64,000 nt of DNA from Calothrix sp. NIES-4105 (GTDB lineage Bacteria > Cyanobacteriota > Cyanobacteriia > Cyanobacteriales > Nostocaceae). The notes beneath the pieces are model-generated. The model saw only the letters and a list, made by a program, of their open reading frames with translations, ran no database searches and had not been told where the DNA came from. Positions 1 to 64,000 of the stretch are shown piece after piece (the stretch's first letter is position 1; every line of letters starts with the position of its first letter). Position numbers and translations under genes: made by a program. Where the stretch lies: assembly GCF_002368415.1 (NCBI RefSeq), contig NZ_AP018290.1:372001-436000 (forward strand), written 5' to 3'.

Positions 1-510
1 TAGCGCATGAGCAACGGTTTTTGCCTCGCCTTCATCAATTTCAGCGTTAAAGATCGTTTTCATGACGATCCTAAGAGTCAAGCGCATCATTTCGGCGTGT
101 ATATCTCTGGTTTCGCCATCATGCCATGTTGCAAGCATTTGTTCGGCGTAGTCAACCATTGCCGTTGCATAGCCGTTAATTCTTTTTTGATGGAAAACAG
201 GTTGAGCTAGACGGCGCCGCCATAGCCAGGAATCACCCTCAGCAGTTAATAGTCCTTCACCTAGCAAGGTTTTCAAGACCCGAAATCCCCGACTTTTAAC
301 GAACGTTTCCCGGTCTTTTAGCACCAACTCAATGTAGTCAGGGTTTGTAATTAGACAGGTAGGAGTCAAGCCCAGACGCATCGGCACAATGTCCCCATAA
401 TCGCGCGCGCACCGAGTCAAAAATCCAAGTGGGTCATTTCCCAAGTCAATTAAACTGCCAACGATAGAGTTACTTTCTGGTCCCGGTAATTCAAAAATAT
501 CCTGAGCCAT
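1..510 (-). CDS. Cytochrome P450, N-terminal part (runs off the left edge)
   Basis: Reading leftward from the ATG at 508-510, an open frame of 170 codons continues to the window edge. The product is the N-terminal third of a cytochrome P450 monooxygenase. It has a proline-rich start, the LGEGLLT segment (about residues 83-89) and the C-helix WxxxR heme-propionate contact (W95, R99) inside WLWRRRLAQPVFH, as in cyanobacterial CYP110-like enzymes. The start is preceded by AGGA, and an in-frame stop lies just upstream, so it is well defined. The I-helix, ExxR and heme-cysteine motifs would lie outside the window. The CYP110 assignment is by memory of family pattern; substrate is unknown. Confidence 0.85.
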   Translation of the reverse strand, partial: MAQDIFELPGPESNSIVGSLIDLGNDPLGFLTRCARDYGDIVPMRLGLTPTCLITNPDYIELVLKDRETFVKSRGFRVLKTLLGEGLLTAEGDSWLWRRRLAQPVFHQKRINGYATAMVDYAEQMLATWHDGETRDIHAEMMRLTLRIVMKTIFNAEIDEGEAKTVAHAL

Positions 511-545
511 AATTAATCCTGCGCCTCTGATATTTTACTGATACC

Positions 546-1124
546 TTAAGTGTTCAATTTGGCAGTTACGATTGCAAGTTCGGCGCCGAGTTGCATTATT
601 GCTGTTTGTTGGGACTCATCTTTCAAATTGTCATTTTCATCGAACGCTTCATAAGCACTGCCAATTGCCCTTTGGTTTGGCAGCACCAACACGCCAATGC
701 TACTGAGAATGGAACGGACATGGCTCAAACCCCGCAGACCTCCCAACCCTCCAGGAGAAGCACTCATCAACACAGCGGTCTTTTCTTTGAAACATACCAA
801 TGGCGGTTCATCTGCTGACCGACGCGATGCCCAATCAATGGCGTTTTTGAGCAACGGAGTGATGGAACTGTTGTACTCTGGACAAGCAATTATAAATCCG
901 TGATGCGCTTTCATTAGTGCCTTAAGCTTGAGGGCATTATCCGGCAAACCCTCAACTGACTCCAAATCCTCATCATATAGCGGTAAGGGTAGGTCGCGAA
1001 AATCTATATAGGTGACTTCTACACCTGCTTTTTTAGCTCCAATGGCTGCAATTTTTACCAGTTTTTTATTGAATGATTCTTTGCGGGCACTTCCGGCAAA
1101 AGCAAGAATTTTGGCAGCAGGCAT
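546..1124 (-). CDS. NADPH-dependent FMN reductase family protein
   Basis: A flavodoxin-fold oxidoreductase of about 192 residues (PF03358 type). After the first strand it has the FMN-phosphate loop GSARKESFNKK, then a CPEYNSSITPLLKNAIDW segment typical of chromate/azo/quinone reductases, and a glycine-rich GGLGGLRGL loop near residue 125. Such enzymes reduce FMN or quinones with NAD(P)H in the cytosol. The frame is open up to an ATG at 1181, but homologues begin near MPAAKILAFAGS, so I prefer the ATG at 1122-1124; neither start has a strong ribosome binding site. It lies 35 bases downstream of the P450 start on the same strand and might donate electrons or simply be an independent stress gene; that link is inference. 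Confidence 0.85.
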   Translation of the reverse strand: MPAAKILAFAGSARKESFNKKLVKIAAIGAKKAGVEVTYIDFRDLPLPLYDEDLESVEGLPDNALKLKALMKAHHGFIIACPEYNSSITPLLKNAIDWASRRSADEPPLVCFKEKTAVLMSASPGGLGGLRGLSHVRSILSSIGVLVLPNQRAIGSAYEAFDENDNLKDESQQTAIMQLGAELAIVTAKLNT

Positions 1125-1211
1125 AAGTTCTTTTGTTCTTTTGAATGGGTCTGGATATAGGACGGGGCTTGCGATGCCCATCCCACAAGATAGAGATGTC
1201 CAGTTTGAAAA

Positions 1212-2123
1212 TCAAGGATTCTGTGTATTAATGTCTAATTTTTCTCGACGAACTGTGTCTTGGGCTTCAACCGTATCCTGCTGTACTTCTTTCCTGATTC
1301 TTACTTCTTCACTCACAACCGTTTCTTTACGAATATCAGGAGTTTCTTCGTAGATTTGCATATGTGCGACTTGTCCTTCACAGAAGGCATCTTTTGTAGG
1401 ACTTGGTCTGCCAGCGTCTGTTGGAGTTACTCGCTCAATCACAACTCGCTCTTTTTCGACTGGAACTGAAACCCGTGCTGTCTCGGTTTCAACGCGCTTG
1501 CCAATGTTTACGTCTGCTGCCTTGCGACGGTGTTTAGCTGCAACTAGTCGTTCTTCGTACAGTTTAAGCGTTTGTTGATCTTGATTGTTCATCTCGTACA
1601 GATTCGGCTCTTGCTCGTAGGTGTACGTATCGCGAGCATAATCTACATTATTTACATTATTTACATTGGTCGCGACAACTGGAGTAACTGCTGTGGTCGG
1701 AGTTTTATATGCTGTCACTGCATCTAAAGGCGCCGACGCTTCCAAAGGCGCCGATGCTTCTACTGGCCGATCTCGATAAACTCCTCGTACCCGCTCTTCA
1801 TAATCGTAATCAACTTTCAAGTCGTCGCTAAACTCAGGTAAATTTTTAGCTTGCTCTTTAGTAAATCCTAAAGCATATACACGTTCACTATTGGGGAAAA
1901 TACGAGTACGACCAACAGGTAGCAATACTTGCTTGCCAAAAATCCAAAAACCTGTGTCAACAACTAAATAACGAAAACGACCCGCTTCATCAACTAAAAT
2001 ATTCTTAACTGTGCCAACTTTTTCATCATCTTTATCTGCGTAAACATCAAGCCCTTTTATTTCATCACGACCAACAGCGTCTTGGTAGTCTTTGTCAAAA
2101 TCTTCAAGTTTGTAAAGAACCAT
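1212..2123 (-). CDS. PRC-barrel and DUF2382 stress protein (AvaK-like)
   Basis: 303 residues. The N-terminal PRC-barrel (about residues 20-95, including KVGTVKNILVDEAGRFRYLV) is followed by a low-complexity linker, then a charged C-terminal DUF2382 domain (about 175-300) rich in VPVEKERVVIERV-type repeats. This arrangement matches the Anabaena akinete-marker AvaK and YsnF-like stress proteins; the molecular role is unknown. The linker has short tandem repeats: EASAPLEASAPLDA, encoded by 21-bp units each carrying GGCGCC, and NVNNVNNVD. The 5' half and about 270 bp of upstream DNA were duplicated at 5.1-5.65 kb, where the copy has decayed. DUF2382 proteins are often induced by desiccation or salt, which fits the other stress genes here. 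Confidence 0.85.
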   Translation of the reverse strand: MVLYKLEDFDKDYQDAVGRDEIKGLDVYADKDDEKVGTVKNILVDEAGRFRYLVVDTGFWIFGKQVLLPVGRTRIFPNSERVYALGFTKEQAKNLPEFSDDLKVDYDYEERVRGVYRDRPVEASAPLEASAPLDAVTAYKTPTTAVTPVVATNVNNVNNVDYARDTYTYEQEPNLYEMNNQDQQTLKLYEERLVAAKHRRKAADVNIGKRVETETARVSVPVEKERVVIERVTPTDAGRPSPTKDAFCEGQVAHMQIYEETPDIRKETVVSEEVRIRKEVQQDTVEAQDTVRREKLDINTQNP

Positions 2124-2400
2124 TTTTTCTCTCTTGAATACAAAACTTACCTTTTTTTAGATTAGAACTAAATATAAGTTATACATCTACCCAAAAGCTT
2201 AATCAACGCCAATAAATAATCTAATACTATTGATGGATACGAAGCATTTGAAAATTGTTCTAAGTTGAACTTGCAATACTATAAGGTAATTAAAAGCCAC
2301 GCTGTAACAAGTTTTACTCTCAGTATCAGAATAAGCATTTTTAGCACAGTGGTTCAATATAGAAACGTACAAGAGTAAAAAATCATGCGCCATTACCAGT
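1860..2400. repeat. Parent copy of a ~540-bp segmental duplication (second copy 5106-5645)
   Basis: The 5' half of the AvaK-like gene and its upstream region match 5106-5645 in the same orientation with many substitutions. Strongly conserved upstream islands include AGCCACGCTGTAAC, AGCACAGTGGTTCAATA and AACGTACAAGAGTAA. The upstream stretch 2124-2400 has no convincing gene of its own; a 64-codon minus-strand frame there is explained by the duplication and looks non-coding. Preservation of the upstream islands suggests a promoter or long 5' UTR (inference). Confidence 0.75.
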
Positions 2401-2463
2401 AGGGTGTGTCAAAGCCATTACAATCTTTAATAAAACGAAAAATCATGTGCTTTGACGCACCAT
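2401..2463. repeat. Hairpin repeat (GGTGTGTCAAAGC ... GCTTTGACGCACC)
   Basis: An imperfect inverted repeat with about 13-bp arms around a 35-bp loop. It sits between the divergently transcribed AvaK-like gene and the DUF3611 gene. A second member of the family is at 41993-42058. Confidence 0.7.
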
Positions 2464-2515
2464 CGAATGTCTGTAACTTATTTCAAAAATCATCTATTAA
2501 ATAAGAAGAACAAAT

Positions 2516-3085
2516 ATGTCAAGTGACTTAAATTCCTACCTACCGACACCGACTAAAAAAAGATTTGCTGCCACCTTTGGCATAGTAAGACCGATTAGCT
2601 TTTGGTTACAGTTAGCACTAGGTGCAGTTTCGGGCTTGGCTTTGTTTTTGGCAATATTTAGCCGTAATTTGACTGCTCAACCAACAACAAATACAGTCAT
2701 GGGGTTTGGAGTCTTTTTAGGTGTTATTGGAATTTTAGTGCTGTGTTTTAGACTCTATTGGGCGAACCGTTACAGGCGTTTAAGCAACCTTTTACAGGCG
2801 CCTAATCGTGAATTACATCCAAGGAAAGAGGAAGTAATTCAAGTATTACAGGTAGGAATAATCGTCAGTCTTGTAGGGTTATTCTTAGCTTTTTTAGCAT
2901 CTGAAGTGACTGTAGTTGCTGTAGTATCGAAAGCTATAGCTCTACCTCAAGGAGTGGCAGTCTATAGACCGGAAAGTAGCATTCGTTCCCTAGACCTTTT
3001 TGTAGTTTTGGCAAATGTCAATCTAATTGGCGCCCATCTTGTCGGAAGCGCTACTTCACTTGGGCTGCTTAACTGGTTAGATTAA
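2516..3085 (+). CDS. DUF3611 family membrane protein
   Basis: 189 residues with four hydrophobic segments (about 28-50, 63-82, 112-135 and 160-185) and a conserved RRLSNLLQAPNRELHPRKEEV cytoplasmic stretch (interrupted here only by normal variation). DUF3611 proteins are conserved across cyanobacteria and plastid-bearing eukaryotes; their function is not established. The gene starts with ATG after AAGAAGAAC and is followed 23 bases later by the permease gene on the same strand, so the two may be co-transcribed. Confidence 0.8.
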   Translation: MSSDLNSYLPTPTKKRFAATFGIVRPISFWLQLALGAVSGLALFLAIFSRNLTAQPTTNTVMGFGVFLGVIGILVLCFRLYWANRYRRLSNLLQAPNRELHPRKEEVIQVLQVGIIVSLVGLFLAFLASEVTVVAVVSKAIALPQGVAVYRPESSIRSLDLFVVLANVNLIGAHLVGSATSLGLLNWLD

Positions 3086-3108
3086 GAGGCATAAACTGCA
3101 AGGAAATA

Positions 3109-4131
3109 ATGAATAATTTGCGACGGCGACTAAGTAACTCTTCGATAGTTTACTTGTTACTGTTATTTGCCCTTGGTTGGGCATTTTTACAGCTTTTTGT
3201 TTATTTTGAAACAGTAATAGTAATTTTCACATTCGCCGCAATTTTAGCTGCTTTATTAAATTACCCTGTCCGTCGGTTACGGCGTTTTTTACCCCGTACA
3301 GTCGCAGTTATTTTGGTTTTTTTAGTAAGCCTATTAATTATTACCGCCTCCGCAATAACTCTCGGTTTAGCAATACTATCTCAAGGACAACAACTCATTG
3401 ATAGAGCTTTAGAAATTGGTAACTCTATTGGTTCTTTGCTAGGGCAACTACAGGCTTTTCTGCAAACTCGCAACTTGCAAGTGAATTTGAATGCTATTGC
3501 CGTGCCAATCAGAAACATTGTTTTATCAGGCATTAGTTATATTCTCAGCTTTTTAGGGTCTTCTCTGACCAATTTTATAAATTTAATTTTTATTGCGGTT
3601 GTCACTCTTTTTATGTTGCTAAACGGAAAAAACGTTTGGCGTTTTGTGTTGAAAATTGTACCTGAAAAGTCGCGTCAACGCTTTGCTCATACAGTTGAAG
3701 AGAAGCTTTTAGGGTTTTTTAGAGGGCAACTAATTTTAATGTTATTTTTGTCAATCTCTAATTTCTTAGTTTTTATATTACTAAAAGTTCCTTTTCCTTT
3801 AGTTTTATCTCTAATCATTGGAGTTATTGATGCGGTTCCAGGAATTGGCGCCACATTAGGAATTGGGACTGTTTTTTTAATTTTGTTAACTCAAGATGTT
3901 TTGCTTGCTTTTAAAGTTTTAGCAGCCTCGATTATACTTCAGCAAATCCAAGACAACTTAATTTCGCCGCGAGTCATGCAAAATTCAGTAAATGTTAACC
4001 CAGTAGTTACATTTTTTGCTTTATTAGTCGGGGCAAGAATTGCTGGATTGCTAGGGATTTTTCTTGCTGTTCCAATTGCTGGTTTACTTGTCAGTTTATT
4101 AGAACTTGATGAGTTGAAAGGTGAAGAATAG
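3109..4131 (+). CDS. AI-2E family transporter (PerM/YhhT type)
   Basis: 340 residues with about eight transmembrane segments: a pair near residues 12-50, one at 62-92, then a cytoplasmic/periplasmic amphipathic region, then several helices from 195 to the end. The conserved glycine-rich DAVPGIGATLGI and the QQIQDNLISPRVMQ motif before the last helices identify the AI-2 exporter superfamily (PF01594). Cyanobacterial members are uncharacterised permeases; some relatives are Na+/H+ antiporters. The ATG at 3109 follows AAGGAAATA, a reasonable ribosome binding site. Confidence 0.85.
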   Translation: MNNLRRRLSNSSIVYLLLLFALGWAFLQLFVYFETVIVIFTFAAILAALLNYPVRRLRRFLPRTVAVILVFLVSLLIITASAITLGLAILSQGQQLIDRALEIGNSIGSLLGQLQAFLQTRNLQVNLNAIAVPIRNIVLSGISYILSFLGSSLTNFINLIFIAVVTLFMLLNGKNVWRFVLKIVPEKSRQRFAHTVEEKLLGFFRGQLILMLFLSISNFLVFILLKVPFPLVLSLIIGVIDAVPGIGATLGIGTVFLILLTQDVLLAFKVLAASIILQQIQDNLISPRVMQNSVNVNPVVTFFALLVGARIAGLLGIFLAVPIAGLLVSLLELDELKGEE

Positions 4132-4465
4132 AGAACATAAGAACCCCACCCCCTAACACAGTCCCCGCAAGCCTACTGTGTACACACATCTTTTAATCCT
4201 GCTTATATTCCCCCTTTGTGTACGAGTGTGTCTTTGTGGTTTATCTCTTTAAGGAACCACAAAGGTCACTGCATGTCACAAAGGAAGAGGAGAAAGATAA
4301 GAAAAGTAACTTTGAGAGGCTTGTGTGTAGACATTAGCCCTTATTAACTTTGGCTAGGGGGGATCAGTTATGATATAAAGACCAAAACCTACGCAGTATT
4401 GAGAGTTATATATCTTTGAAAATATATTACTATTACCTAAGTTGGGTTTTGTTAATCCGCTGCAT
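4132..4465. repeat. Intergenic stretch with a CACAAAG-type hairpin repeat
   Basis: No gene seen. It holds a perfect 10-bp inverted repeat CTTTGTGGTT / AACCACAAAG (4232-4264) preceded by a CCACCCCCTAAC / TGTGTACACACA tract. The same composite occurs around 52005-52210, so this is a dispersed repeat; related hairpins lie at 28545, 47757 and 50707. Confidence 0.7.
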
Positions 4466-4867
4466 TCACTTCCAGAACATTAATTTGCTTTTTAAAGAAA
4501 TTTTTTGAATTTTCATAGAATAATCAGAGCAATCTTTTGCTTGTTCACTCATAGCAATAGAGGGATGAATAGCACAGTATAAATACTGATTCCTTGAGTA
4601 ATAATGACATGTCTGACAAGGTAATTCATGATTAGAATTTTTTGAATTTATAAAACAATTATCTGATAAAGCCTTCAAATGCCTACTATTTAAAAATGCT
4701 AAAAATCCACAAAAAAGCAAAAAACCAATAATTTCTACTTGAGCTACAAAATTATAAAAGGCTTTGACATCATTGGATTGTGTTTGTTCAGACTTAATTC
4801 TTATCTGATCTATCGAATTAGTTGTGTCTACTAATTGATATTTTTGCACTATTTCTTGAGAATGCAT
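4466..4867 (-). CDS. Hypothetical membrane-anchored protein with a cysteine/histidine cluster
   Basis: 133 residues. A hydrophilic N-terminus is followed by one transmembrane helix (about 44-62) and a C-terminal cluster CQTCHYYSRNQYLYCAIHP with a further Cys in AKDCSDYS. The spacing C-x2-C-x11-C-x2-HP-x10-DC is regular enough to be a metal-binding knuckle or disulfide-bonded module, and I recall similar short cysteine modules in other cyanobacterial hypotheticals. Low GC and no GGCGCC. It ends next to the relic region at 4.9-5.4 kb and lacks clear operon partners. Function unknown. Confidence 0.6.
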   Translation of the reverse strand: MHSQEIVQKYQLVDTTNSIDQIRIKSEQTQSNDVKAFYNFVAQVEIIGFLLFCGFLAFLNSRHLKALSDNCFINSKNSNHELPCQTCHYYSRNQYLYCAIHPSIAMSEQAKDCSDYSMKIQKISLKSKLMFWK

Positions 4868-4893
4868 TTTATCAATCCTGAAATTTAAGTTGT

Positions 4894-5102
4894 TTACTTT
4901 TTAGCCCAGCGTTCGCGCAGGAAATGCGCGACCATCTTGGGTCGTCGCTCGCGGGTGAACACGCCTTTAAAGTTCATTGCTGCTGCACACATTGTGCCTT
5001 GACCAGTTTTGAAATCGGCGAATGCCCATACGTGCATTCCTGCCACAAATGGTCGCTGCGCCGCAACATCAAGGAAGCCACGTTTGAACCAACGCAACTT
5101 TG
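4894..5102 (-). pseudogene. C-terminal relic of a GH2 beta-glucuronidase-like glycosidase
   Basis: About 67 codons match the extreme C-terminus of GH2 beta-glucuronidases: the [13 protein letters not shown] segment (family NFADF), then [22 protein letters not shown] (family KGIFTRDRKPK...LxxRW). The catalytic domain is absent, there is no proper start codon (the first possible codon is a TTG in the fusion joint), and the 5' end abuts the avaK-like relic directly. The relic is visibly richer in GC than its surroundings, which suggests imported DNA. Identification rests on the recognised family motif, not on a search. Confidence 0.75.
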
Positions 5103-5366
5103 GTAAACCCTAATGCATATACACGTTTACTACCAGGGAAAATACGAGTACGACCAATTGGTAGCAATAGTTGCTTACCAAAAATCCAAAAACCTGTGTC
5201 AATAACGATGGGGACAAAAACGACCCACTTCATCAACTAAAATATTCTTGACGGTGCCAACCTTCTGATCATCTTTATCTGTGTAAACATCCAGCCCAAT
5301 AATCTGATTACTACCAGCAGCGTCTAGGTAGTCTTTGTTAAAATCTTCAAGTTTGTAAAAAAGCAT
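5103..5366 (-). pseudogene. Decayed 5' half of a second AvaK-like PRC-barrel gene
   Basis: From ATG at 5364-5366 the frame reads like the AvaK-like N-terminus (KLEDFNKDY..., KVGTVKNILVDEVGRF). A one-base insertion near residue 50 then shifts it into a TGA. After the shift, homology to the parent (residues about 52-80: [24 protein letters not shown]) resumes in another frame until it joins the GH2 relic. It is therefore a truncated, frameshifted duplicate of the gene at 1212-2123. Confidence 0.85.
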
Positions 5367-5792
5367 TTTTCTCTCTTAGATGCAAAACCTAGTTACTTTT
5401 TAGATTAAAACTAAATATAAGTCATACGTCTACCCTAGGGTAGATATAACGAAGTAAATAATCTAATACTATTAATGGATATGAAGGATTTCAATATTCT
5501 TCTAAAGTCGGAATATGCAATGCTGTAAGGTAGTTAAGAGCCACGCTGTAACAACTTTAGCTCTCAGTGTAATGATAAGCATTTTTTAGCACAGTGGTTC
5601 AATAGAAAAACGTACAAGAGTAAGAAAACAAGCACCATTGCCGCTAGTTTTACCGAAATTTTCCAATTTTTCAATTCAGATTTATTCTGCTATGTTTATG
5701 GTGCCCATGCCTTGCCCATAAACACTTAATTAAGACTTTTTCAAAAATCAAAAAATATTTTATCAGGGTTCTACAGTTTTGGAGGAATTGCA
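5367..5792. other. Intergenic: duplicated avaK upstream region and SDR leader
   Basis: 5367-5645 is the second copy of the region upstream of the AvaK-like gene. The remaining 150 bases are AT-rich and lead into the SDR fragment, whose ATG is preceded by a good ribosome binding site (GGAGGAATTGCA). No further gene seen. Confidence 0.7.
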
Positions 5793-6060
5793 ATGAAGGG
5801 ATTAGCAGGAAAAAATGCGCTCATTACCGGAGCAAGTTCGGGTATTGGGCAAGCAATCGCAATTCGACTAGCTACTGAAGGTTGCAATATTGCCATCAAC
5901 TACCGCAAAAGTACAGAAGATGCTGAAGAAACAGAAGAAATGGCAATGCAAAAAGCTTGTGGACAAGTCTCTGAATGCGGTGTACAATCGCTACTCCTTC
6001 AAGGTGATGTTTCTCAAGAAGAAGACATTATTGATATGGTGAATACGGTTGTCGATAAAT
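5793..6060 (+). pseudogene. N-terminal fragment of an SDR dehydrogenase (glucose 1-dehydrogenase-like)
   Basis: Codons 1-89 encode a classical short-chain dehydrogenase N-terminus: the dinucleotide-binding TGASSGIGQAIA motif (residues 13-24), INYRKS after strand 2 (NADP-type), and GDVSQEED followed by MVNTVVDK. The frame then enters a transposon end at 6061 (TGTGG) and terminates at 6077. The matching C-terminal part lies 6.7 kb downstream at 12752-13120. The middle, about 60 residues with the NNAG motif, is missing altogether, so this is a disrupted gene with a deletion and not a simple insertion. Confidence 0.9.
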
Positions 6061-6515
6061 TGTGGTTTCGCGCATAACGTGAAATTTGTCGCGCAATTCG
6101 TGAAATAATTTTTACCCAGTTTCAGGGGTTTGAGCTATTTGTTGCAGATAAAGTGAAATTATGTTGCGGATAAAATGAAATTTGGTTCCTCTCCTAACGG
6201 GGAAATAAGGGTTTTAGGCATCGTGAACTAGCCCAGGATAAGTACTCATTTAATAATTAGAGCCTGCTCGGCGAGTAATAATATCAAAAGCTATTGTGCT
6301 TAAACTTAAGCCCTCAAAGTTAAAGCTCAAAAAAATCGCGCGCAACCCTTATGTTATGGGTAACAGAGCAATTGAGCGGCACTGTTAGTTGTAAATTTTA
6401 TCTTATCTGCAACATAATTTCACTTTATCCGCGACAAATAGCTGGAAGTCTTGAAATGCGGTTCTAATAATTTCACTTTATTCGCGACAAATTTCACGTT
6501 ATGCGCGAACCCACA
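6061..6515. mobile_element. 455-bp non-autonomous element with Tn7-like multi-site ends
   Basis: The ends are TGTGGTTTCGCGCATAACGT and the inverse of TGTGGGTTCGCGCATAACGT. The inverted homology continues inward about 125 bp. Each end holds several copies of a unit resembling TGTCGCGGATAAAGTGAAAT, as in Tn7-like or CRISPR-associated transposon ends with arrays of TnsB-type sites. The interior has no transposase or other gene. No target-site duplication is visible (left flank TAAAT, right flank CTTTT), so later rearrangement has removed one flank. A lone related end lies at 26357. Confidence 0.75.
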
Positions 6516-6827
6516 CTTTTCGGACTGACTGGAAGTAAACTGTTGCGCGAGAACCAACTAACTTAACACCAATCTCATTCTTTAGTTAGATGTTAGGTTT
6601 AGTTGAAAGCTTTAGGGTTTAGGTGTTCATTTGTAGTAGTTAATTTTTTTAGTAGTCTAGAAGGCTGATACGAAGGGTAAATCTTTTTAAGAGACTTCTA
6701 CATGCCTTTCGCTAATAAGCTATTATCCTACACTGTTCTCCGCTCCTGGTATTAGGGTTTGGACAAACAAATTTGTCCAAACTGCGATAAACAAAGCACC
6801 ATACAGCAAGCACGGGAGACAATAGAC
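6516..6827. promoter_or_regulatory. Region upstream of the foreign SRPBCC gene, with an 11-bp-arm palindrome
   Basis: No gene recognised in 6516-6756. At 6757-6782 a perfect inverted repeat GTTTGGACAAA-CAAA-TTTGTCCAAAC lies directly before the SRPBCC reading frame. It could be an operator, a hairpin, or a recombination end. The open frame continues upstream of the chosen start through codons that resemble the linker of the full-length homologue (STIQQA). The breakpoint that removed this gene's 5' end is therefore close to the palindrome. Confidence 0.5.
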
Positions 6828-7307
6828 ATGAGCCAACCAATTAAAGTTGAAAAGACGGTAACGATTAACAAACCAGCAGAGGAACTCTACCGCTTTTGGC
6901 ATAACTTTGGGAACTTGCCGCGCTTCATGAAGCATCTTAAAGACGTTCAGGTATATAACGATAAGCGTTCGCACTGGATTACCAGTGGACCGTTAGGCGG
7001 AAGCGTTGAATGGGATGCAGACATCGTTGAAGATCGGGAAAACGAATTGATTGCCTGGACTTCGATTGAAGGCGCAGACGTTGATAACTCTGGTATAGTC
7101 CGCTTCCAGCCAGCGCCTGGTAATCGCGGTACTGAAGTAAAAGTCGTCACTGAATATAATCCGCCTGGTGGAGTAATTGGAGATGCGATCGCCAAACTCT
7201 TTGGCGAAGAACCACAACAGCAAATCGGAGATGATCTGCGCCGCTTCAAGCAGTTGATGGAAGCAGGCGAAATTGCCACTACAGTTGGTCAACCAAAGGG
7301 AGGTTAA
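6828..7307 (+). CDS. SRPBCC family protein (5'-truncated xenolog)
   Basis: 159 residues of a START/SRPBCC helix-grip fold: [28 protein letters not shown] at the N-terminus, [16 protein letters not shown] in the middle and the long C-terminal helix [17 protein letters not shown] (COG5637-like). It matches the C-terminal three quarters of the resident protein at 47962-48654. It lacks that protein's glycine-rich membrane-like N-terminus, whose last residues (STIQQA) survive upstream as an untranslated or alternative extension starting at 6759. The ATG at 6828 has GGGAG nine bases upstream. Family members bind hydrophobic ligands; the role here is unknown. The downstream ADH gene starts 5 bases after the stop, so the two are one operon. 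Confidence 0.8.
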
Positions 7308-7312
7308 AGATT

Positions 7313-8482
7313 ATGAAAGCAGTTTGCTGGCACGGCGCTAATGATGTACGGGTAGAAACAGTTCCAGATCCCAAAATCCTTAACCCGCGCGATGCCATCC
7401 TTAAAGTGACATCAACAACCATTTGTGGTTCTGACTTGCACCTCTACGATGGCTACATTCCGACGATGCAACCGGGTGACATTTTGGGTCACGAGTTTAT
7501 GGGGGAAGTCGTTGAAATTGGCAGTGAAGTCAAGAAACTGAAAAAGGGCGATCGCGTAGCTGTCTCTTCGATGGTCGGCTGCGGTCAGTGCTTCTTCTGC
7601 ACTCAACAGATGTGGTCGCTGTGCGATAACTCCAACCCCAACGCTTGGATGCAGGAGAAGTTGTTTGGCTTTGGTACGTCGGGGATTTTTGGCTACTCAC
7701 ACTTGTTTGGTGGCTATGCTGGCGGCGATGCGGAATACGTGCGCGTGCCGTTTGCTGATCATGGTGCACTCAAACTTCCCCAAGATATTCCCGATGAAAA
7801 ACTGCTGCCGATCACCGATGCCTTTCCCACAGGCTACATGGGGGCAGATTTATGCAATATTCAGCCCGGAGATATCGTGGCAGTCTGGGGTTGTGGCCCG
7901 GTCGGACAATTCGCGATGCGTAGCGCCTATATGTTGGGTGCCGAGCGCGTGATTGGTATCGATCGAGTTCCCCACCGTCTGCAACTGGCGTCTGACTTTG
8001 CTAAAGCGGAAACGATCAACTATGAGGAAGTTGATGCGGGTGAAGCCCTCAAAGAAATGACAGGTGGTCGCGGTCCCGATGCTTGCATTGATGCAGTGGG
8101 AATGGAATCTCATGGTATGGGGTTGGAAGGATTCTACGATGAAGCGAAGCAAAAAGTCGGATTAGAAACCGATCGCCCTACCGTGCTGCGGCAAGTAATG
8201 CTTGCTTGTCGCAAAGGCGGCACCTTGTCAATTATGGGTGTTTACGCTGGCTTTGTGGACAAGATCCCAATGGGTGCTTTTATGAACAAAGGCTTGACGC
8301 TCAAAACCGGACAAATGCACGGGCAGAAGTATATGCCGATATTGTTGGATAGCGTTATAAAGGGCGAAGTCGATCCCTCTGTTGTGTTCACACATCGATT
8401 GCCTTTAGCAGAAGCTCCGCAGGGCTTTGAGCTTTTCAAGCACAAAAAAGACGGGTGCGTAAAAGTTCTATTGCAACCCTGA
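7313..8482 (+). CDS. Zinc-dependent alcohol dehydrogenase, type A (formaldehyde dehydrogenase-like)
   Basis: 389 residues of the medium-chain dehydrogenase superfamily, resembling glutathione-independent formaldehyde dehydrogenase-like proteins. Catalytic zinc ligands are visible at C38 (ICGSDLH) and H60-E61 (GHEF); structural zinc cysteines are C90, C93, C96 and C104. The Rossmann motif [10 protein letters not shown] follows near residue 195, and [16 protein letters not shown] marks the C-terminal half. The start is ATG 5 bases after the SRPBCC stop. Two HIP1 octamers lie in and just before this gene and no GGCGCC does, unlike its resident counterpart at 48825. Probable role: NAD-linked oxidation or reduction of alcohols and aldehydes in the cytosol; substrate is inferred, not shown. 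Confidence 0.9.
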
Positions 8483-8602
8483 AATGGCTAATAGTGAGAC
8501 TAGTCCCTACGGCGGTCACCTTAGGGAACTAGCGTTCCCGTTGGGCTCATAGCTAATGACTAATGTCAATAGCCATTAGCAATTAATAAGGAAGGAAAAA
8601 CA
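8483..8602. repeat. Spacer with inverted repeat between the two ADH genes
   Basis: AATGGCTA near 8483 pairs with TAGCCATT near 8571. Between them is an AGTCCCTACGGCGGTCACCT / AACTAGCGTTCCCG tract that looks like a dispersed cyanobacterial repeat. AAGGAAGG just before 8603 is the ribosome binding site of the next gene. Confidence 0.5.
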
Positions 8603-9781
8603 ATGAAAGCAGTCTGCTGGCACGGTGCCAACGAAGTGCGGGTAGAAACAGTACCCGAGCCAAAAATTATGAATCCGCGTGATGCTATTGTCAAAATTAC
8701 GTCAACAGCGATATGCGGCTCTGATTTACATCTTTATGACGGCTACATCCCCACGATGCAAAAGGGCGATATCCTGGGTCATGAATTCATGGGGGAAGTT
8801 GTCGAGCTAGGTAGCGCCGTTAAGAATGTCAAGATAGGCGATCGCGTTGTCGTACCTTTTACCATTTCCTGCGGCTCGTGTTTCTTCTGCAAAAAGGATT
8901 TATGGTCGCTGTGCGATAACTCCAACCCGAACGCTTGGATACCGGAAAAACTCATGGGTCATTCCCCATCTGGTCTGTTCGGCTACTCCCATATGATGGG
9001 TGGCTACGCTGGAGGTCAAGCTGAATACGCCCGCGTTCCCTTCGCCGATGTCGGTTTATTAAAGATTCCCGATGGACTAGCAGACGAACAAGTCCTATTT
9101 CTCACAGATATCTTCCCCACTGGATACATGGCAGCGGAAAACTGCGATATCAAGCCAGGGGATATTGTCGCCATCTGGGGCTGTGGACCAGTCGGACAGT
9201 TTGCGATTAGAAGCGCCTATATGTTGGGTGCCGAGCGCGTCATCGCTATTGATCGAGTTCCCGAACGTTTACAAATGGCGAAAGAAGGCAAGGCAGAAGT
9301 CCTCAACTATGAAGAGGTAGATGTTGGTGAAGCCCTTAAAGAAATGACGGGTGGACGCGGTCCCGATGCTTGCATGGATGCTGTGGGAATGGAAGCTCAC
9401 GGCACGGGTCCCGATTCATTCTACGACCAGGTCAAGCAAGCAGTAAGGATGGAAACAGACCGACCTACTGCCCTGCGGCAAGTGATTGTTGCCTGTCGCA
9501 AAGGCGGTACTGTATCAATTCCTGGCGTTTACGGCGGCTTTGTGGACAAGATCCCAATGGGTGCTGCTATGAACAAAGCTTTGACGTTTAAAACCGGACA
9601 AACGCACGTTCATCGTTACCTGCGCCCGCTACTTGAGCGTGTCCAAAATGGCGAGATCGACCCATCTTTTGTGATCACCCATCGTCTGCCGCTAGAGCAA
9701 GCACCGCACGGCTACGAAATTTTCAAGCACAAGAAGGACAACTGCATCAAAATTGTGCTCAAGCCAGGTCAGGCTGCCTAA
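8603..9781 (+). CDS. Zinc-dependent alcohol dehydrogenase, type B (formaldehyde dehydrogenase-like)
   Basis: 392 residues, a paralogue of the preceding gene. Zinc ligands are C38, H60-E61 and structural C90, C93, C96, C104; the Rossmann motif [10 protein letters not shown] is intact. It is clearly closer to the resident gene at 50837 (shared [22 protein letters not shown]-like and [16 protein letters not shown] segments) than to its neighbour, so the two subtypes A and B diverged before the cluster was transferred. It carries one HIP1 octamer (about 8839). A one-residue contraction is seen at [10 protein letters not shown] relative to the resident [11 protein letters not shown]. Substrate unknown; the family suggests short aldehydes or alcohols. 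Confidence 0.9.
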
Positions 9782-9834
9782 AACCCCACAAAAACACGAA
9801 AAACCAAGTCTAGCCAACACTTTAGGAGGTAGAG

Positions 9835-10398
9835 ATGACAGAAGAACTCACAAATAAGAAAGTTGCCATTCTGGTTACAGATGGGTTTGAGCAAGTTGAA
9901 ATGACTCAACCCAAGCAAGCCTTGGAGTCAGCAGGTGCTCAAACCCACATCATTTCACCTAAGAGCGATCGCGTTCAGGGCTGGAACCATTTTGACAAAG
10001 GGGATTTTTTCTCGGTAGATGTCCCCCTCGATAAAGTAAATCCAGCCGACTATGATGCCCTCCTGCTTCCCGGTGGTGTTGCCAATCCAGATCAACTTCG
10101 GACTAAAGCTAAGGCGATCGAGTTTATAAAGTCCTTCTTCGATACTGACAAGCCGGTAGCGGTGATCTGCCACGGACCTTGGACTCTGATCGAGGCAGAT
10201 GTGGTGCGCGGACGGCGGCTCGCCTCGTGGCCGTCGCTCAAGACCGATCTCCAGAACGCAGGTGCCCAGTGGGTAGATCAGGAAGTTGTAGTTGATAGCA
10301 ACCTCGTGTCGAGCCGCAAGCCAGACGACATCCCAGCCTTCAACCGGGAAATGATCGAGCTGTTCAGCCATGCAGGGCAGGTACGGCAGATGGTGTGA
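9835..10398 (+). CDS. DJ-1/PfpI family protein (YhbO/YajL-like glyoxalase or deglycase)
   Basis: 187 residues, type 1 glutamine-amidotransferase fold. The nucleophile elbow AVICHGPW places the reactive cysteine at C112 with H113 beside it. The conserved acidic residue lies in DGFEQVEM (E19 or E22). The ATG follows AGGAGGTAGAG, a strong ribosome binding site. Relatives such as YhbO act as stress-induced glyoxalases or protein deglycases. Position after two aldehyde/alcohol dehydrogenases suggests dicarbonyl detoxification (inference). It is a single-domain protein, whereas the resident homologue at 46663 carries an extra helical domain. Confidence 0.88.
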   Translation: MTEELTNKKVAILVTDGFEQVEMTQPKQALESAGAQTHIISPKSDRVQGWNHFDKGDFFSVDVPLDKVNPADYDALLLPGGVANPDQLRTKAKAIEFIKSFFDTDKPVAVICHGPWTLIEADVVRGRRLASWPSLKTDLQNAGAQWVDQEVVVDSNLVSSRKPDDIPAFNREMIELFSHAGQVRQMV

Positions 10399-10428
10399 GG
10401 ACTCGGAACGTTAATCAGGAGGACAGGT

Positions 10429-11268
10429 ATGGAACAGCATCGATTTGGTTCCACCCAGCGCGAGGTGGCAGTGATCGGTCAAGGAACTTGGTATATCGAC
10501 AATGGCGATCGCGCTTCTGCGATCGCCGCTCTGCGCCAAGGACTCGATCTTGGCATGACCCATATCGACACCGCAGAGATGTACGGCACCGCCGAGGACG
10601 TGATCGCCGAGGCGCTCATCGGGCGACGCGATGAGGTTTTCCTGGTCTCCAAAGTTCTTCCCGGAAATGCCTCTCGGAGAGGGACGATGGCAGCATGCGA
10701 GAAGTCCCTCGCTCGCCTTAAAACGGATCGGCTGGACTCTTATCTGTTGCACTGGCGCGGTCAACACCCACTGGAGGAGACGATCGCTGCCTTCGAGCAG
10801 CTTCAGCACGAGGGGAAGATTCTCTGCTGGGGCGTGAGCAACTTCGATGTGCCTGACCTTGAAGCAGTCCAGAAGATCGCTGGCGAGGGTTCTCTCGTCT
10901 GCAATCAAGTCCTTTACCATTTGAGAGAGAGAGCGATCGAACACGCTGTGATCCCCTGGTGTGAGAAGCATGGGGTCGCCGTAGTCGCATACAGCCCGTT
11001 CGGTCATGGGGATTTTCCCAGCTCGCGCACAACCGCAGGTCGCGTACTACAGGAAATCGCCGCCGCCCATAACGCCACCCCTCGCCAAGTCGCGCTCCGA
11101 TTTCTGGTGCGGCATTCCTCGCTCTTCGCAATCCCCAAAGCATCCAACCCCGAACACGCCGCTGAAAACGCGGGAGCCGGGGAACTCAATCTGACCCAAA
11201 CCGAACTCGATCGAATCGACGCAGCCTTCCCGACCGGATCTCGTCCCCGCGTGCTTCCCATGCTGTAA
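10429..11268 (+). CDS. Aldo/keto reductase
   Basis: 279 residues, a TIM-barrel NADPH-dependent reductase. The catalytic tetrad is visible as D47 (HIDTAEMYG), Y52, K75 (VSKVLP) and H108 (YLLHWR). The C-terminal IPKASNPEHAAENAGA contains the NADP-phosphate binding site. It would reduce aldehydes or ketones in the cytosol. The start is ATG after AGGAGGACAGGT, 30 bases past the DJ-1 gene, so they are co-transcribed. GC content is the highest of the window, and two HIP1 octamers sit near codons 26-32 (about 10504-10527), marking it as part of the imported block. The resident cluster at 46-54 kb has no counterpart. Confidence 0.92.
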   Translation: MEQHRFGSTQREVAVIGQGTWYIDNGDRASAIAALRQGLDLGMTHIDTAEMYGTAEDVIAEALIGRRDEVFLVSKVLPGNASRRGTMAACEKSLARLKTDRLDSYLLHWRGQHPLEETIAAFEQLQHEGKILCWGVSNFDVPDLEAVQKIAGEGSLVCNQVLYHLRERAIEHAVIPWCEKHGVAVVAYSPFGHGDFPSSRTTAGRVLQEIAAAHNATPRQVALRFLVRHSSLFAIPKASNPEHAAENAGAGELNLTQTELDRIDAAFPTGSRPRVLPML

Positions 11269-11551
11269 GCCTGATTGGCTCGCCTGCAGGCTGCCTGCCC
11301 ATGAATTGAAGGCACCGCGCTGATGGAGAAGACTTCCGAGCTTTTTGCCTAGCCGCCCACCATTGAGGAGGTTGACATCGTTAGCTAGTCAAGCTTCCTT
11401 GATGGGGGGAAAGTAGCTCGCCTGTCACCAGCCGCCATGCAATGGCTGAAACCGTTTCTGTCAGTGGAACCATGCGGATTGCCGTTCCGGCTGTAACTTA
11501 AATCCGAGCTTATACTTCCAGACCCTGGCAACTTTTGGGTCTGGTCATATT
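11269..11551. other. Foreign-block tail without a recognisable gene
   Basis: High-GC sequence between the aldo/keto reductase and the IS. Frames are broken by stops. A hairpin CCAGACCC-11 nt-GGGTCTGG (about 11519-11545) lies just before the IS end and could be a terminator or recombination remnant. Confidence 0.5.
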
Positions 11552-12751
11552 AGGACTTATGCATTGACAAGGAGTGCAAGCTATGCCTTAGAAGTAACAA
11601 AGAAAGACAGATGCGATCGCTAATCCTTAGGGGCTGCAAAAAAAACGGATAATACCTATGTTGCTCTATCTGGGGTTGGGATTATCAGAGCTACTACTAA
11701 GCCATCAACAGCAAAGTGTGACTTGAATACTTACACTCTATTTCTCCTGGCAGAATCAAAATACCCAGGATGTGTACGTTTGGCAAGAATTCTGGAAGAT
11801 TTATCTCATGATAGTGTCAATAGATTTTTGTTACGGGAGCAGTATGAACCCAAGGATTTATTTATCGAGTTAAGACCACATATCAATTTGAGCGGTGGAA
11901 CATTAAGTGGAGACGATACAGTAATTGACAAGCCTTATAGTGACCCAAATCTAACAGAATTAATCGGTTATTTTTGGTCAGGAAAACATCATCGTGTAGT
12001 CAAGGGTATTCAGTTAATAATATTGTACTACACCGACCCATCGGGTAAATCTGTACCTGTGAATTATCGCATCTACAACAAACTGGAAGGTAAAACTAAA
12101 AATGATTATTTAAGAGAAATGATTACAGAAGTTTTGGCTTGGGGAATGCAACCTTATACTGTGACTACAGACGCTTGGTATTCAAGCCGCGAAAACCTAA
12201 GATTTATTAGAGATAAGGGATTAGGGCTTTTTATGGGCATAGCTAAAAACCGCTCATGTTCTATCAATGGTCGAGATTATACCCAAGTCCAAAATCTAGA
12301 AATACCCGAAGAAGGCTTAATTGTGCATCTAAAAAGTTTTGGGAAAGTGAAAGTATTTCAAAAAGTCTTTAAAAACGGAGAGCCAAGATACTATATCATA
12401 TTTTTACCAGAAGCAGAAGAAGATGCACTAATTGCAATTACTAGGCTTGAATTTAAGGCATTACATTCAATTCATTGGGGGATTGAATGTCACCACAGAG
12501 CCATTAAACAGGTATGTGGAATTGAACAGTTTATGGTCAGAACAACTGAGGCAATAAAAACTCATTTTTTTAGTGCTATCCGTGCGTTTACTCAATTAGA
12601 GTTAATGCGAGCGGAAGAGTTAATTGAAAATTGGTACGAACTCCAAAGAAATTTATCTCAACAGCAGTGCTCGTGACTTCATTCTGGAACACCTTAAACA
12701 ACAGGTGGGCTTGAATGCACATAGTCCATTTCCTGTCAATGCGTAAGTCCT
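11552..12751 (+). mobile_element. IS701-like insertion sequence, 1.2 kb
   Basis: Terminal inverted repeats AGGACTTATGCATTGACA (11552-11569) and the inverse of AGGACTTACGCATTGACA (12734-12751) differ at one base. One DDE transposase gene lies inside, and a HIP1 octamer lies in the 5' part (about 11614). No matching target duplication is seen: the left flank is the foreign-block tail and the right flank is the SDR C-terminal fragment. The IS therefore marks a deletion or recombination joint. Confidence 0.85.
11723..12676 (+). CDS. IS701-family DDE transposase (probably 5'-shortened)
   Basis: 317 residues. The DDE residues can be placed: D64/D65 in SGDDTVIDKPYSD, the second D in VTTDAWYSS (about residue 150), and E in HWGIECHHRAIKQVCGIEQF (about 260), typical of IS4/IS701 enzymes with the YREK-like HRAIK helix. 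The only start in frame is TTG at 11723 with no ribosome binding site. A short frame beginning at an ATG at about 11658 ends just before it in another phase, so a frameshift or loss of the original start is possible. The protein otherwise appears full length. Confidence 0.8.
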   Translation: MNTYTLFLLAESKYPGCVRLARILEDLSHDSVNRFLLREQYEPKDLFIELRPHINLSGGTLSGDDTVIDKPYSDPNLTELIGYFWSGKHHRVVKGIQLIILYYTDPSGKSVPVNYRIYNKLEGKTKNDYLREMITEVLAWGMQPYTVTTDAWYSSRENLRFIRDKGLGLFMGIAKNRSCSINGRDYTQVQNLEIPEEGLIVHLKSFGKVKVFQKVFKNGEPRYYIIFLPEAEEDALIAITRLEFKALHSIHWGIECHHRAIKQVCGIEQFMVRTTEAIKTHFFSAIRAFTQLELMRAEELIENWYELQRNLSQQQCS

Positions 12752-13120
12752 ATCAATGTCTCTAGCGTTCACGAAATTATCCCTCGACCTTTTTATGCTA
12801 GCTATTCTATAAGTAAAGGTGGAGTGTCCAATCTAACGAAAACATTAGCACTAGAGTATGCAGGGCATGGAATTCGCGTTAATGCAATTGCACCTGGAGC
12901 AACGATTACGCCAATTAATGAAGCTTGGGTAGACGACCCACAAAAAAAAGCGATTGTGGAAAGTCATATTCCAATGGGTCGCGCTGGAACGGCAGAAGAA
13001 ATGGCAGCAGCCGTCGCATTTCTCGCTTCATCAGAAGCCGCCTATATTACAGGACAAACCCTAGTTATTGATGGCGGACTGACGCTGTATGCCGATTTTC
13101 GTGAAGCTTGGTCAGCGTAG
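12752..13120 (+). pseudogene. C-terminal fragment of the interrupted SDR dehydrogenase
   Basis: In frame directly from the IS border the sequence reads INVSSVHE, then the catalytic YxxxK as YSISKGGV, then [13 protein letters not shown], and ends with [13 protein letters not shown] and a normal SDR C-terminus. This completes the fragment at 5793-6060, apart from about 60 missing middle residues. A start at 12824 would give a 98-residue product without the catalytic tyrosine, so function is unlikely. Confidence 0.9.
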
Positions 13121-13139
13121 ATATTGAGGATAACAACTA

Positions 13140-14042
13140 ATGAAGTCGATAACCAAAAAAATTAAATATTTTTTACTAGGTTTATTGGGTTTGATTGGCG
13201 CCCTTTTAATTTACGGTTTGTGCGAACCGTACTTTATTGATGTAGAACCGCAAGTGGCTGCAATTCCAAATTTATCGAATGTTTGGGTGAAACAACGCAT
13301 AGCAGTTATTGGTGATTGGCAAGTGGGAATGTGGTTAGCTAACACTCCAACCATAAGCCGAATTGTTTCTCAACTAGTGTCCCTTCGTCCTGCAGCGGTG
13401 CTAGTCATTGGCGATTTTATTTACGATGCTGGTGAAGACCCAAGCGAAGAAATTAATAAGGCAATTGAGCTTGTTCGACCATTGCATAAAGCTGGTATTC
13501 CTACTTACGCTGTGTTGGGCAATCATGACTATGCAATGTCCGACAAAAACGCTAAACCAAACGTGGCACAAGCTGATAAAGTAGCTGGCGCCCTCAAAGC
13601 AGTAGGTGTGCAAGTATTAGAAAATGAAGCTGTAACAATACCAAATAGAATTAGAGAGGGGGAACCTCTGTACTTAGTAGGTGTTGGGTCGCATTGGGCA
13701 AACAAGGACAAACCAGCAGCAGCGCTAGCACAAGTACCAGATGGCGCCTCCAGATTTGTGATGATGCACCATCCAGATTCTTTTGAAGCATTCCCCGCAA
13801 ATTCCGCACCTGTGGCGGTAGCAGGACATACCCACGGTGGGCAAGTTCGTCTACCATTTACGCCTGAATGGTCGTGGTTAAGTTTTGTTAAAGGGCAGAA
13901 GGTTCAGGGCGATAGTTGGATAAATGGCTATGGGGCGCCGGGAAACCATCTTTATGTGAACCGAGGAATTGGTTTTAGCATTCTACCAATCAGAATAAAT
14001 TGCCCGCCAGAAATAACGTTATTCACACTCCGTCGGGTTTAG
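13140..14042 (+). CDS. Membrane-anchored metallophosphoesterase
   Basis: 300 residues. One N-terminal transmembrane helix (about 10-28) is followed by a calcineurin-like phosphoesterase domain. Metal ligands are visible in IAVIGDWQVG (D-x-H replaced by D-W-Q), VIGDFIYDAG, LGNHDYA, MMHHPDSF and AGHTHGGQVRLPF. The D-x-Q variant of the first motif resembles the YkuE/UDP-DAG-pyrophosphatase-like membrane phosphoesterases. The active site would face the periplasm or cytoplasm depending on topology. Start ATG 20 bases after the SDR relic. The first GGCGCC after the foreign block is inside this gene (13197). Confidence 0.85.
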   Translation: MKSITKKIKYFLLGLLGLIGALLIYGLCEPYFIDVEPQVAAIPNLSNVWVKQRIAVIGDWQVGMWLANTPTISRIVSQLVSLRPAAVLVIGDFIYDAGEDPSEEINKAIELVRPLHKAGIPTYAVLGNHDYAMSDKNAKPNVAQADKVAGALKAVGVQVLENEAVTIPNRIREGEPLYLVGVGSHWANKDKPAAALAQVPDGASRFVMMHHPDSFEAFPANSAPVAVAGHTHGGQVRLPFTPEWSWLSFVKGQKVQGDSWINGYGAPGNHLYVNRGIGFSILPIRINCPPEITLFTLRRV

Positions 14043-14073
14043 CTTACTTGAATCGTCGTAAGCATATTTTGTA

Positions 14074-14340
14074 ATGAAATTGATTGAGACTATGTTAAGA
14101 ACAATGTTATACAATTCAAATAAAATTAAAGCAGAAGATAAAGTTTTAATCCTTTATCCACCTTATGTAGCTGGACTTGAAGGAATTATCTGTGGTCAAG
14201 AAAAGTCCTCTAAACGTGAGAATAGTAAGCGCTGGCTTATTCTTGTTAATCTTGAAAATTTCATGATTTCACTGACTTCACAAGATTTTATATTACTCAA
14301 AAATAATCAACTGCCATATCAAATAATTAATTTACAATAG
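14074..14340 (+). CDS. Small hypothetical protein, possible SH3-like/KOW fold
   Basis: 88 residues. A segment IKAEDKVLILYPPYVAGLEGIICG is followed by a strand-rich RWLILVNLENFMISLTSQDFILL (each resembling half of a small beta barrel), like KOW/SH3-type modules. No enzyme motif, signal peptide or membrane segment is seen. It lies between a phosphoesterase and a response regulator without strong ribosome binding site evidence; an internal ATG (codon 7 or 11) is an alternative start. Function unknown. Confidence 0.5.
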   Translation: MKLIETMLRTMLYNSNKIKAEDKVLILYPPYVAGLEGIICGQEKSSKRENSKRWLILVNLENFMISLTSQDFILLKNNQLPYQIINLQ

Positions 14341-14403
14341 CTTAATTGAGTTAGCCAAATTCATTGTCCCAACAAACTAAGTATTTTTTAAGTGACATAT
14401 ATC

Positions 14404-14790
14404 ATGAACAATAAAATTCTTATAGTTGATGATTGCCCTGATACTTGCTTACTAATGCAAGTAATATTGGAACTTAACAACTTTAATGTAGATATTGCAG
14501 ACAATGCAGTCTTAGGTTTAAGCAAAATTAGGAATAGCCCACCTAATGTAGTAATTACAGATAATATGATGCCAGATATGGACGGATGTGAATTTCTTCG
14601 TTGTATTCGTACATCAAATGAGTATGATTATCTTCCCGTCTTGATGGTCAGCGGTTTTGATGAAGCAGATATTATTGCAAATTCTCAGTATAAATTTGAC
14701 GCTTTTATTCAAAAACCAATTGTGCCTAATCGCTTAGTCGAAATAGTCAATAAAGTTTTAAATTTAAATTACGAAGCTAACCCGCCTTAA
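14404..14790 (+). CDS. Single-domain response regulator (CheY-like)
   Basis: About 128 residues making one receiver domain: acidic pair D9-D10 in LIVDDCPD, phospho-acceptor D53 in VVITDNMMPDMDG, the switch residue S in LMVSGFDEAD, and K in IQKPIVPNRL. There is no output domain. The frame extends to a GTG at 14392, but the ATG at 14404 is the normal start for the fold. No cognate kinase is adjacent; the nearest histidine kinase is at 31.9 kb. Confidence 0.88.
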   Translation: MNNKILIVDDCPDTCLLMQVILELNNFNVDIADNAVLGLSKIRNSPPNVVITDNMMPDMDGCEFLRCIRTSNEYDYLPVLMVSGFDEADIIANSQYKFDAFIQKPIVPNRLVEIVNKVLNLNYEANPP

Positions 14791-14841
14791 CTATAATTAA
14801 TAAATTTTTTATTCCCATTTCTAACTCAACTAAACTTAAAT

Positions 14842-15663
14842 ATGATTGAAAATAAAGAAATTATGCCAGCGATGTTTATTGGTCACGGCTCGCCAATGAA
14901 TGCAATTGAAAAAAATGAGTTTAGCTTGAATTGGGCTAAGGTAGCCAAAACTATACCAACGCCAAAAGCTATCTTATGTATTTCAGCGCATTTTGAAACT
15001 GGTGGAACTTATATTACTGCAAATGACGAGCCGAAAACTATTCATGACTTTGGCGGATTTCCGAAAGCCCTTTTTGATTTTCAATATCCTGCTAAAGGTA
15101 GCTCCGATCTTGTAACCAGGGTTAAAGCAGTTGTAACTTCAACTAAGGTAAATTCTTCAAAAGAATGGGGACTAGACCACGGTTCCTGGAGTGTTCTTGC
15201 TCACTTGTATCCAAAGGCTAATATCCCTGTTGTTCAATTAAGTATGGATTACACAAAAGATGCAGAATTCCATTTTAGAATAGGTCAGGAGTTAAAAGAG
15301 TTGAGAAAAGAGGGTGTTCTGATTATTGGCAGCGGTAATATAGTTCATAATTTTGAATATCTTGAATATGGGAAACCTTTTGAAGCCACTGCCATCCAAC
15401 AATGGGCGACAGAGGCTGATGAAAAATTAAGAGATGAAATCCAAAGAAGGGACTTTGAAGAAATTATTAATTACAGAAACTTTCAATTATACAGGCTAGC
15501 GGCGCCAACTCCAGAACACTTTTTACCACTTTTATATATACTCGGCTGTTTAGACGAAGAGGAAAAGGTTGAATTCTTTAATACTAAAGTAGTTGGCGGA
15601 GCTTTTAGCATGACATCTTTTATTACTAGATTAATATGCTCAGGGGGTGACGAAAACCCCTGA
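14842..15663 (+). CDS. DODA-type extradiol dioxygenase (LigB family)
   Basis: 273 residues, similar to YgiD/4,5-DOPA extradiol dioxygenases (PF02900). Metal-binding histidines are visible in FIGHGSPMNA, LCISAHFET and GLDHGSWSVL, with a further His in SGNIVHNFEY. The enzyme opens catechol rings with molecular oxygen using a non-heme metal. The length is typical of the family (about 260-275). It stands alone, downstream of the response regulator. Confidence 0.88.
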   Translation: MIENKEIMPAMFIGHGSPMNAIEKNEFSLNWAKVAKTIPTPKAILCISAHFETGGTYITANDEPKTIHDFGGFPKALFDFQYPAKGSSDLVTRVKAVVTSTKVNSSKEWGLDHGSWSVLAHLYPKANIPVVQLSMDYTKDAEFHFRIGQELKELRKEGVLIIGSGNIVHNFEYLEYGKPFEATAIQQWATEADEKLRDEIQRRDFEEIINYRNFQLYRLAAPTPEHFLPLLYILGCLDEEEKVEFFNTKVVGGAFSMTSFITRLICSGGDENP

Positions 15664-15729
15664 ACCTAAGATACAGCAATAGTTTTAAGCGCACGTGCCA
15701 TAAAAAGACAAACCTGATGGGGTGACAAT

Positions 15730-15872
15730 CTAGTAGTCTGTGTCATAAGTTTTGAGAGGTTCACTTCTTAAAAATTCTTTCTTTGTGTCCTTTGTGTCTA
15801 CCCTGCGGGAAATCCTCCGGATTATGTGGTTCATTCCTCCAACGCCCCAAAATTAATGACACGGACTAGTAG
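15730..15872. repeat. MITE-like inverted-repeat element, 143 bp
   Basis: CTAGTAGTCTGTGTCAT at 15730-15746 pairs with ATGACACGGACTAGTAG at 15856-15872 (two mismatches), and the homology extends a few bases inward. The interior has a CTTTGTGTCCTTTGTGTCTA tract of the CACAAAG repeat family. Confidence 0.65.
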
Positions 15873-16165
15873 CTTAAAAACCCTTTTATTGAGTGGTGTT
15901 GAAGGCTAATAAATCTAAAGTCAGAAAATGAATCAAAATTCAACTTTAGGCGCCTACTACAAATACCAAAGCGATATATCGTCTGTGTATTCCTTTAAAA
16001 TTACCTCGGATTTCTTCTGATTTGGTCTATCTGCTGCTAGGAAAGTAACGTTTTTTGTTCTTCTATCTTGCTGGTAATTTGTAAGTGATTCTCAGCACGG
16101 GTGGTTTACCCCCCACTACTGGGTAATTACTTTATATTTACCCATCAATAGTTTGGAGGAATAAC

Positions 16166-16210
16166 ATGTTTGATTTATTTGATTGTTCAGCGCTAAAGCA
16201 GTATATATAA
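16166..16210 (+). CDS. 14-residue ORF with a strong ribosome binding site
   Basis: ATG at 16166 is preceded by TTTGGAGGAATAAC, a near-perfect Shine-Dalgarno at good distance, and the frame MFDLFDCSALKQYI ends at TAA 16208-16210. It could be a leader peptide, a tiny functional peptide, or the stub of a gene whose remainder has been lost; the AT-rich sequence downstream shows no continuation. Confidence 0.35.
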   Translation: MFDLFDCSALKQYI

Positions 16211-16614
16211 ATAATCTAAAATATATTCAGTGCAATTACTAATTTTTTAGTATCATTTCTACCTATTTTAGGTAACAAATAGTTGATTAAGATTAAAACA
16301 TTATGTAATCACCTAGACATAATTTGTTGTATACATAGTATTTAATTGATAAAATTTGAGATAGGATTATCATATTTTTATACTCAATTGCTTTCAGTAG
16401 GTTATCAGCAATATAATATATATCTTTAGGGTGATTTAATTACTTAAGACGCGCTTCACTATTCAAGGTTATTAGCTGATTGTGAATAACTATTAATTAC
16501 AGTTAATATAAGCTGAAAAAATTATATTCTTAATACTTGCCGTGCTAAAATTCCAAGCAAGGCTGCTAACTTCTGCTTTTAGTCAATGGTGTTTGCTTTT
16601 TAGGTGCATTTGCA

Positions 16615-19600
16615 ATGAATGAAACTGCCCTAGACCGATTTTGGGAACTATTAGGATGGGTTCTTGCCCTTAACTCAGAAGCGTTTGAGCAAATTAATAC
16701 TTTGCCTTATGGCTCAACAGTGGCGCTGATTGTGGTTCTTTTTGCTAGCTTATCCCAAGTTATTGCTCAAAGTATTATTTTATTTGCCAACCGTGTCAAA
16801 ACAGTACGCTTTGTTTTAAGTTTACTGGTTGGAGCAATTGTATTTGCGTTTGGATATATATTTTTAGTTCTAAGTACTTGGCTTTTGGGGTTTGTTCCAT
16901 TTGCAGCTCAAGCTCCTTTTAAAGTCATAGCAAGGACTTTAGGATTTTGCTATGCACCACTAATTTTTAGTATTTTTGGGGCAATGCCTTACTTAGGAGA
17001 ACCAATCCTAGCAGTTTTGTCGCTGTGGCAGTTGCTAGCAATGATTGTAGGTTTAGCGGTTGTAAGCAATACCAATGTATGGCAAGCATTTGAAACTGTA
17101 GTATTGGGATGGTTTACGCTTTGGGTGGCGCAACGAACTATTGGACAGCCAATCGCTAAATTCGGTCGCTGGGTTATTTCCAAAGTGGCGGGTGTAAACC
17201 TAATCACTAAGCGTGAACAGTTTTTAGCAATTTTGCAAAGAAGATTACGCCCCTTCGAGGCAACTAATCTAACGGCAGTTAGCGCACCGAGTTGGGGCGC
17301 CGAAACCCAAAGTAATGTGCAGACTACAGCAGCCAAAAATCGTCTTTCTAGCTTAAATGCGATAACTAGAGAATTAGGCGGCATAATGATTATGGCTAGC
17401 GTAACTTTTGCAGTATTCTTTCTGTTTTCACCAATTCGTCATTGGTGGTTCGCCCCTTATGCAAATCTGGGCGGTATTTTTCAACTGATTTTCAATTTGA
17501 TATCGATTGGGATTATCATCTTTGTTGCTGCTGCACTTTTAGCTCCCCTAGAAGCCCTTGGCTGGTGGGCTGGTTGGTTTGGCGAACAAGTAGACACGAC
17601 GCGCGATGTAGCACAGTCGGAATCTCCACAACACCCATCCATTAGTCGTTATGTAATTTATCTTGATGGCATTGGTCAATCTTCATTTGATTATTTGCCA
17701 GATATTCAAGAATTTCTACACCATGTCGCACTTGTGTTACCAGAAGACATGGTTCTAATTAAAGGAATCATGCCCTATTCAGTTCGCAATAAACCACTGA
17801 CACAAAACCGTCCCTTGGCATTGTTATGGCGCCTAGCCGATCAATTTCGGTTCAAAAATCCTGCTAGCTTGTTGGGTTACTTAGTTAACATTCGCAACAT
17901 TTTAGTTGTTGCGGTTTCTGCTGACAAACGCTATGGGCTAATTTACAACTTAGGAATCGCACAGGTAATGTACCAAGCCCTAATCCGACACGGCTACCAA
18001 CTTGATAGCCGTGTACCAATTACCTTAATTGGTTATAGTGGCGGTGGACAAATGGCGGCAGCAGCGGCGCCGTTTTTGCGGCAAGCGTTAACTGCACCAA
18101 TCGAGATAATTTCCCTTGGTGGGGTGATTAGTGCCAATATCGATGTCCTGAAACTTGAGCATCTCTACCATCTGGTAGGTGACAAAGATACAGTTGAACG
18201 TATCGGCCCGGTAATGTTTCCCGGACGTTGGCCTATCTTCTTTCTGTCTTACTGGAACCGCGCGAAACGAATGGGAAAAGTCAAGCAGATTTCTCTAGGT
18301 CCAGTCGGGCATCAACTACCAGGAGGATTAATGGATCCCGAACAGTTTTTACCTGATGGTCGTAGTTACTTACAACAAACTATTGATTGGGTAGTAGGAA
18401 TTTTACTTAGCACTGTTAATCATTCAGATAATCATTCAGAGCGCGCAACTCGAAGCATCTTAAGTAATTACGAACGGTATAAACAAGCACCCTTCAATTG
18501 CCCAGAATTTTATCCAATACATCAATCAGTATCACAAGAATACTATCGACCGCAGGCAAGTTGGATGGGACGATTAATTCTGCCTGCACTCCCCGAACGA
18601 CAAGCGATTAAAGGAGTAAAGTTTGAAGTATATCATGCACCAAGAGATTTTCAGCATTTAGTTGGACAAGTTATCATTTTGCGTTTAAGTGACGACCCAC
18701 AGGTGCAGAGTTATGTTCAAGCAGTGACTAAAGACGTGCATTTTAGTCCCCAAGCAGAGTACAGTAGTCAACAGGGCAACGTTCATCCAACTCGAATTAA
18801 TCACTGGTGCCAAGTTAATCCTTTAGAATCGTTAGCAGGTTCCCATCCCGATGATGATGTAATGGTAATGCTGCCTGAACCAGTTGTTGTGCAGCACAAA
18901 AGCAACGAGGGAGATGAAACTCCACCCATCCTATATATCTCTCATGAACCAATTCAAATTACAGGGCGTTACGTAGGTTTAGTAAAATTTATACAACCTA
19001 TTGGCTCAGGAAGTGATAAGTTTCGTGTGGTTCACTTTAATCGAGTTTCAAGACAATTTGATGGCGCAGAAGAAATTGTCTCTCTGCCTCCAGTAATACC
19101 TAACCGCAATAATACTTATCCATCTACTAGTAAAGACATTGAAAAATCTACCCTAAACGAAAGCGGCTGGTACATTTATGGCGCCTGCGACTCATCAGGA
19201 GTATTCGTTGTGCAAGGTTTAGCCCCTCGTGCCTTGTTGCGCGTCGAACCAGAGCGCATGGTTGCAGGTTCTTCAGTCAAAAAATATCTCAAAAAAGAAT
19301 GTTGGGACAATCTAACTGCTCAAAAAGGTAAAATAAGTTCTGTTGTGCTAGATTCCCAGACAGCAACAAGTTCAAAAACAAGTTCAAATACAAGTTCAAA
19401 TACGTGGCGTGAAGGTGAACGCGCGTTACTAATTCACGTGTATGGGGGAATTGGTGGCAATAAAACCGAACCAAAGGCAAAAAGTCCGCTCTACTTTGGT
19501 CACTTTGCTTATGGAATTGCCACAGTAGTGCGGGAACCCTTAGCCGATGAATTACGATTTGAAATAGTTTATCACCAGATTTACACTCATAATAGTGATG

Positions 19601-20253
19601 GAGTAATTGCAGGTAGTCTGCATTGGTCGCGTTACATGGGCGATCGACAGTTTGGCTGGTTGGGCTTGCGTCCAGTTGCCGACACGCTGCTCAAACTCGA
19701 TAGCTTTACAGGAGATTATGAAACTCAGCATGGGTGGAAGGGTTCGCCTATAAATAGATTAATCCAACAGTTAGAAATTATGGCTGCTCGCTATCGCATT
19801 GGTGATGGGACAGGAGGTACTTTCGTTGGACCTGCAAATAACTGTACCCAAGATGCAAATCAAGCTTTATATGCTGCGTTAAGGGAAATAACTTTATCAA
19901 TTCGTTCTCACCCAAACCTTCAGGAGTGGAAAAAACAACACCCCGAACAGTTGCAATTATTAAAGCAGTTAGAAAAGTTAGCTCTGGATTTGAAACATAT
20001 TTTACTACCTTGGGGAACGGCACGAGCCGACTGGAAAAATCACGCAGAAATATTAGGTAGCACCTTGGAAGATCACCCAATGCAAAACTTAATCCGCAGT
20101 ATACTTACTTGGCGTACTATCTTACCTCGTTTAACCAGTGATGAAGTGAGTGAAGCATTTCTTAGACGGGGTGCTTCTGCATGGGTATTGCGAACTAACC
20201 AGATTGGTGGTTTCGATCCTGATATTGAACCAAAGGCGCCGATGACGCTTTAG
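16615..20253 (+). CDS. Large membrane protein with Yip1-like N-terminus and alpha/beta-hydrolase core
   Basis: 1212 residues. The N-terminus (to about 330) has several transmembrane segments in a Yip1-like arrangement (LGFCYAPLIFSIFG, WQLLAMIVGLAVV, WQAFETVVLGW), plus two more near 260-310. A soluble region (about 345-600) looks like an alpha/beta hydrolase: YVIYLDGIGQSS, the nucleophile elbow GYSGGGQMAA (Ser near 473) and a late His in GPVGHQLPGG (near 563). The long C-terminus (600-1212) is unrecognised; it holds SLHWSRYMGDRQFGWLGLRP and a conserved-looking GPANNCTQDANQALY (Cys near 1075). A 12-nt repeat gives an SSKTSSNTSSNT linker. The gene stands alone. Hydrolase activity at the membrane is inferred; substrate is unknown. 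Confidence 0.7.
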   Translation: MNETALDRFWELLGWVLALNSEAFEQINTLPYGSTVALIVVLFASLSQVIAQSIILFANRVKTVRFVLSLLVGAIVFAFGYIFLVLSTWLLGFVPFAAQAPFKVIARTLGFCYAPLIFSIFGAMPYLGEPILAVLSLWQLLAMIVGLAVVSNTNVWQAFETVVLGWFTLWVAQRTIGQPIAKFGRWVISKVAGVNLITKREQFLAILQRRLRPFEATNLTAVSAPSWGAETQSNVQTTAAKNRLSSLNAITRELGGIMIMASVTFAVFFLFSPIRHWWFAPYANLGGIFQLIFNLISIGIIIFVAAALLAPLEALGWWAGWFGEQVDTTRDVAQSESPQHPSISRYVIYLDGIGQSSFDYLPDIQEFLHHVALVLPEDMVLIKGIMPYSVRNKPLTQNRPLALLWRLADQFRFKNPASLLGYLVNIRNILVVAVSADKRYGLIYNLGIAQVMYQALIRHGYQLDSRVPITLIGYSGGGQMAAAAAPFLRQALTAPIEIISLGGVISANIDVLKLEHLYHLVGDKDTVERIGPVMFPGRWPIFFLSYWNRAKRMGKVKQISLGPVGHQLPGGLMDPEQFLPDGRSYLQQTIDWVVGILLSTVNHSDNHSERATRSILSNYERYKQAPFNCPEFYPIHQSVSQEYYRPQASWMGRLILPALPERQAIKGVKFEVYHAPRDFQHLVGQVIILRLSDDPQVQSYVQAVTKDVHFSPQAEYSSQQGNVHPTRINHWCQVNPLESLAGSHPDDDVMVMLPEPVVVQHKSNEGDETPPILYISHEPIQITGRYVGLVKFIQPIGSGSDKFRVVHFNRVSRQFDGAEEIVSLPPVIPNRNNTYPSTSKDIEKSTLNESGWYIYGACDSSGVFVVQGLAPRALLRVEPERMVAGSSVKKYLKKECWDNLTAQKGKISSVVLDSQTATSSKTSSNTSSNTWREGERALLIHVYGGIGGNKTEPKAKSPLYFGHFAYGIATVVREPLADELRFEIVYHQIYTHNSDGVIAGSLHWSRYMGDRQFGWLGLRPVADTLLKLDSFTGDYETQHGWKGSPINRLIQQLEIMAARYRIGDGTGGTFVGPANNCTQDANQALYAALREITLSIRSHPNLQEWKKQHPEQLQLLKQLEKLALDLKHILLPWGTARADWKNHAEILGSTLEDHPMQNLIRSILTWRTILPRLTSDEVSEAFLRRGASAWVLRTNQIGGFDPDIEPKAPMTL

Positions 20254-20335
20254 TTAAAATTCAATTTAGCTAATGTATATAGACGAGGTTTTGAAAGACC
20301 CGGCGCCGTTCGTTGCTAGTGATGGAACTACTATT

Positions 20336-20590
20336 TTAACCTAACAGCTTGTCATATTCTGCATGTGACCCAATCCAAAACCAAGCAATGTCATCGTTGT
20401 CTTCCACAGCAAGCGCACGGTAGTGCAGACCAACCCGTACTGACCAAAACTGACCCGCTTTCTTAAAATGAAGTGATGGGTATTTGGGGTCAAGTTTAAG
20501 TAATTCGTAGCATCGATCTGCAAGTTCTTGTATTTCGCTTGGTAGTTGCCGATAAAAATACCAAAAATCTGGCGTTGCTCGGTGTTTCAC
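20336..20590 (-). CDS. RelE/ParE-like toxin
   Basis: 84 residues. The pattern TPDFWYFYRQLPSEIQELADRCY, then FKKAGQFWSVRVGLHYRALAV, is typical of the RelE/ParE superfamily (mRNA interferase or gyrase toxins), with the conserved central RVG and an aromatic end. The start is GTG at 20588-20590, overlapping the antitoxin stop in a GTGA arrangement, so expression is translationally coupled. The reading frame is intact, so the pair may be active. Confidence 0.8.
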   Translation of the reverse strand: MKHRATPDFWYFYRQLPSEIQELADRCYELLKLDPKYPSLHFKKAGQFWSVRVGLHYRALAVEDNDDIAWFWIGSHAEYDKLLG

Positions 20591-20787
20591 AAGTCAGTAC
20601 AACGTCCTTCTTTCAAATGTTGTAATGCTTTCTTCGCTAGTGTATCTAATTTACCTGTAGCTACATCTGCCTCAAATTGCTTATCCCACATAGCAGCATC
20701 AAAGGAAGCAAACCATGCGCGGAAGTTTGCGAGTTCTTCTTCTGAAAGCTGACTGATGGCAAGTTCTATTTCTTTAAGGGTTTTCAT
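20587..20787 (-). CDS. Antitoxin partner of the RelE/ParE-like toxin
   Basis: 66 residues, mostly helical and acidic, beginning KTLKEIELAISQLSEEELANF and ending in KALQHLKEGRCTDL. Such short antitoxins are commonly found upstream of cyanobacterial RelE-like toxins; the C-terminal helix would bind the toxin. It precedes the toxin gene with a 4-base overlap. There is no obvious DNA-binding fold, so autoregulation may need another factor. Confidence 0.75.
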   Translation of the reverse strand: MKTLKEIELAISQLSEEELANFRAWFASFDAAMWDKQFEADVATGKLDTLAKKALQHLKEGRCTDL

Positions 20788-20873
20788 ACTTGATACATTT
20801 AATAATAAAATTGCCTATTCAATTATACTATATTCCAGTTCTTAGGCGAACAACGCTTCCTGTGTAATTTTAT

Positions 20874-20901
20874 GTTGGGTTATGCTGCGCTTTAACCCAA
20901 C
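20874..20901. repeat. Hairpin repeat GTTGGGTTA ... TTAACCCAAC
   Basis: Perfect or near-perfect arms around a short loop, followed by CTACGATG. Related copies occur at 26412-26440 and 54164-54191. It lies between the antitoxin gene and the end of the solute-binding protein gene and could act as a terminator for either. Confidence 0.7.
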
Positions 20902-20910
20902 CTACGATGA

Positions 20911-22032
20911 TTAATTCGCACGCTCCCAAGTTCTTTGAATTTCGGTGATTATTTGAGCATTGGGTGGTTGTAAGGTTTGGACTGATGGATTAATTTTGGC
21001 GCCTGGTATATTTTGATTCCAGGGACTATTTGCAATAGATTTTAAATCTACAGTGTTGTTGACTGGACGGAAACCATATTGGGCAAATATTGCTTGTTGT
21101 TGAGGTTGAGTCAGAAAATCTAGGAATTTTTTAGCTGCATTAGCTTTAAAGTCATCTACATCTCGACGTATAATAGCAGCAGTGGAAACTGTTTCTATTG
21201 TTGGGTCTAAGTAATATATTTGATACGGTTGACCTTGATTTGTAACTGCTTGGGAAGAACGATGTAATGCTATACTTTCATAGACTGTCGCAACATCTGC
21301 ATCGTTGGCGCCTTTCGCTATAAACTCTTGGAGTAGAATATCTGTAGACCGAGCTGGTTGATAAACTGATTTTTTAATCAAACTAAATAATGACACTAAT
21401 ATGGGATTATTTAAATTTGTAACATTAGGAGTAGTACCCAGTTTTGATTGTGCCCACAAGTCTAATGTTAACTGACCACTGTTAGACCGAGTTGGGTCAG
21501 TCGTTACAAAATCAAAACTACCCCAATTTGTGGTGCCACTTCCTATTTTATCCCAAGTGCCGAATTGCATTGCTTTTTCTATAGCTTCCCAACGAAAGCG
21601 TCCATCAGGGAATAGCACTTTACCTCGTTCTTGCCAAGCAATACCCACAAGCATAGTCTTTGCAATAGGTCGAGGGGTTTCATAAAAAGGGTCACTACCC
21701 GAAAGTGCTTTCCAACGATTTGTTAATTCGTTTAAAATTACTCCATTCGCAGGAATTAACACAGTTGGAGCAAAATCATTTTTCTGGTCAATAAATTTAT
21801 TAACCATGTCTTGCGAACCTTGAAATTTTAATTCTAATTTAATGTTGGGATTAGATTCTTCAAACTTTACCTCTAGTTGTTTTAATGATTCTTCAAGTTC
21901 CGTACCACTGACAACAACTAAAGTTTGTTGTAATCCTGGCACTGGTGCGTAAGTTAAAAACAATGTGATGACTAGAATTACAATTGAGATAATTGTACGT
22001 TGTAGTAATTGAGCTTTACGATTGTTTATCAT
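20911..22032 (-). CDS. Membrane-anchored solute-binding protein (no transporter genes nearby)
   Basis: About 373 residues from ATG at 22030-22032; an upstream ATG at 22074 is less likely because the TM anchor then sits far inside. One N-terminal hydrophobic anchor (ISIVILVITLFLTY) leads into a periplasmic-binding-protein fold: VVSGTELEESLKQLEVKFE at the first strand, PTVLIPANG, TTDPTRSNSGQLTLDLW and DATIETVST-like later segments. The DPTRSNSG motif is shared with the VWA protein at 22920-24659, so the two are paralogues. No permease or ATPase gene is in the window, which suggests sensing or scaffolding in place of uptake (inference). Confidence 0.75.
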   Translation of the reverse strand: MINNRKAQLLQRTIISIVILVITLFLTYAPVPGLQQTLVVVSGTELEESLKQLEVKFEESNPNIKLELKFQGSQDMVNKFIDQKNDFAPTVLIPANGVILNELTNRWKALSGSDPFYETPRPIAKTMLVGIAWQERGKVLFPDGRFRWEAIEKAMQFGTWDKIGSGTTNWGSFDFVTTDPTRSNSGQLTLDLWAQSKLGTTPNVTNLNNPILVSLFSLIKKSVYQPARSTDILLQEFIAKGANDADVATVYESIALHRSSQAVTNQGQPYQIYYLDPTIETVSTAAIIRRDVDDFKANAAKKFLDFLTQPQQQAIFAQYGFRPVNNTVDLKSIANSPWNQNIPGAKINPSVQTLQPPNAQIITEIQRTWERAN

Positions 22033-22065
22033 AATGATGTGTGCTTGATAATTTTTTCGTAGTAG

Positions 22066-22129
22066 GGTGGGCAATGCCCACCTTACTTATGGATAAATTA
22101 ATTTTTTTGTAGGGTGGGCAATGCCCACC
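22066..22129. repeat. Two tandem copies of the GGTGGGCAATGCCCACC hairpin
   Basis: A direct duplication (unit about 47 bp, including CTTACTTATGGAT) puts two 17-bp palindromes at 22066-22082 and 22113-22129, immediately after the coiled-coil gene. Single copies occur at 53836-53852 and 57890-57906. Confidence 0.8.
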
Positions 22130-22843
22130 TTACTTATGGATGAGTAAATCAATACTCTCTTGTGAAGTTATTAATTGATTGGCGAGAGTTTTTAGCTCAT
22201 CAGATTGTTGAAAATTATGACTATTAAAATTAACTAATTTAGTTTGTACTTGTTGCAATATACCAGCGCAATTTTGAATCTGTGTCGAAATATTATAAAC
22301 TTGAAGTAAACGAGTATCTCGACCTTCTTCTGCCAGTTTAATATTGCGTCTTAAGCTTGCTGCCAATTCAATAAGTTGGGTTTTAGTACCTTTAGCCAAT
22401 GCTTTTCGTTCTACTTCTGCTAATTGTTGCTTTAAATCTTCAATTGAGAGTAGTGATTTTGCATTTCGTAGGTGCCGCAAAAAGTTATCGATTTTTATTG
22501 GCGCCTCAATTGCTTGGCTACAACCAATTTGTAATGTCGCTAACACGTCAACTTCAAAAACATCAGTCAAAATTTTTGTAGCTTCTAAATTTACTTGTTT
22601 TGCTTGAGAAGCTAAAGAATTAGCTGAATTATTAACTGTTTGAATTTCTCGTTCTAATTCTCTATTTTCTACATTTAGAGTATTTGCTTCTCTTTTTTGC
22701 AAATAAATGGCGCCTACTATTGTTATTACAATTGCGATAGGTAGAATTATTATGCTGGGTAATTGTAAGATGCGGGCGCCGATAAAAAGGCATATGCAAC
22801 CAGCTAATATAGCTACGGGGTAATGTAAAGGATTTTTAATCAT
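22130..22843 (-). CDS. Membrane protein with long coiled coil
   Basis: 237 residues. Two hydrophobic segments (about 8-24 and 29-47) form a hairpin, then the rest is a heptad-rich helical region (ANTLNVENRELEREIQTV onward) with a single Cys at about 108 and another near 193. No enzymatic motif. It resembles in plan, though not clearly in sequence, the TelA-like helical proteins that occur with VWA and solute-binding genes in stress operons; that comparison is weak. It lies between two solute-binding-protein genes on the same strand and is probably co-transcribed with them. Confidence 0.65.
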   Translation of the reverse strand: MIKNPLHYPVAILAGCICLFIGARILQLPSIIILPIAIVITIVGAIYLQKREANTLNVENRELEREIQTVNNSANSLASQAKQVNLEATKILTDVFEVDVLATLQIGCSQAIEAPIKIDNFLRHLRNAKSLLSIEDLKQQLAEVERKALAKGTKTQLIELAASLRRNIKLAEEGRDTRLLQVYNISTQIQNCAGILQQVQTKLVNFNSHNFQQSDELKTLANQLITSQESIDLLIHK

Positions 22844-22862
22844 AATTTATAACTCCTGAATA

Positions 22863-22916
22863 TAGACGCGATATTGGAGACGCGATATTGGAGACGCGAT
22901 ATATCGCGTCTCTACA
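22863..22916. repeat. GACGCGATATATCGCGTC hairpin repeat with tandem partial units
   Basis: Two partial units (AGACGCGATATTGG) precede a complete palindrome and CTCTACA tail. The same palindrome is at 45272-45328 (two copies) and 54086-54113. It lies between two genes of the solute-binding/VWA block and may fold in the shared transcript. Confidence 0.85.
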
Positions 22917-22919
22917 TTT

Positions 22920-24659
22920 TTAAAATTCAACTTGGAGGTCTGCCATGAGACGGGAAATCTTTTCTGGATCTCCTTTGGAATAATAACCTCCGTTTAATTC
23001 GGCGATTTTTTTGAGTGCTTCAGGATCAAATTCACCTTCACTTCCATAACCAACGGTGAAGAATGAAATTCTTTGGTCGGTGTTAAAACCAGTTTTTTTC
23101 AATTCTTGTCCTAATTGGTCAAGAGTAGTTTTAGATTCAGTGTCTTCACCATCGGTTAAAACCAGAACTGCATTGATTGCATCTTGACGATAATTTTTTT
23201 TCAACCAGTCGCGCGCGTATAATGATGCGTCGTATAGTGATGTACCCCCATTAGCTTGAAGTCCACTAATAAACTGCAAACCTGCTTCTTTACCTTTTTG
23301 TGTTCCATCTACGAGTACTGGTGGTTTGACGACCGAATTAAAATCAATCAAGGCAATTTGTTCTTTCGGTCCAAGATTGTTAACGTAGTTTTGCAAGGTA
23401 GCTTGTACAGCAGCTAACTTAGTACCTGACATTGACCCAGAAGTATCTACTACTACAACTACTTGCGATGCTTTTTTGGCGTTTTCTTGCCATGACTTCA
23501 ACATCGCTTCTACCACTTCTGGTTTTGGAGGACGCAGTGAATTGTATTTTGCTTGGGGGTCAACGCCAAATTCTGGACTAAAGTTTGCTGATAGTGGGAC
23601 ACCAGGAGTTCCCGGACGCAAACCTAATTCTGTGGCAATTTTCTGAGTTTCTGGAGTCCGAAGATATGCGATGAATTTTTCTGCTGCTGCTTTTTTCTGT
23701 GGAGTTACCCAAGGTGCAGTCGGTAATATCGCGCGCATGTTCGATGTAAATGTATCTTTCGGATAAACAGCTTCGTAACGCTGTTGACCTTGTTGTAAAT
23801 GCTGATTTGCTGTAATTACACTTGACTCATATACAGAACCAACAGATGCCCAGTAAAGACCATTCTTTACCATTGCTTTCGCTAAAGAATTTGTCGAAAC
23901 TCCGTAACGAGTAATTTTGCTTTGAATTTGCTGAACTTGCGGTTGATATTTATTTACATCCGAAGTCGTCAAAAGTTCTGGACGCTTGTCTGAAACGCTA
24001 GCAAATTGAGCTACTAAAGTTTGTAGTCCAGAGTTAGAACGAGTTGGCGCCGTATGAACGTAGTGAACAACTAAAGGAGGTGCAGAGGGGTCAATATCAC
24101 GATGAGTTTTGGCTGTAACTAATGCTTTATAAGGATTTGGAACTTTCCGCAATCCGGAAGCAATATCACTTTGTGCCATCAACACCATTGGAGAATAAGC
24201 GAGTAGGGGTGAATCTGTGATTTCCGGTATATATTTTTGTCCCGGAAATAATTGATTCATACGGTAAATAAGCTGACCTTGATAGATTTCACCATCTACT
24301 GAAACAATGGTAGGATAATCGTCAGTATTTGTGGCGCCTCCTGAAGCGTTATTCTTATATGTGTTTGCTAAACTAATTACCTTTTCAACAACGTCTCCAC
24401 TACCTACTGCCTCACACTCCACGTGAAAAGCACTACCATCATCAAGCTTTGGTTGCGTAGCATTATACTTTTGCGCTGCTTGGTTACAAAAATCTCCCAA
24501 AGCACTACCCACTAGTAACTTCATTTTAAAGCCTGGAAGATTATTTACTGTTTCACTATTCTTATCACTAGCATCACTAGTACTACTACAAGCGTATAAA
24601 AAAACTAAACTTAATAACAGTATTGCACTGCGAATTGCACGACCACGACTGAATACCAT
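22920..24659 (-). CDS. Lipoprotein with solute-binding domain fused to a VWA domain
   Basis: 579 residues. A lipoprotein signal (LLLSLVFLYACSS, lipobox Cys near 24) leads into a periplasmic-binding-protein domain (about 45-385), which shares APTRSNSGLQTLV with the neighbouring solute-binding protein. The C-terminal von Willebrand A domain (about 395-575) has an intact MIDAS: DTSGSMSG near residue 400, a threonine in GGTSLYDASLYA, and LTDGEDTE. Such a protein would sit on the outer face of the cytoplasmic membrane and bind a metal-dependent partner. It is first in a three-gene minus-strand block. No ABC permease is present. The function is not known. Confidence 0.85.
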   Translation of the reverse strand: MVFSRGRAIRSAILLLSLVFLYACSSTSDASDKNSETVNNLPGFKMKLLVGSALGDFCNQAAQKYNATQPKLDDGSAFHVECEAVGSGDVVEKVISLANTYKNNASGGATNTDDYPTIVSVDGEIYQGQLIYRMNQLFPGQKYIPEITDSPLLAYSPMVLMAQSDIASGLRKVPNPYKALVTAKTHRDIDPSAPPLVVHYVHTAPTRSNSGLQTLVAQFASVSDKRPELLTTSDVNKYQPQVQQIQSKITRYGVSTNSLAKAMVKNGLYWASVGSVYESSVITANQHLQQGQQRYEAVYPKDTFTSNMRAILPTAPWVTPQKKAAAEKFIAYLRTPETQKIATELGLRPGTPGVPLSANFSPEFGVDPQAKYNSLRPPKPEVVEAMLKSWQENAKKASQVVVVVDTSGSMSGTKLAAVQATLQNYVNNLGPKEQIALIDFNSVVKPPVLVDGTQKGKEAGLQFISGLQANGGTSLYDASLYARDWLKKNYRQDAINAVLVLTDGEDTESKTTLDQLGQELKKTGFNTDQRISFFTVGYGSEGEFDPEALKKIAELNGGYYSKGDPEKISRLMADLQVEF

Positions 24660-25073
24660 ATCCCTCTCCTAAAATAATTATTACTTAGCTATTCCTTAAC
24701 GAGGCGCCGAAAATACCAATACAACAACACAATTCTCAGAATCTATAATCAGTATAACGAGTCAATTTTTTTACAAGTATAGGTAAATATAAAAGTCAAC
24801 TAGGTTGCCTTCTAAAGTGTTATTCCTGCTGATGATGGCTGATTTATGCATTTACAATATGTCGAATTGTAAATAAAGTTAAAATGAAGCGATATTTTAA
24901 ATTTTGTATTAAAGAGCATTAATCCAATCGGGATACCGGAATTTAGAAGATGATTTTTTAAGTAGGCATTCGCAGCGCTTGGGCGCCCTTATAAAGCATA
25001 TCAACGTGAGTACTACAATATAAAAAATAGTCTTAAATAGTTTTTGCTATTAGAGCGTAAAGGAAACACCATA
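24660..25073. other. Intergenic region before the Uma2 relic
   Basis: AT-rich with two GGCGCC sites (24703, 24982). It contains the divergent promoters of the VWA gene (left) and the Uma2 fragment (right). No gene or repeat recognised. Confidence 0.5.
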
Positions 25074-25406
25074 ATGTCCTTCCCCGTTATATTACAGTTG
25101 CCATCTTCATATAAAATGACTCCTGACCAGTTTTTTGAGTTCTGTCAAGTTAACCGTGACTACCGTATCGAGCATAATAAATTTGGAGAAATATCTATAA
25201 TGTCACCAACAGGAGGCAAAACTGGAAATCGGGGTGGTAATATATTTGGACAACTTTGGGTTTGGTCACAAAATGATGGCACTGGTTTAACTTTTGACTC
25301 TAGCACAGGGTTTATACTATCTACAGGCGCCGAACGTTCACCTGACGCTTCATGGATGACGTTAGAACGCTGGAATAGTTTTGATGATGAACAGCAAAAA
25401 CCCTAA
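25074..25406 (+). pseudogene. Truncated Uma2-family (DUF820) nuclease gene
   Basis: 110 codons from ATG 25074 (AAAGGAAACACC upstream). The N-terminal half of the Uma2 fold is present: MTPDQFFEFCQVN, IEHNKFGEISIMSPTGG, and SGAERSPDASWM with the conserved SPD. The protein stops at residue 110, while the family runs to about 190 with the catalytic Glu-x-Lys in the missing part. It is therefore a truncated copy; Uma2 genes are numerous in cyanobacteria and related to restriction-endonuclease-fold proteins. Confidence 0.8.
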
Positions 25407-25407
25407 T

Positions 25408-25482
25408 ATGTCTTTTCCTCTAGTGTTACGGCTGCCATCTTCATATTCTAAAATTACTCCTGAGCATACCACAAAAAATTAA
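25408..25482 (+). pseudogene. Second Uma2 N-terminal stub
   Basis: Twenty-four codons (MSFPLVLRLPSSY, KITPEH) repeat the N-terminus of the preceding fragment two bases after its stop, then end. This is what remains of a tandem Uma2 paralogue. Confidence 0.7.
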
Positions 25483-25544
25483 ACCCCCTAACACGCGGTC
25501 GGGGAGCTTATCGAGCTAACTGGTTCAATTAGTCTGGATTAACA

Positions 25545-25730
25545 TTAGTGTGTCGATTCGGATTCTAACCTTTTTCTAAATTCAGCCATCGCTTGTTCTT
25601 CTGTATTAACTACAATGCCCGGTTTAGCACGTATATTTGTTAAAAAATATTGAAAAGCTTCCTCATCTTCTGGATGCTGTTTAATATAATTTCTCAACTC
25701 TTTTTGAGTTAATTGTTGATAGTTACTCAT
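25545..25730 (-). CDS. DUF6887-like small protein
   Basis: 61 residues: a conserved QLTQKELRNYIKQHPEDEEAFQYFL segment and a C-terminal helix with QAMAEFRKRLES. It resembles short cyanobacterial proteins of the DUF6887 type, usually encoded directly after a DUF6888-type gene. The start ATG at 25728-25730 overlaps the ancestral stop of the upstream frame (ATGA), which fits coupled translation. The pair has a toxin-antitoxin-like layout, but no function is established. Confidence 0.7.
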   Translation of the reverse strand: MSNYQQLTQKELRNYIKQHPEDEEAFQYFLTNIRAKPGIVVNTEEQAMAEFRKRLESESTH

Positions 25731-25900
25731 CTAATTAATTCCTCGCCATTACTTAAAATTTATACTTCAATTGTTTCACCTATTAAAACTATAATTCGTT
25801 GTGAGCGAGTATCGTACCTTGTTAGTTCAATGGTTCTTAATAAGTTACTTGCCCGTACACATATACGAAAGAAGGTTTTTAATTGTTCTACTGTTGGCAC
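25727..25900 (-). pseudogene. DUF6888-like partner with an in-frame stop
   Basis: From GTG at 25898-25900 the frame encodes PTVEQLKTFFRICVRASNLL, TIELTRYDTRSQRI, IVLIGETIEV and then TAA at 25760-25762. Reading through gives ILSNGEELIR and ends at TGA 25727-25729, overlapping the next start. The family normally continues past this point with a hydrophilic tail, so I read the TAA as a nonsense mutation. A shortened but functional protein cannot be excluded. Confidence 0.65.
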
Positions 25901-25986
25901 TAGTTTAAGTTTTCTCCATGTGTTTTACAGAACAACTTAATTAGTATTGCGTAAACTTTTTTACTTTTGTCTGCGAACTTCATTGA

Positions 25987-26214
25987 TTATACCTCTTTTA
26001 AATTGTTTATTTTTACTAGTGTATTCAGTTTATTTTCAAGTATTTTTAATTCGCTCATATAGGTATCACAATTTTCATCCATGTATATACCTAAGTAACA
26101 TTTAAGAGCTTTATTAATTACATCTGACTCAGAGATTTTTAATTCATCAGCTTTTTGCTTTAAAGCTCTGACTATATCTTCAGATGCTCTAAAAGTTTTA
26201 GGTTGCAGTGCCAT
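25987..26214 (-). CDS. Ribbon-helix-helix-type small protein
   Basis: 75 residues. The N-terminus QPKTFRASEDIVRALKQKADELKISESDVINKALKCYL fits a CopG/MetJ ribbon-helix-helix DNA-binding unit (strand, helix, turn, helix). The C-terminal tail is a short helix (SELKILENKLNTLVKI) such as those that bind a toxin in RHH antitoxins. No partner toxin is adjacent. The ATG lies at 26212-26214. Confidence 0.65.
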   Translation of the reverse strand: MALQPKTFRASEDIVRALKQKADELKISESDVINKALKCYLGIYMDENCDTYMSELKILENKLNTLVKINNLKEV

Positions 26215-26356
26215 AACTCATATTTATTTATGTATAGGACAACTCCTACTGTAACACAATGCGCTTACAATCGTATTCGCTATTTTTCTATCTAAGTCAT
26301 TTTACTATAAGATACTCTTATGCGAAATAAGCTTACAGATGCGATAGTAAAGAGGT

Positions 26357-26399
26357 GTGGGTTTGTCGGCAATATGAAATTTGTCGCGGGTAAAGGGTA
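26357..26399. mobile_element. Lone transposon end related to the 455-bp element
   Basis: TGTGGGTTTGTCGGCAATAT followed by GAAATTTGTCGCGGGTAAAG matches the first 43 bases of the element at 6061-6515 with several substitutions. No second end is seen nearby, so this is a decayed or one-sided remnant. Confidence 0.6.
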
Positions 26400-26411
26400 T
26401 TGGTAAATAAT

Positions 26412-26440
26412 GTTGGGTTGCGCGCGGAGCTTCACCCAAC
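26412..26440. repeat. Hairpin repeat GTTGGGT ... ACCCAAC
   Basis: A copy of the GTTGGGTT / AACCCAAC family with a GCGCGC-containing loop. It is placed directly after the dynamin-J gene end, where it could serve as a terminator. Confidence 0.65.
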
Positions 26441-26459
26441 CTACGATTTTATTATTATT

Positions 26460-28538
26460 TTATAATAATGAATTATATGCTTCGTTGATTTTATGCATTT
26501 TTTCTTGTGCTTGCTTTTGTTGCGCTTTGTCTGTAAATAAGTCTGGGTGCCATTGTTTTACTAGTTTTCGATATGCAAGTTTTATGTCTGCAACTGTGGC
26601 GCCTTCTTGTAACCCTAGCACGATATAGGCGTGTGCTTTATTAGTATTTTTGTTCGTTGGTGTAGGTTGTTTTTCATTACCTGGCATACCCATGTTAGCT
26701 TTCATTTGTGCGATTTCTTCGTCTAGTTCCCAATTGCGGAATTTTGCCTCGACTTCTGCTACACTTGGTTTTAGTTGTTGCTCAGTTGGCGCCTCGATAA
26801 CAGGTATTTGATTTTGCTTGGGTGTTCCTATAGTCTCTTTAGTGCCTACTCCTTGTGAACGATATACTGTTTGAGCATTGGTTTGGGTGACTTCAGTTTG
26901 AAATTCGTTTGGTGTTGATATTCCGAGGTTGTTTAAGAGTGCTTGGTTGAGCTGATGTAAGCTGTTTTGCCACTGTTGTAATTGTTGCCGTTTATGGATA
27001 ATATCTGGTGTATCGTTTGGTTCGATAAAACGAATTACGGATTGTGCTTTGCGCTCATACTCATTTAATATAGATAAGCTTTCACGACTAAAGGTATTTA
27101 GGTACTCATCGACTGCATTTAGACATAATGTTGCAACTTGTTGATGATATGATTGACTTGATGCTTTATTATCTTGTTCTTGAATGGTTTTATTGGTAAG
27201 ATAAGCAATACTACCTAAAACTGCGGCGCCTAATGGACCACCAACCAACCATCCAATACCGCTACCTACTGCTAATGAACCTGTTTCATTAAAATTACCA
27301 GTGTTGTTTGTGCGGGGTGGTAAAGTAAGTTGCGGATGTTTGGGTAAAGGTAATATTAAATCTTCTCTTTGCTGAGATAGGAAAAACTCGTTAGCTTGGT
27401 CTAACCATTTTACTACTGCCAACTGTAAATTATTCAAATCTGTTCTAAATGTGTTTTCCCAAGTGCTGAAGTTTTCCTTTGCTAAAGCTACTGCTGCATC
27501 ACTTTGATATTTTTGCCTAAGCTTATCTAACTCTAACCATGAGCGTAGTTTACCCATGCTTTGATAAAAACCTTGTTTTATTAAACCTTCCGCGCGCTTT
27601 TTAATCTCGTTTGCAGCATTATTTTTATCGGTGATTTTTTTTATCCCGTTTTCAAGACCCGTTATTTTTGCTTTTAAAAGAAGCTGTAACTCTTTTGTCA
27701 CCACTTGGACGCGCGGCGCCACAACCGAATTTCGATTATGCTTGAGTATCGTAGCTATATTTTGCAGTGCGGTTTCAAATTCAACTAACCCGCTGCTGTT
27801 TGCTAAACTTGTATCACCTTTAATTCTCGCACGTAAAGCTGGTAATGCATCAACTCTATATAAATTGCTAAAACCTGCTGGAATATCCGCGCGAAAACTT
27901 TCTGCAACGAACCGCAAACGGTTTTGCACCTCCTTTTGTTCTTCAGGTTCGAGTAAGTTGATAAAGTTGACGACAAAAATAACTGTCTTAATACCCCTAT
28001 CAAGTAACCAGTCACGTAAATTCTCACGCTCACCCAAAGTCATTAATTTGCGCGCGTCCAATAACTGTACAACTAAATCGGCGCCTAATAGTTGCTCTTT
28101 AACTAAATTATCCTGTGCTTCGCGGTCATTAGTGCCGGGTAAATCCAAAAATTCAATACCTGTTTCCAAAAATGGATGGGGATAAAACACCTCTACAGAT
28201 GTGACATCACCTCGCATCCGTCTATCACCATCTAATAGAGCAAACTCTTTGAGGATATCTGTACCGCTGCGATATACCTCACAACCATTACTCAATAAAA
28301 TACGAGTCCGCATATCTGTACCATATTTTACTGTAATAGCGGCGCCTGTCGTTGGAAGTAAATCGATGGGTAAGGTTTTGCTACCCAACATGGCATTTAA
28401 TAAAGTAGACTTACCATGATTAAAGGGACCAAACACCGCAATGCGAAAGTTTGGATTGGTAAGATAATCACAAATAGCAGTTACATCCTGGTTCAGTAAC
28501 TTCGCTACACTCTTAAGGATATTTATTAAATCTTGCAT
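26460..28538 (-). CDS. Dynamin-like GTPase with a C-terminal DnaJ domain
   Basis: 692 residues from ATG at 28536-28538; the longer frame from 28619 translates a repeat and is rejected. G1 is GPFNHGKST (residues about 33-41), a G2 threonine lies in LLPTTGAAIT, and G3 is DLPGTND (about 130). The G4 position reads VNFINLL, lacking the usual Asp. A helical stalk follows, with a short glycine-rich hydrophobic stretch (GSGIGWLVGGPLGAAVLG) that could insert in membrane. A J domain closes the protein (about 633-690): YIVLGLQEGATVADIKLAYRK, then KQWHPDLF with the HPD triad. J domains recruit Hsp70, so this GTPase may couple membrane remodelling to chaperone action (inference). It is last in a three-gene set. 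Confidence 0.85.
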   Translation of the reverse strand: MQDLINILKSVAKLLNQDVTAICDYLTNPNFRIAVFGPFNHGKSTLLNAMLGSKTLPIDLLPTTGAAITVKYGTDMRTRILLSNGCEVYRSGTDILKEFALLDGDRRMRGDVTSVEVFYPHPFLETGIEFLDLPGTNDREAQDNLVKEQLLGADLVVQLLDARKLMTLGERENLRDWLLDRGIKTVIFVVNFINLLEPEEQKEVQNRLRFVAESFRADIPAGFSNLYRVDALPALRARIKGDTSLANSSGLVEFETALQNIATILKHNRNSVVAPRVQVVTKELQLLLKAKITGLENGIKKITDKNNAANEIKKRAEGLIKQGFYQSMGKLRSWLELDKLRQKYQSDAAVALAKENFSTWENTFRTDLNNLQLAVVKWLDQANEFFLSQQREDLILPLPKHPQLTLPPRTNNTGNFNETGSLAVGSGIGWLVGGPLGAAVLGSIAYLTNKTIQEQDNKASSQSYHQQVATLCLNAVDEYLNTFSRESLSILNEYERKAQSVIRFIEPNDTPDIIHKRQQLQQWQNSLHQLNQALLNNLGISTPNEFQTEVTQTNAQTVYRSQGVGTKETIGTPKQNQIPVIEAPTEQQLKPSVAEVEAKFRNWELDEEIAQMKANMGMPGNEKQPTPTNKNTNKAHAYIVLGLQEGATVADIKLAYRKLVKQWHPDLFTDKAQQKQAQEKMHKINEAYNSLL

Positions 28539-28544
28539 AATTCT

Positions 28545-28627
28545 TTCTTTTCTTCCTTCGTGCCCTTCGTGTCTTTGTGGTTTAATAAAAAAAGAACCAC
28601 AAAGACACAAAGGACACAAAGAAAAGA
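28545..28627. repeat. CACAAAG-type hairpin repeat between the two dynamin genes
   Basis: GTGTCTTTGTGGTT / AACCACAAAGACAC arms with flanking CCTTTGTGTCC-like halves. It fills the 90-base gap between the dynamin genes. Confidence 0.75.
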
Positions 28628-28628
28628 G

Positions 28629-30683
28629 TTAGTTGTAATATGTAAGGAGGTTATTAAAAGCTGATTCGATGCTGTTTAGTTCGTTGAACACGTCTTCAGT
28701 GAGTTTGTTCAACCGTTTTAATTCAGCTTCATTATTAATCTCGCGCGTTTCTTTCTGTTTGAGCAAGTTATCAAGTTCAGACTTACGGGATGATATATCC
28801 TCATTTATCCGCTTACCAACTTCACGTTCATAAGCATCAAAACATTCTTTCACAGCATCGTATACTGTTTTAGATTGTTCCTGCGCGACTTGCGGTAGAT
28901 ACTTAACAAGTTCCTTTTTCGCAGTTTTAACTAATTCCTTACGTCCTTGGTCTGCTTGTAACATTCCTACACCTAAACCAAGTACTGCAAAACCTATTGG
29001 TCCAAGAAATATACCAGTGACAGTAGATAATATTCCACCCACACCTAAAACGGTAAAATAATTTAATAATATATTCTTCCAATCAAAACCGGCGCCTGCC
29101 ATTGCAAAACCTGCTAAATTACCCCCAGATAACGATAATAGTCCCATTGCCCATTTTGCCCAACTTGGTGCATCTTCTTCACCCGATACATTTGTATGTA
29201 GCTCAACTTTCTCACCCGTGAGTTTTTCGGTGATTTGATTGGTAACTTGATTATATGAGTCACCATATTTAGCTGCACTTCTACCTAACTGTACAAACGC
29301 ACTATTAATGTCACGTTCAGCAGTTAAAGTCCATGCGGCAAGTTTATCTGTAATATACTGTTCAAATGCTTTTTGGAGTGCAGCGTTAAATGCTTCTCGT
29401 TTACCACTGCTGAGAAAGTCGAGTATATTTAGTTCTGGTTGATAACGCAGAAAGTCTGTTTCAAACGTTTTGTCTAAGTTTAAAACATAGCTGCGGAACG
29501 ACTCGGAGATATTACGTGCTTGGGTATCACGGGTTTTGAAAATTTCTGTTTGGAACTCGTTGCGAATATTGGTAAGTTTATTAAATTCGGGTTCTACTGA
29601 GTTTATTCTGCTGCGAAGTTCCTCAACACCCTTTTGGAGTAAAGGTATTCGTCGTTCGATACTTTCTTTAGTGTTGTTAGAAGCAGTTCGCGCGAGTGTA
29701 CGAACTTGTCGCAACTCTGAAACCGCGCGTTCACGGGTGAGAAAAGTATTTAAGGCGCCCATAAATTGCGGAAATCCGGTACCATTTAAATCAGCCTGAG
29801 GATTTTTGATACGTTTGCGAAGCGCTTGGATAGAGGAAAGCTCAAATACTCGCTCATCATATATATCATGACCGTCAACGAAGCAATATTCTGATAAGTT
29901 TGCGTGAAACACTTTGCGTAACCGTTCTTCAGCTTCGTGTAACTCGTCTTCATCATCAGGGTCAATAAGTGCTTCTTTCACTTGATCCCACGCATTTATC
30001 AGGAAAAATACAGAAAGACCACGACCTTTAATATAATTCTCTAAATATCTTCGTTCACCTAATGTACAAGGTTGTGACGCGCGTAAAACAAATAGAATAG
30101 CATGACAGTTATTAATATAGCCCAGTGATAACTCGTTGCGTGCCTCAGTATCGTTCAAACCGGGACTATCAACAATTTCAATTCCGCGTTGAAGTAAAGG
30201 TAATGGATACTCTACTATCGCATGACTAACACCGGGAAAAGCTTGTTTATTATCCTGCTCCAACTGCTTCGCTTCCGCTGGGTCAATGGTATATTTGACC
30301 TTGAAGGTGTCAAAATCCATCATTTGAGGTGGTTTGCCATCGTCAAAATGCACTGTAACCTTTTTCTCGGCGCCGTAGCGAAGTACAGTTAATATAGCAG
30401 TACAAGGATTAACATCACTAGGTAAAATCCGCTCTCCAATCAAAGCATTGAGAAAAGTACTCTTACCCCGTTTCATATCACCCAGCACCATCAAGCGAAA
30501 CACTCCCGTGCGAAGATTGTCACTTGCTACACGCATATCATTGATATCGCGCGTATTATCCCCCGATACCTCAGCCTGATTAATCGTATCAGCCATTTTA
30601 TCAAGGGAAGCAGCAACTTGCGCACGTGTCTGAATCACACGCTCCAAGTCATTGAGAAAAGTATCAGCACCATTACCTGTCAT
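28629..30683 (-). CDS. Bacterial dynamin-like GTPase
   Basis: 684 residues. A helical N-terminus is followed by G1 GDMKRGKST (about 63-71), the G2 threonine in VNPCTAILT, G3 DSPGLNDTEAR (about 170) and G4-like LINAWDQV (about 231). The stalk is a long coiled-coil region. The hydrophobic stretch around residues 510-580 (NYFTVLGVGGILSTVTGIFLGP) fits the membrane paddle of bacterial dynamin-like proteins such as Nostoc punctiforme BDLP. These GTPases tubulate, fuse or seal membranes. It starts 19 bases after the small membrane protein gene and precedes the dynamin-J gene. Paired dynamins usually form hetero-oligomers. Confidence 0.88.
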   Translation of the reverse strand: MTGNGADTFLNDLERVIQTRAQVAASLDKMADTINQAEVSGDNTRDINDMRVASDNLRTGVFRLMVLGDMKRGKSTFLNALIGERILPSDVNPCTAILTVLRYGAEKKVTVHFDDGKPPQMMDFDTFKVKYTIDPAEAKQLEQDNKQAFPGVSHAIVEYPLPLLQRGIEIVDSPGLNDTEARNELSLGYINNCHAILFVLRASQPCTLGERRYLENYIKGRGLSVFFLINAWDQVKEALIDPDDEDELHEAEERLRKVFHANLSEYCFVDGHDIYDERVFELSSIQALRKRIKNPQADLNGTGFPQFMGALNTFLTRERAVSELRQVRTLARTASNNTKESIERRIPLLQKGVEELRSRINSVEPEFNKLTNIRNEFQTEIFKTRDTQARNISESFRSYVLNLDKTFETDFLRYQPELNILDFLSSGKREAFNAALQKAFEQYITDKLAAWTLTAERDINSAFVQLGRSAAKYGDSYNQVTNQITEKLTGEKVELHTNVSGEEDAPSWAKWAMGLLSLSGGNLAGFAMAGAGFDWKNILLNYFTVLGVGGILSTVTGIFLGPIGFAVLGLGVGMLQADQGRKELVKTAKKELVKYLPQVAQEQSKTVYDAVKECFDAYEREVGKRINEDISSRKSELDNLLKQKETREINNEAELKRLNKLTEDVFNELNSIESAFNNLLTYYN

Positions 30684-30702
30684 CTTTAAATAATCCTATA
30701 TA

Positions 30703-31035
30703 TTATTTCTTCTTCTCGAAAAACAACTTATACCCTACAAATAATAGTGTTCCCACAATTAGTAAATTAGCAACAACCGCAGCAACTCTAACTAAAGCAA
30801 TAGCAACCACCCCAACACCAAATAACTTTAATCCCAAAATTACCTTTGGTTTCAACAACCCTCCTTTACTTTGGTTATCGGGAACCTTGGTTGTTTGGTA
30901 AAATTGGATTTCTTGCTTATCTGACGTTGACCCTGACTCACGTTGACGAATTTCCCTGCGGGACACTCCGTGAACGCGTTCGATACGTTCGAGTTCCCTT
31001 GCGTGTTCCTCTGGCGTCATTTTAGATACCCCCAT
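30703..31035 (-). CDS. Small membrane protein at the head of the dynamin operon
   Basis: 110 residues. A charged N-terminus (MTPEEHARELERIERVHGVSR), a polar linker, then a hydrophobic region of about 35 residues (LKLFGVGVVAIALVRVAAVV and LLIVGTLLFVGYKLF) forming one or two helices, ending in a lysine-rich tail. No family recognised. M6 at 31020 is an alternative start. The 19-base spacing to the dynamin gene suggests a membrane partner or recruiter for the GTPases (inference). Confidence 0.6.
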   Translation of the reverse strand: MGVSKMTPEEHARELERIERVHGVSRREIRQRESGSTSDKQEIQFYQTTKVPDNQSKGGLLKPKVILGLKLFGVGVVAIALVRVAAVVANLLIVGTLLFVGYKLFFEKKK

Positions 31036-31363
31036 TAGATACTAAAAGCCTTAATTGTAAAATAGCGTACATCAAAACCAAAAAACATCAGTGCAACCAC
31101 TACTTAATTTAGTAATATTTGGTGACTTTTGATATTTAAAGATTAAATACAATGTAACAATCAGCAGTTCCGGAAAATTGGCAACGCATACAACAGATGT
31201 AACAGATGAGTTACGTAGGGTGTGTAACGCTACGAAAAAATGAGTGCGTAGCGATAAAACTATGTAGCGTCACGCACCAAATCTGTAATGCCCACCCTGT
31301 GTAATATTGCAATAAGCTTATAAAATAAAAAAGGTTTATCCAAATCAAATAGCCTGTAATTCT
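31036..31363. repeat. Intergenic stretch with imperfect hairpin repeat
   Basis: AT-rich. At about 31213-31305 a GTAGGGTGTGTAACGCTACG tract pairs imperfectly with GTAGCGTCACGCACC and is followed by GCCCACCCTGTG, i.e. members of the GGTGTG and GGTGGGC repeat families. No coding potential recognised. Confidence 0.5.
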
Positions 31364-31537
31364 GAACAAAACCAAAAAACAGGTGACTGGGCAATTTAAT
31401 GTCCAGAATTACCAAGTTGTGTTTCAGGTGAAACAAAAGAAGCTTTAGAAAATATTCGCGAAGCCATCTAACTTTATTTAGAACCAAACTAAGTTGAATT
31501 ACTACCAGATACAATTATGCACGAGGTTTTTGTGTAA
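31364..31537 (+). pseudogene. hicB: Dead hicB-like antitoxin gene
   Basis: One frame reads CPELPSCVSGETKEALENIREAI, then LYLEP, VELLPDTIMHEVFV, the hallmark of HicB antitoxins (CPELPGC...GETxEEALxNIxEAI). It is interrupted by three in-frame stops and has no start. The final TAA overlaps the hicA-like ATG (TAATG), preserving the original coupling. Confidence 0.8.
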
Positions 31538-31724
31538 TGAGTGGTATTAAGCAGATAAGTTTACGTTAGTTTATTAAAAGGGTAGTCATCGGAAATGGCG
31601 GATCACAAAACATTAACTCAAAGTTATTATTCCATATCATAAAGCTTGAAATACTCCAGTTGGAACACTGCGTAATATTATAATTGGAGCGGGTATTCCT
31701 GAAATTGAATTGAAAAGTGATTAG
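31537..31724 (+). pseudogene. hicA: Dead hicA-like toxin gene
   Basis: It begins MSGIKQISLR like HicA toxins, then is broken by stops and frameshifts. Towards the end the frame TPVGTLRNIIIGAGIPEIEL matches the HicA C-terminus (VGTLRSIIRQAGIxxEEF). The catalytic His region in the middle is not recoverable. The module is inactive. Confidence 0.75.
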
Positions 31725-31942
31725 CTTTACTTAAATAAATAGTGCGTTACAAGAGAGATATTCGCTTTATTTTTTTATCTTATTATATAAAGTTCCAATA
31801 GTAGTTGTTCATTATTAATTCAAAATCAGGGTAAATACTTAGGCACTTGATTCAACAAGTAATCTATCATCATAGATACGGGTTAGTGCGAGTAAAGGCG
31901 CTATGTGCCCGCAAGTTAAGGACGGTTATTTATTTCCTTTCT

Positions 31943-34210
31943 ATGCTCCCTATGCTTCTACCCAAAACACCAAAAACCCAACGGAAGTTTTCGCTATATT
32001 TAATTTTAGTCGTACCCTTTGTGCTACAAACATGTGCTTTAGTTGGGCTAGTAGGGTATTTATCATTAAAAAATGGGGAAAAGGCAGTTAATGATTTAGC
32101 CGAACAATTAATGAAGAAGTCGGCACGTCAGGTAGATGAACATTTAAAAAACTACGTAGAATTACCTGTACAGATAGTAAATTTGAATGTGGAAGCAATT
32201 GGTAATGGTAATGTTGACTTGCAAGACTTGCGTGAAAGTGAGAAATATTTTTGGCGCCAGATTAAAGCTTTTCCCAAGTTAGTATACGTTGGCTACACAT
32301 TAAATAGCGGTGTGGAAAGCGGAGCAGGAAGGTGGATTCAAGGATTAGATGCTGTTTTATATCAAAACTTAGGTGGTGAAAAAGGTTCATCAGATTATGC
32401 TGTAGATGCAAGAGGTGAGCGCAGTAAGTTAATTCAATCATATACAACAGATGCCCTTAATGAACCTTGGTATAAAGATGTAATAGCAGCGAATAAGCTT
32501 ACCTGGACATGTATTTATACTACTCTAAGTACTGATGCTGAATTAACTGCAAAGGCAGAAATTCTAATTTCTAAAGATGGCAGTAAACTCAAAGCTGGCT
32601 TAAATTACTATACGGCTATTTCGATTGGGGCGCCAATTTACGACAAATCGGGTAAATTGATTGGTACAACGGTTGCTGATTTGTTGTTGACAGACTTAAG
32701 TAATTTTTTGCGTGAGTTACAGGTGAGTCACTCTGGACAGATATTTATCCTCGAACGTAATGGTGGGTTAGTGGGCAGTTCAGGAAAAGAGTCTGTTGTT
32801 TATGAAGAAAAGGGTGAGGGAAAACGCTACAACATTAATAATAGTCCCGACTCGGTTGTTCGCTCGGTGGGAAAAGCCTTAGTTGAGAAGTTTGGTAGTT
32901 TAGATGCAATTAAGGAAGATAAATTATTCACGATTGATTTGCAGGGAAAGCGCAAGTTTGTTCGTGTGGAAAATTGGCGCGATAATTATGGAATAGATTG
33001 GCTGGTGGTGGTTGCGGTTCCCAACTCTGACTTTATGGAGCAAATTTACATTAATAATCGCACGACTTTAATGCTAATTGGAGGCGCCTTACTGGTAATT
33101 TTAATATTTGGATTAGCTACAGCCAGGTTTTTTGCTCGACCCATTTATAGTTTAAATCAAGCGGCAGCTGAACTTAGTCAAGGTAATTTACATCAAGCTA
33201 TTCCCCCCAGTACTGTTAGAGAGCTTGATACGGTAGGAGAATCGTTTAATTTAATGGCACAACAGCTACAAAAATCTTTCGCAGAGCTTCAACAAAGCAA
33301 TGAAGAACTAGAAATAAAAGTTAGTGAGCGTACTGCCGAATTGCAATCAACTCTCGACGAACTCCAGCGCACACAACTCCAAATGATACAAAGCGAAAAG
33401 ATGTCAGCTCTCGGACAAATGGTGGCAGGAGTCGCGCACGAAATAAATAATCCTGTCTGTTTTATTTATGGTAATCTCGTTCATCTCCAAGATTATACTC
33501 AAGATTTATTGGATTTAATTTCCGTCTATCAATTAGAGCATAATAACCCATCGGAGGCTTTACAAACCTTAATCAAAAAGGTGGAACTGGAATTTTTAAC
33601 CAATGATGTTCAAAAGCTACTTTTATCTACGCTTTCAGGCGCCGAACGCATCATAGAAATTGTTTTATCTTTACGTAACTTTTCGCGACTAGATGAGTCT
33701 GAATTTAAGTCGGTGAATGTACATGATGGCATTGATAGTACCTTGCTGATTTTACAACACCGTCTAAAATCGAATGGCGGGCGCCCAGAAATTGGTGTCG
33801 AGCGGAACTACGGTAAATTACCCAATATTGAATGCTATCCAGGACAACTCAACCAAGTATTTATGAACCTATTAGCAAATGCTATTGACGCTTTAGAAGA
33901 ATGTGATAAACAAACACAGTCACCTAGACAAATTTGGATTTCTACTCAAGTGGTAGCTAATAACCAGGTGCAGATTGTGATTGCAGATAATGGTTCAGGT
34001 ATACCAGAAACTACGCTATCGCAAATTTTTAATCCCTTCTTTACAACTAAGTCAGTTGGTAAAGGCACTGGTTTAGGCTTATCTATCAGCTATCAAATTG
34101 TGACACAAAAGCATCGTGGCAAAGTATGGTGTGATTCTACGTTTGGAGAGGGTAGCAAATTTGTAATTCAAATTCCTATTTCTCAGTCAGTTCTAGATGC
34201 GACACCCTGA
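31943..34210 (+). CDS. Cache-HAMP sensor histidine kinase
   Basis: About 755 residues from ATG at 31943 (another ATG at 31952; a frame from TTG 31847 is less likely). A transmembrane helix near the start and a second near residue 400 bracket a periplasmic dCache-type sensor ([33 protein letters not shown]). A HAMP domain ([14 protein letters not shown]) and a coiled coil follow. HisKA is [12 protein letters not shown] with the phospho-His, and the ATPase shows the N box [11 protein letters not shown]1 DNGSGIPE and G2 GKGTGLGLS. It senses an external small molecule, probably an organic acid or amino acid. No response regulator is adjacent. Confidence 0.9.
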
Positions 34211-34416
34211 ATAAAATATTTGGGAAGTAATTTTGACTTTTAGCGATTATTTTTTTACTGGACATGGGAATAATAAGTACAACAAACTCAGCTGAACACA
34301 GCGTTAGCGTAGTGAAGAATCTTGGAAATGTTTCACTACGTTTCGTTGCCTTAATTTAATATCAATTGTTACTACATGCTATAATAAATTTCAATGCCAC
34401 GTAAGTAAGGTCTGCT

Positions 34417-34785
34417 ATGCCAGAATCAGGTGATATTATTTTAACGGATAACCGTTCAGACAAAGCAATTTTAGCGGATATTATCAAGGAAGTTGAACAA
34501 ACTCCCCAGGAACAATGGAAAGTATTATTAGATATGATTCGCTTATTTCGCCGAAGCTCGGAGACACAAAGTTCTTCTGCGGAAACATGGAACGCTGTTG
34601 TCAATCAAATTCGTAACGAAACTTCGCAACAAAAAGCAGCACGTCAGCAAGCCCTCAGCAAACTGTTACAATCATGGGAAGATGAAGGAGACGAGCAAGA
34701 ACAAAAAGAAACTCTAGAATTTCTTCAACAAGCTTTAAATCAAAATAGAACTTCAAATCGTCCTCTGTTTCCATTTTGCAAGTAA
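34417..34785 (+). CDS. Antitoxin-like protein upstream of a broken PIN toxin
   Basis: 122 residues, hydrophilic and helical (ILADIIKEVEQTPQEQWKVL, then a glutamine-rich KQALSKLLQSWEDEGDEQEQ). It ends inside the start of the PIN-domain frame (overlap of about 10 bases), the usual gene order for antitoxin then toxin. No DNA-binding fold is obvious. With the toxin interrupted, selection to keep it may be relaxed. Confidence 0.6.
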   Translation: MPESGDIILTDNRSDKAILADIIKEVEQTPQEQWKVLLDMIRLFRRSSETQSSSAETWNAVVNQIRNETSQQKAARQQALSKLLQSWEDEGDEQEQKETLEFLQQALNQNRTSNRPLFPFCK

Positions 34786-35222
34786 TTTTTTTAGATACAG
34801 GTATCCTTGGTTTAGTATCAAACCCCAAAGCAACTCCATAATCTCAGCAATGTAAACTTTGGCTCGACTCATTAGAAACAAATGATAATATAGCGGTAAT
34901 CCCTGAAATTGCAGACTATGAAGTGCGCCGTGAATTAATTCGGGCTGGCAAAATCAAAGGTATCAGGCAGCTTGACCAAATTAAAAAAGTGATTTTATAT
35001 TTACCTATTACCACAGAGGTGATGCTAAAAGCCGCAGAACTATGGGCAACTGCGCGAAAAGGGGGATACCCAACAGCGGCGCCAGATGCACTTGATGGGG
35101 ATGTTATTTTAGCCGCTCAAGCTTTATTGCTAAAGAATGAAGGTAATGAAGTTATAATTGCAACTACTAATGTTGGGCATTTATCTCGTTTCATAGATGC
35201 TCATGAGTGGCAAAATATTTAA
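34776..35222 (+). pseudogene. PIN-domain (VapC-like) toxin with a nonsense codon
   Basis: From TTG 34776 the frame gives VIFLDTGILGLVSNPKATP (first acidic residue D7), then TAA at 34839-34841, then continues with WLDSLE, VIPEIADYEVRREL (second acidic cluster), ALDGDVILAAQALL and VIIATTNVGHLSRF (last acidic region modified). Apart from the stop the 148-codon frame is complete. An internal start at 34923 would lose the first acidic residue. Its last 4 bases overlap the convergent deacetylase gene. Confidence 0.8.
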
Positions 35223-36121
35223 TTTTTCACTGTTATAGGTGGTTGTTCTTTGTTTTGCATTTCTAAAAGTTCTGGAACTGTGACAAATTTATATCCTTGT
35301 TGTCTTAATTTACTTATAATTTGCGGTAAGGCTGTTACTGTGTGGCTACGATTTCCTCCTCCATCGTGCATTAGTACTATACCACCAGGCGCCACTTTGG
35401 TAGCTCGTTTGATTAATGTAGATACAGAAGGTATGCGATAGTCTTCTGAGTCAGCAGACCATAATATAGTTGAGTGGTTTTGATTTTTGGCATATTCTAC
35501 TAAACCGTTATTTAAAATTCCTCCGGGTGGACGAAATAATGTTGTTTTGGCGCCTGTAGTTTGATAAATTATATCTGCTGTGCTTTCAATTTCTGATGCT
35601 GCTAACTGTGGATTCATATGCATGTACCAGTGGTGCCATGTATGGTTGCCGATAGCATGACCTTCTGCAAGGACGTTTTTTGCTTGCTGTGGATAAGCTT
35701 TGACGTTTTGTCCGATCATAAAGAAAGTCGCTTTGATATGGTTTTGACGCAGTATTTTTAAAACTTGCTCTGTGGAGTTATGCCAAGGACCATCATCAAA
35801 CGTTAAAGCTACGTATTTCTCTGTTGTATTGAGTTTTACATCATGTACTACTGTTCCAGCAAAGTTTGATGGTGCATGAAAAGATATTTTACTTTCTGGC
35901 ACCAATGCCTGAGAATGGTGTGTTTCATTAAATACTGTTGAGGATAAAGTATTTGCTGGCACCTGATTAGAAGAATCTCCTTTGCCAAAGGCTTCTTGCT
36001 GGTTTTGTCTAGTTAATAAAGTGTAAGTTAATACACTTGTGGAAATGATAATAGATATCAATAGTAAGCGTCTTAGAAAAAATGACTTTTTAGTTTTTAC
36101 TTTCTTTATTCGAGTTTTCAT
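35219..36121 (-). CDS. Polysaccharide deacetylase (NodB homology)
   Basis: 300 residues. An N-terminal signal anchor (about 12-34) is followed by a linker and a NodB domain: motif 1 TFDDGPWHNST (catalytic Asp and metal Asp), motif 2 GNHTWHHW (HxxxH-type metal site), motif 3 RPPGG, and the late LMHDGGGN region with the conserved His. It would remove acetyl groups from peptidoglycan or exopolysaccharide outside the cytoplasmic membrane. The length is normal for the family. It is convergent with the PIN relic, sharing 4 bases. Confidence 0.9.
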   Translation of the reverse strand: MKTRIKKVKTKKSFFLRRLLLISIIISTSVLTYTLLTRQNQQEAFGKGDSSNQVPANTLSSTVFNETHHSQALVPESKISFHAPSNFAGTVVHDVKLNTTEKYVALTFDDGPWHNSTEQVLKILRQNHIKATFFMIGQNVKAYPQQAKNVLAEGHAIGNHTWHHWYMHMNPQLAASEIESTADIIYQTTGAKTTLFRPPGGILNNGLVEYAKNQNHSTILWSADSEDYRIPSVSTLIKRATKVAPGGIVLMHDGGGNRSHTVTALPQIISKLRQQGYKFVTVPELLEMQNKEQPPITVKN

Positions 36122-36214
36122 ATATTTGTACCCAAATAACCAGGCTCAATCCTACCACAACTTAAAATTATTTTTCGTTTAGGCACCATAGGTTTTTAGA
36201 TGACGATAAAGTTA

Positions 36215-37039
36215 TTAATAAAGCGTGTATTTAGATATTTGCTGTTTCAATTTTGGAATCGTTGTTTCGTCATTGCTTTCGAGGGTGCATAATATATCAT
36301 GTATCAGGGGCACTTCTAGCTGTAAACTTTCGATTAGTTGACGTTCATTGAATACGTCTTTGGGTTCTCCTTCTAATATTAATTTTCCTGAGTCCATGAC
36401 AAATATCCAGTCTGCCCAACGATATATTAAGTCGAGGTCATGTGATGCCATCAGTACTGAAGTACCATGATGATGAATCTTTTTAAGCGTTGCCATGAGG
36501 TTACGCGAATGTAGTTTATCTAGATATGCGGTTGGTTCGTCGAGTAAAAGTAGTTGAGGTTGCAACACCATTACATCAGCGATGGATACTCGCTTTTTTT
36601 GACCTAAGCTCATGTGATGAACTGGTGTTTGTGCGAGTTCTATTAAGTCAAATTCTTCTAAAGCTTGTTCAACGCGCGTTTTTATTTCTATTTCTGGTAA
36701 ACCTAAATTACACAAACCATAAGAAATATCTTCTTCAACGGTTGAGGCAACTAGTTGTTGTTCGGGGTCTTGAAAGATTAAACCAACTTGTTGACGTAGT
36801 TGTATTAGTGATTTACGATTATACTCTATAGGTTGGCCCTTCCAAATAACAGAACCTTTGTTTGGTTTATATAATCCGTTTGCTAATAAAAATAAAGTTG
36901 TCTTGCCACAACCGTTTTGACCAACTAACGCGCACTTTTTACCTGTAGGTATTTTTAATGTTAGTCCATTCAATGCGGTTTTCTTGGCGCCTGTATATGT
37001 ATAGTATACTTGTTGTAGTTCGAGTAGATATTCATGCAT
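36215..37039 (-). CDS. cbiO: Cobalt ECF transporter ATPase CbiO
   Basis: 274 residues. An ABC ATPase with Walker A GQNGCGKTT, Q-loop FQDPEQQLV (typical of ECF ATPases), signature MSLGQKKR, Walker B LLLLDEPTAYLD and H-loop SHD. It powers the CbiMNQO cobalt importer. Its start overlaps the end of cbiQ by 8 bases, so it is the last gene of the operon on this strand. Confidence 0.93.
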   Translation of the reverse strand: MHEYLLELQQVYYTYTGAKKTALNGLTLKIPTGKKCALVGQNGCGKTTLFLLANGLYKPNKGSVIWKGQPIEYNRKSLIQLRQQVGLIFQDPEQQLVASTVEEDISYGLCNLGLPEIEIKTRVEQALEEFDLIELAQTPVHHMSLGQKKRVSIADVMVLQPQLLLLDEPTAYLDKLHSRNLMATLKKIHHHGTSVLMASHDLDLIYRWADWIFVMDSGKLILEGEPKDVFNERQLIESLQLEVPLIHDILCTLESNDETTIPKLKQQISKYTLY

Positions 37040-37826
37040 TGTGAAATATTTCTAGTAAAATTAATAAGGTACAGCCGAAAATCGCTTCTAATGAATACCG
37101 TTTCGACGGTTTATAGCGTTCTGGATACCAAACACGAAATTCTCCATTAAAACCGCGCGATTCTACACTTAATGATATTTGACGATAATTTTCAATAGTC
37201 CGCTGAAATAATTGTCCAATTAACAGCGCTAAACTTTTCATGCTAGAGTTAAAAGTGCGGTATCCAAACCTTGCTTGCTGTGCTGTCCATAGTTCGCTAG
37301 CTGTATTTAATAAAACAAAAATAAAACGATACATCAATAATAGCAATTCTGTTAAAAGCTGTGGAAAGCCTAATTTACGTAGAGTTTGCAGCAATTCTAC
37401 GAACGGAACCGTCAACATGATAAAATATAAACACGAAAGAGCAGAAGCGGCGCGCGTTAATATAGTCACTACTTGAATTATTCCTTTGTGGCTAATATAT
37501 ATATAGTAAGAGCCTATTTTGAACCCTGTTAATAAATCAGCTTGTATAGAAGCTAAATTAGAAATATCTACCGCATTAAAAGCTAAAGCAGGTACACTCG
37601 TTAGCCAAAATAAAAAGGCAACGTATATTAAACGCGAATAAGTTTTAATGGGAATACGCGCGTAAACAACTATCCAAATACTCATCCAAAGTGCAATTAA
37701 GATTTGTACAGTGGGGTGAGAAAAATAAGTAATCACAAAAAGGGTAGTTGCCAACATTAATTTATGTCTAACTGGCAACCACCGCAAATTATTAGTGTAT
37801 GCGAGTGTGTCTATCTGTATTTTCAT
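37032..37826 (-). CDS. cbiQ: Cobalt ECF transporter T component CbiQ
   Basis: 264 residues. Transmembrane helices in the N-terminal and central parts are followed by the conserved coupling helices: LLMYRFIFVLLNTASELWTAQQAR, then the second Ala-Arg-type motif RFGYRTFNSS. These contact the ATPase. The start ATG at 37826 overlaps the end of cbiN by 35 bases. The low-GC, dense overlap and conserved order leave little doubt about the assignment. Confidence 0.9.
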   Translation of the reverse strand: MKIQIDTLAYTNNLRWLPVRHKLMLATTLFVITYFSHPTVQILIALWMSIWIVVYARIPIKTYSRLIYVAFLFWLTSVPALAFNAVDISNLASIQADLLTGFKIGSYYIYISHKGIIQVVTILTRAASALSCLYFIMLTVPFVELLQTLRKLGFPQLLTELLLLMYRFIFVLLNTASELWTAQQARFGYRTFNSSMKSLALLIGQLFQRTIENYRQISLSVESRGFNGEFRVWYPERYKPSKRYSLEAIFGCTLLILLEIFHNA

Positions 37827-38109
37827 CCCGTTTTTTACTTTCGCTGCGTCCTTTATATAAACCTATTACATAACCAACAACACCTGCTCCACCTGCTGCT
37901 TGCACCGAAAATAACAAACTTGCAACTTCTGAGCTAGGTAACTCGAATACAGGTTTAAACCAAGGTTTGTACTGTGGATGTAGTTCAGTTATTGCTTCTT
38001 TAGCTTTATCATCAGACCCTCCATATCCACCTTTCACAAATAATAATGGCGCCACTGCTAATCCTACTACTGTTATGAATAATAGCCAGTTGTTGCTTCT
38101 GTTTGACAT
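37792..38109 (-). CDS. cbiN: Cobalt ECF transporter component CbiN
   Basis: 105 residues. Two transmembrane helices (about 9-24 and 63-85) flank a periplasmic loop with GGSDDKAKEAITELHPQYKPWF, the CbiN signature that helps load the metal into CbiM. The ATG follows AAAGGAG 12 bases upstream. The C-terminal tail is polar and overlaps cbiQ. Confidence 0.9.
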   Translation of the reverse strand: MSNRSNNWLLFITVVGLAVAPLLFVKGGYGGSDDKAKEAITELHPQYKPWFKPVFELPSSEVASLLFSVQAAGGAGVVGYVIGLYKGRSESKKRDENTDRHTRIH

Positions 38110-38174
38110 GATTGTGATTTGCTCCTTTTTGATAATTTGAACCTCTCCCCCTAAAAGTAGGGGGGGTTAGGTTT

Positions 38175-38951
38175 TTATACTTCACCTTTAATTAAATTCA
38201 ACATTTCCAACTCTTGGCGCCCATAGTTAGTCAACCAGTTCCATACCAAAACAGTTAGTAAACCTTCGCTAATAGCTAATGGAAGCTGTGTAATTGCAAA
38301 AATACCTGCAAATTTAAGCAATGAAGCCATAAAACCACCTGTTGCCGCAGGAAACGCTAAAGCTAATTGTATAGATGTAACTATATATGTAACTAAGTCA
38401 GCGACAGCAGAGGCTAAGAATATTGCTAATCTTTGCTTGCCAGTTGGCATGATTAAACGATATATCCAAAACGCCACAATTGGCCCAACTATTGCCATTG
38501 AAAACGCATTGGCGCCTAATGTCGTTAAACCACCGTGTGCTAATAATAATGCTTGAAATATTAATACTAGTGTTCCAAGTACTGACATTGTTAATGGACC
38601 AAATAATATGGCGCCTAAACCCGTACCTGTTGGGTGCGAACAGCTACCCGTAACTGAGGGTATTTTCAATGCTGACAATACAAACGTAAATGCACCCGAT
38701 AAAGCTAAGAGTAACTTTAATTCCGGTTTTTCGTTGGTAATACGTGTGACGCTACGTAAACCTAATATAAAAAACGGTAAGGCAACTACAAACCAGAATA
38801 TTGCCCACTCTTTAGGTAAAAAACCTTCCATAATATGCATTGCATGAGCTTTCGCCTCTGAACCAACAACTAAGTAAAAGCTCAAAAATGCCATTAAACT
38901 TAAATTAATTAGGCGCCATTTCCGGGATGATATTGAAATATTACTTAACAT
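38175..38951 (-). CDS. cbiM: Cobalt ECF transporter substrate-specific component CbiM
   Basis: 258 residues. A cleavable signal-like start precedes [13 protein letters not shown]: mature CbiM begins at the Met-His-Ile motif, whose amino terminus and His coordinate Co(II). Further conserved features are [22 protein letters not shown] and the five to six membrane helices. TAAGGA precedes the ATG. A cobalamin riboswitch lies about 330 bases upstream on the same strand, arguing for cobalt and against nickel as the substrate. Confidence 0.92.
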
Positions 38952-39282
38952 TCCTTATACCTTACTGATACTTTAGAAGTATTTACTATTGCGACTATAG
39001 CTAATATCCTTAAAAAGGATGCTCAAAGAATATATGATATACTCCCACTTCAATATGTGCCACATGAAATAAATTATCATTACCAATTTTTGCGTCCCAT
39101 CAAGCAAATAATTGTTCTATCAAATCTAGATAATTATAACGATTCAAACAATTTGCTCAAAACTGCTACAGTCGCTTGCTTTCTACCACCAACGCAAGCG
39201 TTACTCAAAAATTTAAAGCACTGCATTTTCACCTATACCTCGTAGATGAGCATTGTAAATATATATTAAAGACACAAACGGC
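38952..39282. other. Leader between the cobalamin riboswitch and cbiM
   Basis: An AT-rich 330-base stretch downstream of the aptamer on the minus strand, where the expression platform should lie. No gene. Short plus-strand frames at 39057-39382 are not supported, since they run through the riboswitch. Confidence 0.6.
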
Positions 39283-39405
39283 GGGCATTCTGACTTTCAA
39301 GCATAAAAGTAACTACTTGATTCACAGTTGCGGGACAGCGACGGATTTTCACCGAACTTTCCCCGTTACCTCTAATGGCTGATACCCACTAGAACCGACT
39401 CAATC
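39283..39405 (-). ncRNA. Cobalamin (AdoCbl) riboswitch
   Basis: On the minus strand the core reads GGTAACGGGGAAAGTTCGGT, then the B12 box GAAAATCCGTCGCTGTCCCG and CAACTGTG, then GAAAGTCAGAATGCC at the 3' side. These are the conserved elements of the cobalamin class aptamer. Binding of adenosylcobalamin represses downstream genes, here the cbiMNQO cobalt importer. Confidence 0.9.
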
Positions 39406-39534
39406 ACGGTAACATACATGAGTATATTTGACACGTGGGAATTATGAATATATATAACTTTTGTCGCTAAGTTGAGTATTTGGCAACATTACAATAATGT
39501 TACTTACAGGACTTATCGAGGAGCGAGAACGCAA

Positions 39535-39852
39535 ATGAAACCCATGCAACTCATATCTGGTTCGCTCTTAGCAGTAAGTATACTGTTTGGAGTTCCTGTA
39601 GTTCGGGCAGTACCCCAACCATTAATTCAACCAAACATCGAACGAAGCAATTTACAGCAATATTACAACCAAGGTGTGAAAAAACTTGCGAGTGGTAATT
39701 TTAATGGAGCAGTACAAGATTTTGACAAGGTAGTACAATTAGACCCAAAGTATGCTGAAGCGTATTGTTTACGGGGACTAGCGAAAGCACAGTTAAAAAA
39801 TTTTCAAGCTGCGTTAACAGATTATAACCAAGCGTTAAAGTTAGAATACTGA
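39535..39852 (+). CDS. Exported TPR protein
   Basis: 105 residues from ATG 39535 (GAGGAGCGAGAAC upstream); a start at 39472 is less likely. A signal peptide with cleavage after VVRA precedes two tetratricopeptide units: YYNQGVKKLASGNFNGAVQD and YCLRGLAKAQLKNFQAALTD. TPR proteins are scaffolds; this one would sit in the periplasm. It stands alone. Confidence 0.8.
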   Translation: MKPMQLISGSLLAVSILFGVPVVRAVPQPLIQPNIERSNLQQYYNQGVKKLASGNFNGAVQDFDKVVQLDPKYAEAYCLRGLAKAQLKNFQAALTDYNQALKLEY

Positions 39853-40021
39853 AATGTTTCAGCAAACACAAGCTTTACTCCAAAAAATAAAAATGTAGCA
39901 AATTCAGAAACTTTTAGGCGCCTATTTTAGTCGAAAGCGAGTGTTGTGTTAACTAATTGCTTGACCGTGAGGTATATTATCGAATACGCTAGGCGGTCAG
40001 GCTTGTTTTTTAAGGAAGACT

Positions 40022-40405
40022 ATGAACAAGAAATTCATTCTCATTTTGCTTTCGAGTTCGACAGTATTTACCTCGTTAATGTCAACATTATCGGTAATTA
40101 ATCCAGCACATGCGGCAGAAGCACGTTTAGAGCAGAAGTTAATTCATACGCGCGACAATAAAACATGTATCACCAATCCTCACGGTCATCATAATTTTAT
40201 TTGTATTCGTGATTCTGAAAGAAATCCTGGCGCTAAACCTGTTGTATCGCAAACTGTTGTTAATGGTGCATCAAATACAAATGTTGCCATGTTAGATTTT
40301 ACAGAAGCAGAAAGCGATGCAGCAATTAAGTTATTTGGTTGTGACTGCCCATATTGTCTAAATTCCTTACGTCAGTTAACGGGTACAGGTAACTTGGTTT
40401 ATTAA
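40022..40405 (+). CDS. Exported hypothetical protein with Cys cluster
   Basis: 127 residues. A signal peptide (hydrophobic core 4-27, cleavage after HAA) is followed by a mature part with Cys in TCITN and ICIRD and a C-terminal CDCPYCLNSLRQL. The paired cysteines suggest disulfides or metal binding in the periplasm. I recall similar secreted cyanobacterial hypotheticals but no function. AAGGAAGACT precedes the ATG. Two GGCGCC sites lie directly downstream (40431, 40466). Confidence 0.7.
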   Translation: MNKKFILILLSSSTVFTSLMSTLSVINPAHAAEARLEQKLIHTRDNKTCITNPHGHHNFICIRDSERNPGAKPVVSQTVVNGASNTNVAMLDFTEAESDAAIKLFGCDCPYCLNSLRQLTGTGNLVY

Positions 40406-40593
40406 AGCTGTAATGTACCATCTTTAATATTGGCGCCATTGAAAATATTGGTGTGTGAAGATTATTGGCGCCATCTCATGTTACTGCATGTTACTGGTAA
40501 CCAGACAGTAAACGTTGCTGCTTACCTCTTACGCACAGGAATTTTTCATTATAAATTATAATCTACAGTTTGACAATTATAATTTTTTTGCCT

Positions 40594-40983
40594 CTATAAC
40601 GCTATCAATTTTTCGACTCGTTCTTTTACCTGGTCGCGAACAGCACGAAATTTTTCTATATCATGTCCTTCTGGGTCTTCAAGCTGCCAATCTTCAAATA
40701 TTTCTCGAACTACCCAAGCTTCGGGTAAGTTAACACCACATCCACATAAAGAAATTACTGCATCAAACTCTTGCGGATTAAATTGATTCAATGCTTTTGA
40801 TGTTTGGTGACTAATATCAATTCCTATTTCTGCCATAACTTTAACAGTCATAGGGTCTACATGACTTGCCTCTAAACCCGAACTTGACACTTCTATTTTA
40901 CCTGCACCTATGACCTTTGCGAATCCTTCTGCCATTTGGGAACGGCGAGAATTTTTCTTACATACAAACATGATTTTTTTCAT
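40594..40983 (-). CDS. arsC: Arsenate reductase, low-molecular-weight phosphatase type
   Basis: 129 residues. The P-loop VCKKNSRRSQMAE (C8-x5-R) and SLCGCGVNLPEAW with two further cysteines identify the thiol-dependent arsenate reductase, close to the Synechocystis glutathione/glutaredoxin-linked enzyme. It reduces As(V) to As(III). It starts 4 bases after the aquaporin gene ends, so the two are co-transcribed. Confidence 0.9.
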   Translation of the reverse strand: MKKIMFVCKKNSRRSQMAEGFAKVIGAGKIEVSSSGLEASHVDPMTVKVMAEIGIDISHQTSKALNQFNPQEFDAVISLCGCGVNLPEAWVVREIFEDWQLEDPEGHDIEKFRAVRDQVKERVEKLIAL

Positions 40984-40987
40984 AACT

Positions 40988-41680
40988 TTAAAGCTGATAA
41001 TTATCAGGACGCTGCAAAATTATTTTATATACAATTACCGCTATTTGTGCCCCTAATATCGGCGCCGCCCAATATATCCACTGGTGCTGCCATATACCCG
41101 CGAATAATGCAGGTGCAAATGAACGTGCGGGGTTCATACTGGCGCCTGTTATCGGGCCCATACATGCTGCTTCTAAACCAACTGTTAACCCTATTGCTAG
41201 CCCTGCAAACCCAGAAGGCGCCCTTCTATCAAGTCCAGAACCGAAAATCACAAACATCAAAATAAACGTTAGAACTGTTTCTAATATAAATGACTGCGAC
41301 CAATTTCCATTTAATGGTAATGTCGCTCCTAAATTCCCAACTTTTCCAAAACTTATCATTAATAACCCTGAAGCAATTACTGCCCCTGTTAACTGTGCGA
41401 ATATATACGGCAATACCCGACGCTTTGGAAAAAACCCACTCGTCCATAACGCTAACGTTACCGCAGGATTAAAATGGGCGCCGCTTATATGTCCTACTGA
41501 ATATATTAAAGCAGCAACAACTGCACCAAATACAAAACTTACCCCAATATGCGTTATCGCCCCTTGACTTATATTATTTACGATGACGGCGCCTGTTCCT
41601 ACAAAAACTAAAACAAATGTTCCGATCGTTTCTGCAATCACAGCACTCCTGCACTTAACAACTTCTTGCAAAAATTTCAC
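40988..41680 (-). CDS. MIP-family channel (aquaglyceroporin-like, AqpS-type context)
   Basis: About 230 residues from GTG at 41678-41680 (GGGGA just upstream); the frame extends to a TTG at 41758, which I consider too long for the family. Six transmembrane helices with the two pore signatures HFNPAVTLALW and SMNPARSFAPAL. Located between arsR and arsC without an arsB or acr3 gene in the window, it may let As(III) flow out after reduction, as proposed for the Sinorhizobium aqpS-arsC arrangement. That is inference from context. Confidence 0.85.
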   Translation of the reverse strand: MKFLQEVVKCRSAVIAETIGTFVLVFVGTGAVIVNNISQGAITHIGVSFVFGAVVAALIYSVGHISGAHFNPAVTLALWTSGFFPKRRVLPYIFAQLTGAVIASGLLMISFGKVGNLGATLPLNGNWSQSFILETVLTFILMFVIFGSGLDRRAPSGFAGLAIGLTVGLEAACMGPITGASMNPARSFAPALFAGIWQHQWIYWAAPILGAQIAVIVYKIILQRPDNYQL

Positions 41681-41875
41681 TCCCCATTGTCGAACAGGTA
41701 TACTATTCCGTCCTAAATATGAACCCCGTAAGATGATTTTAGATTTAACCACGACCAAACTATTATAAACTTATACTTATATCATTTCAAAAAAAATTGA
41801 TATGTCAAGTGCATTAATATTGCGATAAGCGATCGTATATATACAGGACTTACGATATTGTCACAATTAGAAGCT

Positions 41876-41936
41876 GGTGCGATCAGGCTACAAGTCTTAT
41901 CACTACGTTCAAATTTTTCCGAAGCCTGATCGCACC
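41876..41936. repeat. Perfect 14-bp inverted repeat GGTGCGATCAGGCT
   Basis: Arms at 41876-41889 and 41923-41936 are exact inverse complements around a 33-base loop. The unit lies between arsR and the aquaporin gene and could act as an attenuating hairpin in the ars transcript. Confidence 0.75.
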
Positions 41937-41992
41937 CTACGGTTAAATATTGCTTACTTAAGGATTTGGAGGCGCCAACAAAAAATTGGGTA

Positions 41993-42058
41993 GGGTGTGT
42001 GAAAGCTATTACAGTCAAGCAGTGTAACGAACAATTAAAATGCTTTCACGCACCATCG
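41993..42058. repeat. Hairpin repeat GGTGTGTGAAAGC ... GCTTTCACGCACC
   Basis: Same family as 2401-2463, including the trailing ATCGA. Short frames across 41782-42018 are not supported. Confidence 0.65.
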
Positions 42059-42141
42059 ACTATTAATAGTACAAGTGTAGAAAAATGAATAGCTGAAGGA
42101 AATTGGTTAAAATGGGAAATAGCTAAATTTATACAGAAGTA

Positions 42142-42465
42142 TTAAGTATCAGTGCAAGAAGAAGCAGGTATATGGCGGATTGAGCTAAAATCGGCGAGAT
42201 ATAATTCTAAAAGAGCAAATTGAGGCGGATTTAGACTATAATATATCCAACGTCCTTGTTGACGTGAATTAACAAAACCAGCTTCTTTAAGTATTTTGAG
42301 ATGAAATGATAGTTTTGACTGCGTGGCGCCGAGAACACTACATAAGTCGCATACGCACAGTTCTTTGTGTCTCAAAAGTTCTAAAACGCGAATCCGTAAT
42401 GGGTCAGAAAGTGCATGAAAGCCAGCAGCAATATCGTCCGGAGTAGCGACAATCGAAGTTAACAT
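42142..42465 (-). CDS. arsR: ArsR-family repressor
   Basis: 107 residues. Winged-helix core ALSDPLRIRVLELLRHKELCVCDLC with the metalloid-binding ELCVCDLC motif (Cys-x-Cys-x2-Cys), then the recognition helix QSKLSFHLKILKEAGFV and the wing GRWIYYSLN. It would derepress the ars genes on As(III) binding. The gene heads the ars set on the minus strand, about 460 bases before the aquaporin gene. Confidence 0.9.
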   Translation of the reverse strand: MLTSIVATPDDIAAGFHALSDPLRIRVLELLRHKELCVCDLCSVLGATQSKLSFHLKILKEAGFVNSRQQGRWIYYSLNPPQFALLELYLADFSSIRHIPASSCTDT

Positions 42466-42615
42466 TAGTTTTCATAGCTAGTACCTTTTCGATTATGTAC
42501 TCAGCTTGTAAAAATTTCACGTTAATTTTGCGACGTATTTTCTTTATACTTTATATAAATATTGTTAAGGTTGGGTTCCATACAACGAAACCCAAACCAT
42601 AATATCGTTACATAG

Positions 42616-43047
42616 TTAGGCGCCGATACCGACTAATTGGATGTCAAACACCAAATCTTCGCCTGCGAGAGGATGATTTGCATCTAGAGTTATGGTAGAG
42701 TCAGAGACATCAGTGATAACAACGGGTATAACTTCACCACTAGGTTGCTGAATTTGTAGCTGTTGGCCAACTTCAGGCTCTAACTCAGGTGGCATTTGTT
42801 CACGCTCTACCTCTATTACCATGTCAGGACGGTATGTACCATATGCTTGGTCAACGGGGATATGAGTAGTTTTTGAGTCTCCAGTATTCATTCCTACAAC
42901 TGCTTCCTCAAATCCAGCTATCAGTTGTCCTGTACCAATTGTAAACTCTAGGGGGTCGCCTCCTGACGAAGAATCGAATATTGTGCCATCAGTCAATTTA
43001 CCTGTATAGTGTACTGTTACTGTGTCACCTGCTTTTGCTTGTCCCAT
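42616..43047 (-). CDS. FKBP-type peptidyl-prolyl isomerase (SlyD-like)
   Basis: 143 residues. FKBP strand DTVTVHYTGKLTDGTIFDSS and GQLIAGFEEAVVGMNTGD, followed by the insert-in-flap domain (PPELEPEVGQQLQIQ) and a return to FKBP with VTLDANHPLAGEDLVF-like sequence (here ITLDANHPLAGEDLVFDI). This is the SlyD architecture without the His-rich tail. It assists folding of cytosolic proteins. Confidence 0.92.
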   Translation of the reverse strand: MGQAKAGDTVTVHYTGKLTDGTIFDSSSGGDPLEFTIGTGQLIAGFEEAVVGMNTGDSKTTHIPVDQAYGTYRPDMVIEVEREQMPPELEPEVGQQLQIQQPSGEVIPVVITDVSDSTITLDANHPLAGEDLVFDIQLVGIGA

Positions 43048-43262
43048 TGGTATTTCTCCAAAAGTTTTGTATTCGTGTAAATCTTAAGGTACAGACCTGC
43101 ATACCATCTGAACAGTGAAAGGAAGCACTTGACATCCCTCCTTGGTCAGGTATTATATAGACTGCATCCGAGCGATTTAAAGGTGTAATTTAACACTTTT
43201 AATAGTAAATCAAATTAACTACCGAATCACATTATCCTAAAAATATAACAAGGTTTGCAGAA
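43048..43262 (+). promoter_or_regulatory. Orphan promoter-like site followed by a hairpin
   Basis: TTGACA near 43129 and TATTATATAGA about 18 bases downstream form a strong sigma-70-type promoter pointing right. A hairpin AAAGGTGT / ACACTTTT follows about 40 bases later. No gene starts here on the plus strand, so a short transcript is possible. Confidence 0.3.
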
Positions 43263-43420
43263 TCAACAAAAATTTAATAGTGGTTGTGAATAGGGAACAA
43301 TTACTCTAATTCCTGCTTGTGCAAAAACTTTTCTTTTCAACTCTAAATTCTTGCCTGAAGTTGAATCTGATACTTCGACTACTAAAAAAATATCTTCAGG
43401 ATAAGGGTGACGCTTTTTTA
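43263..43420 (-). pseudogene. Uma2-family C-terminal fragment
   Basis: The minus-strand frame PYPEDIFLVVEVSDST, GKNLELKRKVFAQAGIRV matches the catalytic half of Uma2 proteins (ExVExK region). There is no start or N-terminal half, and it ends at TGA 43263-43265. Confidence 0.75.
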
Positions 43421-43466
43421 GATTTTAGCGCCACATACCCAACGTCACAATATTTGTCGTATGCAG

Positions 43467-43994
43467 TTAATCTCCACCTAAAAAATTGACTTCTTCGAGT
43501 TCTGCTGCTCGTTGCGCGCGTGAACATACCCAGTCAGTTGAAACTACTGCAGGCCACCCTTTACGTACTGCTTCGGGACATATTGTGTAAATTGTCAGTT
43601 GACAGTCGATTAATTCTAATCCAGATTTTTCAACTTGTTTTGTTGCTTGTTTGAGAATTGAGCTATTTTCAAACTCGATTGTCATGTTACACTGTGTACA
43701 CACCATGTGGTGATGATGATTTGGTGATGATGTATTAAGTTCGTAATGCTTGTGTACCTCTGCTAACTCTAGTTCCCGCAATATCCCCATCCGTGTCATT
43801 AGCTTTACGGTACGGTAAATAGTAGACAAGCTTATTCCTTCTTGACGCTTTTCTAATAGAACGAATAACTCCTCTGCACTTAGATGCTTACCTTGTGGCA
43901 GATTCTGAAACACTTCTAATATTACTTCCCGTTGTGGTGTTAATCGCCACCCTTTGGAATTTAATTCGGCTTTGAGAGAATTTGCTGTATACAT
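43467..43994 (-). CDS. Fur-family regulator, probably Zur (FurB)
   Basis: 175 residues. Winged-helix domain with SLKAELNSKGWRLTPQREVIL and SLSTIYRTVKLM, then the dimerisation domain HKHYELN, HHHHMVCTQC (structural zinc CxxC) and ICPEAVRKGWP ... VCSRAQ carrying the second cysteine pair in expanded spacing. The sequence is closest to what I recall of cyanobacterial FurB/Zur, the zinc-uptake repressor, but PerR-type function cannot be excluded. It stands alone. Confidence 0.8.
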   Translation of the reverse strand: MYTANSLKAELNSKGWRLTPQREVILEVFQNLPQGKHLSAEELFVLLEKRQEGISLSTIYRTVKLMTRMGILRELELAEVHKHYELNTSSPNHHHHMVCTQCNMTIEFENSSILKQATKQVEKSGLELIDCQLTIYTICPEAVRKGWPAVVSTDWVCSRAQRAAELEEVNFLGGD

Positions 43995-44242
43995 AAATTA
44001 CACCTCATGAGCTAGATACATCGCTTCATGATACGGTACATCGGCGCCGATTTGCAATAAACCTACACTATTGAGAAAAATCTTCATATATTGAGGTGCG
44101 AAATTTCCTTATCCAAATTTGTTAAACAGAATTCTTGACAATATAAATATTCTTAAATACGATGGTTTCTCGATTATGTTTTTTTGTAACGCGCGTACTA
44201 ACTGCGTGTTACGTCTCTCTGTGTTCCTCACGTCATATCTAC

Positions 44243-45265
44243 ATGAAGTTAAATTTTTTATTACTTTCTTTTTTAAGTGTTATCTTGTTTTCGTCAACAG
44301 CAAAAGCGCAACAGAAAACAGCGGTTCAAGAGCAAGCTAGTTCAGTCAGCACAAACACTATACCATTACCAGGAATTCGATTCGTCCCTCCGGTACCGCG
44401 AAGTAATGCTGTTCCTATTCCTGTAATACCTAATACTAAATTTGCTGGTGTTATTAGCTTAGGTACCAGAATGTCAGCGTTAGAAACTCAAATAAATACA
44501 TTGATGAATCGCTACAAATTGCTGTCACCGGGAATATTCTTTTTAGATTTACAAACAGGTGATTATTTAAATATTAATGCTGAAAAAATCTTTCCTGCTG
44601 CGAGTACGATTAAATATCCTGTTTTGGTTGCATTATTTGAAGAAGTTGATGCGGGTAGAGTTCAACTCAATGAAACTATGGTTATGCAGCGCAGACATTT
44701 AGCAGGTGGTTCGGGGAATATGCGCTTTCGTTCCACTGGAACTAAATTTAGTTTGTTGGAAACAGCTACTCGGATGATGACTATTAGCGATAATACTGCA
44801 ACTAATATGGTCATCGAACGTTTGGGAGGTATTGCAAAATTGAATCAGCGTTTCCGTGCGTGGGGACTTGAGCAAACCGCAATGCGGAATATGTTGGGAG
44901 ACTTTGGTGGAACGAATAAAACTAGTGCAAAAGACTTAGTACGTTTATCTGCTTTGGTCACAAACAGTCAATTACTCAGTGATGCAAGTCGTACTCAAGT
45001 ATTAAATATCATGTATCGATGTCAAAACCGCAGATTATTACCATCTGGTTTGGGCAAAGGCGCCAATATTGCTCACAAAACTGGTACTTTAAGATTTGTG
45101 CTTGGAGATGCTGGTATTATCCAAACTGCTTCGGGTAGGCGGTATTTGGCTGGTATCCTAGTTAGAAGACCACATCACAGTCCCCAAGCTAGAGATTTTA
45201 TTCGCCAAGTTTCTCAATTAGTTTATACCCATCTTGACCAAGCTACTTTGACACGTTTGCCGTAA
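44243..45265 (+). CDS. Class A beta-lactamase-like serine hydrolase
   Basis: 340 residues from ATG 44243, which begins a clear signal peptide (LNFLLLSFLSVILFSSTAKA); a frame to 44162 is longer but adds an atypical leader. A proline-rich linker (to about 100) leads to the catalytic domain: SxxK as AASTIKYP, SDN as ISDNTATN, and KTG as HKTGTL. No clear ExxLN motif is seen between SDN and KTG (GDFGGTN lies there), so it may be a cell-wall-directed hydrolase more than an antibiotic-resistance enzyme. Confidence 0.82.
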   Translation: MKLNFLLLSFLSVILFSSTAKAQQKTAVQEQASSVSTNTIPLPGIRFVPPVPRSNAVPIPVIPNTKFAGVISLGTRMSALETQINTLMNRYKLLSPGIFFLDLQTGDYLNINAEKIFPAASTIKYPVLVALFEEVDAGRVQLNETMVMQRRHLAGGSGNMRFRSTGTKFSLLETATRMMTISDNTATNMVIERLGGIAKLNQRFRAWGLEQTAMRNMLGDFGGTNKTSAKDLVRLSALVTNSQLLSDASRTQVLNIMYRCQNRRLLPSGLGKGANIAHKTGTLRFVLGDAGIIQTASGRRYLAGILVRRPHHSPQARDFIRQVSQLVYTHLDQATLTRLP

Positions 45266-45271
45266 ACACTG

Positions 45272-45328
45272 TAGAGACGCGATATATCGCGTCTACACAA
45301 AAAAGACGCGATATATCGCGTCTCTACA
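45272..45328. repeat. Two tandem GACGCGATATATCGCGTC hairpins
   Basis: Two complete palindromes of the family found at 22863 and 54086, 7 bases after the beta-lactamase-like gene stop and directly before the convergent DUF6335 gene end. They probably act as a bidirectional terminator. Confidence 0.8.
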
Positions 45329-45329
45329 T

Positions 45330-45680
45330 TTATTCTATTCTTTGGTCGTAGTCTTCGCTCGATGTGGGGTCTAACTCCCAACGGTCATCATCACGTTTTT
45401 CTAAAATTTGATTTGTATGTAAAATTGCTCCGTCTGGCATTTCTAAACCAACTGCTGCTTCTATTTCTTCTGTAACGTTTTTTTCTGGGGTTGCTACTGT
45501 CCCACCCACTGCTTCATCTCCAACTGCATCTTCGTCTTTCAACTCAGGCGCCATTTCTACATTACCCATTTCGGTTCTTGATACTTGTTTTACTCCTGTA
45601 CCGTAGGACTCTGTAATTTCTTGAGGTAAATCGCTACCTTCTGTATCACGATTTTGGTTTGCTGATTTTTTTTGCGCCAT
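45330..45680 (-). CDS. DUF6335 family protein
   Basis: 116 residues from ATG at 45678-45680; the frame from 45731 is longer. Conserved signatures DLPQEITESYGTGV, GDEAVGGTVATPEKNVTEEI, AVGLEMPDGAILHTNQIL and DDRWELDPTSSEDY. Acidic and hydrophilic, it is common in cyanobacteria and often near other stress proteins. Function unknown. Confidence 0.8.
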   Translation of the reverse strand: MAQKKSANQNRDTEGSDLPQEITESYGTGVKQVSRTEMGNVEMAPELKDEDAVGDEAVGGTVATPEKNVTEEIEAAVGLEMPDGAILHTNQILEKRDDDRWELDPTSSEDYDQRIE

Positions 45681-46229
45681 AATAATACTAATTTCGTCAA
45701 CCGCTCCTCCACAATAACGTTTTTTTGTCAAGTCTCTATACTCCGATTGGAGTACTACTTTAGGTAGAGATGCATATAAACTGATATATTCCTATAGAGC
45801 GAAGATATACTAACTAATTATGCTTAATCTAGTAATTGTCAATTCACGCTATAGCCACTTCACGCATAGTTATGAGTTATGAATGCCATAACTCATAGCT
45901 GTTTTTTTTTGCGTGGCTTTTGGTTTTTTATTTTATTATATTAAATTTTTGCAAGAATTTGACTTTTTTTTAGATTTTATATTTTTACAAGGTCACAAAG
46001 TACTATATCTCTCTTTAGAGCGAAGCTTTGAAATTTTTAGATGTATAGCATTAGAAGTATCAAAAATCGTCAACTAGCTCCTTGATAATTATGAGCTACA
46101 AGCGAGGGTAATTAATATATTTTGTATTTCTTATCTATGCTTGTAGCTTGTATATTTCTTTCTCCAGGCTAGGAAAGCATATGTAAAGGAAGTCAGACAA
46201 CAAAGGATATTTATCACCAAGTTAGAATT
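45681..46229. other. Intergenic region with a terminator-like hairpin
   Basis: AGTTATGAGTTATG (45868-45881) pairs with CATAACTCATAGCT (45887-45900) and is followed by a run of nine T (45902-45910), the layout of an intrinsic terminator on the plus strand, although no plus-strand gene ends just before it. The rest is AT-rich. The promoter of the stress cluster presumably lies in 45911-46229. Confidence 0.55.
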
Positions 46230-46628
46230 ATGAAATACGACGAGTTTATTAAGCACGTTCAAAATGAGGCTGGGTTAAGTTCGCGCGACGAAGCTATAAA
46301 TGCAACTCGTGCCACACTCGAAACTATTCGCGAACGTATTGTTGGTGATGAAGCAAAAGATTTGGCATCGCAACTACCTAAAGAGTTAGGTGAATATCTA
46401 CATGGACGCGAAGGTGAAAATGGCGCTTACTTTAAATGTGACGAGTTCATCAAAAAAGTGAGCGAGAGAGAAGGTGTTTCGACAGAAGTTGCTACAAAGC
46501 ACGCGCGCGCTATTTTCAGTGTTTTAGAAAGTGCGGTATCCGCAGGTGAGTTTGAAGATGTTCGTTTAAATTTCTCTGATGATTACAGTGAGATACTACC
46601 TGCCGTTAAGAACGAAGTGAACGCATAG
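46230..46628 (+). CDS. DUF2267 family protein
   Basis: 132 residues. Two similar helical halves: MKYDEFIKHVQNEAGLSSRDEA and KCDEFIKKVSEREGVSTEVA, each followed by ATRATLETIRERI / HARAIFSVLESAV-type helices and a C-terminal acidic tail. This is the DUF2267 four-helix duplication. It occurs in stress loci; no activity is known. It heads the 46-54 kb cluster and ends 34 bases before the DJ-1 fusion. Confidence 0.85.
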   Translation: MKYDEFIKHVQNEAGLSSRDEAINATRATLETIRERIVGDEAKDLASQLPKELGEYLHGREGENGAYFKCDEFIKKVSEREGVSTEVATKHARAIFSVLESAVSAGEFEDVRLNFSDDYSEILPAVKNEVNA

Positions 46629-46662
46629 TTTAAATTTACCAAAATATTGAAGTGGAGGCAAT

Positions 46663-47754
46663 ATGTCAAGTAATGGCCATCAAAAAAAGAAGGTAGCTAT
46701 CCTTATTGAAGCTAATGTTGAGGATGCAGAATTTGAAGTACCATACAATGCTTTAAAGCAGGCAGGGATGGATGTTGTTGTTCTTGGTTCTCGGATGAAC
46801 GAGACTTACAAGGGTAAACAAGGCAAAACATCTGTTAAACCTGATGCTACTACAGCCGAAGCTATCGCTGCTGAATTTGACGCTGTCGTTATACCTGGTG
46901 GTATGGCGCCTGATAAAATGCGTTGTAACCATAACACAGTAAGATTTGTGCAGGAAGCGATGGCACAAAATAAGGTTGTTGCTGCTGTCTGTCATGGTCC
47001 ACAGGTATTAATAGAAGGTGACTTGCTTAAGGGTAAGCGGGCTACCGGATTTATGGCTATCCGTAAAGATATAATAAATGCAGGCGCCAATTTTGTTGAT
47101 GAAGCGTTAGTAGTTGATGGTAATTTGATTACATCACGTCAACCTGGAGATTTGGCTATATTCACCACAGCTATTTTGAGTCGTTTAGGATATGGTGGCA
47201 AAGATGTAGCTTTACCAGACGAAAAGGATAAAGATGCAGATTGGTGGAAATTAGCTGATGCTTGGGGTGGTTCTACGAAGGGTGAAATAGTCAAAGCACT
47301 TAATACAGCTTTGGCTGGTGAAAAGTATTCACTCGAAGCATTACAACAATACGAGCAAAAAGAATCTGACAGCCAAATTAAATCACTCTTTGGAGAGATG
47401 ATTAAAAATAAAGGGCGCCATATTCAATATTTAGAAGCGCGATTAAATCAACTTGGTGAAAAACCTTCACTAGCTGCGAATATCGCTAACCAGTATGCAA
47501 AAGTCAAAACTGCGCTAACTGGTAGTGATGATATATTCCAGTTACGTTCAGCATTAGGTGACGTTCAAACGGGTATTGGTGACCTAAGTAATTTATTGCC
47601 TTCTACAACTGACCCAATATCAACTGCTATTTTTGCAGAAATTGTCAAAGATTTAATCATGTCTGAACAGCGTTTAGTTGAGCTTTACCGTGCGCGACTT
47701 GGCACTTCGGTTAAACCAGCTAATCCTACCACAGGCGCCGCTGTGACTATGTAG
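46663..47754 (+). CDS. DJ-1/PfpI domain fused to a ferritin-like helical domain
   Basis: 363 residues. Residues 1-185 are a DJ-1/PfpI domain with acidic ANVEDAEFEV and the nucleophile AAVCHGPQVL (Cys near 113). Residues 205-350 form a four-helix segment with EIVKALNTALAGEKYSLEAL, GEMIKNKGRHIQYLEARL and FAEIVKDLIMSEQRLVELY, whose E and H residues recall ferritin-like or DUF2383-type bundles. GTGGAGGCAAT precedes the ATG. Its foreign counterpart at 9835 has the first domain only. The fusion may bring metal or oxidative-damage sensing to carbonyl repair (inference). Confidence 0.82.
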   Translation: MSSNGHQKKKVAILIEANVEDAEFEVPYNALKQAGMDVVVLGSRMNETYKGKQGKTSVKPDATTAEAIAAEFDAVVIPGGMAPDKMRCNHNTVRFVQEAMAQNKVVAAVCHGPQVLIEGDLLKGKRATGFMAIRKDIINAGANFVDEALVVDGNLITSRQPGDLAIFTTAILSRLGYGGKDVALPDEKDKDADWWKLADAWGGSTKGEIVKALNTALAGEKYSLEALQQYEQKESDSQIKSLFGEMIKNKGRHIQYLEARLNQLGEKPSLAANIANQYAKVKTALTGSDDIFQLRSALGDVQTGIGDLSNLLPSTTDPISTAIFAEIVKDLIMSEQRLVELYRARLGTSVKPANPTTGAAVTM

Positions 47755-47756
47755 TC

Positions 47757-47905
47757 CTTTCTTCTTTACTTTGTGCCCTTTGTGTTCTTTGTGGTTCATT
47801 ACATAAACTTGCTGCACTTACTAATTAATTAGGACTGTTGTAAAAAACTATTATTTATGAATAAACCACAAAGGGCACAAAGAACACAAAGGAAGAGGGA
47901 GTAGA
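47757..47905. repeat. CACAAAG-type inverted repeat pair
   Basis: TTTGTGCCCTTTGTGTTCTT at about 47771 pairs with AAAGGGCACAAAGAACACAA at about 47871, with an 80-base AT-rich loop. It lies between two genes of the stress cluster. Confidence 0.75.
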
Positions 47906-47961
47906 GATTTTTACAATTTATCTAGGACTGATATATTTCATGTTTGTATAGGAGTATAAAA

Positions 47962-48654
47962 GTGGCATCAACATCAGAAAATATTAGTAGTAATCAAAAC
48001 GAAGCTGGCGATACCGAACGCTGGGCTTCGTTAATTGGCGGTGGTGCAATGGTATTACTAGGCTTACAGCAGCGTTCACTCCGAGGGGTGCTAACTGCTG
48101 TAGCTGGTGGTGGTTTACTTTACCAAGGTGTAAAGAAAAAAAGCACCATTCAACAGGCACAGGAAGCTATTGGGTTAGGACAGGTTATTAAAGTTGAAAA
48201 AACAGTAACTATTAATAAGCCTGCTGATGAGTTATATCGGTTTTGGCATAACTTTGAGAACTTGCCTAATTTTATGAAGCACCTTAAAGAAGTTAAAGTG
48301 CTTGATAACAAACGTTCACACTGGGTTGCAACGGCGCCATTGGGTACAAGTATTGAATGGGACGCTGAAACTCTCGAAGACCGTGAGAACGAGTTTATTT
48401 CTTGGGCTTCTACAGAAGATGCTGATGTTGAAAACTCTGGCTTTGTCAGGTTTTCAAAGGCACCTGGCGACCGAGGAACCGAAGTTAAGGTTGTAATGGA
48501 GTATACCCCACCAGGAGGCGCCTTAGCAGCAGTTTTCGCAAAACTCTTTGGAGAGGAGCCAGAACAGCAAATAGGTGATGACTTACGTCGCTTCAAGATG
48601 CTAATGGAAGCTGGGGAAATAGCCACAACCGAAGGACAACCCCGTGGACAGTAA
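47962..48654 (+). CDS. SRPBCC family protein with glycine-rich N-terminus
   Basis: 230 residues from GTG at 47962 (ATAGGAGTATAAAA upstream); an upstream TTG in frame lacks support. Residues 25-60 (GGGAMVLLGLQQRSLRGVLTA) look like the glycine-zipper membrane segments found before this domain in cyanobacterial stress proteins. The SRPBCC domain (about 75-220) has [18 protein letters not shown] and [17 protein letters not shown]. It is the full-length version of the truncated protein at 6828. It probably binds a lipid or hydrophobic ligand near the membrane. Confidence 0.85.
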   Translation: MASTSENISSNQNEAGDTERWASLIGGGAMVLLGLQQRSLRGVLTAVAGGGLLYQGVKKKSTIQQAQEAIGLGQVIKVEKTVTINKPADELYRFWHNFENLPNFMKHLKEVKVLDNKRSHWVATAPLGTSIEWDAETLEDRENEFISWASTEDADVENSGFVRFSKAPGDRGTEVKVVMEYTPPGGALAAVFAKLFGEEPEQQIGDDLRRFKMLMEAGEIATTEGQPRGQ

Positions 48655-48655
48655 G

Positions 48656-48812
48656 AAAGTGATGAGTGCTGAGTTCTGAGTGCTGAGTAGGAAGTTAAAA
48701 GTAAAGATTTATAAGTTACATAATTCTAACGCAATCTTTCTAATTCCTTAACTTACCACTCCGGACTCTTAAATCCTAACTCAGCACTCAGCACTCAGCA
48801 CTCAGAACTATT
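48656..48812. repeat. Inverted GAGTGCTGAGT repeats
   Basis: GAGTGCTGAGTTCTGAGTGC at the left pairs with CTCAGCACTCAGCACTCAGC at the right around 90 bases. The same family is at 62882-62997. It separates the SRPBCC and ADH-A genes. Confidence 0.75.
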
Positions 48813-48824
48813 AACTATAAAAAT

Positions 48825-49994
48825 ATGAAAGCTGTTTGTTGGCACGGAGCAAATGACGTGCGGGTTGAAACTGTACCTGACCCAAAGATTATTAACCCGC
48901 GCGATGTCATACTGAAAATTACATCTACTGCCATATGTGGTTCTGATCTACATATATATGGTGGTTATATTCCTACCGTTCAGCCTGGTGATATCATCGG
49001 TCATGAATTTATGGGGGAAGTGGTTGATGTTGGTAGTAATATCAGTAATCTTAAAGTTGGTGATAGAGTAGTAGTACCTTCCATGATTGGTTGCGGTCAC
49101 TGTCATTACTGTTCACATGATATGTGGTCGCTGTGTGATAACTCTAACCATAAAGGTTGGATGGAAGAGAAACTATTTGGTAGTATCACTTCAGGTATTT
49201 ATGGGTATTCTCATACTTTTGGCGGATATGCAGGCGCCCAAGCTGAGTATGTAAGGGTTCCATATGCGGATGTTGGCACTCTTAAAGTTCCCAAAGATAT
49301 ACCAGATACTCAATTACTATTTATCTCGGATGCTATCCCTACAGGATATATGGGCGCCGAGTTATGTGATATTCAACCTGGTGATACTGTAGCTGTATGG
49401 GGATGTGGTGCTGTCGGTCAATTTGCTATGATTAGCGCTTATATGATGGGCGCCGAGAAAGTTATTGGCATTGACCGCTTTCCAGAACGGTTAGAGTTAG
49501 CAAAGAAATATGCTAAAGCTGAAGTTATCAACTACGAAGAAATAGACGCAGGTGAAGCATTAAAGGAAATGACTGGTGGTCGTGGTCCTGATGCTTGTAT
49601 TGATGCTGTAGGTTTAGAAGCGCATGGTGTAGGGTTTGAAGACTTTTACGACCAAACAAAGCAAAAACTGCGTTTAGAAAGCGACCGTCCCCACGTTCTA
49701 CGACAAATGATGTTAGCTTGTCGTAAAGGTGGCACCCTCTCCATTATGGGTGTATATGGAGGCTTCATCGATAAAATGCCTCTCGGCGCCGCTTTTAATA
49801 AAGGTCTAACCTTCCGTATGGGACAAATGCATGGTCAAAAGTACATGCATAAGCTTCTCGATCTCATATTAGAAGGTAAATTAGACCCTTCTCAAGTAGT
49901 AACACATCAACTTCCACTCGACCAAGCAGCACACGGTTACGAAATATTTCAGCAAAAGAAAGATAACTGTATTAAAGTAGTCTTGAAGCCGTAA
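48825..49994 (+). CDS. Zinc-dependent alcohol dehydrogenase, type A (resident copy)
   Basis: 389 residues, same length and zinc ligands (C38, H60-E61, C90, C93, C96, C104) as the gene at 7313, with MVGC replaced by MIGCGHCHYC at the structural site and WGCGAVGQFA for the cofactor. Shared residues throughout mark them as orthologous type A. This copy contains four GGCGCC sites (49232, 49352, 49450, 49785) and no HIP1 octamer, the reverse of the foreign copy. Predicted NAD-linked dehydrogenase of aldehydes or alcohols. Confidence 0.9.
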   Translation: MKAVCWHGANDVRVETVPDPKIINPRDVILKITSTAICGSDLHIYGGYIPTVQPGDIIGHEFMGEVVDVGSNISNLKVGDRVVVPSMIGCGHCHYCSHDMWSLCDNSNHKGWMEEKLFGSITSGIYGYSHTFGGYAGAQAEYVRVPYADVGTLKVPKDIPDTQLLFISDAIPTGYMGAELCDIQPGDTVAVWGCGAVGQFAMISAYMMGAEKVIGIDRFPERLELAKKYAKAEVINYEEIDAGEALKEMTGGRGPDACIDAVGLEAHGVGFEDFYDQTKQKLRLESDRPHVLRQMMLACRKGGTLSIMGVYGGFIDKMPLGAAFNKGLTFRMGQMHGQKYMHKLLDLILEGKLDPSQVVTHQLPLDQAAHGYEIFQQKKDNCIKVVLKP

Positions 49995-50069
49995 AAAACA
50001 ATTTTTTTGACAAATTTTGCGGCAATTAAGTTCAAATTCTCAACATCTATCCAATGGAGGAACTTTTCA

Positions 50070-50699
50070 ATGAATATATTACGTAGAGCATTGACTCTAT
50101 TAATAGCAGCATTTACATTTTTCACAGTTCAATTTGGTTTCACCAACATTCAGCCAGCAATAGCTGACAATACAGTAGTATCACCCGAAGGCGTATACTA
50201 CAAAGGTACGCCAGATGATGATATTCACAAAAACCTCAAACAAAATAACTACGGTAGCGATACCAATAAAAACAAGCAAAACAACGGTATCAAAGGCGAT
50301 AACTACCAAAATAACGCTGACGAAACCGAGTTCTACAGAACCAAAGTTGACGACGGTACTGTTGGAGAAGTTAAAAACAGAACTCAAGCCAGCGGCGGAA
50401 CAGTAACATCACCAGAAGGCGTATACTACAAAGGTGTACCAGATGATGATGTTCACAGAAGCCTCAGACAAAATAACTATCCTAGCGATACCGAAAACTA
50501 CAAAACCAGCAGCGGCAACATCATAGAGGAAATTAAAGAAAAAATCGAACAAACCGCTGAAACAGTAACAGAAAAACTCAACCTGAACGAAGAAACACCC
50601 CGCGCGACTAAAGAGTTCTTACGTTCTAGTGAAAAGCAAGTAGAAAAAGCAGTTGAACCTGTAACCGGAACTCGTAGCGGTTACTATCAACTTCCTTAA
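50070..50699 (+). CDS. Exported protein with two internal repeats
   Basis: 209 residues from ATG 50070 (CAATGGAGGAACTTTTCA upstream); the frame to 50007 is longer. A signal peptide (cleavage after AIA near 31) is followed by two copies of a 25-residue unit, VSPEGVYYKGTPDDDIH plus KQNNYGSDT and VTSPEGVYYKGVPDDDVH plus RQNNYPSDT, separated by a charged spacer. A helical tail (EEIKEKIEQTAETVTEKL) follows. The acidic PDDD turn suggests calcium or cation binding. The gene is inserted between the two ADH genes in this cluster but is absent from the foreign cluster. Function unknown. Confidence 0.75.
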   Translation: MNILRRALTLLIAAFTFFTVQFGFTNIQPAIADNTVVSPEGVYYKGTPDDDIHKNLKQNNYGSDTNKNKQNNGIKGDNYQNNADETEFYRTKVDDGTVGEVKNRTQASGGTVTSPEGVYYKGVPDDDVHRSLRQNNYPSDTENYKTSSGNIIEEIKEKIEQTAETVTEKLNLNEETPRATKEFLRSSEKQVEKAVEPVTGTRSGYYQLP

Positions 50700-50706
50700 C
50701 TCTTAC

Positions 50707-50800
50707 TTTGTAACCTACCCTTCGGGAAAACCTCCGGTTTACGTGTCCTTTGTGGTTATAAACTATAAACCACAAAGGCACAAAGAACACGAAGGAAAGA
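50707..50800. repeat. CACAAAG-type hairpin repeat
   Basis: GTGTCCTTTGTGGTTATAAA pairs with AACCACAAAGGCACAAAGAA around a short loop. It separates the exported protein from ADH-B. Confidence 0.75.
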
Positions 50801-50836
50801 AAGAAATTATTTACATTATTAATTAGGTATATAATT

Positions 50837-52006
50837 ATGAGAGCATTATGTTGGCATGGCGCCAATAAGGTTCAAGTAGATACAGTGCCAGACCCGAAAA
50901 TATTAAATCCGCGCGATGCAATAATTAAAATCACTTCAACAGCTATTTGCGGTTCAGACTTACACTTATTCAATGGCTTTATTCCTACTGTCCAAAAAGG
51001 GGATATATTAGGTCATGAATTCATGGGAGAAGTCGTTGAACTGGGAAGCGCTGTCAAAAACATAAAAATTGGTGACAGAGTAGTTGTTCCATTTACTATT
51101 GCTTGCGGAAACTGTTATTTCTGTCAGAAAGACCTATGGTCATTATGCGATAACTCCAACCCGAACGGATGGTTAGCAGAGAAGGTGATGGGTCATTCAC
51201 CTTCAGGTTTATTCGGATACTCCCATATTTTCGGAGGATACGCAGGTGGACAAGCAGAATACGCACGTGTACCTTTTGCTGACACAGGTTTACTCAAAAT
51301 ACCTGACGGTTTAACTGATGAGCAGGTTTTATTTTTAACAGATATTTTCCCAACAGGATACATGGCAGCAGAAAACTGTCATATCAAACCAGGTGATATT
51401 GTCGCTATATGGGGATGTGGACCCGTTGGACAGTTCGCAATAAAAAGCGCACAGATGTTAGGTGCCGAACGAGTCATTGCCATCGACCGTATTCCTGAAC
51501 GCTTACAAATGGCTAAAGACATATGTAAAGCAGAAGTTCTCAACTACGAAGAACTAGACGTAGGTGAAGCGCTTAAAGAAATGACAGGAGGTCGTGGTCC
51601 AGATGCAGTTATTGATGCAGTAGGACTTGAGGCACATGGTACAGATTTTATGGCATTGCACGACCAAGTTTTACAAGCCGTAAAGTTAGAACCCGACCGT
51701 CCAACAGCATTACGTCAAGTTATTGTATCTTGCGGTAAAGGTGGTCACGTTTCTATCGCAGGCGCCTACGGTGGATTTGTTGATAAACTGCCAATGGGCG
51801 CCGCAATGAACAAAGCTCTAACCTTTAAAATGGGACAAACACACGTTCATAAATATTTAAAACCTTTACTCGAACGTATTCAAAACGGTGATATTGACCC
51901 AACCTTTGTAATCACACACACCTTACCACTAGAACAGGCGCCGCACGGTTACGACATATTCAAGCACAAAAAAGATAACTGCATCAAAATTGTACTAAAA
52001 CCTTAA
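50837..52006 (+). CDS. Zinc-dependent alcohol dehydrogenase, type B (resident copy)
   Basis: 389 residues, orthologous in type to the gene at 8603: [31 protein letters not shown] and [16 protein letters not shown]. Zinc ligands and the cofactor motif [10 protein letters not shown] are intact. One start difference: [12 protein letters not shown] in place of [12 protein letters not shown]. It carries GGCGCC at 50859, 51761, 51797 and 51938. Predicted NAD-linked oxidoreductase; substrate unknown. Confidence 0.9.
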
Positions 52007-52210
52007 CCCCACCCCCTAACCCCCTCCCCGCAACGGGGCTACCGTGTACACACAAGTCTCTTTTTTTTCTTTCTTCTCTTTCTTTGTGTCCTTTGTGACG
52101 AGCGTGGTTCTTTAAAGAGATAAACCACTTTGAACACAAAGGGCACAAAGGGGGGGAAAAAAGAGGGTTATTAAAGATGTGTGTACACCGTAGCCGCAAC
52201 GGGGAGGGGT
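52005..52210. repeat. Composite dispersed repeat (CCACCCCC / CACAAAG type)
   Basis: CCCCACCCCCTAACCCCCTC at the left and GAGGGGTTGGGGGAGGGGTT at the right form an outer inverted repeat. Inner TGTGTACACA and CACAAAG blocks repeat the arrangement at 4140-4275. The 5' end of the longest frame of the next gene lies inside this repeat and is not coding. Confidence 0.75.
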
Positions 52211-52272
52211 TGGGGGAGGGGTTCTTATCAACCCAACATCTTCCTATTTCTACTTATCCCATACCACCCCAA

Positions 52273-53427
52273 ATGAATAGAGAACTATCGCGTCGCACAC
52301 TTTTACATAAAGCTGGTTTGGGACTAATTGCAGTAGGCGCCACTTCCGTTGGTACAATAATTAAACCCGCTCGTACCTTCGCTCAATCCAAAGAACCTCC
52401 AATGCCACCAAGTAAAAGATTAGGTTGGGCAATTGTTGGTTTAGGGAAATTTGCAACTGAGCAAATAATTCCATCATTTGCAGAATGTAAAAACTCAAAG
52501 TTAGTAGCATTCGTTAGCGGAGATAAAGGTAAAGCTGAGAAATACGCTAGTCAATATGGTGTTAATCCTAAAAATATCTATAATTATCAAAACTATGATT
52601 CTATCCGTAATAATTCTGAGATAGATGTAATATATATAATATTGCCAAACGGATTACATGCTGAATATACAATTCGTGGTTTGCAAGCAGGCAAGCACTT
52701 AATGTGTGAAAAACCAATGGCGAATACTATCGAAGAATGTCAAGCAATGATTGAAGCTGCTAAAAAAGCGCAACGTAAATTAATGATAGCTTACCGCGCG
52801 CAGTATGAGCCATTCAACTTAGCAGCAATCAAATATGCTCGCAGTGGTCAACTAGGTAAATTAAAATTAGTCACTTCTGACCACGGACGTAACCTTGACC
52901 CTTCATACCCAGCAGACCGTTGGCGAATGAATAAAAAGTTAGCTGGAGGTGGTTCGCTGTATGATATTGGTATATATAGCTTACAAGCAGCTAGATATAT
53001 TACAGGCTCTGAACCAATAGAAATTAATGCTATGGTTTATAGCACTCCAGGTGACGCACGGTTTCGTGAAGTCGAAGAAAGTGTCAACTTTGGACTGCGT
53101 TTTCCTAGTGGCGCCTTGGCTAATTGTAGTTGCAGTTATGGTCATTCGGAAGTCAAGCGTCTTCAAGTATTTGGTACAGATGCAACATTAGAACTTGACC
53201 CAGCTACTGACTATTACCGTCATCGTTTACTAATCAAACGAAAAAGTGGTACTGAAGAACCACAAATTCAAGAACAAAATCAATTTGCTTTAGAAATAGA
53301 CCATTTATCACAGAGTATCATGGAGAATAAACAACCAAAAACTCCAGGTGAAGAAGGTTTACAAGACTTGCGGTTAATGAACTTAATTTATGAAGCTGCA
53401 CGAACAGGTAGAACAATCAAAGTTTAA
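52273..53427 (+). CDS. Tat-exported Gfo/Idh/MocA oxidoreductase
   Basis: 384 residues from ATG 52273; the longer frame from 52177 translates a repeat. A twin-arginine signal (SRRTLLHKAGLGLIAVGA) precedes the Rossmann domain WAIVGLGKFATEQIIPSF and the conserved EKPMANTIEEC. The C-terminal alpha/beta domain has DIGIYSLQAARYITG. This is the plan of glucose-fructose oxidoreductase, a periplasmic sugar oxidoreductase with tightly bound NADP. The substrate is not identified. Confidence 0.88.
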   Translation: MNRELSRRTLLHKAGLGLIAVGATSVGTIIKPARTFAQSKEPPMPPSKRLGWAIVGLGKFATEQIIPSFAECKNSKLVAFVSGDKGKAEKYASQYGVNPKNIYNYQNYDSIRNNSEIDVIYIILPNGLHAEYTIRGLQAGKHLMCEKPMANTIEECQAMIEAAKKAQRKLMIAYRAQYEPFNLAAIKYARSGQLGKLKLVTSDHGRNLDPSYPADRWRMNKKLAGGGSLYDIGIYSLQAARYITGSEPIEINAMVYSTPGDARFREVEESVNFGLRFPSGALANCSCSYGHSEVKRLQVFGTDATLELDPATDYYRHRLLIKRKSGTEEPQIQEQNQFALEIDHLSQSIMENKQPKTPGEEGLQDLRLMNLIYEAARTGRTIKV

Positions 53428-53453
53428 TTACATCAGTAAAAGAGGATAATAAC

Positions 53454-53795
53454 ATGGCTGATACAAGCGTAAAAAAAGTAGATTCTGCTTACTCACCAAC
53501 AGGTCAACTCGGTCAAAAATATTTAGCATCTGGAAAAACCGTTTCGATGCGACTTTGGGAAGACGAACAACCAAATGAACCCAAAGAACCAACAGCGCGC
53601 GAATATGAAACAGTTGGTTACGTCATCAAAGGTACTGCAGAACTACACATCGAAGGTCAAGTAATAAGACTTGAACCAGGTAATTCTTGGGTGGTACCAA
53701 AAGGAGCATCTCACAGTTACAAAATTTTAGAATCATTTACCGCAGTCGAGGCAACAAGTCCACCAGCACAAATACACGGACGCGACGAAAATTAA
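53454..53795 (+). CDS. Cupin-domain protein
   Basis: 113 residues, a single cupin barrel: YVIKGTAELHIEGQ (motif 1, with fewer His than usual) and PGNSWVVPKGASHSYKI (motif 2, PxGxxH). It may bind a metal or small ligand. It is 26 bases after the oxidoreductase stop with AGAGGATAATAAC as the ribosome binding site, so the two are probably co-transcribed. Confidence 0.85.
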   Translation: MADTSVKKVDSAYSPTGQLGQKYLASGKTVSMRLWEDEQPNEPKEPTAREYETVGYVIKGTAELHIEGQVIRLEPGNSWVVPKGASHSYKILESFTAVEATSPPAQIHGRDEN

Positions 53796-54199
53796 TCACA
53801 TCACATATCTAACCGGAATGCACCTTCTTTTGTAAGGTGGGCACTGCCCACCATACAATTGGAATAGCTTTTCATACAGCTTAACGCTGGTGTATTCCGA
53901 TTTTTTAATTACCATCAGATTTACGTCAAATTATTTTTTATCTTCATCCTTCTCAGTATATTTACATAAAATATTCAATTTCTACTATATATTATAGGTA
54001 ATTTACATACAATTTCAGTGATTATGGATACAGTGTGATTATTGTGCAGAGTAATCCGAAATTATTTATAAACAATATAAATGTAAAGACGCGATATATC
54101 GCGTCTCTACAATGCACGAATTTTACGAATAATTTAAAATGCTATATTTAATGCCAGATTTATGTTGGGTTCCGCTGTCGCTACACCCAACCTACAATG
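53796..54199. repeat. Convergent intergenic region with three hairpin repeats
   Basis: It contains GGTGGGCACTGCCCACC (53836-53852), GACGCGATATATCGCGTC with CTCTAC tail (54086-54113) and GTTGGGTTCC...ACCCAAC (54164-54191), representatives of three different families. No gene. The repeats lie between convergent genes, where terminators are expected. Confidence 0.75.
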
Positions 54200-54982
54200 C
54201 TAGCCTTTTAGTAAGGATTCTCCGCCATCTATCCAAACTTCTGTACCTGTAATTAAGTTGGAAGCATCTGAAGCTAGAAATAAAACTAGTTGTGCTACTT
54301 GTTCGGCACTACCTGGTTCACCGTCTGTTAAAGGAACTTTCCCTTCTGGAAATATTACAGGTTCTTGAGCTTTATCTAAATTTCTTTCTTCAGTACTCTT
54401 AGATATATTAGTATCAATAGCCCCTGGACATATCACGTTGACGCGAATTTTATGCTTTGCAAGTTCTAATGCTGTCATTTTGGCAAATGCTACTTGTGCA
54501 GCTTTGGAACATCCATACGCTGTGGCGCCTGATTTACTGAAAGTGCGTGTACCATTGATAGATGAAGTGATAATAATCGAGCCACCTTGCTTTTTCAAGT
54601 AAGGTACAGCATATTTAACTGTCAGAAAAGTTCCTCTCAAATTAACTTCAAGAGTTTTATCCCATTCTTCTACTTCTAACTCATCAATTGGCGCCCAAAC
54701 TCCATTAATACCAGCATTTGCAAACACTATATCCAAACGACCCCATTTATTAATTATTTCTTGAGTCGCTTGCTGCATATCCTCAACTTTAGAAATATCA
54801 GCAATAACTGGAATAGCTTCACCCGACGCTTCATTTATTTCAGCAACAGTTGCCTCCAGTTCTTCTTTAGTACGTCCTAGTGCTGCAACTTTTGCTCCTT
54901 GTTGTGCAAATAATATTGCTGTAGCTTTCGCTATTCCGGAACCTGCACCCGTTATTAATGCCACTTTATCAGCTAATTGCAT
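54200..54982 (-). CDS. SDR family oxidoreductase
   Basis: 260 residues from ATG at 54980-54982; the frame to 55015 is longer. Classical short-chain dehydrogenase: TGAGSGIAKATA, ANAGINGVW, catalytic Ser in IITSSINGTRT, YGCSKAA (YxxxK), and CPGAIDTNI. The end VWIDGGESLLKG is complete. Unlike the SDR at 5.8/12.8 kb, this one is intact and from a different subgroup. The reaction is unknown. Confidence 0.9.
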   Translation of the reverse strand: MQLADKVALITGAGSGIAKATAILFAQQGAKVAALGRTKEELEATVAEINEASGEAIPVIADISKVEDMQQATQEIINKWGRLDIVFANAGINGVWAPIDELEVEEWDKTLEVNLRGTFLTVKYAVPYLKKQGGSIIITSSINGTRTFSKSGATAYGCSKAAQVAFAKMTALELAKHKIRVNVICPGAIDTNISKSTEERNLDKAQEPVIFPEGKVPLTDGEPGSAEQVAQLVLFLASDASNLITGTEVWIDGGESLLKG

Positions 54983-55190
54983 AAATTTATAGTGATTTTT
55001 CGCACAAAGTACCAAATATAATAGTCATAAATCATACCGCTAACGGTATAAATCTAAATTGTCTGTATGCCTTTAGTTATAAATTGATAAATTTTCCATA
55101 TATAAAATATTTATGTGTTATATCGTTAGCATGATGACTTAACACAGAAAATGTTGGATATTATAATCTAATGCGGCGCAGGTAAGATGC

Positions 55191-56255
55191 ATGTTAGAAA
55201 ATCAACTTTTGTTAGAGTGTATTGAACGCATCGCGATAGTACGCGCGCTGCCCGGTTTAGAAAATTTTTTGTGTATTGTCCCAGCTTTACGAGCATTACG
55301 TGCAGCGTTTCCTCTTGCTAATATTACTTTAATCGGACTGTTTTCACCAGACAATATAAAACACCTGAAACAGCGATGGCGCCACCTAATTGACGATTTT
55401 ATCGAATTTCCAGGCTATCCAGGTATTCCACACTCACCATCAGTTGAAAAAATACCAGAATTTTTAACCCAAGTCCACGCTCTACACTTCGACTTGGCAT
55501 TACAAATGCACGATAATGGCACTATCATAAATAGCTTTACTTCATTACTCGGCGCCCGTATTAATGCCGGATTTTATATCCCCGGTTATTATTGTCCAGA
55601 CCCCACCTACTTTATTCCTTATCCCGATAACCAACCAGAAATATGGCGCCATTTACAATTAATGAAATATCTAGATATTGAAGTTCAAAACGATGAACTC
55701 GAATGGGCGCTTCTACAACAAGATTTTAGCGAATTGAGCGAAATTGAAGCTGTAAACAATTTACCTCCAAATAAATATGTTTGCATTGACTTAGCAAACT
55801 CTCAACAGTATTGGTCTGCCGAAAACCTAACTATTGTTGCTGATGCTATTACCGCACGTGGTTATCAAGTTGTATTCACAAACGCATTAGAAGACACTTC
55901 TGACCTTGTCACACTCGTTTCAAATTCTAATCCATCAATTAATTTGGTTGGAAAAATTAGTATTGGAGCAATGAGCGCGCTACTTGTTAACGCCGCTATT
56001 GTCATTTGTAGTAATACTCTAGTATCATATATAGCTGTAGCATTACGTGTGAAAAGCATTGTAATATTTGATGGTGAAGTCGAACGGTGGGCGCCACAAG
56101 ACCGTCAACTTCATCGTATTTTAACTTCGGAGTACAAAATTACATCTGAATGGATAGGTTTTAACAGCGAAGGTAATATACGTCAAATGTCTGCCAAATT
56201 AGCAGTTACTCCTGCAATGATTATGAATCAAGTATCATCGCTTATTTTGTCATAA
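55191..56255 (+). CDS. Glycosyltransferase family 9 protein (heptosyltransferase-like)
   Basis: 354 residues. GT-B fold with the N-terminal IVRALPGLENFLCIVPALRAL, PLANITLIGL and DLALQMHDNGTIINSF, and a C-terminal nucleotide-sugar domain with NLVGKISIGAMSALLVNAAI and SNTLVSYIAVALRVK. The family transfers heptose or related sugars to lipopolysaccharide. The GGCGCC density is high. The start codon lacks a strong ribosome binding site. Confidence 0.82.
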   Translation: MLENQLLLECIERIAIVRALPGLENFLCIVPALRALRAAFPLANITLIGLFSPDNIKHLKQRWRHLIDDFIEFPGYPGIPHSPSVEKIPEFLTQVHALHFDLALQMHDNGTIINSFTSLLGARINAGFYIPGYYCPDPTYFIPYPDNQPEIWRHLQLMKYLDIEVQNDELEWALLQQDFSELSEIEAVNNLPPNKYVCIDLANSQQYWSAENLTIVADAITARGYQVVFTNALEDTSDLVTLVSNSNPSINLVGKISIGAMSALLVNAAIVICSNTLVSYIAVALRVKSIVIFDGEVERWAPQDRQLHRILTSEYKITSEWIGFNSEGNIRQMSAKLAVTPAMIMNQVSSLILS

Positions 56256-56266
56256 ACATAAATATA

Positions 56267-56506
56267 TTAGGTATTTTCCTTTAATATCCAATCTAAATAA
56301 GCCAAAATGTCACGGTCTTCATGTTTTTGAAGCATTTTCTGCACCCGGTCTTCTAACTGCGTATTTGTTTTTGAAGAATGGTTATCGTTCTGTGAGTTAT
56401 CCTTAAGCAAGTTGTATAATCGCTCAAGATATGGTTTAGGGATAGTCACAGTAATTTCGTTGGCGTTGAAAAATTCTAGGTTTGTTGTGTTCATTATTTC
56501 CCTCAT
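56267..56506 (-). CDS. Small hypothetical protein
   Basis: 79 residues: polar N-terminus with EITVTIPKPYLERLYNLL (a strand followed by a helix, as in some antitoxin-type RHH proteins), an Asn/Ser-rich linker, and a C-terminal helix VQKMLQKHEDRDILAYLDWIL. No family recognised. The ATG at codon 5 (MNTTNLEFF) is an alternative start. No partner gene lies beside it. Confidence 0.5.
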   Translation of the reverse strand: MREIMNTTNLEFFNANEITVTIPKPYLERLYNLLKDNSQNDNHSSKTNTQLEDRVQKMLQKHEDRDILAYLDWILKENT

Positions 56507-56855
56507 CTTTTTAGGTTTTGTTTATTATTTTACAAAGCTTACCAAGTAATAATTTTGGTCAACATTTAGCCAACATCTATAAATAATGCCTTGATTACAG
56601 TTTCTAATAAACCGAGAAAATGCGGAGTTTCCCATTACACAGCGATACTGCGGTATGTATTATGACACTTACACTCATAAAAAATGTTTTTGATTCACAA
56701 TTAAAAAAATACAACTATATAGCTATATATTTAGTAAATTGTTCTTTCTTTTGGATGCGATGAGAAGTGTCTGTAGAAGGATGTTTGCCTAAGTGAGTAT
56801 AAAGTATCTTTATTGGTCAGTGAAGTTGCTATAAGCAATAAAGGAGATTGATTTT
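56507..56855. other. Intergenic region, no feature recognised
   Basis: AT-rich with a short palindrome ATATAGCTATAT near 56716. It contains the promoter of the YihY-type gene and an AAAGGAG ribosome binding site at its end. Confidence 0.5.
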
Positions 56856-57863
56856 GTGTTTAACAAGGTAGTAAGCCTTTTCAAAGAAACATTTGAGGAG
56901 TGGTCGAAAGATAAAGCTTCACGGTTGGCAGCGGCGTTATCGTACTATACAATATTTTCAATTGCTCCTTTGTTAATAATTATCATTGCCGTTGTCGGCG
57001 CCGTCTATCGTGAAGAAGCCGCAACAAATGCTATTAAGGCGCAACTTGAAGGTTTGATGGGTGAACAAAGCGCTGCTCTTATTCAAGGCGCCATTAACAG
57101 TGCAAGTCAACCCAAACAAGGAACAATTGCATCAATCATTAGTGTAATAGTACTTTTGTTTGGTGCGACTAGTCTTTTCACTGAATTGCAAGATTCACTC
57201 AATACAATTTGGGAAGTACAGCCAAAACCTGGACGCGCGGTAAAAAACATGTTACGGCAAAGGTTTTTATCGTTTGCGATGATTTTAGGAATTGGTTTTT
57301 TGCTGTTAGTCTCACTTGTAATGAGTACTGCTTTATCTGCTGCAATTGGTTATTTTCAAAATCTATTACCAGGTATTGATGGTATTTGGCAGGTAGTCAA
57401 CTTTGTTGTATCTTTTGCTGTCACGACTATATTATTTGGATTAATATTTAAAGTTCTTCCTGATGTTAAAATTGCTTGGAGTGATGTTTTAATCGGCGCT
57501 TCGTTAACTTCTCTGTTATTTTCGCTTGGTAGATTTTTATTAGGTCAATATTTAGCTAGAGCTACTTTTAGCTCTACTTATGGTGCCGCTAGTTCGATAG
57601 TAGTAATTTTATTCTGGGTTAACTATGCTGCTCAGATTCTATTTTTCGGTGCCGAATTTACACAAGTATACGCGCGTAGATATGGAACCAAAATAGTTCC
57701 CGATAAACACGCAGAACCAATAACAGAAGAAGCGCGCTTACAACAAGGAATGAAGCCAAATAATCCTGAGCGTCCATCCCGTAAAAATAAAACAAACTGG
57801 CTAAACCGTTTGCTTCGTCAATTAAAACCGTCTAAAAATAATCGTCGTAGAAGAGATTATTAA
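56856..57863 (+). CDS. YihY/BrkB family membrane protein
   Basis: 335 residues, GTG start with AAAGGAG nine bases upstream. Six transmembrane helices; the family motifs are AAALSYYTIFSIAPLLIII at the first helix, TSLFTELQDSLNTIWEV and YGAASSIVVILFWVNYAAQI, with FFGAEFTQVYARRYG after the last helix. The tail is basic (KNKTNWLNRLLRQLKPSKNN). Function of the family is unsettled; some members were misnamed as RNase BN. Confidence 0.9.
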   Translation: MFNKVVSLFKETFEEWSKDKASRLAAALSYYTIFSIAPLLIIIIAVVGAVYREEAATNAIKAQLEGLMGEQSAALIQGAINSASQPKQGTIASIISVIVLLFGATSLFTELQDSLNTIWEVQPKPGRAVKNMLRQRFLSFAMILGIGFLLLVSLVMSTALSAAIGYFQNLLPGIDGIWQVVNFVVSFAVTTILFGLIFKVLPDVKIAWSDVLIGASLTSLLFSLGRFLLGQYLARATFSSTYGAASSIVVILFWVNYAAQILFFGAEFTQVYARRYGTKIVPDKHAEPITEEARLQQGMKPNNPERPSRKNKTNWLNRLLRQLKPSKNNRRRRDY

Positions 57864-57889
57864 CTACGTATATTACTTATACTGCGTAA

Positions 57890-57906
57890 GGTGGGCAATG
57901 CCCACC
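57890..57906. repeat. GGTGGGCAATGCCCACC hairpin
   Basis: A perfect palindromic copy between convergent genes; likely terminator. Other copies at 22066, 22113 and 53836. Confidence 0.75.
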
Positions 57907-57915
57907 ATCAAGTTA

Positions 57916-59130
57916 TTAATTAACACCTGTCTTCCATTCTGGACCAGCATTAATTACTGTATCTTGAGAAACTGTTGTACCATTCATAAACCATAGCGTA
58001 TTGTCACCACTTGCGGTATCACGCCAGAAAATATCAGTTTTACCATCATCGTTAAAATCACCGATACTGTATTTCAACGACGGGTTAGTTTTGGCAAGGA
58101 AAGCAGAAGTCGCAACTGAGGAACCATCCATTAGCCAAGCTGTATTTTCTCCAGTTGTTTCGTTGCGCCAAAAGATATCGGTTTTACCATCACCATTAAA
58201 GTCACCAATATCAGCTTTCCAATCTGAACCCATTTTATCAAGGTCACTGCTGAAAAGCAAAGTTCCATTCATCAACCACATCGAAGTTTCACCTGTAGTT
58301 TTATTTTGCCACAGCACGTCATTTCTACTGTCTCCGTTGAAATCTCCTATTTTATAATCCCAATTTGCATCCATTTTTTGTAAGAATGAACCAGAGAAAT
58401 CAGTACCATTCATTAACCAGACCGCTGTTTCACTAGTCCTTTTATTAGTCCAAAATAAATCGGTCTTACCATCACCATTGAAATCAACTATAGTTGGTTT
58501 CCAGCCTAAATCGTCTGTTTTAGTTAGATAAGCTGCAGTGGTAACATTATTGTTATCCATCAACCAAGTTGCGTTTTCACCAGTTGCGTCGTTATGCCAA
58601 AAAGCATCACTCTTACCATCCCCATTAAATTCAGCGATTTGTAATTTCCAGTTAGAGTCTATTGTTTGTAGTTGAGTTGAGCTTGAAACATTGGCGCCAT
58701 CCATTAACCACAAGACATTCTCACCTGTATTTTTATTCCGCCAAAAAATATCACTCTTGCTATCGCGGTTAAAGTCACCTAGCTGGTAGTCCCATTGTGA
58801 CCCCATACTTGGCACAAACTTGGCATCAGATATATTTTTGCCATCCATTACCCAAATCGCAGTTTGTCCTGTTTTATCATCACGCCACAATAAGTCTTTT
58901 CTTCCATCCCCATTAAAATCAGCGTATGTAGCGGGATTGCTAAAAATTGAATTGGGATTTGGATTTGACCTAGGGATGTTATATTCTTGATTTGATATCT
59001 GTCCTGAAGATGATTTACCAAAATCAAAAGTATAACCTGGATTGTCTGTGAGATTATTCTTTGGTAGAAAAGCGCTGACAGAATCTATATTGCCAAATGG
59101 TGTATTTACAGCTTGTTTAGAAAAGTCCAT
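57916..59130 (-). CDS. Seven-repeat VCBS/FG-GAP protein 1
   Basis: 404 residues. After an Asn/Ser-rich N-terminus of about 60 residues, seven repeats follow, each of the form DFNGDGKTDIFWRN ... TGENxxWLMDG (VCBS/FG-GAP). Seven units predict one seven-bladed beta-propeller with a calcium-binding DxDGxxD loop per blade. There is no N-terminal signal peptide, so export would need another route. It is the first (3'-most) of three tandem paralogues on the minus strand, 150 bases from the next. Probable surface or extracellular role (inference). Confidence 0.85.
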   Translation of the reverse strand: MDFSKQAVNTPFGNIDSVSAFLPKNNLTDNPGYTFDFGKSSSGQISNQEYNIPRSNPNPNSIFSNPATYADFNGDGRKDLLWRDDKTGQTAIWVMDGKNISDAKFVPSMGSQWDYQLGDFNRDSKSDIFWRNKNTGENVLWLMDGANVSSSTQLQTIDSNWKLQIAEFNGDGKSDAFWHNDATGENATWLMDNNNVTTAAYLTKTDDLGWKPTIVDFNGDGKTDLFWTNKRTSETAVWLMNGTDFSGSFLQKMDANWDYKIGDFNGDSRNDVLWQNKTTGETSMWLMNGTLLFSSDLDKMGSDWKADIGDFNGDGKTDIFWRNETTGENTAWLMDGSSVATSAFLAKTNPSLKYSIGDFNDDGKTDIFWRDTASGDNTLWFMNGTTVSQDTVINAGPEWKTGVN

Positions 59131-59281
59131 GATACCGTTTGTAAGTAATTTGAAATAATTTTTAACTATTTTGACTCAATAATCTGTCAAAGATTAACTT
59201 GGTTTATTATTGCAAAAGTAGCGTAATTATCAAAATAAAAACATACATAAAAAGACCGAATTGATTCGGTCGCTACAGCTT

Positions 59282-60499
59282 TTATTTAACTGCCCCTTTC
59301 CAATCAGCGGGGGTATTTGTTATTGTGCTACCTGTTGCGGTTGTACCATTCATAAACCATATTGAATTATCACCAGTAGTTGGATTACGCCAGAAAATAT
59401 CTGTTTTTCCATCACCGCTAAAATCACCAATCATATATTCTAGTGACGGGTCTGTTTGCGGTAGGAATGCAGAAGTTCCAATTGATGAACCGTCCATTAA
59501 CCAGGCTGTATTCTCTCCTGTTTTGTTATTATGCCAAAATACGTCTGTTTTACCATCACCATTAAAGTCACCAATACTATTTGTCCAGTCGGCGCCCATA
59601 TTATTTAAGTTGCTGCTAAACAGAAAAGTTCCATTCATTACCCATACAGATGTATCACCTGTAACTTTGTTATGCCACAACAAGTCATTTCTACCATCAC
59701 CATTAAAATCGCCTGCTGTATAATCCCAAGATGAATCCATTTGTTGTAAGAATGTACCATTAGAGTTGGTACCATCCATCATCCATACTGCTGTATCGGT
59801 TGTGGCACTATTACGCCAAAAAATATCACTCTTACCATCACCACTAAAATCAACTATAGTAGGAGTCCAAGACAAATCTGTTGTAGTTAGGTATGCTGCG
59901 GTTGTTACGCTAGTACTATCCATTAACCAAGTAGCATTTTCACCCGTTTTAGTATTGTGCCAAAAAATATCGCTCTTACCATCACCGTTAAAGTCAGCGA
60001 TATCAAAATTCCAAGCAGGGTCAATAGTTTGTAATTGAGTAGTACTTACAACATTATCACCATCCATCATCCACAAAACATTCTCACCCGTTGTGGTATT
60101 ACGCCAAAACATATCACTTTTGCCATCACGATTAAAATCACCCAATTTATACTGCCATTCAGCACCCATTTGGGGTAAAAACTTAGCATCCGTAACATTG
60201 CTACCATCCATTAACCAAATAGCCGTTTCACCTGTTTGGCTATTACGCCAAATTAAATCAGTTTTACCATTACCACTAAAATCAGCGCGCGTAGCTGCAC
60301 TGCTAAAAATAGAGTTAGGATTTGGATTAGTTATCGGTACATTATATGCAAGATTTGAAACATCATCAGACGAACGTTTAAAATTACTCGAATAACTAGA
60401 TTGATCAATACCAGTATAATTAGTATTTGATATAGAACTATTATTAGAGTTAATATTCTGAGAAGGTAGATTTACAGCAGATAAGTTTGCATTATTCAT
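59282..60499 (-). CDS. Seven-repeat VCBS/FG-GAP protein 2
   Basis: 405 residues, the middle paralogue. Seven units of DFSGDGKSDIFWRN ... TWLMDG; the N-terminus (NSNNSSISNTNYTGIDQSSY) is again Asn/Ser-rich and without signal peptide. The PNPNSIFSSAATRADF segment directly before the first repeat is shared with the other two. It is closer to protein 1 than to protein 3. Calcium-dependent propeller predicted. Confidence 0.85.
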   Translation of the reverse strand: MNNANLSAVNLPSQNINSNNSSISNTNYTGIDQSSYSSNFKRSSDDVSNLAYNVPITNPNPNSIFSSAATRADFSGNGKTDLIWRNSQTGETAIWLMDGSNVTDAKFLPQMGAEWQYKLGDFNRDGKSDMFWRNTTTGENVLWMMDGDNVVSTTQLQTIDPAWNFDIADFNGDGKSDIFWHNTKTGENATWLMDSTSVTTAAYLTTTDLSWTPTIVDFSGDGKSDIFWRNSATTDTAVWMMDGTNSNGTFLQQMDSSWDYTAGDFNGDGRNDLLWHNKVTGDTSVWVMNGTFLFSSNLNNMGADWTNSIGDFNGDGKTDVFWHNNKTGENTAWLMDGSSIGTSAFLPQTDPSLEYMIGDFSGDGKTDIFWRNPTTGDNSIWFMNGTTATGSTITNTPADWKGAVK

Positions 60500-60576
60500 A
60501 ATTTATGAAGATGGGTAATGGTTAGATAGTTTGTGGAGACGCTGCAATTAAACCGCGTCTCCTGCAAATGTGTTAT

Positions 60577-61791
60577 TTAGCCAACGCTAGTGGTGTACCA
60601 ACCAAGTGGAGTAGTATTAACAGCAGTTGTGGTACCATCTCCAGACCAAATCATGTTTTCGCCAGTTTTAGTGTTGTTCCAGAACAGTTCAGTTCTGCCA
60701 TCACCATTAAAATCACCCAAGCTAGATTTCCAATCTGAACTCATTGTTGGTAAAGCAGTTGCGGTTGCAGTGGCGCCATCCATTGTCCAACCTAAATTTT
60801 CACCAGTAGCTTCGTTACGCCATAAAATATCAATTTTGCCATCGTTATTTACATCACCGAACTCATATTTCCAATCAGAACCGGCGCCTTGTGTTGGTAA
60901 ATCCGCAGCAGTAGCATTAGTACCATTCATCAACCAAGTTGTATTTTGACCTGTTTTAGTATTGTGCCAGAAAAGATCAGTTCTCATATCACCGTTAAAG
61001 TCGGTAGCAGAAACCTGCCATTCAGAACCGGCGCCGAAATTTGCCAGCTCAGTACCGCTAGATAGCTCAGTACCATTCATACTCCACAAAGAATTTTGAC
61101 CTGTTGCGGAATTGTGCCAAAGCAAATCAGTCTTACCTGTACCATCAACGCTGACAACAGTAGAAGTCCAATTAGCATCTGTGGTTGGTAACATCGCTGC
61201 AGAAGCAATATTAGTACCATCCATTACCCATACAGCATTTTCACCCGTACTCTTGTTATGCCAAATTAAATCGCTCTTACGGTCTGCGTTTGTGTCGCCA
61301 ACTTTGAAATCCCAGTTGCTATCTGTGCTTGTCAGCATAGTATCAGCAACTATGTTTCCACCATCCATTACCCAAGCTTCGTTTGCTCCGGTATTTTTAT
61401 TGCGCCAAATCAAATCAGTTTTACCGTCACCGTTCAAATCTGCAATTTTATAATCCCATTCAGCACCGCGCGAAGGTAAAGCTACACCATTAGGAGTGGC
61501 GCCATCCATTAACCAAACAGCAACTTCACCCGTTTGCGAGTTCCGCCAAATTTTATCGGTCTTACCATCACCATTGAAATCAGGATTAATAGCTGCACTG
61601 CTAAAAATCAAGTTTGGATTAGGGTTTAATCCTTGAGATTCAACTGACTGTGAAGAACCTTTTAAACTTGAAACATTATTCGAGTATAAACTTTGGTCAA
61701 AACTATTCGCACTTTGAGTATATATTGAAGCACCAGTACCAGTAGAAAGCTCTGTGGATTTTGCTGAATTTAACATGAGGATGAATGTCAA
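60577..61791 (-). CDS. Seven-repeat VCBS/FG-GAP protein 3
   Basis: 404 residues, the most divergent of the three. Its seven units keep the W and DG landmarks but lose several acidic residues in the fourth (VSVDGTGKTDLLWHN) and seventh blades. The N-terminus (STGTGASIYTQSANSFDQSLY) lacks a signal peptide. The genes are separated by short spacers; the one at 60500-60576 has a GGAGACGC / GCGTCTCC hairpin. The start is ATG at 61789-61791 with an upstream alternative unlikely. Confidence 0.83.
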   Translation of the reverse strand: MTFILMLNSAKSTELSTGTGASIYTQSANSFDQSLYSNNVSSLKGSSQSVESQGLNPNPNLIFSSAAINPDFNGDGKTDKIWRNSQTGEVAVWLMDGATPNGVALPSRGAEWDYKIADLNGDGKTDLIWRNKNTGANEAWVMDGGNIVADTMLTSTDSNWDFKVGDTNADRKSDLIWHNKSTGENAVWVMDGTNIASAAMLPTTDANWTSTVVSVDGTGKTDLLWHNSATGQNSLWSMNGTELSSGTELANFGAGSEWQVSATDFNGDMRTDLFWHNTKTGQNTTWLMNGTNATAADLPTQGAGSDWKYEFGDVNNDGKIDILWRNEATGENLGWTMDGATATATALPTMSSDWKSSLGDFNGDGRTELFWNNTKTGENMIWSGDGTTTAVNTTPLGWYTTSVG

Positions 61792-61929
61792 CAGTGTTCA
61801 TCACCCTTTTTATTATCTATTTACAATTAAAAGTGTTATGCCAGAACATCTAAACCTATTTTAAATAAATTATATTGTTTATCAATAACAATGTTTTTTT
61901 ACCTAAATTCCAACCCTATTTTTCAATTT

Positions 61930-61945
61930 AGATGTCCAAACATCT
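61930..61945. promoter_or_regulatory. Palindromic operator candidate AGATGTCCAAACATCT
   Basis: Two 6-bp arms (AGATGT / ACATCT) around CCAA, 54 bases before the parA start. A half site GAACATCTAAAC lies at about 61846. Ribbon-helix-helix partners of ParA proteins bind such short repeats, so the next-but-one gene product is the likely ligand (inference). Confidence 0.45.
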
Positions 61946-61998
61946 GTACATATAGGCGCCAAATCTGGTATCATCTGCCGCAGAAATACTTAAAACGT

Positions 61999-62595
61999 AT
62001 GATTGTTACTGTGGCGGCATTTAAAGGGGGAGTAGGAAAATCAACGACTGCACTCCACTTAGCTACGTATTTGCAAGCAAAAGCGGATACTTTGTTAATC
62101 GATGGTGATTTAAATCGTTGTTCGTTAGATTGGTCAAATCGCAGTAGTTTGCCTTTTAGAGTAGCAGACGAAGAGCAGGGAGTAAAATTAGCTTCGCTTT
62201 ATGAGCATATTGTTATTGATACACCTGCACGCCCGTCACCTAACGATTTAAAAACATTAGCGCGCGGCTGTGATATGCTCGTTATTCCAACTGCACCTGA
62301 TGCAATGGCAATGGCTGCCACCTTACAAATGGTGGGCGCCCTCAATGCACTTAGAGCAAAGTATCGTGTTTTACTAACTCTAATTCCACCACATCCAAAC
62401 AAAGCAGGAGAAGAAGCACGTGTAACTTTAGAAAATATCGGAATACCATTATTCAAAACAGGTATTAGGCGCCTCTCGGTATTTCAAGATGCCGCATTAG
62501 AGGGAGTACCCGTAAACGCTGTCAAAGACTCAAAAGCAAAAATTGCGTGGAGAAGCTATGTAGAAGTAGGAAAAGAAATTTGCAATGCATTTTAA
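61999..62595 (+). CDS. ParA-family partition ATPase
   Basis: 198 residues from ATG 61999; the frame to 61891 runs through the promoter. Deviant Walker A AAFKGGVGKSTTALHLA, Walker A' LLIDGDLNRCSLDW and Walker B HIVIDTPARPSPNDL. Short ParA of the plasmid type without a helix-turn-helix domain. It would pattern cargo or plasmids on the nucleoid with the next gene product. The two genes are 24 bases apart. Confidence 0.88.
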   Translation: MIVTVAAFKGGVGKSTTALHLATYLQAKADTLLIDGDLNRCSLDWSNRSSLPFRVADEEQGVKLASLYEHIVIDTPARPSPNDLKTLARGCDMLVIPTAPDAMAMAATLQMVGALNALRAKYRVLLTLIPPHPNKAGEEARVTLENIGIPLFKTGIRRLSVFQDAALEGVPVNAVKDSKAKIAWRSYVEVGKEICNAF

Positions 62596-62619
62596 CCTAT
62601 GTAACCCATAAATTATTAT

Positions 62620-62886
62620 ATGAGTGATAAAAAAAAAGGAAGTCGTTTTGATAATTTAATTGATGCCGCGCGTAGTCGTCAACAGCGTGATGAGTTACCG
62701 TCTATCATAGATGATGATAAAAATAATGGCGTAAAAAGTAAGAGTACAGACCCCAACTATATTCGTACAACTGTATATTTACCTAAGCAGTTACATCGAA
62801 GAATGAAAGCTGCAGCTTTATCTCAAGACCGACAAATGAGCGAAATTATAGCAGAATTAGTTGAACAATGGCTTTCAAAAAGTTGA
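62620..62886 (+). CDS. Ribbon-helix-helix partner of the ParA-like ATPase
   Basis: 88 residues. A flexible basic N-terminus (KKKGSRFDNLIDAARSRQQ) is followed by an RHH domain: YIRTTVYLPKQLHRRMKAAA, then a second helix SEIIAELVEQWL. This is the layout of ParG/CopG-type centromere-binding proteins, whose N-terminal tail stimulates the ATPase. No parS-like array is visible other than the AGATGT motif upstream. Confidence 0.8.
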   Translation: MSDKKKGSRFDNLIDAARSRQQRDELPSIIDDDKNNGVKSKSTDPNYIRTTVYLPKQLHRRMKAAALSQDRQMSEIIAELVEQWLSKS

Positions 62887-62997
62887 AAGTGCTGAGTGCT
62901 GAGTGCTGAGTTGTTATTTATAAATTGTAAAAATTGTGATTCCTTACTCCTAAATTTACTTAGTACTCAGCACTCAGCACGACTCACTCAGCACTCC
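62882..62997. repeat. Inverted AGTGCTGAGTGCTGAGT repeats
   Basis: Three copies of GTGCTGA at the left pair with TCAGCACTCAGCACGACTCA at the right, around 50 bases. Same family as 48656-48812. It lies between convergent genes. Confidence 0.75.
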
Positions 62998-63695
62998 TAA
63001 AACACTACTTCTTCTCCCTTTTCTGTGAAGCGAACGTCTTTAATATTCCATTGACTGTTACTAGTTAAAGTTTTGCGAATGCTACCAAACAAAGCAGAGT
63101 TTTCACAACTTGAAAGCGAACTTATTAACCGTTTAGAGTTGGGTGATACTCGTAAATCAACTGTAGCTATACCATTTTTAACACTGACGCGGTATCCAGA
63201 TAAACTAAAGTCTCCGCTGTCATGTCCCTCTAATGCTCTACCAACGGCGCCTTCAACTGGTTCATTCGCAGGAACGCTGGCTTTTTGACCTACAAAATCT
63301 TGGCACTGAGAATCAATAGTATATACAGTCACATCTACAGTTTTACCTGCGGGTGTTTCTGTTGCTGAGGGAATGGCATTATAACTAAGTCTTGTTTTCT
63401 CTGTTGGTTCTTTGGTCTTCGTTTTTTCCCGTAGTTTAGCTACACTTGGCACAGGTGACGGAGATGTAGAAATATCTGGCGCCAAGCTATTGGGTGTTGG
63501 CGACGCAGTAGTTGTAGGCGTTTGTGTTGGAGTGGGAGTTTCTGCGATAATGTCAGGTGTTGGCGACGTTGCAACACTAGGTGTTGTTGTTACAGGCGCC
63601 TCACCAGTCTTGTCATTTGGGTTCGCACAGCTACTAAGACTAGCTGCTATCGCCGCAATAAATAAAGGAGCAATTAGCTTTTTTTGAACTTTCAT
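62997..63695 (-). CDS. GerM-domain lipoprotein
   Basis: 232 residues. A lipoprotein signal with lipobox SLSSC (Cys near 23) is followed by a long Thr/Pro/Ser-rich linker (TPTPTQTPTTTASPTPNS) and a C-terminal GerM (sporulation/germination) domain: VTVYTIDSQCQDFVGQ, VEGAVGRALEG, YRVSVKNGIATVDLRVS and WNIKDVRFTEKGEEV. Members sit outside the cytoplasmic membrane and may bind cell wall. The domain is also found in non-sporulating cyanobacteria. Confidence 0.85.
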   Translation of the reverse strand: MKVQKKLIAPLFIAAIAASLSSCANPNDKTGEAPVTTTPSVATSPTPDIIAETPTPTQTPTTTASPTPNSLAPDISTSPSPVPSVAKLREKTKTKEPTEKTRLSYNAIPSATETPAGKTVDVTVYTIDSQCQDFVGQKASVPANEPVEGAVGRALEGHDSGDFSLSGYRVSVKNGIATVDLRVSPNSKRLISSLSSCENSALFGSIRKTLTSNSQWNIKDVRFTEKGEEVVF

Positions 63696-64000
63696 AAAGG
63701 GGTACGTTCTCCTGCTGCCGTTGGAGTTAACATATTACTTCAGTGTGGAGGCTGAAGTTTCCGTATAATTTTGCCGTTAATAAGAAAAATTGGAAAGGGG
63801 TAAAAACCTAAAAACAATAAATTTCACTCGTAAACTTTCAGTCGGCGCCAATATTCTATCTAACTTTCCTTTTTTTAAGCCTTGCCCAAGCCTCTGTATA
63901 ATCTTTTACCCTTTCCTCTTGCTTTCCCGATCTTATCTACTAGTTGATACCTCTGGTTGTTTGCCTTATATCATTTAATCAAATAATATAAACCCCATAT
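63696..64000. other. Intergenic end of window
   Basis: The promoter region of the GerM lipoprotein lies at its left. The rest is AT-rich with one GGCGCC (63844). A 62-codon plus-strand frame has no family resemblance or ribosome binding site, and I do not support it. Confidence 0.5.

Follow-up and report, generated by a model that had tools for sequence, protein, structure and literature searches.

The window, by which we mean the whole 64,000-nucleotide stretch of DNA analysed, comes from a Calothrix-like 12-Mb genome and carries two copies of a module that consists of an SRPBCC protein (S) followed by two zinc dehydrogenases of distinct subtype, ADH-A and ADH-B (Table 1). An earlier note, made from the letters alone, had reported the module as present twice, and we verified its gene content and order at both loci, 6828-9781 and 47944-52006. 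The note also held order and subtype to be conserved between the clusters: the order is kept, but the clusters are not identical, an extra gene lying between A2 and B2. Genome-wide, there are exactly four close ADHs, all from these two clusters, and the next match has only 31% identity.

Table 1. Features of the two module-bearing loci in the window, with positions counted from its first base.
Feature	Position	Strand	Evidence
SDR gene, 5' part	5793..6058	+	76-78% DNA identity to intact SDR paralogue L189 (own genome) and three genus relatives
MITE-like element	6058..6546	.	long imperfect inverted repeats, about 130 bp, 83%
Leader of acquired operon, likely promoter region	6547..6827	+	86-91% DNA identity in L009, L169, L174
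SRPBCC (Polyketide_cyc) S1	6828..7307	+	PF03364 2e-16
Zinc dehydrogenase A1 (A type)	7313..8482	+	PF08240 and PF00107; A clade; 89% to Chlorogloeopsis
Zinc dehydrogenase B1 (B type)	8603..9781	+	PF08240 and PF00107; B clade; 97% to Chlorogloeopsis
DJ-1/PfpI protein, PfpI/YhbO subfamily	9835..10398	+	TIGR01382 over cut-off
Aldo/keto reductase (AKR), final gene of acquired operon	10429..11268	+	PF00248
IS701-family IS, right end of element	11554..12749	+	ends GACTTATGCATTGAC (left), GTCAATGCGTAAGTC (right)
IS701-family transposase ORF	11723..12676	+	NF049921 362.9 bits, cut-off 250
Split SDR gene, 3' part	12750..13120	+	75-77% to intact SDRs
DUF2267 protein, resident neighbourhood gene 1	46230..46628	+	PF10025 3e-35; same place in many Nostocales loci
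DJ-1/PfpI domain fused to DUF2383-type domain	46663..47754	+	PF01965, PF09537
SRPBCC S2, with N-terminal hydrophobic segment	47944..48654	+	PF03364; GTG alternative start 47962
Zinc dehydrogenase A2 (A type), resident	48825..49994	+	96% to Calothrix PCC 7716
Small repeat protein in the A2-B2 interval, predicted to be secreted	50007..50699	+	Pfam match sub-threshold; TTG start uncertain
Zinc dehydrogenase B2 (B type), resident	50837..52006	+	98% to a genus relative

The cluster at 47-52 kb is the resident, vertically inherited form, because its gene order recurs in relatives: among the matches listed, the order DUF2267-DJ-S-A-X-B (X being the gene between A and B) was found in Calothrix, Spirirestis, Nostoc and Anabaena loci. 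Matches to the secreted ORF, again among those listed, occur at the same place in many resident clusters, and there is none in the acquired cluster.

The cluster at 6.8-11.3 kb is acquired, as judged from a shift in GC3, its insertion into an SDR gene, and closest matches in Chlorogloeopsis and on a Nostoc HK-01 plasmid. GC3 of the genes from S1 to AKR1 was 0.44-0.64, versus 0.21-0.36 in 13 other window genes measured. The acquired segment interrupts the SDR gene, of which about 167 bases are gone between the 5' part and position 12751. The block is 86-91% identical to its counterparts on the Nostoc HK-01 plasmid (S to AKR), in Chlorogloeopsis (S to DJ-1) and in genome G437; among the matches listed, the A and B genes of six genus relatives reach only 70-79% DNA identity. 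AKR relatives of 94-96% were found in 3 of the 118 family genomes searched, the organism's own aside. The earlier note's picture of one resident and one acquired copy is thus borne out at both loci. Homology to other copies of the block starts at 6547, and the MITE-like element, represented by one full copy in the genome, sits where those copies carry the transposon's left end. Neither promoter-like sites in the leader nor terminators exceeded their frequency in shuffled sequences, and a plasmid search with the whole block returned no record reaching 80% query coverage.

In four other genomes (loci L009, L169, L174 and L176), the right end of the IS recurs in inverted orientation upstream of the block (39-48 bp, 90-100% identity), with differing flanks, which upholds the suggestion in the earlier note that the module is mobile. 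An IS is present at the right side of the block in the window, in L176 (a 98% copy at the same place) and in L174 (a divergent copy, 77%); none was found at the right within the stretch compared in L009 and L169. The outer ends of L176 form inverted terminal repeats of 39 bp with 94.9% identity, and the ends of the window IS match at 91% over 23 bp. The 4-bp sequence CTAG occurs at both outer ends in L174, and CTAG and CTAA occur in L176. As target-site evidence this is thin: if IS701 uses YTAR sites throughout, a match by chance would be expected about one time in four. A target duplication of 4 bp is the length reported for IS701 (PMC2266710). The window transposase belongs to the IS701 family by its model score (Table 1), and the window IS, at 1,196 bp, falls below the 1,400-1,550 bp given for IS701 in a table of the same survey (PMC2266710), a range that is typical rather than defining. 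Within the order, the IS end sequence (≤3 mismatches) was found in 3 of 388 genomes, including that of the window; carriers G437, G469 and G010 lie outside this sample. Both outer ends are present in L174 and L176 and the left end is absent from the window copy, which is therefore probably immobile.

These features suggest that the unit would consist of the operon with the IS on its right and, on its left, a second right end of that IS in inverted orientation, an arrangement that looks like a decayed composite transposon. Such an operon-bearing unit may have inserted into the SDR gene, so that the window copy would have arrived by transposition; afterwards, the left end and about 167 SDR bases would have been lost, with the MITE-like element taking their place and the copy becoming fixed.

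The dehydrogenases themselves carry an older history. Protein identity was 73.5% for A1/A2, 84.8% for B1/B2, 72.7% for A1/B1 and 66.1% for A2/B2; DNA identity was 75.8% for A1/B1, 72.7% for A2/B2 and 72.3% for A1/A2. Since A1/A2 and A1/B1 are nearly equal in protein and A1/B1 is the higher in DNA, raw identity is not decisive. A and B are paralogues that form separate, old clades: trees split them (148 rows; a 40-row tree gave the split a support of 100/100), in agreement with the earlier observation that each type resembles its own type over its neighbour, although in raw protein identity A1/A2 barely beats A1/B1. Gene conversion between A1 and B1 was discarded, as 120-nt windows span 62-82% identity with no near-identical tract; their similarity in DNA likely reflects a shared GC bias.

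Two other histories of the clusters deserve consideration. That both arose by a recent duplication within the Calothrix genome and then diverged would suit their spacing of 41 kb and the DNA identity of A1/B1, which exceeds that of A2/B2 and A1/A2, but we regard this as extremely improbable. The arrangement named beforehand as contrary to the note's reading, in which A and B of one cluster pair together, was rejected by the AU test for both A1/B1 (p 6e-95) and A2/B2 (p 2e-49); in the trees, A1 and B1 group with Chlorogloeopsis and A2 and B2 with Calothrix; GC3 differs between the clusters; and Chlorogloeopsis itself has two A-B pairs. It is also conceivable, if rather unlikely in our judgement, that the acquired block spread via plasmids or homologous recombination and that IS ends were inserted beside it later. 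Against such a course, all four genomes place the left end at an identical base while their 30-base flanks are unrelated, and the window and L176 carry the inverted counterpart of this end on the right side; in its favour, the Nostoc HK-01 plasmid with the block is typed mobilizable, conjugative-typed plasmids of Nostoc C057 and Trichormus hold S and B together with remnants of a decayed A, and L176 is a mosaic (S-A-B 74-75%, DJ-AKR 96%, IS 98%), so that recombination does happen.

We next consider how the genes of the module keep company. Among the 44 cyanobacterial loci listed by a similarity-ranked scan, 21 had A and B, six had A alone and 17 had B without an intact A, the last count referring to the stretch compared rather than to the whole genome. 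At the genome level, none of up to 28 genomes had A without B, and 31 had B but no intact A. The check put forward in the note, whether A and B always co-occur, came out positive in one direction, for A, and negative for B. Because A was never seen without B in these genomes and B was often seen without an intact A, B with SRPBCC forms the core, which A joined later. In non-cyanobacterial loci, S stands directly 5' of a single ADH in 32 of 36 cases, nearly always a B-like one; S directly precedes the ADH in five of six plasmid loci examined, the sixth having an A fragment between S and B; and stop and start codons of the SRPBCC-ADH pair overlap in two Deinococcus plasmids.

All dehydrogenase rows (148/148) conserve C38, H60 and D169 together with C90, C93, C96 and C104, a catalytic Cys/His/Asp set and four structural Cys that correspond to the zinc ligands of 1kol. 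With every ligand retained, A as a decayed enzyme was ruled out for intact rows. The subtypes differ at position 86, likely in the pocket, which is Phe in 83/83 B and Ser in 29/29 A, and at position 170, which is Ile or Val in B and Ala in 29/29 A.

S1 and S2 share 73.4% identity, and the N-terminal hydrophobic segment of S2 is absent from S1; shortening of S1 by the insertion was ruled out, because Chlorogloeopsis has an equally short form with the leader. The SRPBCC helix-grip fold was recovered (model pLDDT 84.7; 337 PDB matches at E≤0.001, 3ggn the best). DJ-1 proteins do accompany both clusters, as had been noted, 3' of the module in the acquired one and 5' of it and fused in the resident one. 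They are only 35.7% identical, which points to separate recruitment or old paralogues. For the PfpI/YhbO subfamily of DJ-1, TIGR01382 scores of 179 and 162 bits exceeded the cut-off of 139.

These gene contents are consistent with a role of the module in carbonyl detoxification, with SRPBCC as the substrate partner. SRPBCC, presumably membrane-tethered in the resident form, may bind a carbonyl or alcohol of hydrophobic character, such as a product of lipid peroxidation, and would hand it over to its zinc dehydrogenase; B would be the original enzyme, its pocket resembling that of formaldehyde dehydrogenase, and A would have arisen by duplication, its wider pocket accommodating bulkier substrates; dicarbonyls could be handled by DJ-1 and the reductase; and a benefit on desiccation is conceivable. 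Taking the parts jointly, we favour, with moderate confidence, the reading that the acquired cluster is the cargo of an IS701-family element, that the other is the resident form and that this carbonyl mechanism applies.

Could A and B instead form an obligate hetero-oligomer? We think this improbable. The lack of any genome with A alone among up to 28 is what such a complex predicts, but shared operon history accounts for the co-occurrence, both A and B retain all zinc ligands, and the two are non-adjacent in at least six genomes (G024, G738, G739, G740, G741 and G743). Plasmid lineages with S and B in which A is decayed (L170, L197) or absent (L171) likewise argue against an obligate pair. 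Alternatively, the ADH/SRPBCC set might serve a dedicated biosynthetic or catabolic pathway (for example, of a lipid or an acetoin-type metabolite) rather than stress detoxification, a view to which we give limited credence. Aromatase/cyclases and ligand-binding proteins are among the SRPBCC folds, and for DR_A0005 of Deinococcus a possible role as acetoin reductase has been discussed (PMC11219805). No pathway genes recur, however, among 88 neighbouring proteins of 21 non-cyanobacterial loci, where no family exceeds three occurrences (DJ-1/PfpI, TetR, outer-membrane barrel and Catalase_C tie at three), and the recurrent cyanobacterial companions among the matches listed are DJ-1, DUF2267 and sometimes an aldo/keto reductase. 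A gene annotated as a formaldehyde-sensitive repressor lies near the S-ADH pair in Rhodobacter; an FrmR-like repressor as a general companion was dropped, this being one locus obtained with a partial query.

Carbonyl detoxification with mobile cargo can be taken further, though only as a tentative proposal that we would not expect to hold in full: an IS701-family transposon would carry a complete carbonyl-defence operon across cyanobacterial chromosomes and plasmids, in which A, with its wide pocket, would work only alongside B and a substrate-delivering SRPBCC, the bare SRPBCC-ADH pair being found in at least eight other phyla. Our search of the open-licence literature returned no paper on the SRPBCC–ADH-A–ADH-B module and no expression data for it. 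A widespread, uncharacterised pair of SRPBCC and zinc dehydrogenase is now tied to mobile DNA, and an old and a new copy of the module within one cell offer a ready comparison. If it is true that SRPBCC delivers substrate, the large "cyclase/dehydrase" family gains a testable function.

The nearest solved enzymes are TADH, formaldehyde dismutase and formaldehyde dehydrogenase. FdhA and formaldehyde dismutase (1kol, 4jlw, 2dph) are, like the module ADHs, MDR zinc dehydrogenases, 33-34% identical over nearly the full length and with the same zinc ligands, including the Asp. Unlike FdhA, the module ADHs score about a third of the family cut-off (NCBIfam fdhA, TIGR02819, 191-224 versus 637 bits), are paired with SRPBCC and come in two subtypes; such scores place them outside the glutathione-independent formaldehyde dehydrogenases in the strict sense. 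The top solved match by both sequence and fold, TADH of Thermus sp. ATN1 (4cpd; 347 residues), lacks the stretches at about 107-122 and most of 265-297 found in the module ADHs. The closest solved SRPBCC is DR_A0006 of Deinococcus radiodurans (3ggn, 2kcz; 43-48% identity, S2 44%), whose promoter was CRP-bound in a stress-response study. Gene numbers suggest that it adjoins DR_A0005, listed as a zinc-containing alcohol dehydrogenase (PMC8779699), whose likeness to the module ADH is one of annotation rather than of compared sequence. As to the transposon, a 2008 survey places passenger genes only in the IS231 subgroup and states that other groups had not been searched thoroughly (PMC2266710); passenger genes on an IS701-type element would extend this arrangement, later literature having been searched only briefly. 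In IS231-subgroup elements, too, the cargo follows the left inverted repeat and precedes the transposase (PMC2266710), whereas the element described here is of the IS701 family, its left end copies the right end, and the inner left end of the IS remains.

The gene content of both clusters bears out the claim, made in an earlier note, that a module of an SRPBCC protein with two subtypes of zinc dehydrogenase, ADH-A and ADH-B (hereafter A and B), occurs twice in the window: once in a resident and once in an acquired cluster. A search of the 12.0-Mb source genome (window at G000:C1:372001-436000) with A1, the acquired A, recovered exactly four close ADHs, all inside the window; the fifth match had 31% identity.

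Two ADH trees were computed, one of 148 sequences and one careful tree of 40. In both, a single branch sets the cyanobacterial A proteins apart (support 100/100 in the 40-row tree), and B proteins cluster with ADHs from other phyla; a Bacteroidota sequence on a long branch (L063) lies beside A in the 148-row tree and is absent from the 40 rows. The alternative raised by the earlier note, that A and B of each cluster pair together, is rejected by the 40-row tree: forcing A1 with B1 costs 241 log-likelihood units (p-AU 6e-95) and forcing the resident A2 with B2 costs 353 (p-AU 2e-49). A and B are, judged by these trees, two old lineages. At eleven positions the two have different fixed residues (in >90% of the 29 A rows and of the 83 B rows). 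Because the 36 non-cyanobacterial rows most often have the B residue at nine of these positions (the A residue at two), B looks like the ancestral form and A the derived one. Residue 86, which we take to be the equivalent of Phe93, a substrate-pocket residue of horse liver ADH, is Phe in 83/83 B rows and Ser in 29/29 A rows; the aligned formaldehyde dismutase also has Phe here. At residue 170, beside the zinc-binding Asp, all 29 A rows have Ala, and B rows have Ile (78) or Val (5). Judged from the alignment, both substitutions should widen the pocket of A.

Within cyanobacteria, the subtypes were assigned by bit score against B1 (whole B genes at least 722, A about 631-682). Among 60 relatives, 30 had a match (17 with A and B, 13 with B only). 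Among 386 genomes across the phylum, with at most four candidates scored per genome, 34 had a match: A and B in eight, B only in 24 (in G054 a fragment), and two genomes with unassigned subtype, G104 (638 bits to B1; nearer B1 than A1, 636 versus 573) and G092 (383 bits). Seven genomes were followed from nine loci to the whole genome, with both subtypes in six and B only in one; four of the six had been chosen for having A alone locally, and B lay elsewhere in each. The assembly of one locus, L015, also contains L049, which has B. After removal of overlaps (three genomes with A, seven with B only), A is present in up to 28 genomes, always with B, and B occurs without intact A in 31, counts in which genomes reached from loci might duplicate others under new names. 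At the level of 44 cyanobacterial loci, which come from the best 80 of a similarity-ranked scan, are biased to close relatives and include some stretches that end at contig ends, A and B are adjacent in 21 (reversed in L016), A is alone in six, and B lacks an intact A in 17; fragments of A lie next to B in some (L037, L042, L170, L197). The co-occurrence raised earlier thus holds for A and fails for B and, since A is always with B and B often without intact A, the evolutionary dependence is, as read from gene content, one-way: A on B.

Outside cyanobacteria, the gene immediately before the ADH encodes an SRPBCC protein in 32 of 36 loci at the threshold used; of the remaining four, L074 and L086 have weaker SRPBCC matches and L075 and L084 none. 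B scores above A for 34 of these 36 ADHs (exceptions L063 and L086). Six plasmid loci that were inspected each have an SRPBCC gene with an ADH downstream, as the next gene in five; in the sixth, a Trichormus plasmid, a fragment of A lies between SRPBCC and B. The two genes overlap stop to start in two Deinococcus plasmids among the six. A Deinococcus aetherius plasmid carries two tandem SRPBCC-ADH pairs and, after them, a gene whose annotation is glutathione-independent formaldehyde dehydrogenase. Further neighbours were not conserved: no family had more than three of the 88 proteins at 21 loci, a number reached by DJ-1/PfpI, TetR, an outer-membrane barrel and Catalase_C. The SRPBCC-ADH core pair is older.

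Loci of Calothrix, Spirirestis, Nostoc and Anabaena, L021, L020, L023 and L030 among them, share the resident gene order, whose SRPBCC protein has an N-terminal hydrophobic segment. A2 and B2 track genus in the 148-row tree, and Calothrix is the nearest relative of the resident genes (A2 96% to Calothrix PCC 7716). The five acquired genes have GC3 of 0.44-0.64, versus 0.21-0.36 in 13 other genes measured. A 485-kb Nostoc sp. HK-01 plasmid, typed mobilizable, matches the block at 88.8% over 4.0 kb with all five genes in order; Chlorogloeopsis matches at 87.5-88% from SRPBCC to DJ-1, with different sequence beyond, and genome G437 at 88-91%, with A interrupted. Among the matches listed, six genus relatives reach 70-79% DNA identity for the A/B genes and 70-72% for the reductase. 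The copy in genome G010 (L176) is a mosaic (SRPBCC-A-B 74-75%, DJ-1 and reductase 96%, IS 98%) that switches within the end of ADH-B. In the window the insertion splits a short-chain dehydrogenase gene, whose 5' part ends at a MITE-like element and 3' part starts at the IS; about 167 bases are gone relative to an intact paralogue.

Features and side observations (window coordinates unless a locus is named)
Feature	Position	Strand	Remarks
PRC-barrel gene	1212-2123		many partial matches in genome
Intergenic stretches	4173-4337; 15727-15876		repeated at many genomic sites (up to 99% and 91% identity); probably small dispersed repeats
Candidate remnant, by eye	4880-5370	minus	reads like a broken PRC-barrel gene
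MITE-like element	6058-6546		489 bp; abuts block; ~130-bp imperfect inverted repeats; TTTCAC/TGTCGCG motifs repeated; one full copy in genome
Acquired cluster	6828-11268		SRPBCC, A, B, DJ-1/PfpI, aldo/keto reductase
IS701-family IS	11554-12749		1,196 bp; right flank of block
IS right end	12714-12752		
ORF	16615-20253		1212 residues; no Pfam match
Resident cluster	~46-52 kb		DUF2267, DJ-1(+DUF2383), SRPBCC, A, small predicted secreted protein, B
Small predicted secreted repeat protein	50007-50699		sits between the two ADHs of many resident clusters; inter-relative scores mostly low
Truncated second aldo/keto reductase	L183:9492-9917 (G000:C1:445501-445890, outside window)		~62 kb from acquired copy; 82% identity to first 130 residues of the acquired reductase
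IS relative in genome G012	L188:217-1536		76.5%; extra inverted right end ~110 bp upstream, a spacing too small for cargo

The earlier note's reading of the module as mobile proved right, with a mobilising unit, bounded by IS ends, that the note had not seen. A genome search found no other full-length copy of the IS. At four loci (L009, L169, L174, L176) an inverted copy of its right end lies upstream of the operon, aligned to the base, and the sequence outside it is unrelated among the four. Both ends are present in L176 (unit ~8.2 kb) and L174 (~8.5 kb), with outer 4-mers of CTAG/CTAA and CTAG/CTAG, respectively; a survey gives, where it treats IS701, a target duplication of exactly 4 bp (PMC2266710). 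The IS end (≤3 mismatches) occurs in three of 388 genomes of the order, the window's own included, in a sample that lacked G437, G469 and G010. The outer left end is a copy of the right end and an inner left end is still there, so the unit resembles a composite transposon in which only the end remains of the left IS; this outer left end was not found in the window copy. We consider it likely that the operon is carried by such an IS701-family unit.

The adjacency of SRPBCC and ADH, the DJ-1 and aldo/keto reductase companions and one neighbouring gene annotated as a formaldehyde-sensitive repressor indirectly suggest carbonyl handling, a role to which we would give even chances; that the SRPBCC protein is the substrate partner of the ADH is a more tentative proposal. 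The nearest match of the SRPBCC domain (model pLDDT 84.7) is D. radiodurans DR_A0006, at 44%. In that organism the CRP protein DR0997 is described as binding the dra0006 promoter, with lower dra0006 expression in the mutant (PMC4868304), and the two as co-expressed (PMC7314050). In the former account DRA0006 is regarded as resembling an adenylate cyclase. Its solved structure has an SRPBCC fold, for which 'cyclase' has the polyketide sense, and this makes the cAMP link presented in that account doubtful. All seven zinc ligands are kept in 148/148 ADH rows. By family-profile scoring the window ADHs fall outside the FdhA equivalog family, and the A1 model (pLDDT 85.3) best matches TADH and formaldehyde dismutase/dehydrogenase.
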